The translations under genes were made by a program, and so were the position numbers. The notes beneath the pieces were generated by a model. That model was not told where the DNA came from and made no database searches. It saw nothing but the letters and a program-made list of their open reading frames with translations. From Planctomycetota bacterium (GTDB lineage: Bacteria; Planctomycetota; Brocadiia; Brocadiales; Brocadiaceae), in assembly GCA_023261445.1 (NCBI GenBank), contig JAHFOX010000015.1:1-34851 (forward strand): a DNA stretch of 34,851 nucleotides, given 5' to 3'. This document shows, one piece after another, positions 1 to 34,851 of the stretch. The stretch's first letter is position 1. Every line of letters begins with the position of its first letter.

Positions 1-1228
1 GTATTTGAGCGGTGAATGCCTTTGTGGAGGCGACGCCTATTTCGGGACCGATGTGTAAATAGATTCCAAAATCAGATTCCCTTGCTATAGTACTGCCGAC
101 GACATTGCAGATAGAGAGTATTTTGGCGCCCTTTTGCCTTGCCTCGCGCATGGCGCCCAGTGTGTCCGCCGTTTCTCCTGACTGACTTATGGCAATTACT
201 ATAGTGCCCTCTTCAATTACAGGATTTCTATAACGGAATTCGGAGGCATATTCAACCTCTACAGGTATGCGAGCAAGTTCTTCCAGCATGTATTCACCAA
301 CCAATCCTGCATGCCATGAAGTTCCGCAGGCAACAATTACAATACGTTTTGCCTCTTTGAGAATCTTTTCGTGTACAATCAAACCGCCTAGCCTTGTAGA
401 ATTTCCACCGATATCCAGTCGCCCACGCATGGCATTCCTTAATGCTTGAGGCTGTTCGTGGATTTCCTTAAGCATAAAATGCTGATAACCGCCCTTTTCG
501 ATCATATCAATATTCCACAGCACCTCTTCCACTTTTTTGTAAGTAGGAATGTTTTGCATAGTCTTGGTTTCGTACTTATTTGGGGTAAGAATTGCCACCT
601 CGTCATCGTCAAGATAAACGACATCTCGGGTGTGTTCGAGGGAGGCGGCAACATCAGAGGTAATAAAATATTCGTTATTTCCGATACCCAGTACCAAAGG
701 AGAACCTTTTCTTGCCGCTACGATCTTTTGTGGATCTTTTGGGGAAATTACCGCAATGCCATAAGTTCCCTCAACCTCTTTTAATGCTTCCATAACTGCC
801 GTTTCAAGATTGCCGTCAAAATATTTTTCGATTAGATGTGCCAGTACCTCTGTGTCCGTTTCGCTTTTAAAGGTGTGTCCTTCTTGCTCAAGTTTTGATT
901 TTAAATAATCATAATTCTCAATTATTCCGTTATGCACTACGGCAATCTCGTTGTTACAATCAGTGTGAGGGTGGGCATTCTCTAAAGTTGGTGCGCCGTG
1001 TGTAGCCCATCGTGTGTGTACAATTCCCATATTTGCGTGGATATTATTTCCATTAAGTTTCTTTTCTAGTTCAACGATCTTGCCTACCGCTTTTACACAC
1101 CGCAACCTGCCATTCTCAGTAATTGCCATGCCAGCGGAATCATAACCGCGGTATTCGAGTCTTTTGATGCCGTCCAACAACACCTTGACAGCCTCTTTTT
1201 GCCCGATATATCCCACAATTCCACACAT
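1..1228 (-). CDS. glmS: Glutamine-fructose-6-phosphate aminotransferase (isomerizing), partial at window edge
   Basis: Reverse complement from 1228 reads MCGIVGYIGQKEAVKVLLDGIKRLEYRGYDSAGMAI...HTRWATHGAPTLENAHPH, the class II amidotransferase N-terminus typical of GlmS; runs off position 1. Confidence 0.95.
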   Translation of the reverse strand, partial: MCGIVGYIGQKEAVKVLLDGIKRLEYRGYDSAGMAITENGRLRCVKAVGKIVELEKKLNGNNIHANMGIVHTRWATHGAPTLENAHPHTDCNNEIAVVHNGIIENYDYLKSKLEQEGHTFKSETDTEVLAHLIEKYFDGNLETAVMEALKEVEGTYGIAVISPKDPQKIVAARKGSPLVLGIGNNEYFITSDVAASLEHTRDVVYLDDDEVAILTPNKYETKTMQNIPTYKKVEEVLWNIDMIEKGGYQHFMLKEIHEQPQALRNAMRGRLDIGGNSTRLGGLIVHEKILKEAKRIVIVACGTSWHAGLVGEYMLEELARIPVEVEYASEFRYRNPVIEEGTIVIAISQSGETADTLGAMREARQKGAKILSICNVVGSTIARESDFGIYLHIGPEIGVASTKAFTAQI

Positions 1229-1264
1229 AAGATTTTCCCCAAAATTTATAGAAGTATTAAGAAT

Positions 1265-1293
1265 ATTATTATTTTAACACATAAGATTGTCAA
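1265..1293 (-). promoter_or_regulatory. Sigma70-type promoter for glmS
   Basis: Minus strand TTGACA (1293-1288), 17 nt spacer, AATAAT (1270-1265). Confidence 0.5.
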
Positions 1294-1306
1294 TATAAAA
1301 CTTCAT

Positions 1307-1335
1307 TTGACAGTAATTTATGGTTGTGATACGAT
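1307..1335 (+). promoter_or_regulatory. Sigma70-type promoter for lpxD
   Basis: TTGACA (1307-1312), 17 nt spacer, TACGAT (1330-1335). Confidence 0.45.
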
Positions 1336-1349
1336 GTCCTTCGACAACT

Positions 1350-2360
1350 ATGAAATACACGCTAAAACAAATCCAATCCATTATAGGTGGTAAAATCATT
1401 GGCAAAGGAGACGTTATCATCACGGGCATTGCCAGTATTGAATCTGCAAAAAAGGATGACATAACGTTTATTAAGGACGACACGTTAATCAAGAATGCCC
1501 TTGTGTCCAAAGCTTCGGCAATGGTTGTACACCGTGAGATACAAGCGCTTAAAAAACCTCAAATAATCGTTGACAATCCGTTTCTTGCCTTTACCAAGTT
1601 TATGGAGGTTGTAGCCAGAGAAAGATATAGGCGTCCGATAGGTATTCATCCTACTGCTGTTATAAGTAAAGAAGCTACAATAGGAAAAGGTGTTTCTATT
1701 GGGGCGTATGTTGTCATTGATGACTACGTGAATATAGGAAACAATGTTACAATTTATCCGAATACGTTTGTTGGCAGAGAGAGCCGTATTGGAAATGATT
1801 CTATTATTCATGCCAATGTTACTATTAGAGAAGATGTTATAATTGGAAAGCGTGTTATTATCCACTGTAACAGCGTTATTGGTGATGATGGGTTTGGTTA
1901 TCTTCAGTTGAATGGCAAACACACCAAAATACCGCAAGTCGGAACAGTTGAGATAGGAGATGATGTTGAAATTGGTTCTATGGTAACGATTTGCCGCGCT
2001 GCCATTGATAAGACGGTTATTGGGAATGGAGTGAAAATAGACAACCATTCCCATATTGCCCATAATGTTATTATAGGTGATAACACAATGCTTATTGCCT
2101 ATGCCAAGATTGCAGGAAGCACCAGAATTGGGAAAAACGTCATGATTGCAGAGGATGTAGGCATTACTGATCACATAACTATAGGCGATAACTGCGTCAT
2201 TGGGGGGGGCTCTAATGTTTATAAGAGCTTAGAAGCAAGTTCTATAGTATGGGGTTCTCCAGCCAAACCCATTAACGAGGAGAAGCGTATTCAGGTATTA
2301 ATCAAAAAACTGCCGGAGATATATAATGCCATTAAGAAATTTACAAAAACTCCACATTAG
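1350..2360 (+). CDS. lpxD: UDP-3-O-acylglucosamine N-acyltransferase
   Basis: Left-handed beta-helix hexapeptide repeats plus LpxD N-terminal domain; start placed at MKYTLKQIQSIIGG rather than the longer ORF start at 1320. Confidence 0.9.
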   Translation: MKYTLKQIQSIIGGKIIGKGDVIITGIASIESAKKDDITFIKDDTLIKNALVSKASAMVVHREIQALKKPQIIVDNPFLAFTKFMEVVARERYRRPIGIHPTAVISKEATIGKGVSIGAYVVIDDYVNIGNNVTIYPNTFVGRESRIGNDSIIHANVTIREDVIIGKRVIIHCNSVIGDDGFGYLQLNGKHTKIPQVGTVEIGDDVEIGSMVTICRAAIDKTVIGNGVKIDNHSHIAHNVIIGDNTMLIAYAKIAGSTRIGKNVMIAEDVGITDHITIGDNCVIGGGSNVYKSLEASSIVWGSPAKPINEEKRIQVLIKKLPEIYNAIKKFTKTPH

Positions 2361-2437
2361 TGCATTGATACTTTTGCAGTGAGGAAATGCGTAAATTGTA
2401 ATTTTCGCTGGAGAATTGTGATTAAAGACACCGTACC

Positions 2438-3682
2438 CTATAACTTACCCAAAATAATGCAGGCATTGTGTCCGCCAAAACCGAAGGAATTGGATAGGGC
2501 TTTCTTGACCTTCTTTTTTCTTGCTACGTTAGGAACAAAATCTAACCCTGAGCACTCTGTATCGGGGGTTTCATAATTGATAGTCGGGGGAATGATTCCC
2601 TCCTTGATTACTAAGGTACAGATAATAGTTTCTACACTGCCCGCTGCCCCGAGTTGATGTCCAAGCATAGACTTTGTAGAGCTGACAGGAATTTTTTGGG
2701 CGTGCCGTCCAAAAACATTCTTTATTGCCTTTACCTCGATATTATCACCGATAGGAGTTGACGTGGCATGTGCATTAATGTAATCAATTTCTTCCGGATT
2801 ACACTTGGCGTTTTTCAATGCGCTTGCCATACACCGTGCCGCACCATTTCCGTCAAGTTCTGGAGATGCAATATGGTAAGCATCTGAATTAAGCTCGTAA
2901 CCAAGAATTTCAGCGTAAATATCAGCACCTCTTTTCCTTGCTGTTTCGAACTCTTCAATAACGATAATACCGGCTCCTTCTGAGATGACGAAGCCATCTC
3001 GGTTTTTATCGAACGGACGGCTGGCTTTTTGCGGAGCGTCATTCCGGGTGGATAGCGCCTTCATAGCACTAAATCCACTAAGCCCTAAAGGAGTAATTAC
3101 TGCCTCAGCACTCCCTGTAATCATGATGTCCGCATCTCCTCTTTGGATGACGTGGGCGGCCTCTCCAATGGCGTTAACGCCGGTGGTACAGGCTGTTACC
3201 AATGCATAATTAGGGCCCTTTAAACCAAATCGTATTGCTACTTGTGCTGATGCAGCGTTGATCATTAATTTGGGAACCATAAGGGGCGATACTCTCGAAG
3301 GTCCTTTGTTCATAAGAATCTTATGCTGGGTTTCTAGTTCCAGCATGCCGCCCATGCCTGAACCGATTACAACCCCAATCCTTGTTTGGTCAAAGCTGTC
3401 TATCTTCAATTCGGCATCTTTTATTGCTAGAATAGATGCGGCTAAAGCAAATTGGGCAAAGCGATCTAAACGGCGCGCTTCTTTAATATCAAACCACAGT
3501 GTTGGGTCAAAGTCGTTCGCTTCTCCTCCGAAGTGTACATCAAAGACAGATGTGTCGAAAGAAGTGATTGGTTTTATACCACTTTTGCCTTCACATAAAG
3601 CTGACCAGATTTGTTTTTTTTCTTGACCTAAAGATGTGATTGCCCCGACGCCAGTAATAACGACCCTTCGTCGTTTCTGCAT
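2438..3682 (-). CDS. fabF: Beta-ketoacyl-ACP synthase II
   Basis: VVITGVGAITSLG start, ACTTG active-site Cys region, HATSTP and STKSMLGHQLGAAG motifs. Confidence 0.93.
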   Translation of the reverse strand: MQKRRRVVITGVGAITSLGQEKKQIWSALCEGKSGIKPITSFDTSVFDVHFGGEANDFDPTLWFDIKEARRLDRFAQFALAASILAIKDAELKIDSFDQTRIGVVIGSGMGGMLELETQHKILMNKGPSRVSPLMVPKLMINAASAQVAIRFGLKGPNYALVTACTTGVNAIGEAAHVIQRGDADIMITGSAEAVITPLGLSGFSAMKALSTRNDAPQKASRPFDKNRDGFVISEGAGIIVIEEFETARKRGADIYAEILGYELNSDAYHIASPELDGNGAARCMASALKNAKCNPEEIDYINAHATSTPIGDNIEVKAIKNVFGRHAQKIPVSSTKSMLGHQLGAAGSVETIICTLVIKEGIIPPTINYETPDTECSGLDFVPNVARKKKVKKALSNSFGFGGHNACIILGKL

Positions 3683-3916
3683 TTATTTGTGTTCCTCAAT
3701 GTATTTAATTGCATCTCCCACAGTTCGTATCTTTTCTGCATCTTCATCAGGGATATTCATATCAAAGGCATCTTCAAATTCCATGATCAATTCTACGGTA
3801 TCCAGGGAATCGGCTCCAAGATCGTTGATAAAAGAAGTTTCCTTTGTGATTTGTTCTGCCTTTATTCCTAATTGTTTTGTAATAATTGCCTTCACCTTGT
3901 CTTCAATTGCTGACAC
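3683..3916 (-). CDS. acpP: Acyl carrier protein
   Basis: 77 aa with [15 protein letters not shown] phosphopantetheine site. Confidence 0.95.
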
Positions 3917-3939
3917 TGTTTTATCTCCTTATAGTAAAA

Positions 3940-4893
3940 TTAATTAGATTTTATCAAACTTTTAAATGCTTCTACTGTGTCAATATTCCTTATTTTCTGA
4001 TTAGAGTCAATCCTTTTCATAAGTCCTGATAAAGATTTTCCAGGTCCTATCTCATAAAACTGGTTAAACCCGTCCCGAATCAGCATACATACTGATTGAT
4101 GCCACCGTACAGGACTGTTTAGTTGCCTTGCCAGAGATGTTTTTATCTCGTCAGGTTCTGTTACATATTTTGCGTGTATATTTGCCACAACTGGAATAGT
4201 AGATTTTGAAATTGGCGTTGCCTCGAGTTCCTTTGAAAGCTTAGTGCTGGCAGGGTTCATTAAAAATGAATGAAATGCCCCGTCTACCTTCAAAGGGACA
4301 ACCATTTTTGCACCTCGCTCCTTAGCCAGATTGGACGCCTTTTCCAATATTGTTTTTTCACCAGAGATAACGACCTGTCCGGGACTATTATAATTTGCAG
4401 TGCAAACAATTCCAAGAGGTTGCATTTCTGTGCAAATCTGTTCTACTTTTTCATCCTCTAGCCCGATTATAGAAACCATTCCTCCCGGCTTTGCATCGCA
4501 TGCCTCTTGCATAAACACGCCCCGTTTGTATACCAGCTTTATAGCATACTTAAAGGCAATAGAGCCAGCGGATACATGGGCTGTGTATTCTCCCAGACTA
4601 AGCCCAGCCACGGCAGAGCATGTGTTTATCCGATTAGAAGAGTTTTTTTTCAAGACCTCTAATATGGCTATGCTGGTTACAAGTATCGCAGGTTGACAAA
4701 CGGAGGTCTTGTTTAGTTCCTCTTGTTTTCCATTAAAACAAAGTGCAGCTAAGTCAAAACCTAAAATTTCGTTAGCTTGGTTAAAGACTTCGCGTGCTTC
4801 TTTGAAATGTTCATAAAAATCCTTCCCCATGCCTGTATATTGAGATCCCTGTCCCGGGAACAGGAAAGCAGTCTTTCTTGAGTTTTCTACCAT
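3940..4893 (-). CDS. fabD: Malonyl-CoA:ACP transacylase
   Basis: FPGQGSQYTGMG and GLSLGEYTA motifs; in fab gene context. Confidence 0.92.
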   Translation of the reverse strand: MVENSRKTAFLFPGQGSQYTGMGKDFYEHFKEAREVFNQANEILGFDLAALCFNGKQEELNKTSVCQPAILVTSIAILEVLKKNSSNRINTCSAVAGLSLGEYTAHVSAGSIAFKYAIKLVYKRGVFMQEACDAKPGGMVSIIGLEDEKVEQICTEMQPLGIVCTANYNSPGQVVISGEKTILEKASNLAKERGAKMVVPLKVDGAFHSFLMNPASTKLSKELEATPISKSTIPVVANIHAKYVTEPDEIKTSLARQLNSPVRWHQSVCMLIRDGFNQFYEIGPGKSLSGLMKRIDSNQKIRNIDTVEAFKSLIKSN

Positions 4894-5876
4894 CTAATAA
4901 GAGAAGACCCCCACGTCAATCCTCCTCCAAATGCTACCAGCATAACAAGGTCTCCTTTGTGGAGACGTCCTGCTTTTCTTGCTTCGTCAATTGCAATCGG
5001 AATGGAGGCGGAAGAAGTATTTCCGTATTTATCAATGTTTACAAACGCTTTTTCCATTGGTAATCCAAGCTTTTGCATGGTTGCTTCGATGATTCTCAGA
5101 TTGCTTTGATGGGGGATGATTAAATCTATATCCTTAAGATTGAGATTGTTCTTTTTTACTGTTTCATTGATCAGTTTTGTGATGTTTTTAATTGCTAATT
5201 TGAAAACCTCTTTGCCTTTAAATTGGATATAATGCATTCGTTTCCGGATAGATTCTAAAGAGGCAGGATTCTTTGATCCCCCCCCTGGCATTATAAGTAC
5301 ATCTGCCTGTGAGCCGTCAGCGGCTAAACTCGTATAAAGAATTTCATGTTTTGTTTTGCTTTTTTGTAAAATGACAGCGCCGGCGCCATCCCCGAACAAT
5401 ACGCAGGTCGTTCGGTCTTTATAATCAGTGATCTTCGATAAACACTCAGAACCCACAACAAGGACTGTTTCTGCCGCTCCAGAGACGACAAAGCTTTGTC
5501 CAATGGATATGGCGTAAATAAAACCAGCACATGCCGCTAGTATATCAAAGGCGCTTGCCCTTGTTGCGCCGATTTTTTGTTGTATGTAACATGAGGTTGA
5601 AGGAAAGAAATGGTCTGGCGTAATCGTTGAGGTGATAATCATGTCTAAATCTTTCGGAGAAACTTTAGCATCTTTCATCGCCTTTAAAGAAGCCTTTGTG
5701 GCAAGATCGGACGTTGTTACACCGTTTTCAATAATACGACGTTCTTTAATACCCGTCCGCTGAACGATCCAATTATTGCTTGTGTTAAGCATCTTTTCTA
5801 AATCGTAGTTTGTTAAAACCTTGCGCGGCAGGTAGGAACCTACACCTGTAATGGATACGCCTTGATTTTGTTGCAT
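4887..5876 (-). CDS. fabH: Beta-ketoacyl-ACP synthase III
   Basis: LAACAGF active site, RTGIKERR, IIPHQSN, GNTSSASIP motifs. Confidence 0.93.
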   Translation of the reverse strand: MQQNQGVSITGVGSYLPRKVLTNYDLEKMLNTSNNWIVQRTGIKERRIIENGVTTSDLATKASLKAMKDAKVSPKDLDMIITSTITPDHFFPSTSCYIQQKIGATRASAFDILAACAGFIYAISIGQSFVVSGAAETVLVVGSECLSKITDYKDRTTCVLFGDGAGAVILQKSKTKHEILYTSLAADGSQADVLIMPGGGSKNPASLESIRKRMHYIQFKGKEVFKLAIKNITKLINETVKKNNLNLKDIDLIIPHQSNLRIIEATMQKLGLPMEKAFVNIDKYGNTSSASIPIAIDEARKAGRLHKGDLVMLVAFGGGLTWGSSLIRW

Positions 5877-5924
5877 GTGGATTTTAATTACCCTTGTGAG
5901 AGAGATTAATCTATAGTTAATTGT

Positions 5925-6941
5925 TTAAGTAACGTTTGCTATAAGCGAATTTGTTTTTTCCACTTCGGAAATAATATGTTCATTGACTTCGTTTTTTGAT
6001 AATTGCAAAGCAAGTTTTATGGCGTTTTGTATTGCCTTGGAATCAGATCTGCCGTGACCTATAATACAAACACCATTAACTCCCAATAACGGCGCCCCCC
6101 CATATTCTGAAAAATCCATTTTAGCCCTTAATTTTTCTATTGCTGGTTTACACAAACCCAGTCCAAGCCTCGACCAGAAACTCTTCATAGCTTCCGCTTT
6201 TATTGTTGATAGAAGGCTCATGGCGATTCCTTCTGCAAATTTTAGCATTACATTTCCGACAAAACCCTCACAAACAACTACGTCAGCTTTATTATCAAAT
6301 ATTTCCCTGCCTTCAACGTTTCCCACGAAATTTAAGTGAGAACTAGATAGCAGGGCAAATGTTTCTTTCGCCAGATCGTTTCCTTTCGCATCTTCTTCGC
6401 CAATATTCAGAAGCCCTATCTTTGGATTTTCTATGCCATAGATATATTTACTAAACACTGCAGCCATGACGCCATACTGGAAGAGATGTGTTGGTTTACA
6501 CGCAATATTTGCCCCCACATCAATAATTAAACATATTCCATGCCTCGTCGGAAGCGTGATAGCAATGCCTGGGCGTCTAATCCCATTTAGGGTTCTTAGG
6601 TGTAGGGTTGCCGCAGCCACAGTAGCGCCGGTATGCCCCGCACTAACTACGGCAGACGCCTCTCCATTTGCCACTAGTTTAACACTTTGTGTAATTGATG
6701 AATCGGTTTTTTGACGTATAGAATAAGTTGCAGGATCATCCATTCCTACCACTTGAGGTGCGTGATGAATGACAATGTTCTTCGGATCTGCTCCGTAAAT
6801 ATTTAATTCGCGCTGAATTACCTTTTCATCGCCAACCAACACAATTTCACTATCTGAAAATTGTTGAGCAGCCAGTACCGACCCCTTAACAACTTCGTGT
6901 GGAGCTTTATCTCCACCCATTGCATCTACCGCAACTCTCAT
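5925..6941 (-). CDS. plsX: Phosphate acyltransferase PlsX
   Basis: MRVAVDAMGGDKAPHEVVKG start; rpmF-plsX-fab gene order. Confidence 0.93.
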   Translation of the reverse strand: MRVAVDAMGGDKAPHEVVKGSVLAAQQFSDSEIVLVGDEKVIQRELNIYGADPKNIVIHHAPQVVGMDDPATYSIRQKTDSSITQSVKLVANGEASAVVSAGHTGATVAAATLHLRTLNGIRRPGIAITLPTRHGICLIIDVGANIACKPTHLFQYGVMAAVFSKYIYGIENPKIGLLNIGEEDAKGNDLAKETFALLSSSHLNFVGNVEGREIFDNKADVVVCEGFVGNVMLKFAEGIAMSLLSTIKAEAMKSFWSRLGLGLCKPAIEKLRAKMDFSEYGGAPLLGVNGVCIIGHGRSDSKAIQNAIKLALQLSKNEVNEHIISEVEKTNSLIANVT

Positions 6942-6946
6942 GGAAC

Positions 6947-7174
6947 TTACCTTTCGACAGAAATAACCTGTTTACCTCGGTAATAGCCGCAGTTGTGACA
7001 AACGGTGTGTGGTTGATTTACCTGTTTACAATGTGAACAAATATAACGTTTTGAACGCACACCAACTCCACCCTCTATGTTTTCTGAAAGTGGAATAACG
7101 GGAGGAGTTAATTTGTCGTGTGTGCGTCTTTTACGAGTTCTTGAATTCGAAAACCTTCTCTTTGGATTAGGCAT
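6947..7174 (-). CDS. rpmF: 50S ribosomal protein L32
   Basis: Short basic protein starting MPNPKRRFSNSRTRKRR with CSHC/CHNCGYYRG zinc motif; adjacent to plsX. Confidence 0.93.
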   Translation of the reverse strand: MPNPKRRFSNSRTRKRRTHDKLTPPVIPLSENIEGGVGVRSKRYICSHCKQVNQPHTVCHNCGYYRGKQVISVER

Positions 7175-7209
7175 TTATCACCTCTAAAAAAATTAACATT
7201 AAGTTTCAT

Positions 7210-7276
7210 AAAAAAAAGAAGTACAGGGAAGGCAAAAAATAACGGAAGTAATTATGCTTGGACTTCCCAGTACTTC
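7210..7276 (-). terminator. Intrinsic terminator/attenuator candidate in the rpmF leader
   Basis: Arms GAAGTACTGGGAAG / CTTCCCTGTACTTC (14 positions, one mismatch) followed on the minus strand by T8 (7217-7210), about 36 nt upstream of the rpmF ATG. Confidence 0.6.
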
Positions 7277-7375
7277 ATTACAATATGCTTCAACTTTTTT
7301 GTAAGTATATAGTCTTACTCCACGGAAGTATAAATATACTCTTGTACATAGAATATACCACCTTTTGAAACAAAA

Positions 7376-7404
7376 ATTCTATATATAGATACCTCTATTG
7401 TCAA
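7376..7404 (-). promoter_or_regulatory. Sigma70-type promoter for the rpmF-plsX-fab operon
   Basis: Minus strand TTGACA (7404-7399), 17 nt spacer, TAGAAT (7381-7376). Confidence 0.5.
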
Positions 7405-7731
7405 GGAAAAACCAAAGCCTGATGTTACTAATTGAATGGAAATTCAAGTTTGTAGCATAACTATTCAGTTAAGCTTTTGGCGCAAGCTCGGTTGTATACT
7501 TACAGTAAGAGTCCTTTTAGTTGTCCAGAGGGTAGATGACCGACTTTACATACATTGATTTCAACGATGATAGGTCTTTTCTATCCAATTGGAGGGGGGA
7601 GGTAAAACCTCGTTATTTACTAATGATATTTTGAAATTTCAGATGATGGTAGTGTAACCGTCTTGGTTTGTGCAAAAAAAAGTCCTTGGATTTTAAACCG
7701 TAAAATCTAACATAATTTGGGAATGCATACT

Positions 7732-10386
7732 TTAATTAGGATTAAGTAATATTTTAGTCAACAACTCAACGGCAAAATTAAGTGCCTCATTTAGTTTTTC
7801 TACTATTTGTCCGCCTGCCTGTGCCATATCCGGCCTGCCGCCGCCGCCGCCGCCGATTACTTTTGCCACTTCTTTTGAGATATTCCCGGCGTGTAACCCG
7901 CGTTTTACTAAGGTTGGGCTTAAGGCAACAATTATTGTTGCGCGCCCGTCTTGTGTGGTTCCCAATATGATTGCGAGTTCTTTGCCGGATTTCATTAATA
8001 AATCTACAGTTTTTCTTAAATCTTCTACGGATGCATTTGCTAATTCTTTTGTAACAATCTTTACGCCGGAAACCTCTTTAGCATTTTCTATAAAAGAACC
8101 TGCTTTATCACCTAAATCCTTTTGTTTTAATTTATGCACCTCTTTTTGCAGATTTTTTAATTCATGTAAGACTTCCTGTGTTTTTGTAATCATTTTATTT
8201 TCTGAAGTGTTTAGTATGTCACACATTTCCTGAATAATCTTCTCTTTTTCTCTGGATCTGCTTAGCGCCTCAATACCCGTTATTGCCTCAATACGCCTGA
8301 CTCCTGCGGCAATAGACGATTCTCCAACAATCCTTAATAATCCAATTTCTCCGGAGTTATTTACGTGTGTTCCGCCGCACAGTTCCTTGCTGAAATCGCC
8401 GATGGAAACCACCCTGACCAGTTCTCCATATTTTTCTCCAAATAGGGCGATAGCGCCTGCGCTTCTTGCTTCCTGTATGGTTGACTCTTTTGCCAGTACG
8501 GGTTTATTTTCCAAAATTCTTTCGTTGACCAGGTCTTCAATTCTCGACATTTCCTCTTTTGTTAAACTGGAGAAGTGATGAAAATCAAAACGCAGGCGAT
8601 CAGGTGTAACAAGAGAGCCTGCCTGTTCTGCGTGCTGGCCTATTACTCTTCTTAGTGCGTAGTGCAGAATATGTGTTGCCGAGTGATTCTTTCGAATAAA
8701 ACTTCTTCGATGCACATCAACTTTTGCGTTGACCACACTTCCCTGTTTGAGTTCTCCTTTTACCACCTTACCCATGTGCAGGATAAAATCGCTATTTTTC
8801 TTTGTGTCTGAAATGTTAACGAGGTTTCCATTTGATTCTAATATGCCTGTATCGCCAATCTGTCCGCCTGACTCACCGTAGAAGGGTGTTTGGTCTAAGA
8901 TTACTGTAACTTCGCCTCCTGCTTTAGCCGTATCTACAAGTTGGTTATCATGTATTATAGCAATTACCTTGCCTTCGCACGCGCATTTCTCGTAGCCTAA
9001 AAATTTAGTGCCTTTAGAAATGTCTTTAATCTTGCTAAGAGGTCCAGTATCGAATACTTGTCCAGTCATTTGGGATGAAGATTTTGCCTGTAGTCGCTGT
9101 TTTTTGAGTTCTTTCTCGAAACCGTCCCTGTCAACTGTAAATCCTTTTTCATTTAGAATTGATTCCGTTATGTCTAAAGGGAAACCGTATGTATCGTATA
9201 ACTTGAAAGCCTCCTTGCCTGTAAGAATTTTTTGTTTGTTTTTTTGCAAAGTTTCCATTAACTCTTCCAGTATTTGATTTCCCTGATTCAGAGTTTCATG
9301 GAATTTTTCTTCCTCGCTTTTCACGATTCGTGCAATGTTCTCTCTTCGTTGTTTAATATCTGGATAATAATCTTGCATCACATCGCTTACGATTGGCACC
9401 AGTTTAAATAAAAAGCAATCGTTTATCCCCAGTTGTGCGCCGTCCCGTATGGCGCGCCTTAACAAGCGTCTTTCTATATATCCCCGACCCTCATTGCTTG
9501 GCAGAACGCCGTCTGAAATACAAAAAACGCATGCCTTAGTGTGGTCAGCGATGCGACGCATGAGTACGGCATGCTCTAATTTTCCATTGTATTTTAACTT
9601 TGTGATTTCTTCTATGCATTTGATAATAGGGCGGAAAATATCAATGTCAAAATTGGTTTGAACTCCCTGCATGACACGGGTCATCCTTTCCAGGCCCATG
9701 CCTGTATCAACATTCTTGTGTGGTAACGGTTCCAGTTTGCCGCCTTCTTTGCGGTCAAATTGCGTAAACACAAGATTCCATATCTCTACATATCGGTCGC
9801 AGTCGCATGCTGGTTCACATTCCTTTCGCCCACAGCCGATGTTTTCTCCTTGGTCAAAAAAAATCTCAGAACAAGGGCCGCAAGGACCGTTAGGTCCATG
9901 TGTGGGTGCGTTTGAAGGCCAGAAGTTGTCCCTTTCGCCGTACAGGTAAATCTTTGATTTGGGTATACCGATATGTTTCTCCCAAATTTCATACGACTCC
10001 CGATCATCTTTATAAACACTTACACTTAAACGTTTCTCTGAAATTTTTAATTCCTGTACTAAGAACTCCCATGCCCATTCAATAGTTTCTTTCTTAAAAT
10101 AATCTCCAAAGGAAAAATTACCTAACATCTCAAAAAATGTATGATGGGATGCTGTTTTGCCTACATTGTCAATGTCACCCGTACGGATGCATTTCTGACA
10201 CGTGGTTGCTTTTTTGAAATTTAGATTCCCTTTGCCCAAGAACATGTCCTTGAATTGATTCATTCCCGCACCGGTAAAAAGAAGCGTAGGATCGTTTTGT
10301 GGAACTAATGAATCGCTGGGCCAAATTACGTGTGATTTTCTTTCGAAAAATTTTAGAAATTTGTTACGAATCTCGCTTGTCTTCAT
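7732..10386 (-). CDS. alaS: Alanyl-tRNA synthetase
   Basis: FFERKSHVIWPSDSLVP, HHTFFEMLGNFSFGDYFK, NHSATHILHYALR, ELCGGTHV, GGGGGGRPDMAQAGG motifs. Confidence 0.96.
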   Translation of the reverse strand: MKTSEIRNKFLKFFERKSHVIWPSDSLVPQNDPTLLFTGAGMNQFKDMFLGKGNLNFKKATTCQKCIRTGDIDNVGKTASHHTFFEMLGNFSFGDYFKKETIEWAWEFLVQELKISEKRLSVSVYKDDRESYEIWEKHIGIPKSKIYLYGERDNFWPSNAPTHGPNGPCGPCSEIFFDQGENIGCGRKECEPACDCDRYVEIWNLVFTQFDRKEGGKLEPLPHKNVDTGMGLERMTRVMQGVQTNFDIDIFRPIIKCIEEITKLKYNGKLEHAVLMRRIADHTKACVFCISDGVLPSNEGRGYIERRLLRRAIRDGAQLGINDCFLFKLVPIVSDVMQDYYPDIKQRRENIARIVKSEEEKFHETLNQGNQILEELMETLQKNKQKILTGKEAFKLYDTYGFPLDITESILNEKGFTVDRDGFEKELKKQRLQAKSSSQMTGQVFDTGPLSKIKDISKGTKFLGYEKCACEGKVIAIIHDNQLVDTAKAGGEVTVILDQTPFYGESGGQIGDTGILESNGNLVNISDTKKNSDFILHMGKVVKGELKQGSVVNAKVDVHRRSFIRKNHSATHILHYALRRVIGQHAEQAGSLVTPDRLRFDFHHFSSLTKEEMSRIEDLVNERILENKPVLAKESTIQEARSAGAIALFGEKYGELVRVVSIGDFSKELCGGTHVNNSGEIGLLRIVGESSIAAGVRRIEAITGIEALSRSREKEKIIQEMCDILNTSENKMITKTQEVLHELKNLQKEVHKLKQKDLGDKAGSFIENAKEVSGVKIVTKELANASVEDLRKTVDLLMKSGKELAIILGTTQDGRATIIVALSPTLVKRGLHAGNISKEVAKVIGGGGGGRPDMAQAGGQIVEKLNEALNFAVELLTKILLNPN

Positions 10387-10395
10387 AATTGTAGA

Positions 10396-11487
10396 TTATT
10401 TTTCAGCCTTCTTGGATATGGTTTCCGCCTTGGTTTTTTCGGAGGTCTTTTCAGTTGTTTTTTCTGTAATTAATTCTGGTTTTATCTTTTTGAGTATAGC
10501 CTGTTCAATTTCTTTCATTAATTCAGGTTTTCCCTCAATAAACTGTCTGGAATTTTCCCTGCCCTGTCCTAGTCGGAGTTCGCCGTAGGAAAACCAGGTG
10601 CCAGACTTATCAATAATCTGATGTTCGACTCCGAGGTCAATTATATCTCCTGCACGGGAAATACCTGTATTATATAAGATGTCAAACTCAGCTTTTTTAA
10701 AGGGTGCCGCAACTTTGTTTTTGGCAATCGTGGCACGGACTCTGTTTCCAATTGCTACGTCACCATCCTTTATGCTGCCAATTCTCCGTATATCTATACG
10801 CACGGATGAATAGAATTTTAGCGCCCTACCTCCCGGCGTTGTTTCCGGGTTTCCACCGTACATGACACCGATTTTTTCTCTGATTTGGTTTATAAAAATA
10901 ACAGTTGTTTGAGATTTTGATATACAACCTGTTAGTTTACGTAACGCCTGTGACATTAATCTTGCTTGTAATCCTATGTGTGCATCGCCCATTTCTCCCT
11001 CAATTTCTGCACGAGGTACAAGGGCTGCAACAGAATCAACCGCAATAATATCTACTGCATTGCTTCTTACAAGTAATTCTGCAATTTCAAGTGCCTGTTC
11101 ACCAGTATCGGGTTGATTGACCATAAGATTATTCAGGTCTACCCCTAATTTTTTTGCATAGTCAGGGTCTAAGGCATGTTCGGCATCAATGAAGGCTGCC
11201 GTACCACCATCTTTTTGGGCGTTAGCAATAATATGAAGAGTCAGGGTGGTCTTACCAGAAGATTCGGGACCAAATATTTCTATGACTCTGCCGCGTGGTA
11301 TGCCGCCCACGCCTAATGCAATATCCAGAGATAATGCTCCAGTCGAGATAGTAGGAACATCTAACCGCGTCTCGCCGCCCAACTTCATTATCGTTCCTTT
11401 GCCATACTGCTTCTCGATTTGTGAAATTGCTCTTTCTAAGGCTTGCTGTCGCTTTTCCTTATTTACATCTTCAGGTTTTAATGTCAT
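10396..11487 (-). CDS. recA: Recombinase RecA
   Basis: [13 protein letters not shown] Walker [38 protein letters not shown]-type core. Confidence 0.96.
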
Positions 11488-11515
11488 ATTTCACCAATAT
11501 AAAAAGGTTGTTGGG

Positions 11516-12088
11516 TTATGAAACTAAATCAATGCTGTTTAATTTCGTATATGTAGGTCCTTGCGGTGAAAGTTCACTTTTCATCAAAACAACCTGTGTA
11601 ATATGTTCCGCGCCAAATTTAAACCCACTGTAAGAATTCATACTTTCCATAAGTTTTCTGACGTTTCTGCGTGTCTTTATTCGTCCTACAGTAAGATGTG
11701 CCTCGAATTTGCGTTCTTCGTGTTCTACACCTAATGCTGCTAATTGATTGTCCAGTCTTTCATGGGTTTTAGCTAAAATCCCGTTTAAATCTATTATATC
11801 AGCAAAAATAACTCGCGGATTTTTTTCTGTTGGGAAAACACCCACGCCTATATAATCAAGATTAAAAGGATGTGTGTTGGCTACCGAATTTTTAATTATA
11901 TCAGAAACCGAAGCAATTTTTTCTTCGTCAATATACCCGATAAATTTAAGAGTGATATGAAGATTTTCAGGAGTTACCCAGCTAACGTCTGCATCCGCCT
12001 TTTTAAGCGTATTCTGGAATTCTACTAATTTTTCCCGAAATTCTTCGTTAATTTCAACCGCAACAAAGAGCCTTACTTCCATACACAA
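11516..12088 (-). CDS. thpR: RNA 2',3'-cyclic phosphodiesterase (2H family)
   Basis: Two HxTx motifs: HITLKFIG and HLTVGR; starts MEVRLFVAVEI. Confidence 0.85.
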   Translation of the reverse strand: MCMEVRLFVAVEINEEFREKLVEFQNTLKKADADVSWVTPENLHITLKFIGYIDEEKIASVSDIIKNSVANTHPFNLDYIGVGVFPTEKNPRVIFADIIDLNGILAKTHERLDNQLAALGVEHEERKFEAHLTVGRIKTRRNVRKLMESMNSYSGFKFGAEHITQVVLMKSELSPQGPTYTKLNSIDLVS

Positions 12089-12229
12089 ATTATTTGATAA
12101 TTATAGACGGATAAAATTGTAAGTTGTCAGTTATCTGCACTCAACAAAAAGGAAAAGGCTTTCCACATACAAGGTTCTGCAAGCGGAGATTCCTACAAAT
12201 TGCATGATAAAGTGAATCCTGTTTTAAAG

Positions 12230-13573
12230 CTAAGAATTTAATTTGATTGCCTCCGGCATTTCACATAGATTTTTAATAGTATTGTTAAGCCTTGTCAGTG
12301 TCTTTTCCTTTCCGAGTAGTTCCATCGTTTCAAAAATACCGGCGCTAACACTCTTTCCCGTTATGGAAATCCTCAGTGGCTGTGCAAGCTTTGAAAAGCT
12401 AACCCCTGTTTTTACAGTTAATGCCCGTAGTGAGTCTTCTAAGTTTTTCTTATCAAAATCTTCTATGTGAGAAATAGCTGAGTACACATCTCTCAATAAC
12501 TCGACAATTTTTTCTTTTTTGAGGAATTTCTCCACGGCAACCAGATCATATTCAATCGTATCATTAAAGAAAAACCTCGTCTGCTCCAGTAAGTCCTGAA
12601 AAGTTTTAAACCGTTCGTGGTACAACGTTACAAGATTTGACAGCCACCCTCGTGGGATTTTTGCCATATCAATACCAGATTTTTCAAAAAACCTCTCTGC
12701 TTCTGTAGTCAATTGCTCAATGGGCGTATTTTTAATATATTGACCGTTCATCCAATCCAATTTTGTGTTGTTGAATTGTGCACTGGTCTTATTTACGCGT
12801 TTCAAGGTGAACTTATCAATCATTTCGGGAATTGATATGATTTCCTGATCATTTCCAGGCGACCATCCCAAAAGGGCAAGGAAATTTACCAAGGCATGAG
12901 GTAAATAGCCTTTATCCCGATACTCTGTAACAGAAGTCGCCCCATGTCGTTTGCTTAATCTCGAGCCATCTTCCCCAAGTATCATTGGAATATGAGCGAA
13001 TTCTGGTATTTTAAATCCAAAGGCTTTGTAAAGAGCGATTTGCTTTGGTGTATTTGATATGTGATCGTCTCCTCTGATAATGTGTGTGATTTCCATATCG
13101 GCATCATCTACTACACAGGCGAAATTATAGGTTGGGAAACCGTCAGCCTTGAGAATCACAAAATCCTCAATAAGCGCTGTATCAAAGGTGATATTACCGT
13201 GTATGAGGTCATTAATTTCTGTTGTTCCATCCTGCATCTTGAAACGAATAGCTTTGCGGCCTTCAGCATCGGTATCGTAAAATGCCTTTCCCTGTTCTAC
13301 CAGTTTTTCTGCAGATCGCTTATATATAGCTAGTCGTTGGCTCTGGGAATACGGACCCGCATCCCAGTCTAATCCCAGCCATTTCATACTATCAAGGATG
13401 GCTTGTGTGGCTTCCTCTGTAGAGCGTTGTTGATCGGTATCTTCTATGCGTAACAGGAAAACACCTTTATTATGCCTTGCAAAGAGCCAGTTAAATAGGG
13501 CTGTTCTTGCGCCTCCGATATGGAGATAGCCTGTAGGGCTTGGCGCAAAACGGACTCTGATATTTGAAGTCAA
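12230..13573 (-). CDS. gltX: Glutamyl-tRNA synthetase
   Basis: VRFAPSPTGYLHIGGARTALFNW and SRLSKRHGATSV motifs; start set at TTG 13573 (GAAAGG upstream) because a promoter overlaps the longer ORF start. Confidence 0.92.
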   Translation of the reverse strand: MTSNIRVRFAPSPTGYLHIGGARTALFNWLFARHNKGVFLLRIEDTDQQRSTEEATQAILDSMKWLGLDWDAGPYSQSQRLAIYKRSAEKLVEQGKAFYDTDAEGRKAIRFKMQDGTTEINDLIHGNITFDTALIEDFVILKADGFPTYNFACVVDDADMEITHIIRGDDHISNTPKQIALYKAFGFKIPEFAHIPMILGEDGSRLSKRHGATSVTEYRDKGYLPHALVNFLALLGWSPGNDQEIISIPEMIDKFTLKRVNKTSAQFNNTKLDWMNGQYIKNTPIEQLTTEAERFFEKSGIDMAKIPRGWLSNLVTLYHERFKTFQDLLEQTRFFFNDTIEYDLVAVEKFLKKEKIVELLRDVYSAISHIEDFDKKNLEDSLRALTVKTGVSFSKLAQPLRISITGKSVSAGIFETMELLGKEKTLTRLNNTIKNLCEMPEAIKLNS

Positions 13574-13615
13574 ACCGTATTCCTTTCTATAAAAAATATT
13601 TAATAATGATTGGTT

Positions 13616-13645
13616 ATGATAACGAATATTAAATAAAAGTGTCAA
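13616..13645 (-). promoter_or_regulatory. Sigma70-type promoter for gltX
   Basis: Minus strand TTGACA (13645-13640), 18 nt spacer, TATCAT (13621-13616). Confidence 0.5.
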
Positions 13646-13705
13646 GCGTTTTATTGGCAAGGCGAAGGGAAGACTAGCTTATATTTCTTATGGTGCTTAG
13701 AGATA

Positions 13706-13734
13706 TTGACAAACCTTTGTGATGTTATTATAAA
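13706..13734 (+). promoter_or_regulatory. Sigma70-type promoter upstream of RCC1 gene
   Basis: TTGACA (13706-13711), 17 nt spacer, TATAAA (13729-13734). Confidence 0.55.
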
Positions 13735-14037
13735 TATTATTCAAATCAAAGGTCGGTTATGCTAAAAGCTAATTGTTTATGGCTGTAATAAATGGCTAAA
13801 TGAGATGGTCCAAATTTACTTAGAAAGGTACAGATGATTGGGAACAAAAAAATACGGATAATTTGTTTAAAAAATGTCGTAGTCAAGAATATGTTTTTAA
13901 AAAGGGAGGCAAAAAGATTATGAGAAACATGTAACACTAGAAATATAAAAATCAGTATTTACCAGTTAAAATATCCTAAAAGGAGTGTCTTTCATTAAGG
14001 TTGATGTATTTTTTTATAAAAGGGAGTATGTAAAGTT

Positions 14038-15261
14038 ATGAGAAACATATCTTTTGGCAGTGTCAATGATAAAGTAAGTATTTTTTGGTTAATAGCAATT
14101 TTATTTTCACTGTTATTAATGGCAAGTGGAGCGTCTTTCGCATCAACAACACCCCGGATTTCTGCAGGGGAGTATCACAGCCTTGCCCTAAAATCTGACG
14201 GGACGGTTTGGGCTTGGGGAAATAATTCAGATGGCCAATTGGGAGATAGGGAAACTATAAATAGAAGAATGCCAGTTGAGGTGCTTGGATTAAAAGATGT
14301 TGTTGCTATTGCTGGTGAGAATACAAACAGCCTTGTCTTAAAGTCGGATCGCACGGTTTGGGTTTGGGGGGATAATTCAGATGGTCAATTGGGTGATGGT
14401 ACAACTAAGAAAAAATATTTTCCTGTGCAGGCGCATGGGCTTAAAGACGTCATTGCTATTGCTGGAGGAAACTCACATAGCCTGGCATTGAAATCGAACG
14501 GTACTGTTTGGACTTGGGGAAATAATAAAAATAGTCAATTGGGAGATAATACAACTACGAATAGAAACATACCTGTGCAGATATGTAAGTTCAAAGGGGT
14601 TGTTGCCGTTGCTGGCGGAGGATTTCATAGCCTTGCCCTGAAGTCTAATGGAACCGTCTGGGCGTGGGGATTTAATAATGAAGGCGCCTTAGGTGATGGG
14701 ACAAATATGAACAGAAGCACACCCGCGAAGGTTGGTAGCCTCAGTAATGTAACCGCCATCGCCAGTGGATACCGTCATAGCCTTGCCCTGAAGTCAGACG
14801 GTACAGTCTGGGCGTGGGGATTAAATTGTTACGGTCAGTTGGGAGAGGGAACGACCGCGAATAGAAATACGCCTGTAAGGGTAAGTAATCTTAGTAATGT
14901 TATTGCCATTGCTTGTAAAGGGAATCACAACCTTGCACTTAAGTCGGACGGTACGGTGTGGGCTTGGGGATCGAATTTCTATGCTCAATTAGGAGATGGG
15001 ACAGAGGAGAACAGAAACACTCCTGTACGGGTAAGTAATCTCGGAGGTGTTATTGCTATTGCTACTGGGAACTCGCACAGCCTTGCCCTGAAGTCAGACG
15101 GCACGGTCTGGGTGTGGGGATTGAATGGCTCTGGTCAATTGGGAGACGATTCGCCAAGGGATAGACATACCCCCGTTCAGGTTAAGAACATTAATTTAAT
15201 CCAATCGAAGGTACTAACACCAGAGACGACAACGACACAAAAAGCGACTTCATTACAGTGA
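14038..15261 (+). CDS. Secreted RCC1-repeat (seven-repeat beta-propeller) protein
   Basis: Hydrophobic N-terminal signal, then seven repeats of the type HSLALKSDGTVWAWGxNxxGQLGDGT. Confidence 0.85.
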   Translation: MRNISFGSVNDKVSIFWLIAILFSLLLMASGASFASTTPRISAGEYHSLALKSDGTVWAWGNNSDGQLGDRETINRRMPVEVLGLKDVVAIAGENTNSLVLKSDRTVWVWGDNSDGQLGDGTTKKKYFPVQAHGLKDVIAIAGGNSHSLALKSNGTVWTWGNNKNSQLGDNTTTNRNIPVQICKFKGVVAVAGGGFHSLALKSNGTVWAWGFNNEGALGDGTNMNRSTPAKVGSLSNVTAIASGYRHSLALKSDGTVWAWGLNCYGQLGEGTTANRNTPVRVSNLSNVIAIACKGNHNLALKSDGTVWAWGSNFYAQLGDGTEENRNTPVRVSNLGGVIAIATGNSHSLALKSDGTVWVWGLNGSGQLGDDSPRDRHTPVQVKNINLIQSKVLTPETTTTQKATSLQ

Positions 15262-15377
15262 CTTATTGAATAAAGACGGTAATTTCTAAGAATTTTTGTA
15301 CTTCGAGATTAATACTATTTCAATAAAATTTAAAGATAGGCAGTAAAGTTTTTTGAAAACAATTAATCGTCAGTATT

Positions 15378-15747
15378 GCTACACCAACACCGACGACTCA
15401 GCATACTAATACCGTTGCCAACCATTACACCGACACCAACGGGATGCGAGACTGAGTCTATATCGGCATCACCGAGCGAACTGGTTCTTAAAAGTGGGGA
15501 GGGTGGAGAAGTGAAGGTGACTTTGATACCGATTGAAGGATGTTCGCCAGAAGAAGGAGATGTGGTTACAACTAAGATTAATAAGTCCGACAGGAAACAT
15601 ATATTTGTATCACCACGAAGTGCAACTACTGACGTCAATGGTGAGGCGTTCTTTATAATTACTGCTAAAAACAAGACAGGAAATGCGAAGGTTAAATTTA
15701 GATATGAAAAACTTAAAGATACTGTAAAGGTAAAAGTTATAAAATAA
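15378..15747 (+). pseudogene. Detached Ig-like C-terminal tail, probably a remnant of an RCC1-type secreted protein
   Basis: TPTPT linker appears first in one frame (ATPTPTTQHTNT) then in the next (PLPTITPTPTGCETESISASPSELVLKSGEGGEVKVTL...); no convincing RBS/ATG for the domain. Confidence 0.5.
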
Positions 15748-15778
15748 CAAGGTCCGTGTCATAGAAATATAGAAAGAC

Positions 15779-15818
15779 GGGGCGTTACGTTCAAAGGCGT
15801 GATACCCCTTCTTTTTTT
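15779..15818 (+). terminator. Rho-independent terminator
   Basis: ggggcgttacgt-tcaaag-gcgtgatacccc (12-position stem with one mismatch and G-U pairs) followed by ttcttttttt. Confidence 0.75.
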
Positions 15819-15980
15819 AGTTGATATAAAGCCAGTGGATGTTAAACTATTGCGATTAGTTAAGATGAATTTTATGAGGTTTTAGTATTGATTATATACA
15901 CAAATTAAGGCTTGCCATCGTAAATTAATAAGAGTTACATAAATTTAAATAAGTTTTTATAAATATAGGGATAGTTGTTG

Positions 15981-17093
15981 ATGATAAAATTCAGCACTTT
16001 GCTGTTATGCATACTTGTGTGTTTTTGTACGGCTGTGGATGGTGATACAGTAGTCCTAAAGAACGTTGGTAAAGATATTGAGGTCAAAGTAATAGGTATT
16101 ACAAATGAATATGTAGAAGCAGCGATACTAAAAAACAACATTAAGTCCTTAAATATGCAGTTTTTGAATACTGGCAATTACACAGATTTGGTTTCTTTGA
16201 ATATTGCAAACGCTACTATAGAATGTAAGGTTAAAGAGATTTCAGAAGATACCATTCGTGTACTGATTCCTAGTTCTGCTATTTCTTCACTTCAGATGTC
16301 GTTTCAGGCGGAAGATAAACAAGCCAGAGCTATTCCAGCTGGGGTTGATAACATGCCAAAACCAATGGATATTATTGCGAAAAAAGAACAAAAGGAACAA
16401 TTAGAAGCTAAAATAGATGACACAGGGAATAAGGTGGTAGCTGATGATATAAGAACAGTTTCAGCGGAAAAACCTGTTACAGGGAAAAACTATCGGCTAA
16501 AGACCAAAAAGAAGAAAAAAGAAAAATTTGTGGAGAGAACCGATCAGCCAAAGGCAGAAGCAGAAGCAGAAGCAAAAGATACGGACACTGATATGAAAGA
16601 GTCTGTTGTGAATGAAGAACTACAAGAGCAAGAAAATACTGAAAAAAAAACCGAGATGACTCAGGAAGTGGTCGAGGAACCCAGAGAAGATAAAGTTGGG
16701 GATAAGGAGGTTGAAAATACAGTTCGTGAAGATGTAAAAAAAGAAGAGCCTGTCATACAAGATTCAAACCTTGGGAGTGTTGAGGGAAAGATTTTGCACA
16801 ATAGAAGTCCTCTGCGTGATTGTCAAGTGAAGTTGCAAATGTTAGAAAAGGGTGGATTGTTAGCAAAAGGATATCGTCCTGTGGATGGAGCAATAGAGAT
16901 TGAAACAGTTACAGACGAGAATGGTATTTATCATTTTGCGAATGTATCGCCTGGCTTGTATAAATTGTTTTGGAAACCTCCATCAGAAACTTCATGGGTT
17001 CGGCGATTCAAAATGGAACCAGATGTAATTGTGGAACCGGGTAAGGTCACAAATCCCAAAGATGTTGAGACTTTAAAGAGAACGTTAAATTAA
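15981..17093 (+). CDS. Secreted Lys/Glu-rich protein with C-terminal carboxypeptidase-regulatory-like (CNA-B type) domain
   Basis: Signal peptide MIKFSTLLLCILVCFCTAVDG; charged low-complexity middle; GSVEGKILHNRSPLRDCQVKL...TDENGIYHFANVSPGLYKLFW. Confidence 0.65.
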   Translation: MIKFSTLLLCILVCFCTAVDGDTVVLKNVGKDIEVKVIGITNEYVEAAILKNNIKSLNMQFLNTGNYTDLVSLNIANATIECKVKEISEDTIRVLIPSSAISSLQMSFQAEDKQARAIPAGVDNMPKPMDIIAKKEQKEQLEAKIDDTGNKVVADDIRTVSAEKPVTGKNYRLKTKKKKKEKFVERTDQPKAEAEAEAKDTDTDMKESVVNEELQEQENTEKKTEMTQEVVEEPREDKVGDKEVENTVREDVKKEEPVIQDSNLGSVEGKILHNRSPLRDCQVKLQMLEKGGLLAKGYRPVDGAIEIETVTDENGIYHFANVSPGLYKLFWKPPSETSWVRRFKMEPDVIVEPGKVTNPKDVETLKRTLN

Positions 17094-17445
17094 TTTTGTC
17101 TAATTTAGGTATGACAAATATTAAGAATTGCGGTTTCAGTTATTAAAATTTGTAAATGCTAACATAATATGAGCATGTTTCAACTTATGTAAATAATTTT
17201 GTAATACTATATTTGAAACTATCATTTCAATGCTGAAATTTTTTATCGGTAGGTGAAGTCTAAGATATGTTCTTTTACGTGCAGATATTAAAGACTAACG
17301 ATTGGATACTTAAATGGTTACGTAATTTTTTATATTTTTTTACAAATAAGGAATAAATATTGTTAAGTGTTTAAAGCCATTGTTGGATTTTTCAGAAAAA
17401 TATTTTTGTGATCTTTATTATTTTTTGTGGTTCAAATTTTATGTA

Positions 17446-17474
17446 TTGACAAACCTATTCTGTAAATTTAATAT
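17446..17474 (+). promoter_or_regulatory. Sigma70-type promoter for the NXR accessory module
   Basis: TTGACA (17446-17451), 17 nt spacer, TAATAT (17469-17474). Confidence 0.55.
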
Positions 17475-17557
17475 ACTAAACTTTCTTTTTGGTGTTTAGG
17501 CGTATTAAAAAGGATTTATAAATCCACGACTAAAATTATTAGAATAAGACGGAGGTA

Positions 17558-18325
17558 ATGATGATAAAAAGTTTGCGTTACGTAACAATTGTTAGTGGTT
17601 TTGTGTTTGGTGTGATGGATAGTAGTGTTATGTTGTTGGACAATAATTATGCGGTGGCACAGGAAAAAGGCGCTACTTATAAAGAAATTGATGTTAAAGA
17701 TGGCGGGGCTATTGTAGGAACTGTTAAGTTTGATGGTGATGTTCCTGCTTCTAAGATGTTAAAGGTTGATAAAGACGAGCAAACTTGTGGTCATGAAAAT
17801 AAAGTATCAGAGGAATTGGTAGTCAATGGTGAATCAAAAGGCGTGAAGAATGTTGTTGTTTCTTTAGTTGACATTGCGGCTGGCAAAAAGATAGAGGCGG
17901 TAACAACTGCTTTAGACCAAAAGGAATGTCTGTTTATTCCCCATGTGCTCGCAATACCAGTAGGGTCTAGTGTTGATTTGCTTAATAGTGATAATGTAAT
18001 GCATAATCTTCATTCGTGGGCTATTAAAAATCCAGCTTTCAATGAAGGGGTATCTGGCGGCGGAAAGATGACTAAGAAATTTGACCTTGCGGAGGTTGTA
18101 AAGATAACTTGTGATGTGCATAAGTGGATGAGCTCTTTTGTTGTAGTTAAGGCGAATCCATATTTTGCTGTTACAGATGAGAATGGATGTTTTAAGATTG
18201 ATAATGTGCCTGCGGGTGCATATAAGATTGAGGCATGGCAGGAGAAGTTAGGGAAAAAGGCTGCCGAGGTGACAGTAAAGTCAAAAGAAGATGCTGTGGT
18301 AGATTTTGTTTTAACAAAGAAATAA
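17558..18325 (+). CDS. Periplasmic cupredoxin / methylamine-utilization-like protein with carboxypeptidase regulatory-like C-terminus
   Basis: Signal peptide; type 1 copper-like ligand set MHNLHSW...TCDVHKWM; TDENGCFKIDNVPAGAYKIEAW domain. Confidence 0.75.
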   Translation: MMIKSLRYVTIVSGFVFGVMDSSVMLLDNNYAVAQEKGATYKEIDVKDGGAIVGTVKFDGDVPASKMLKVDKDEQTCGHENKVSEELVVNGESKGVKNVVVSLVDIAAGKKIEAVTTALDQKECLFIPHVLAIPVGSSVDLLNSDNVMHNLHSWAIKNPAFNEGVSGGGKMTKKFDLAEVVKITCDVHKWMSSFVVVKANPYFAVTDENGCFKIDNVPAGAYKIEAWQEKLGKKAAEVTVKSKEDAVVDFVLTKK

Positions 18326-18383
18326 CCGTATCGTGAACTTTCATAGAACGTGTAACTTACTAGTTTGAAAAGGCCTATTGCTA

Positions 18384-20543
18384 ATGAATAAGAAGATATT
18401 GCTGCAGCTAACAAAAAGAAGTACATTTATTCTTATATTTTTGCTTTTCATTTCCTTTGTTTCGTCCATGTCGCTTTTCCAAAAGGCATTTGCTGCCGAA
18501 GAAGCGCCAGCACAAACATCAAAAGAAGGTGGAGTCGCTGCCCCCGGAGTGGAATTGCCTCAGTTTGATGCATCAGTTCTGGCAGCCGCACCGGCAGCGG
18601 TTGCGGGTCAGCCTGCAACAGGAACAGGTACTACAACAGCAGCCGTAGAGGAAGAAGAGGTTGGTCCTGTTCAATATAGAACATTCTTTGGAATTGATTC
18701 CAGGGTGGTAGTCTGGATTGTATCAGAACTGCATCTCATGTTTGCGGCTTTTGTGCTGGGTGTTCCAATTTTTGCCGTTATTGTAGAAATTGTGGGATTC
18801 AAGGGTGGCGACATTAAATACGATAAGATGGCAAAGGAATTTACCAAACTTTTATCCGCAGCATTTGCTACAACTGCGTCGTTAGGTGGTTTGCTTGGTT
18901 TCTGTTTATTCGGTTTGTATCCCGAGTTTATGGGTCACATGACGAATGTATTTGCGCCGACAATGTATGTTTACGCATTGATGTTCTTTGGCGAGGCATT
19001 CACATTGTACGGCTATTATTATTCGTGGGAAATTCTAAAAGGCACAGCTCTTAGGAAATGGTTCCACATTATGCTGGGTGTTATGCTTAACCTTTTTGGT
19101 ACAGGACTTATGTTTTTAACAAATTCATGGGCCACATATATGATGAGTCCTGCTGGAATTGTGCCAACCACTGGGAAAGTTCTGAGTTTATATCACGCCA
19201 TGTATAATCCACTGTGGATGCCTGTAAACATTCATCGTTTAATAGCCAATGTATGCTTTGGTGGTTTTGTGGTAGGCGCCTATGCAGCAGTGAAATTTCT
19301 GGGATCAAAATCAGAAGAGGAAAAGGCGCATTACGATTGGATGGGTTATGTCGGTAATTTTATAGGTGTTGGTGCTTTAATACCTTTGCCATTTGCAGGG
19401 TATTGGCTGGGAAGAGAAGTCTATAGCTCAAGCCCTGTTATGGGTAATATTATGATGGGCGGAGCATTTTCCTGGACATTTATTGTTCAAGCCATATTGA
19501 TTGGTATGCTTTTTATTGGAGCGAATTACTATTTGTGGCTGGGAATGGGTAGGATTAAAGGCTCAGAACGCTATACTAAATTTATTAAATATCTCATTTT
19601 TGTTATTTTCATGTGTTTTGCCGTATGGTTAACGCCCCATAATTTACCTCTTAGCGGTGAAGAGCGGGCTATGATTGGTGAACAATATCATCCGTTCTCT
19701 AAATATTTTGGGGTTATGGCAGCGAAAAACGCAGTAGTTAATTTAATTATTCTTGCCACCTTCTTTTCATTCCTGATTTATCGGAGAAGCAACAAAGGGG
19801 AATTGGCACCATTTTCTGAACAAGGTAGAGCTGGCAAGATTGGAATATTTTCCGCAGTGATCTTTTGCTTGTTAATGTTGGTCTCATATGCAGTTTCACT
19901 CAATTTTGTAGAGCTAGAAGCTAACATAAAGTCCTTTGTGAAACCTTTAATAGGCGCACTCTATATTCAATCGTTTTTTATATGTTTTGCAGCGTTTTTA
20001 ACCTTTAAAAACAAAGGCAAGTTAGCACAAAGTATGCTTTTTGCGGTTACTGCGTGTATTGCCGTGCTGTACTTCTGGTATTACGGTTTTCAAGTTATGC
20101 AAAAAGCGAATTTAGTATTACGATATTTATCTGTGACACAGGTTTCAATAGTAATGAGTTGTCTGATAATGAATGCTATTATAGATATCTTTATGTTCCG
20201 TAAAGCAAAGCTTGTAGGTGGTATTGTGTGGGGGAAGATGCCTGTAAGGTCGCAATACGCATTGATTCTGTTATGTGTGGTTATTGTTATTTTAATGGGA
20301 TTAATGGGCTTTATACGTTCTGGCTTGAGGATGGATTGGCATATTTACGGCGTCTTGCAGGATACATCGCAATGGGCATACACACCGACCCTGTCTTATA
20401 TGGGACGGATAGTTGGTTTAATTGTGGCGCTTTTCTTGGGTCTGGTTGCGTTCGTATTCTGGCTGGCTAATTTGGGTGACAAGAAAAAAAGTGAAAAAGC
20501 AGAAGAATACGAAGATGCAGTAGTTGGTTATGAGAAGCATTAA
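18384..20543 (+). CDS. Cytochrome bd quinol oxidase subunit I (CydA)-like multi-TM protein
   Basis: ELHLMFAAFVLGVPIFAVIVEIVG aligns by eye with E. coli CydA YHFLFVPLTLGMAFLLAIMETVYV; NIHRLIANVCFGGFVVGAY resembles the CydA H186 helix; many TM segments. Confidence 0.75.
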   Translation: MNKKILLQLTKRSTFILIFLLFISFVSSMSLFQKAFAAEEAPAQTSKEGGVAAPGVELPQFDASVLAAAPAAVAGQPATGTGTTTAAVEEEEVGPVQYRTFFGIDSRVVVWIVSELHLMFAAFVLGVPIFAVIVEIVGFKGGDIKYDKMAKEFTKLLSAAFATTASLGGLLGFCLFGLYPEFMGHMTNVFAPTMYVYALMFFGEAFTLYGYYYSWEILKGTALRKWFHIMLGVMLNLFGTGLMFLTNSWATYMMSPAGIVPTTGKVLSLYHAMYNPLWMPVNIHRLIANVCFGGFVVGAYAAVKFLGSKSEEEKAHYDWMGYVGNFIGVGALIPLPFAGYWLGREVYSSSPVMGNIMMGGAFSWTFIVQAILIGMLFIGANYYLWLGMGRIKGSERYTKFIKYLIFVIFMCFAVWLTPHNLPLSGEERAMIGEQYHPFSKYFGVMAAKNAVVNLIILATFFSFLIYRRSNKGELAPFSEQGRAGKIGIFSAVIFCLLMLVSYAVSLNFVELEANIKSFVKPLIGALYIQSFFICFAAFLTFKNKGKLAQSMLFAVTACIAVLYFWYYGFQVMQKANLVLRYLSVTQVSIVMSCLIMNAIIDIFMFRKAKLVGGIVWGKMPVRSQYALILLCVVIVILMGLMGFIRSGLRMDWHIYGVLQDTSQWAYTPTLSYMGRIVGLIVALFLGLVAFVFWLANLGDKKKSEKAEEYEDAVVGYEKH

Positions 20544-20620
20544 AAGAATTTTATAACAGGCTGTATTAATGTTTGGTGTAATAAAATCTCAAGGTTGTAA
20601 ATGAAGGTTTAGGAAAACTT

Positions 20621-21571
20621 ATGAATAAGAGCATGCTGAAAATTACGGCTTTTGCAATTGCCATTATTGGGTTCTATATCTACATCACAATATATGTAAC
20701 TGGCCTTTCTGGTACAGGAGGGGGGGAGTCTGTCGGTGGAGTAAGCCCAGAGGCGGGTGAAAAGATTTTCTGGGGAGATGGACAATGTAGTACTTGTCAC
20801 AAGATAGGTACCAGTGGCAGCGCAACAAGAGGACCAGATCAGGAAGGTTTGTCCAGTAGGGCTGAAGAGCGAGCAAAAGAGTTGGGTATGCCTTCAGGAT
20901 TGGATTATATGGTAGAATCTATTTTAGAACCCGAAAAGTATGTTGTGAAGGGGTATGATAAAATTATGCCCAAGGTGTTTGATCCCCCTATTATGTTGTC
21001 GCGTGAAAAGATACTTGCTGTCTTGGCATATCTTCAAACATTGGGCGGGGAGCCTGATATTGCTTCAATCATGAAGTATAAAGATAAAATACCAGAGGCA
21101 TCAAAGAAGAAGGTAAAACCATGGGTGTCTCCGATTGTGGTTGATGCAAAGGAAGGGGAGAAAATATTCTTCGACGAGACTCGACCTGTTACTTGTGGTA
21201 AATGTCATATTGTTAATGGAAAGGGTAAGAAGGTTGGTCCGGAGCTTACGGGTATCGGCGCTATTCAGACACCGGAATACTTCTTGGAGTCTATACTTAC
21301 GCCAAGCGCAAAGATTGTGAAAGGTTATGAAACGATGTATGTGATAACAACGGATGGCATACCTTATAACGGTCTGATTAAAAGTGAAACAGAAAATGAG
21401 CTTGTATTATTAAAAGAAGAAAGTGGTGAGATTGAAGAAGTAACTATTCCAAAGACTGAAATTCAAGAAATGAAGAAACAGGATGTTTCTATTATGCCTG
21501 GTAATATTAGTGAGTTGTTAAGTGTAAAGGATTTTTATGGGATTGTATCCTTTTTGCAGAGCTTAAAATAG
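20621..21571 (+). CDS. Membrane-anchored diheme c-type cytochrome (planctomycete heme-binding domain type)
   Basis: CSTCH and CGKCH; GPELTGIG...YFLESILTPSAKIVKGYETMYVITTDGIPYNGLI pattern; N-terminal TM. Confidence 0.82.
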   Translation: MNKSMLKITAFAIAIIGFYIYITIYVTGLSGTGGGESVGGVSPEAGEKIFWGDGQCSTCHKIGTSGSATRGPDQEGLSSRAEERAKELGMPSGLDYMVESILEPEKYVVKGYDKIMPKVFDPPIMLSREKILAVLAYLQTLGGEPDIASIMKYKDKIPEASKKKVKPWVSPIVVDAKEGEKIFFDETRPVTCGKCHIVNGKGKKVGPELTGIGAIQTPEYFLESILTPSAKIVKGYETMYVITTDGIPYNGLIKSETENELVLLKEESGEIEEVTIPKTEIQEMKKQDVSIMPGNISELLSVKDFYGIVSFLQSLK

Positions 21572-21621
21572 TTCAATGACTTGGTTGTATATGCGAATGA
21601 TTCAAAGTTAGGAGTCCATTA

Positions 21622-22392
21622 ATGGCTTATAAGCGCAGAAAATTTTTGTTGATATGGGTAATAACAGCAGCTATTTGCTTGTTTTTGTTTCTTAAATATG
21701 TCTCCCCAAAAGTTTTTCAGGTATTGATGGCAAAAGGTCATCCGATGCCAACGCCAAGCACCTTGATGATGTGGTACATGATTATGGGCGTTCTGGCTGG
21801 ATTGGTATATGCAACTACAAGCAACCAGAAGTTTGCAGATTTTCTAGGTTTTTTGTTGCCGGACAGCGGCCCAAAAATAAAGATTTTATTGCAAAAACTA
21901 TTGTTTGTGGGTTTTCCTGTTATAGTCGGATGGTTTGTATACACTTGGTCTATACCCGGTGCCGCCTCACCCGTTGAGTTAAGAATTCAACACCCTACAT
22001 TACCACAGGAATTTGAAAAGCTTGATAATCCGTTTAGACAGGCAGATGCCGAGACTCAACGCAAGTGTATAGAAGAAGGAAAGATTCTCTTTCAAACGTA
22101 TTGCAGGCCTTGTCACGGTTCAAAAGCAGATGGTAATGGACCTTTTGCAAATTCATTTCGCCTAAGACCTATTAATTTTCAAGACCCGGGAACGATTGCT
22201 ACTGTAGTAGATAATTATCTCTTTTGGCGAATTAAAGAAGGTGGCCCAGGCCTTCCAACGGAATCAACTCCGTGGGATTCTGCAATGCCCTCATGGAAAG
22301 ACGATTTAAAAGATGATGAAATCTGGAAAATTATCATGGGTGAATATGACACGGCTGGCGTTATGCCCAGACAAAGGGAAAAGCTTGAGTAA
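21622..22392 (+). CDS. Membrane-anchored monoheme cytochrome c
   Basis: TM segments, CRPCHGSKADGNGPFA, and distal AMPSW Met. Confidence 0.82.
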   Translation: MAYKRRKFLLIWVITAAICLFLFLKYVSPKVFQVLMAKGHPMPTPSTLMMWYMIMGVLAGLVYATTSNQKFADFLGFLLPDSGPKIKILLQKLLFVGFPVIVGWFVYTWSIPGAASPVELRIQHPTLPQEFEKLDNPFRQADAETQRKCIEEGKILFQTYCRPCHGSKADGNGPFANSFRLRPINFQDPGTIATVVDNYLFWRIKEGGPGLPTESTPWDSAMPSWKDDLKDDEIWKIIMGEYDTAGVMPRQREKLE

Positions 22393-22474
22393 TATATTGT
22401 GCTTGTGTAAGGGTGCAGTTCTTAATTGTTAATAGTAATTAATTTATAAACGGATAGAAGAACAGATAAATACT

Positions 22475-24067
22475 ATGATAAAAACGTTTAAAAAGGTTTT
22501 GGTAAGTTTAATTTTAGGCTTAGTAACAATATGTGTTTTTGGGGAATATAGGCAGGTATTTGCTCAGTCCTCTCATTTATTCAGGACGTATAAACATGAA
22601 GTACCTCAAAAATTGCCAGAAACACCGGAAGCCATTGCTGAAGGGAAAAAGACTTACGAAAAGAGGTGCTGGTATTGCCATGGGATTGAAGGTGGAGGTG
22701 ACGGCCCCGCATCAAAGACAATGTTTCCAAAACCGAGAAATTTTACAAGAAATGAGTATAAGGTTAGGTCCACAAATTTCGGCTCGGTTCCCACAGATGA
22801 AGATTTGTTCAGGATTATTACTAGTGGTATAGAAGGGACGGCAATGCCTTTTTGGAGCACTATAACTGAAACAGAACGCTGGCAGGTAATTTATTATATT
22901 AAAACCTTTAATGAACAATTTAAGAAGGAATCTGCGCCTAAAGTAGTATCTGTTGGAAGTGTTGCTTCCACCCCAGAAAGTTTGAAAAGGGGGCAGGAGT
23001 TATTTAAAGAGATGAAATGTTTTGAATGTCACGGTGAAGACGGGAGAGGAAACGGTCCTTTGACCGTGGCCTTACAAACTGAATGGAGCATGCCTTATCG
23101 TGCAAGAGATTTAACTAAGGCGTGGAATTTCAAGGGGGGTAATACAATAGAAGATATCTACAGGACGATTTCTACAGGATTTAATGAAACTCCTATGGGT
23201 TCTTATTTAGATAAACTTTCTGACGAAGATCGCTGGCATATTGCTCATTTTGTGAAAGATTTGTCCAATGATATGGCTTCCGACGTGGTTGTGAAAGTAA
23301 AGTTGTTTGAGGGCGACCAGTTACCATCAGAACCTTTAGATGAAAATTGGAATAAGGCTACTCCGGTAGAAATTCCTATAGCAGGTCAAATCATTGCTGC
23401 TCCCAGACACTGGATGCCTTCTGTAGATGCAATTATGATCAGGGCATTATATAACAAAGATGAAATTGCGTTTTTTGTGGAATGGGATGATTCAACTAAT
23501 AAACAGGAAGAAATATTTAGAGACGCAGTTGCCTTGCAGTTTCCCACAAAGATCCCGGAATCACTGAAAAAACCGTATTTTGCAATGGGAGATTCTAGTG
23601 GAGCAGTGAATCTTTGGAGTTGGAAAGCATACTGGCACGAAGGGTTTGGACAGATTGTGGAAGCACCAGAACAGGAACCAGGTACTGTTTCAGAACTAAA
23701 TGCAAAAGGTTTTAAGAGCGTTATAACACAGCCGACAGAAAGTCAGAATATTACAGGAAAGGGGATTTATCAGAACGGAAGATGGAAGGTTGTGTTTAAA
23801 AGAACCTTAAAGACTGAAGATGCAAAGAGAGATATCCAATTTGAAATTGGTAAACTTATTCCTATAGCGTTTGCGGTGTGGGATGGGTCAAATAGCGATG
23901 TTAGCGGTCAAAAGTCAGTTTCGTCTTGGTATTACATATCGCTTGAGAAGTCTGTACCCAAGACAGTTTTCGTTTATGTATTGATCGCCGTCGTTATGGG
24001 AGCAAGTGTAGAATTGTGGTTTGTTGCAAGGTTGCGCAGATTCCCGCCAAAATTTGAAGAAGAATAA
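22475..24067 (+). CDS. Diheme cytochrome c fused to NxrC/ethylbenzene-dehydrogenase-gamma-like heme b domain, C-terminal TM anchor
   Basis: CWYCH and CFECH; FRDAVALQFP, FAMGDSSGAVNLWSWKAYW (Met/Lys heme b ligands); TM VFVYVLIAVVMGASVELWFV. Confidence 0.82.
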   Translation: MIKTFKKVLVSLILGLVTICVFGEYRQVFAQSSHLFRTYKHEVPQKLPETPEAIAEGKKTYEKRCWYCHGIEGGGDGPASKTMFPKPRNFTRNEYKVRSTNFGSVPTDEDLFRIITSGIEGTAMPFWSTITETERWQVIYYIKTFNEQFKKESAPKVVSVGSVASTPESLKRGQELFKEMKCFECHGEDGRGNGPLTVALQTEWSMPYRARDLTKAWNFKGGNTIEDIYRTISTGFNETPMGSYLDKLSDEDRWHIAHFVKDLSNDMASDVVVKVKLFEGDQLPSEPLDENWNKATPVEIPIAGQIIAAPRHWMPSVDAIMIRALYNKDEIAFFVEWDDSTNKQEEIFRDAVALQFPTKIPESLKKPYFAMGDSSGAVNLWSWKAYWHEGFGQIVEAPEQEPGTVSELNAKGFKSVITQPTESQNITGKGIYQNGRWKVVFKRTLKTEDAKRDIQFEIGKLIPIAFAVWDGSNSDVSGQKSVSSWYYISLEKSVPKTVFVYVLIAVVMGASVELWFVARLRRFPPKFEEE

Positions 24068-24098
24068 ATAAGAACAACGTCTTGTTAAGGAGTTTTTA

Positions 24099-25592
24099 AT
24101 GAGGTTAAGGTCACTATCTAGCTTACGAAAAATATTGCTTATGATGGTAGCGATATGTTTACCAATAATGGCTTTCCTAGAAGTTTCTAATGGGCAGGAA
24201 AGGAAGATAGAAGCCCTTTATTTAGATTTAGATAAAAAATATCGTATGCCGGAGCAATGGCATGTTCTTCCTTTTGAACTTGAAGATCCTTATAAAAGGA
24301 TTAAAAATGGTCCACCGCTGACCAATGTTATTACTAAGGCTAACGTGGAGTGGATTTCCAGATGGATCGCTAATCCCAAGAAGGTTGTGCCGAATGCAAA
24401 GATGCCTAATCTTGGATTGGATTTTGAGGAAATTAAGGCAGTTATTGCCTTTTTAAGCAGTCTCAAAGAAAAAGAATTGTCGGCAATTACGTGGGATGCT
24501 TTTCTTTTGAAGAAAGAGGATGATCTCTCCGAAGATGAATATGACAAGATGGACAAGATATACAATAATGGGAAAGGTGTTTGGGGTCGTGCCCGTTGTA
24601 CAATCTGCCATCCTATAAAAGGAGTCGGCGGAAATGTTGGGGTAGGTCCCGACCTCGGTGAGATTACGACAAAGATAAATAGGAATTGGTTGTATGATTG
24701 GCTAGGCAACACTAAAAGCCATTTTTCTGATACAATGATGGCGCAATTTAGATTTAATGATAGTGATTTGCGGGGTATCGTCGAATTTGTTATGCGTGAT
24801 ACGCAGTTTATACCAGAAGAAAAAGATGAAGAAGAAGGTGAATCTAAGGAGGCAAAGCAGCCAGAACCAGAAGTTCAGATTTTAACAGAAAAAGAGTTTA
24901 ACAATATTAGAAAAGATACTGCCTTAATTGAAAAAGGAAAAGGTATTGTTGAAAAATCAAGGTGTTTTGTTTGCCACGATATAAAGGGTTTTTCGGAACT
25001 GATGCCTGTAGTGGAGAAAAAACGCGACGGCCTCGCAGGTTTTGAGAAGTTGTTATATGAAATACGTTGTTTGAGTTGCCATCGGATACAGAATAAAGGT
25101 GGAACTTATGCGCCGAATTTGACGATTGCTGGCAGTAAAATAAAAATGAGTTGGGAAAATTCATTTTTACAGGCACCAGATATCATTCGTCCTCTAAGTC
25201 AACAAATGCCCAAGTTTAATTTAACTGAAGAAGACGCTAAAGTAGCGACTGAATATATTGAAAAGAATCTTCATACTAAAGACTCTCTTCCAGATATTTT
25301 TGAAGGTAGTTCGCCCTCGCCTGATGTAATTGCGGCAGGAGAGAAGCTTTTTTACGAAAAGGGTTGTAATACTTGCCATGCGGAAGGGGCTAAAGGCGGC
25401 GGTGTAGTCGGTCCTAATTTGCAAACAGTAGGAGAGCGTTTACAACCTGCATATCTGCTCTATCATTTAAGAAATCCACAACAGGCAAACCCACAAGCAG
25501 TAGAACCAAATTTCGGTTTTTCAGATGAGGAATTAAAGTCACTGGTGGGTTTCTTGGCTGATCATGTAACGAAGAAAGAGGGAAATAAATAA
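24099..25592 (+). CDS. Tetraheme c-type cytochrome, multi-domain
   Basis: CTICH, CFVCH, CLSCH, CNTCH; signal peptide; cytochrome c domain patterns. Confidence 0.82.
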   Translation: MRLRSLSSLRKILLMMVAICLPIMAFLEVSNGQERKIEALYLDLDKKYRMPEQWHVLPFELEDPYKRIKNGPPLTNVITKANVEWISRWIANPKKVVPNAKMPNLGLDFEEIKAVIAFLSSLKEKELSAITWDAFLLKKEDDLSEDEYDKMDKIYNNGKGVWGRARCTICHPIKGVGGNVGVGPDLGEITTKINRNWLYDWLGNTKSHFSDTMMAQFRFNDSDLRGIVEFVMRDTQFIPEEKDEEEGESKEAKQPEPEVQILTEKEFNNIRKDTALIEKGKGIVEKSRCFVCHDIKGFSELMPVVEKKRDGLAGFEKLLYEIRCLSCHRIQNKGGTYAPNLTIAGSKIKMSWENSFLQAPDIIRPLSQQMPKFNLTEEDAKVATEYIEKNLHTKDSLPDIFEGSSPSPDVIAAGEKLFYEKGCNTCHAEGAKGGGVVGPNLQTVGERLQPAYLLYHLRNPQQANPQAVEPNFGFSDEELKSLVGFLADHVTKKEGNK

Positions 25593-26164
25593 TGGGATAT
25601 TTTTTGTCTGGCAAAAAAATTATACTCATAGGTTCGTGTGTCTTGCTGGGTGCTTTAGGTAGTTATGTCATGGCAGAGGACTTAAATTTTTCTCCGCGCG
25701 AACAAATTTTTTTACTGTCTCCCAAAAAGACGTTTGAATATTATTGTTCACCTTGTCATGGGTTCAAAGGTAAAGGAGATGGCACGTTCTTTACCATTGA
25801 TTTAAAACCAAAGCCCAGAAACTTCACAGACGTAGAATATATGAAAAAAAGAACGGACGACCAGCTTGTAAAGTCTATTACAGAAGGTTCTAAAGCGGTT
25901 GATAAATCAAATCTCTGCCCTCCGTGGGGAAAAACACTTACCGAAAAAAGAATCAAGGAGTTGGTGGTTTATATACGAAGTCTTTCGTTGCAGGAGGCAG
26001 AAAAGCCAGTGGTTGCTCAAAAAGGAGCAGTTGTCGCAGAAGAAAAATCCAGTGCGTTTAAATCATCTATGCGATGGCTCTTTCTTATTATAATTACTCT
26101 TGCATTGGCAGTAGGGGCTATTGGTGAGTGGAAGAAACTCAGAAAAGAATCAACACGGCAGTAA
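25592..26164 (+). CDS. Membrane-anchored monoheme cytochrome c
   Basis: CSPCHGFKGKGDGTF; C-terminal TM; overlaps the upstream stop codon. Confidence 0.8.
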   Translation: MGYFLSGKKIILIGSCVLLGALGSYVMAEDLNFSPREQIFLLSPKKTFEYYCSPCHGFKGKGDGTFFTIDLKPKPRNFTDVEYMKKRTDDQLVKSITEGSKAVDKSNLCPPWGKTLTEKRIKELVVYIRSLSLQEAEKPVVAQKGAVVAEEKSSAFKSSMRWLFLIIITLALAVGAIGEWKKLRKESTRQ

Positions 26165-26184
26165 AAAAATAAGTCAACTTCTCT

Positions 26185-27516
26185 ATGTACAAAAAAATAT
26201 TAATTGCAATTGATAATTCACGCCATTCTAATTACTGCATTGATTTAGGAATTAACATATCTAAGAAATTTAACTCTCATCTCGTGGGATGCCATGTCTA
26301 TGATGCGTCGTTACATCAGAAACGGTTTCGCGATATGGAAAAGGGTTTACCGCCGCAGTATCAAGACGAAGATGTGCTTAAACGCCAGCGTGACCTTCAT
26401 ACCTCTCTGATTAACCTTGGTCTCAAGTTGATTTCTGAATCCTACTTGGATGTGTTTACCAGAAAATGCCGTGAAGCATCAGTTTCACATGAATCTCGTT
26501 TGTTGGAAGGCAAGAACTATTCTGAAATTATAAAAGAAGTACATAATAATCATTACGACCTTGTGATTATGGGAGTGTTAGGGTTGGCGGCAGTAAATGA
26601 AAGTATAATTGGAAGTGTTTGTGAACGTGTTGTTAGACGTATTACGACAGACGTCCTTGTGGTAAAAAATAGGTGTTTAGATGGAAAGGTTGTGATTGCA
26701 GTAGATGGAAGTACGCCGTCTTCTGCTGGTGTAAAATCTGCCATTAATTTTGCAAAATCATTCGATTTAAAACTTACTGCGGTCTCTGTATTTGATCCGC
26801 ATTACCATCGTGTTGCCTTTGAAAGTATAGCCAAGGTGCTTTCTAAAGAAGCAGGGCAGATTTTCAGGTTTCGAGAGCAGGAGACATTGCATGAGGAAAT
26901 TATTGATAAAGGTTTAGCAAAGATATACCGGAATCATTTAGACCATGCAAATCTTGAGGCAAAGGACGCTGGTATCGGGATTGATACTGTTTTAATGGAT
27001 GGCAAGCCATATGATAAGATTCTAAAATATGTAAATAACGAAAAACCTTCATTGTTAATTTTGGGACGTACAGGAGTCCACAATACTAATGGATTAGATA
27101 TTGGCAGTACCACAGAAAACTTACTAAGGCTGGCTCCTTGCAATGTTTTATTAATAGGTGGAATAGAGAAAAAAGTTGATGTATCCGTCGCGCATTCTGG
27201 CTATGTTGAATTGGGAGGCGAAAAAGAACGTGTGATCAATGCATACAATCAATCGTGTAATGGAAAAGATTTTTTTAAGTTTCTTGAGAGCAATCAAGAA
27301 GTTAACAAAAAATCTATCGTAAAATCACACAATTCTGTAGTTTGGACAAAAGAAGCCCAAACACAAACAGCCCGTATTCCTTCGTTTATAAGAGATGTGG
27401 TAAGGATGAAAATTGAGGAGTATGCTCAGGAGAAAGGTTGTCAGGAGATAACTACCCAGATTGTTAATGAGGCACGGTCAAAACTTATAAACGATAGTTC
27501 ATTCCATAAAATTTGA
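26185..27516 (+). CDS. Tandem universal stress protein with C-terminal PCP_red-like domain
   Basis: Two Usp domains (KKILIAIDNSRHS...; GKVVIAVDGSTPSSAG...LLILGRTGVH) and WTKEAQTQTARIPSFIRDVVRMKIEEYAQEKGCQEITTQIVNEAR. Confidence 0.8.
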   Translation: MYKKILIAIDNSRHSNYCIDLGINISKKFNSHLVGCHVYDASLHQKRFRDMEKGLPPQYQDEDVLKRQRDLHTSLINLGLKLISESYLDVFTRKCREASVSHESRLLEGKNYSEIIKEVHNNHYDLVIMGVLGLAAVNESIIGSVCERVVRRITTDVLVVKNRCLDGKVVIAVDGSTPSSAGVKSAINFAKSFDLKLTAVSVFDPHYHRVAFESIAKVLSKEAGQIFRFREQETLHEEIIDKGLAKIYRNHLDHANLEAKDAGIGIDTVLMDGKPYDKILKYVNNEKPSLLILGRTGVHNTNGLDIGSTTENLLRLAPCNVLLIGGIEKKVDVSVAHSGYVELGGEKERVINAYNQSCNGKDFFKFLESNQEVNKKSIVKSHNSVVWTKEAQTQTARIPSFIRDVVRMKIEEYAQEKGCQEITTQIVNEARSKLINDSSFHKI

Positions 27517-27541
27517 CAAACAATGACTTGTATTGTAAAAT
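27513..27541 (+). promoter_or_regulatory. Sigma70-type promoter for nxrCB(chaperone)-HELMH-nxrA
   Basis: TTGACA (27513-27518) overlapping the USP stop codon, 17 nt spacer, TAAAAT (27536-27541). Confidence 0.55.
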
Positions 27542-27665
27542 TTACGGCAGATGTTATAGTAAATGTCGATAGTGAATTTTATTGTTCGAAGTTGCAGGAT
27601 TTGTAAAAACAAGTTAAATAATAACAGGTATTTAGATTAATAAGTGATTGTAATTGTTTTGGGTG

Positions 27666-27748
27666 TGGTTTCTTGTTTGCATTAAATATTTCAATAAAGA
27701 AATGCTAATTTGAAACCATGCAGAAAATATTTGGAACGAGTATTTTCT
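27666..27748 (+). promoter_or_regulatory. Two adjacent hairpins in the nxrC 5' leader
   Basis: tggtttc...gcatt/aatgc...gaaacca (27666-27718) and agaaaata-11 nt-tattttct (27722-27748). Confidence 0.4.
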
Positions 27749-27923
27749 CTAGTATAGTGGTAGTAAACAACTAAGGTGAGGGTTTCTTTAATTGTCGGTT
27801 GACTTGAAATTGGGAACGGTATTTGCCACTCATTTAGTATAAGATAAGTGTGCAATAACTTTATATATAACTGTTAATCGTAAATAGGTTTTGAGAGTAG
27901 GGATTTTTAAAAGGAGACGTATT

Positions 27924-28898
27924 ATGATTAAAGGGTTTTCGTTGTTTAAATTGTGTGGTGTAACCCTGCTTGGTTCTGTCTTTCTTAGTATGGCATTGTT
28001 CGCGGCCGAGGAAACAGCACCGGGTGTGAAAGGGATGAGTGAAGAGGAATTTACCCCTACTAAAGAGGTATTAACTGTTAAATACGTACAAATGGATAAA
28101 CCTTATCACATGGACGTAGAATCACTAAAAGGCGCTTTTAAGGATGCCGGTGCGGTTAAGGTTACTCTTCAGAAACAGGACAAGGCATTTCCTAATGGTG
28201 GGGGTTCTGTAAGCGGCGCAGAAGTGAAAGCGATACATGATGGGTTAACAGTTTATTTCCAAATTACGTGGAATGATCCAACAAAGAATGCAAGAGCAAT
28301 AGCAGTTCAGGAGTTCAGGGATGCCGTGGCTTTAATGTTTCCTTTAGGTTCTGTTGAGATAACTCCTGCTGAACATTTTAGCCCGAGGATGGGTGATAGG
28401 GAAAAACCTGTGAACTTATGGCATTGGAAAGCAGATTGGGAGGCTGACTTGCTTGTTAAGGGCGAGTTAGAAGATGTTGAAGCACAGTATCCCAATATGC
28501 ACGATGATTTTAATTTGAATCCTTATAGCGCATATTATCACAGGGAATTGATAACAAGCGTGGAAGTCTTATCGGGAGGAAGAGCTGCCAATAATTTGCT
28601 TTCTCAACCTGGCAGGGGTAGAACGGTTGAGGATTTAAATGCAGAAGGTTTTGGAACACTTACTACGCAAGAACATCAAGATGTAAACGGATGCAGCCAT
28701 TATGAGGAGGGTGCATGGACTGTAATTATATATCGTTCGCTGATTACAGACGATCCGCATGATGTGCAATTTGTTCCCGGTGGAAATTCATATTTCAATA
28801 TGGCTGTGTGGAATGGCGGAGAACAGGATAGGAATGGGCAAAAGAATATTTCTTCTCAATGGCATCCCATAACACTTGAAAGAGTTGCTTGGCAATAG
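27924..28898 (+). CDS. nxrC: Nitrite oxidoreductase gamma subunit (heme b, ethylbenzene dehydrogenase-like)
   Basis: Signal peptide; RMGDREKPVNLWHWKADW; RBS AAGGAG before ATG 27924; upstream of nxrB. Confidence 0.85.
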   Translation: MIKGFSLFKLCGVTLLGSVFLSMALFAAEETAPGVKGMSEEEFTPTKEVLTVKYVQMDKPYHMDVESLKGAFKDAGAVKVTLQKQDKAFPNGGGSVSGAEVKAIHDGLTVYFQITWNDPTKNARAIAVQEFRDAVALMFPLGSVEITPAEHFSPRMGDREKPVNLWHWKADWEADLLVKGELEDVEAQYPNMHDDFNLNPYSAYYHRELITSVEVLSGGRAANNLLSQPGRGRTVEDLNAEGFGTLTTQEHQDVNGCSHYEEGAWTVIIYRSLITDDPHDVQFVPGGNSYFNMAVWNGGEQDRNGQKNISSQWHPITLERVAWQ

Positions 28899-28937
28899 AT
28901 TACTCTGGAAAAAAGACATTAAAGGAGGGTTGAAAAA

Positions 28938-30149
28938 ATGACATTAGTACACAACTGGCATTTAGGGAGACGTATGGAATATCCCTATTTTGAATCCAGA
29001 CCAAAACGGCAATTTGCAGCCGTGTTTAACATCAACAGATGTATTGCCTGTCAGACATGCACCATGGCCTGTAAGAGTGCGTGGACTTATAACAAGGGTC
29101 AGGAACATATGTGGTGGAATAATGTGGAGACCAAACCGTATGGCGGTTATCCACAATCCTGGGATGTGAAAACGCTAAAGTTGATTGATAATGGTGAGAA
29201 TACTTGGTACACAGATGAAAAAGACGAAAAATTATCTCCCTATGGAGTATATGAGGGTGATACGATATTTGAGGCAGCCGCAAAGAAGAACCTCAATCAG
29301 TGGGCTGTTGGATATATTCCTGAAGATAAAGAATGGAGGTCTCCAAATTTTGGAGAGGATGTTGCGAAGAGTAATAAGCCAGATGAACATTCATCGCTGC
29401 CAGAACACAGTCGGTGGTTCTTCTATATTCAGAGACTTTGCAACCATTGTACTTATCCGGGTTGTTTAGCGGCCTGTCCCAGGAAGGCTATATATAAGAG
29501 AAAAGAAGATGGAATTGTTCTTATTGATCAGAAAAGGTGCAGAGGTTACAGAAAATGCGTAGAGCAGTGCCCATACAAGAAACCAATGTTTAGAGGCTTA
29601 ACAAGGGTAAGCGAAAAGTGTATTGCCTGTTATCCCAGGATTGAAGGACGAGATCCGATAACAAAAGGGCGTCCCATGGAAACCAGATGTATGGCGGCCT
29701 GTGTAGGCCAAATTCGTCTGCAAGGATTCTTGGATGATAATCCAAAAAACCCAGTCACATGGTTAATCAAGCATGATAAGCTGGCATTACCACTTTATCC
29801 ACAGTTTGGGACAGAGCCGAATATTTATTACATTCCGCCAAGATGGGCACCGAGGTCATATTTAAGACAAATGTTTGGTCCTGGTGTAGATGAAGCAATT
29901 GATAAATTTATGGTACCTTCTCGTGAAAGACTAGCGGTTATGTCATTGTTTAGGATGACACAATCCATTATATTTGAATATAAGATTGAAGAAGGTCCAA
30001 AGGTTTTTGAGACGATGATTCACGGCAAGAAGTTTGAGATGTATAATGATACAGTTATTGGATATGGTGAGGATGGACAAGAAATTGTGAGAACTACCAT
30101 AGAAGAACCTGTCCATATCAGAGATCCGAAGCATTACAATTCAATTTAG
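28938..30149 (+). CDS. nxrB: Nitrite oxidoreductase beta subunit (Fe-S)
   Basis: CIACQTCTMACKSAW, CNHCTYPGCLAACPRKAI, CRGYRKCVEQCPYKK, CIACYPRIEGRDP...CMAACVG; NarH/NxrB type. Confidence 0.92.
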   Translation: MTLVHNWHLGRRMEYPYFESRPKRQFAAVFNINRCIACQTCTMACKSAWTYNKGQEHMWWNNVETKPYGGYPQSWDVKTLKLIDNGENTWYTDEKDEKLSPYGVYEGDTIFEAAAKKNLNQWAVGYIPEDKEWRSPNFGEDVAKSNKPDEHSSLPEHSRWFFYIQRLCNHCTYPGCLAACPRKAIYKRKEDGIVLIDQKRCRGYRKCVEQCPYKKPMFRGLTRVSEKCIACYPRIEGRDPITKGRPMETRCMAACVGQIRLQGFLDDNPKNPVTWLIKHDKLALPLYPQFGTEPNIYYIPPRWAPRSYLRQMFGPGVDEAIDKFMVPSRERLAVMSLFRMTQSIIFEYKIEEGPKVFETMIHGKKFEMYNDTVIGYGEDGQEIVRTTIEEPVHIRDPKHYNSI

Positions 30150-30163
30150 AATTGAGGTTTATT

Positions 30164-30958
30164 ATGGGCGTTGATAGCACTAGTTTTTCAGATCAACAAG
30201 TTGCATCCGGCGTAGTGAATTTGCTTGCACGGAGCGCAATGTATCAGATTTTGTCCGCGTGCTTTCTTTACCCCGAAGAGGAAAACCTTTCGATATTGAA
30301 AAGTCCAGATTTTCAGGAACATGCGAAGGATTTGATGCTGTGTTATGAGGGTGTCGACGATGGTGCAGGGTTAAAAAGATGTTTGAATGAAGTACAGGAA
30401 TTGTACGGAAATGCAAACATCGAAACTTTACAAAGGATATATCAGTGTGTTGTCGGACACACCATGTCTAAAGAGTGTCCTTTATACGAAACCCAATATG
30501 GCGCAGCCCATGTGTATCAGCAAGTTCATGAGTTGGGTGATATTCAGGGTTTTTATAAGGCTTTTGGCTTGGATATCTCTGATGTAGAGAAGGAACGTTG
30601 CGATCATGTAAGTGTGGAGTTGGAATTTATACACTTTTTGTTGTACAAACAAGCATACGCTCTGGAAAACCACGGAGATGAAAAGGTGCAGATATGCGTG
30701 GATGCGCAAAAGAAGTTTTTGAAAGAGCATATAGGGAAATGGGTGCCTCTTTTTGCGGTACTTTTTAGCAGGAAGGCAGGAGAAGGTTTTTATTGTGCAT
30801 TATCTGCCCTGACAAAGGAGTTTTTAAGGCTGGAAATGAAGTTGATGGATATTAAAACTGAGATTTATAAGGAGTCCGATCTCAATCAGGAAGCGGTGGC
30901 TGGCGCCTCTGATGAATGTTTATCCTGTGCTTCTTCTGAAGATTTCAATGAGGAATAG
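30164..30958 (+). CDS. TorD/NarJ-family molybdoenzyme chaperone
   Basis: Helical protein with LLARSAMYQILSACFLYPEEENL and ECPLYETQYG; between nxrB and nxrA. Confidence 0.8.
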   Translation: MGVDSTSFSDQQVASGVVNLLARSAMYQILSACFLYPEEENLSILKSPDFQEHAKDLMLCYEGVDDGAGLKRCLNEVQELYGNANIETLQRIYQCVVGHTMSKECPLYETQYGAAHVYQQVHELGDIQGFYKAFGLDISDVEKERCDHVSVELEFIHFLLYKQAYALENHGDEKVQICVDAQKKFLKEHIGKWVPLFAVLFSRKAGEGFYCALSALTKEFLRLEMKLMDIKTEIYKESDLNQEAVAGASDECLSCASSEDFNEE

Positions 30959-30960
30959 AT

Positions 30961-31914
30961 ATGAGACTCGAATTTGACCCAAGTTTAATTGAAGAAGTAA
31001 TATTTGGAGAATTAAAGGACAGGGAAGAAAAAGGGGATTTTGCTCTTACTGCTGAATATCATTCATATACCGACTCTATATATGAGAATTTCCATTCGGA
31101 CGATAGGCCGTCTCAGTTTAGAAAAGTTGAATGGAATTTCTTTAAAAAACTCGAGTTACCGAAGGTAATAAAAGAGATTTTTGATGAATTTCCTGAGCTT
31201 GAAGGAAAGGCCGGTGGGGGCGTGATTGCAAAGGCAGTGAATCCTTTTGACGAAGGTTCTTATCTTACAAAAGGGATGAACCAGGAGGCTGGCCAAAAAA
31301 GGATTGTTGTCAAGTTGCTATCAGACCGCTTCCAGGAAATTTCCTATCTGAGAAAATTAGTCAGGCATGAATTGATGCATGCCTCTGACATGCTTAGCGA
31401 ATCATACGGCTATCGTGATGAACGACTCGGTGGTAATCCTATGGAAGAAAGTATCGTCAAGGAGCGATATTGTACTTTCTGGGATATTTTTGTCGATAGC
31501 CGATTAATCAGGAAAGGGAAAGAAACGCCGTTTGATAAAGATTGGAGATATAGAGAATTTGAAGCACTCTATAAAAAATTTCCTGACGATGTAAAAATTG
31601 CTATTTTTGATGTCCTCTGGCAAGATGAAAGTTTGACACACGATAAGATATTAGGTCTGGCAAAGGATGTGAATGAGGTGATAAAGATTTCTGAAGGCAT
31701 GCCTATTAGGCATGCCGCCAAAAAGAAAAAGTCAATTTTGCCGGGTGCCCAATGTCCTCTCTGTCAATTTCGTACTTATCGTTGGGCGGAAAATATTGAA
31801 CAAGATGCTTACCTTGTGGATGCAATCAAAAAGGATTTTACCGGCTGGGAACCGGAAGATGGCGTATGTGTTCAATGTACTGAGGCTTATAAGATAAGAA
31901 GTATTGTTTGTTAA
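30961..31914 (+). CDS. Uncharacterised putative zinc metalloprotein (HELMH) with C-terminal zinc-ribbon-like CPLC/CVQC pair
   Basis: YLRKLVRHELMHASDMLSESYG; CPLCQFRTYRW...EDGVCVQCTEAYK; inside the nxr operon. Confidence 0.65.
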   Translation: MRLEFDPSLIEEVIFGELKDREEKGDFALTAEYHSYTDSIYENFHSDDRPSQFRKVEWNFFKKLELPKVIKEIFDEFPELEGKAGGGVIAKAVNPFDEGSYLTKGMNQEAGQKRIVVKLLSDRFQEISYLRKLVRHELMHASDMLSESYGYRDERLGGNPMEESIVKERYCTFWDIFVDSRLIRKGKETPFDKDWRYREFEALYKKFPDDVKIAIFDVLWQDESLTHDKILGLAKDVNEVIKISEGMPIRHAAKKKKSILPGAQCPLCQFRTYRWAENIEQDAYLVDAIKKDFTGWEPEDGVCVQCTEAYKIRSIVC

Positions 31915-31972
31915 TATATATGGTTAAAACTTTTTATATAAATTGTTTTAAATTGAGAAAGGAGTAGGAAAT

Positions 31973-34851
31973 ATGAAACTTACCAGGAGAACTTTCCTAC
32001 AAATAGCAGGTGCGACAGGAGCTACCTTTACTATTGCTAATAAGGCAATGGCATTTCGGTTACTGAAGCCTGCTGTGGAAGTGGGAAATCCGCTGGATGC
32101 CTATCCTGATCGCGCATGGGAAAGTGTATATCGTGATCAGTATAGGTATGACCGAACATTTACCTTTACTTGTTCACCGAATGACACCCATGCCTGCAGG
32201 GTAAGGGCATTTGTAAGAAATGAAGTGGTTATGAGGGTTGAACAGAATTACGACCATCAGAATTACTCAGACCTGTATGGAAACAAGGCCACGAGAAACT
32301 GGAACCCCAGGATGTGCTTAAAAGGGTACACGTTCCATCGCAGGGTTTATGGACCTTACAGGTTAAGATATCCGCTTATTCGAAAAGGGTGGAAACAGTG
32401 GGCAGATGACGGGTTCCCGGAATTGACACCGGAAAATAAATCCAAATACATGTTTGATGCCAGAGGGCAAGATGAATTATTAAAAGCTTCATGGGATGAT
32501 GCGTGGACATACGCTGCAAAAGGGATTTTGCATATTACTAAGAAGTATAGCGGCGAAGAGGGTGCTAAAAAACTTATAGAACAGGGATATCCAAAAGAGA
32601 TGGTTGATCCCATGAAGGGGGCTGGCACACGTACCTTCAAGGGTCGTGGTGGTATGGGGCTCCTAGGCGTAATCGGTAAATATGGTATGTACCGATTTAA
32701 CAATATGCTTTCCCTTGTTGATAGTCATAATAGAGGCGTAGGGCCGGATAAAGCATTGGGCGGAAGGAACTGGTCGAATTACACATGGCACGGCGATCAG
32801 GCTCCAGGCCATCCATTTTCTCATGGATTGCAAACTTCGGATGTAGATATGAATGATATTCGTTTCTCGAAGTTGGTAATACAAACCGGGAAAAATCTTA
32901 TCGAAAATAAGATGCCTGAGGCGCACTGGCTTACCCAGGTTATGGAGAGGGGTGGAAAACTCGTTGTTATTACTCCTGAATACAGTCCATCTGCACAAAA
33001 AGCAGATTATTGGATTCCAATTAGGTGCAATACAGATACAGCGCTATTTCTGGGCTTAACCAAGATATTGATGGATGAGAAACTGTATGATGCAGATTAT
33101 GTGAAAAAGTTTACCGATTTCCCACTACTCGTTAGAACTGATACTTTAAAGAGATTAAAACCAAACGATATCTTCCCAGATTACAAGTTAGAAGATATCT
33201 CCCACGGTCCAAGCTATAAGATTCAAGGATTGCACGATGACCAGAGAGAGATTATAGGAGATTTTGTTGTATGGGATGCAAAGACGAATAGTCCTAAAGC
33301 CATTACAAGGGACGATGTCGGTGATAAGCTGGCGGCTAAAGGCATTGATCCTGCCCTTGATGGTACATTCAAGGTAAAAACCGTGGATGGCAAAGAGATG
33401 GAGGTCATGTCTGTCTTTGAAATGTATAAGATACACCTTAAAGATTATGACATTGACAGCGTAGTCGAAATGACTAATTCTCCAAAAGAGCTAATCGTAA
33501 GGTTAGCACACGATATTGCTACTATAAAACCAGTGGCAATACACTATGGTGAGGGTATTAATCACTGGTTCCATGCAACGCTAATGAACAGGTCTACGTA
33601 TTTGCCGTTGATGTTGACGGGAAATGTAGGCTACAATGGTTCTGGTTCTCATACATGGGCGGGGAACTACAAGGCTGGTAATTTCCAATCAGCGAAATGG
33701 TGCGGTCCTGGGTTTTATGGATGGGTGGCAGAGGATGTATTCAATCCAAATCTCGATCCCAATGCTCCGGCATTGGATTTAAAGGTAAAAGGTCGTGCTT
33801 ACGATGAAGAGGTTGCATATTGGAACCATAATGACAGGCCACTCATTGTAAATACCCCTAAGTACGGACGTAAATGCTTCACGGGTAAGACGCACATGCC
33901 AACACCTACCAAGGTTCTATGGTTTACCAACGTGAACCTGATCAATAATGCAAAGCATGTGTATCAGATGCTTAAGAATGTGAATCCAAACATTGAGCAG
34001 ATTATGTCCACTGATATTGAAATGACGGGTTCCATCGAGTATGCAGACTTTGCATTCCCGGCAAATTCCTGGATGGAGTTTGAGACCCACGAGATTACCA
34101 GTTCGTGTTCGAACCCATTTTTCCAGATATGGAAGGGTGGTATAAGGCCAGTCAATGATTCTAAGGATGATGTGATGATCCTTGCGGGTATGGCGGCCAA
34201 ACTGGGTGAATTACTCAGGGATATGAGATTCAGGGATTTCTGGAAGTTTGCATTGGAGGGAAGACCCGAAGTATATATCCAGAGGTTGTTAGACGGCAGT
34301 ACGACTTCGAAGGGATATACTTTTGATGATATAATAAATGGTAAATACGGTGAACCTGGCGTAGCCCTGTTAAATTACAGGACTTATCCAAGACAGCCAT
34401 TCTGGGAACAGGTACACGAAAGCATTCCATTCTATACCCCACATGGAAGGCTGCAGGCTTACAATGACGAATCTGAAATCATTGAGTACGGTGAGAATTT
34501 CATTGTGCATCGTGAAGGGCCGGAGGCAACGCCTTACCTGCCAAATGTCATTGTAAGTACCAATCCTTATATACGTCCGGATGATTACGGGATTCCAGAA
34601 AGTGCAGAGCACTGGGATGAAAGAACAATTAGGAATATCAAGAAGTCATGGTCTGATACAAAGCAGACAAAGAACTTCTTGTGGGAGAAGGGTTATAAGT
34701 TCTATTGTGTAACCCCAAAATCAAGACATACGGTGCACTCACAGTGGGCAGTAACGGACTGGAACTTTATCTGGAATAACAACTTTGGCGATCCATACAG
34801 AATGGACAAGAGGATGCCCGGTGTAGGGGAACATCAGATTAATATAAACCC
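31973..34851 (+). CDS. nxrA: Nitrite oxidoreductase alpha (molybdopterin) subunit, partial at window end
   Basis: Tat signal MKLTRRTFLQIAGATGATFT; CSPNDTHAC...MCLKG Fe-S motif; SNYTWHGDQAPGHPFSHG; type II DMSO reductase family; open to window end. Confidence 0.92.
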   Translation, partial: MKLTRRTFLQIAGATGATFTIANKAMAFRLLKPAVEVGNPLDAYPDRAWESVYRDQYRYDRTFTFTCSPNDTHACRVRAFVRNEVVMRVEQNYDHQNYSDLYGNKATRNWNPRMCLKGYTFHRRVYGPYRLRYPLIRKGWKQWADDGFPELTPENKSKYMFDARGQDELLKASWDDAWTYAAKGILHITKKYSGEEGAKKLIEQGYPKEMVDPMKGAGTRTFKGRGGMGLLGVIGKYGMYRFNNMLSLVDSHNRGVGPDKALGGRNWSNYTWHGDQAPGHPFSHGLQTSDVDMNDIRFSKLVIQTGKNLIENKMPEAHWLTQVMERGGKLVVITPEYSPSAQKADYWIPIRCNTDTALFLGLTKILMDEKLYDADYVKKFTDFPLLVRTDTLKRLKPNDIFPDYKLEDISHGPSYKIQGLHDDQREIIGDFVVWDAKTNSPKAITRDDVGDKLAAKGIDPALDGTFKVKTVDGKEMEVMSVFEMYKIHLKDYDIDSVVEMTNSPKELIVRLAHDIATIKPVAIHYGEGINHWFHATLMNRSTYLPLMLTGNVGYNGSGSHTWAGNYKAGNFQSAKWCGPGFYGWVAEDVFNPNLDPNAPALDLKVKGRAYDEEVAYWNHNDRPLIVNTPKYGRKCFTGKTHMPTPTKVLWFTNVNLINNAKHVYQMLKNVNPNIEQIMSTDIEMTGSIEYADFAFPANSWMEFETHEITSSCSNPFFQIWKGGIRPVNDSKDDVMILAGMAAKLGELLRDMRFRDFWKFALEGRPEVYIQRLLDGSTTSKGYTFDDIINGKYGEPGVALLNYRTYPRQPFWEQVHESIPFYTPHGRLQAYNDESEIIEYGENFIVHREGPEATPYLPNVIVSTNPYIRPDDYGIPESAEHWDERTIRNIKKSWSDTKQTKNFLWEKGYKFYCVTPKSRHTVHSQWAVTDWNFIWNNNFGDPYRMDKRMPGVGEHQININ

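Follow-up and report, generated by a model that had tools for sequence, protein, structure and literature searches.

A known anammox nitrite oxidoreductase cluster and its upstream electron-transfer module

Gene content and identity of the cluster

The DNA analyzed here (the window) is one whole contig of 34,851 nt from a 2.08-Mb, 91% complete anammox-type genome. From position 17446 to the contig end it holds 13 genes, all on the + strand, which were translated and scanned for domains; neither Rfam RNA genes nor tRNAs were found in the contig. The series opens with a cupredoxin (17558–18325; counterpart of kustd1713) carrying the type-1 copper motif HNLH ... CDVHKWM, followed by a CydA-like (bd-like) membrane protein (18378–20543; kustd1712) with PF01654 on its N-terminal half. 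A di-haem cytochrome c (20621–21571; kustd1711), which matches 7ZS0 over its full length (E=1e-168), precedes a mono-haem cytochrome c with one CXXCH motif (21622–22392; kustd1710). The next product (22475–24067; kustd1709) joins a di-haem region to an NxrC-like EB_dh domain (E=2e-30) and a C-terminal hydrophobic helix. The upstream module is completed by a tetra-haem cytochrome c with four CXXCH motifs (24099–25592; kustd1708), a mono-haem cytochrome c with one CXXCH motif and a hydrophobic C terminus (25592–26164; kustd1707), and a protein comprising USP (PF00582) and PCP_red (PF08369) domains (26185–27516; kustd1706).

Between the module and the nitrite oxidoreductase (NXR) genes lies a gap of 374 bp. 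The first, nxrC (27891–28898, with ATG at 27924 a likelier start), encodes the soluble haem-b gamma subunit, an EB_dh protein. Kuenenia NxrC holds its haem b through Met155 and Lys305, and both ligands are conserved here. It is followed by nxrB (28938–30149), the Fe-S subunit with Fer4 families, 86–98% identical among Brocadiaceae-type loci, and by a NarJ/TorD-like chaperone (30152–30958; PF02613; kustd1702). The adjoining HELMH protein (30961–31914; kustd1701) has a zincin-like motif plus CxxC...CxxC and no Pfam family match; its AF2 model is good (pLDDT 87), a search with this model gave no PDB match below E 0.04, and a role in maturation may be conjectured. The last gene, nxrA (31973–34851), is truncated by the contig end, with 959 of about 1150 amino acids present. 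Its Tat signal contains an RRTFL motif, and the TAT_signal match is weak, below its cut-off. Because its product matches 7B04 NXR-A with E=0 and keeps the key active-site residues (C67, N70, D71, and D275 in Kuenenia numbering, conserved in 33 of 33 sequences, this one included), the predicted enzyme is certain to be an NXR, as had been proposed.

Every gene listed in the preliminary description of this DNA, with the order, the strand, and haem motifs numbering exactly 2, 1, 2, 4, and 1 across the five cytochrome genes, is thus borne out by translation and domain scan. Two of its phrases need qualification. The haem counts of the “five cytochrome c genes” stand, but the third of these (22475–24067), with its EB_dh domain and hydrophobic helix, is no plain cytochrome. 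All the named genes of the “complete” module are present, but the word is too strong, with nxrA cut and a second cupredoxin out of view: nearly every Brocadiaceae-type relative whose sequence extends past nxrA has a gene of the kustd1699 type there, and ours would lie beyond the contig end.

The description had also placed a promoter at 17446. A sigma-70-type sequence of the form TTGACA-17-TAATAT lies upstream of the module at 17446–17474 (+ strand; 10/12 match). Although promoter-type matches occur at chance level inside the contig (60 found versus 53 expected), 16 of 17 Brocadiaceae-type loci have a TTGACA-type match of 10–11/12 at 78–125 bases before the cupredoxin gene; the same scan finds such matches upstream of the control genes nxrB, cydA, and c2 in 0/19, 2/21, and 1/21 cases, respectively. 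Because its position is kept in relatives and a match is hardly ever seen before control genes, we regard the predicted promoter as real. The cupredoxin-upstream match is absent from Scalindua loci. A second candidate, before nxrC (27513; 11/12), was rejected, its position not being conserved and any match being present in only 7 of 20 relatives.

Taken as a whole, the predicted cluster is, with near certainty, the already described anammox NXR cluster of the kustd1699-1713 type, whose products, haem counts, and order are listed in Table 1 of PMC6423088. The cluster, with the same electron-transfer role, has been put forward previously (PMC8387239, PMC3578206, PMC6606698), so that both the finding and the proposed role are already known.

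Distribution of the module with and without NXR

We surveyed synteny in 58 genomes of the class, with families labeled f1–f5. In f1, the Brocadiaceae (the family of this contig, with Kuenenia, Brocadia, and Jettenia as named members), the CydA-like gene and nxrA share a contig in 18 genomes, at a spacing of about 13–15 kb, and all unfragmented Brocadiaceae-type loci that we read have the same gene order. Scalindua (f3) has an intact module, and each of its 8 genomes with both module and nxr places them on separate contigs, as likewise reported for Scalindua profunda (PMC3655542). Module and nxr are also on different contigs in f4 (Anammoxibacter), where module units are duplicated. No CydA-like gene and no module were found in f2, despite the presence of NXR (NxrA 55–58% identical) and HZS, so NXR does not need the module in all anammox bacteria. 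This family is presumably the Bathyanammoxibiaceae, judging from its fit to a lineage described as having a separate NxrA branch and no HAO of the kustc0457/458 type (PMC9723696). The synteny that the preliminary description expected across anammox genomes is therefore invariant in Brocadiaceae, but Scalinduaceae and Anammoxibacter carry module and nxr apart, f2 has no module, and the module is widespread elsewhere without NXR.

Loss of synteny in two families and reuse of the module without NXR would be expected if the two were mere neighbors without functional coupling. We consider this highly improbable, given the invariant Brocadiaceae order, published co-regulation, and the fact that the module protein keeps NxrC-like haem-b ligands in just those two families where NxrC and the module occur together; chance neighborhood is ruled out by the Brocadiaceae synteny. 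In Kuenenia, NO feeding lowers expression of the whole cluster in concert (PMC6423088); separately, 84–99.5% of the kustd1705-1712 products are recovered in the membrane fraction, both cupredoxins being mostly soluble (PMC11897245). Since the Brocadiaceae synteny is joined by these published co-regulation and membrane-fraction data, a functional tie between module and NXR is well supported in this family.

A CydA-like alignment scanned over 84,980 species genomes retrieved at least 571 relatives, and the order cupredoxin, CydA-like, di-haem, mono-haem, di-haem plus EB_dh recurs in many phyla. NxrA at ≥60% is present in only 4 of 43 module-bearing non-anammox genomes, 39 of which encode a haem-copper oxidase-family protein and 11 a RuBisCO-family protein. 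The module adjoins an AioA/IdrA-type molybdenum subunit in 22 of 57 loci, and an enzyme of this type is encoded in 29 of the 43 genomes (both raw counts). Most of these neighbors are accompanied by a Rieske subunit and a pair of MauG-type di-haem proteins. IdrA features are present in the relatives (an AioA-like molybdenum subunit, an idrB-type Rieske protein, and adjacent idrP1/P2), none of them in this contig, and the AioA arsenite ligands R201 and E207 are replaced by T and S. We found no description of the pairing of module and IdrA-like enzyme in the literature searched.

As the module so often adjoins an IdrA-like enzyme elsewhere, it is not specific to NXR, and its distribution shows it to be a separate electron-transfer unit in wide reuse. 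More speculatively, it may be a portable unit serving high-potential lithotrophic molybdenum enzymes (NXR in anammox bacteria and nitrite oxidizers and, in Proteobacteria, IdrA-like enzymes possibly active in iodide oxidation); anammox bacteria would in addition have split a di-haem plus haem-b gamma subunit into NxrC and a partner of the HAOr nitrite reductase, allowing direct delivery of electrons from NXR to nitrite reduction. We put this forward only tentatively. The pairing with IdrA-like enzymes, if functional, would point to an unrecognized group of lithotrophs.

Candidate routes for NXR electrons

Kuenenia NXR, as purified, is located in anammoxosome tubules, and an NO-forming nitrite reductase is the presumed recipient of its electrons, which speaks against a membrane acceptor; the same source describes the destination of nitrite-oxidation electrons in anammox organisms as unsettled (PMC8387239). 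With gene identity and order, the promoter, ligand conservation, and fold established directly here, we infer a direction of flow, a docking point, and a final acceptor. NxrA oxidizes nitrite and passes electrons through the Fe-S clusters of NxrB to the Met/Lys haem b of NxrC, as published work on Kuenenia has shown, and the upstream module would serve to transfer these high-potential electrons. The key part is likely to be the membrane-anchored 22475–24067 protein, in which the haem-b site of NxrC recurs together with two c haems.

The N-terminal half of this protein matches PDB 6H5L_B (E=9e-55), which we take to be kustc0457, an assignment that the matches here support, and its C-terminal half matches 7B04_C, NXR-C (E=3e-24). 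It has the features of alt_NxrC: two CXXCH motifs, an EB_dh domain, and a C-terminal hydrophobic helix. The EB_dh half aligns with KsNxrC and keeps the ligands at the Met155 and Lys305 positions, as do all main-module copies in Brocadiaceae and Scalinduaceae. Five of five copies encoded in nxr operons also have both ligands and end without the hydrophobic helix. All other module copies carry different residue pairs (R/M, L/R, W/M, M/H, and others), bar one ambiguous Scalindua paralog. The Met/Lys pair thus marks the families that possess the module alongside a separate NxrC, although shared ancestry of Brocadiaceae and Scalinduaceae could also account for the pattern. One may see in this protein either an alternative NXR gamma subunit anchored in the membrane or a docking point.

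From the 22475–24067 protein, or from the cupredoxin and the di-haem cytochrome, whose Kuenenia counterpart kustd1711 has a solved structure and haems at +350 mV (PMC11791136), electrons would reach the CydA-like membrane complex. The AF2 model of the CydA-like protein (pLDDT 84) has cytochrome bd subunits as its only significant PDB fold matches, and the E. coli CydA residues H19, E107, H186, R448, and W451 are conserved in about 120 relatives, with the haem ligand positions H19 and H186 kept in 119 and 121 of 121 aligned sequences, respectively. In contrast to the canonical cytochrome bd quinol oxidase CydA, with which H19/H186 are shared, the quinol residues K252/E257 and the b595 ligand E445 are not conserved across the aligned family (the M393 position is unsafe to align), in agreement with the missing quinol site of the bd-like protein in PMC3578206. 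The complex may nevertheless reduce quinone for reverse electron flow, without the canonical quinol site and b595 ligand. Two Scalindua paralogs combine the CydA-like protein and a kustd1711-like di-haem protein in a single fusion, which suggests that the two are direct partners.

The same conserved H19, E107, and H186 would suit an OR-N (CydAA′) enzyme that reduces O2 or NO for detoxification, fed by the module cytochromes; OR-N enzymes, described as a clade of the CydA tree, have been proposed to oxidize cytochrome c and reduce O2 in bacteria of the nitrogen cycle (PMC10839748, PMC12342949). We judge this unlikely: E99 is Tyr in every aligned CydA-like sequence, E445 is not conserved, each Brocadiaceae cluster has one CydA-like gene rather than an A/A′ pair, anammox bacteria are anaerobes, and a separate haem-copper oxidase-family protein accompanies the module in nearly all other genomes that bear it.

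A soluble main acceptor is a more serious alternative to the membrane complex. NXR would deliver electrons through a di-haem partner to HAOr, the candidate nitrite reductase kustc0457/0458, leaving the membrane module as a side branch; delivery to HAOr has been suggested before (PMC8387239, PMC6423088). In its di-haem half, the 22475–24067 protein belongs to the same family as kustc0457, the HAOr redox partner, and so do the di-haem halves of nxr-operon gamma subunits from f2, f4, Nitrospinota, and Poribacteria. In the genome of this contig, a stand-alone di-haem relative (6H5L_B, E=9e-133) lies next to genes for an octa-haem protein and a cupredoxin, an arrangement that fits kustc0457/kustc0458. 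Such a stand-alone partner is present in f1, f3, and f5, and only the form fused to NXR gamma in f2 (four genomes with a match) and f4 (one genome), so that the two are mutually exclusive across these families. The stand-alone partners share 49–51% identity with the fused form of f2 and 36–46% with nearly all module copies.

In trees, NxrC and the fused gamma subunits group together by their EB_dh domains (99/88), and the stand-alone and nxr-operon di-haem forms fall apart from the module forms (99/96). However, the di-haem tree is unrooted, with three groups and no outgroup, and sisterhood of the stand-alone and nxr-operon forms, which hinges on the root, is not claimed. The HAOr loci of f1 and f5 carry a paralog of the module cupredoxin, of module type in the tree (87/97), but the Brocadiaceae copies have lost the CxxHxxM copper motif, which weakens the idea of a shared copper carrier. 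The HAOr route alone also leaves the co-regulation and membrane-fraction data of the module unexplained. We hold it possible, though not probable, that HAOr is the main acceptor.

We lean slightly toward transfer of NXR electrons through the module to the membrane complex, with or without an HAOr branch; a parallel branch to HAOr seems likely. The ligand pattern and the fused/stand-alone distribution support, without proving, a path from NXR to both the membrane complex and HAOr. For the view that the module carries nitrite-oxidation electrons to a membrane acceptor, advanced in the preliminary description, the functional tie in Brocadiaceae stands, but the acceptor remains conjectural, and the soluble HAOr route gains comparative support. 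The ligand pattern and the fused/stand-alone exclusivity turn the two routes into binding and redox tests on named proteins.

Comparison with known systems

The closest known system is that of Kuenenia stuttgartiensis (kustd1699-kustd1713; PMC8387239, PMC6423088), whose stretch from kustd1713 to kustd1700 agrees with ours in genes, order, and haem counts. Thirteen of these 14 genes are found here in order, the sole absentee being NXR-T (kustd1705). In Kuenenia this gene lies between the USP gene and nxrC, where none is present in our cluster; here an NXR-T relative lies at G000:C101. An NXR-T gene inside the nxr cluster has been published for Kuenenia only, and a second genus (G034) has it there too.

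A conserved set in Kuenenia, Nitrospina, and Nitrospira, including a bd-like protein without the Q-loop and with a possible role in reverse electron transport, was described in PMC3578206, and the alt_NxrC/bd-like cluster was proposed as an anchor point for NXR in PMC6606698. The Nitrospina/Nitrospira/anammox set (PMC3578206, Fig. 6; PMC6606698) shares with our cluster the cupredoxin, bd-like protein, mono- and di-haem cytochromes, alt_NxrC, and TorD-like chaperone. In contrast to that set, our cluster has additional tetra-haem, mono-haem, and USP-PCP_red genes, and Brocadiaceae have a single bd-like gene.

In Proteobacteria and SAR324, a module homolog stands beside idrP1-P2-B-A-like genes, a likeness by gene content to the idrABP1P2 iodate reductase loci (PMC8692401). 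Unlike NXR, the molybdenum enzyme linked there is of the AioA/IdrA type, and the module's c2EB protein lacks the haem-b ligands. The HAOr pair kustc0457/kustc0458, comprising a nitrite reductase and its di-haem partner (PMC12485887), resembles the cluster in that the di-haem protein is homologous to half of the 22475–24067 protein and a related cupredoxin gene is found in the Brocadiaceae locus. Unlike the 22475–24067 protein, the kustc0457 type is a stand-alone di-haem protein without a haem-b domain and has an octa-haem catalytic partner.

Variants and relatives of the electron-transfer module

In two paralogous modules of Scalindua, the di-haem cytochrome c of the Kuenenia kustd1711 kind and the CydA-like protein form a single fused protein (locus L049, 9283-11817; L075, 8293-10848). 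An octa-haem protein of ∼940-980 amino acids is encoded upstream of the module cupredoxin in Scalinduaceae and Anammoxibacter (L044, L046, L050, L072, L074), but not in Brocadiaceae.

Module homologues also occur in Alpha-, Beta- and Gammaproteobacteria and SAR324 (L117-L148), immediately 3' of idrP1-idrP2-idrB-idrA-like genes (e.g., L124, 1224-9138), a set frequently accompanied by a HEAT-repeat gene. These bearers are candidate unrecognised lithotrophs.

Other proteins of the window genome

The HELMH protein (window 30961-31914) yields a confident AF2 model, for which no fold match was found in the PDB; residues E137, H140, D143 and H227 are invariant among 17-19 homologues. A paralogue of the NXR-cluster cupredoxin lies in the HAOr-like locus of this genome (L175; contig C28 of G000, 8688-9464 plus flanks). 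It is missing the CxxHxxM copper motif, which is retained in the copy from another family of the class (f5, L182). Elsewhere, a molybdopterin enzyme gene with a single in-frame TGA (L001; G000 contig C6, 8855-10126) possibly encodes a selenocysteine formate dehydrogenase.

Additional nxr genes and NXR-T

Second nxrA copies in Brocadiaceae are 93% identical to the window nxrA (L057-L060, L067, L076; L061), mostly with no nxrB or nxrC nearby; G031 (L061) carries an additional nxrC-nxrB-narJ-nxrA set without the module.

According to the literature, NXR-T (kustd1705) lies between USP and nxrC in Kuenenia only; here, a second genus (G034) has a homologue in the same position (L042, 11393-11944), at 53% to the Kuenenia protein.
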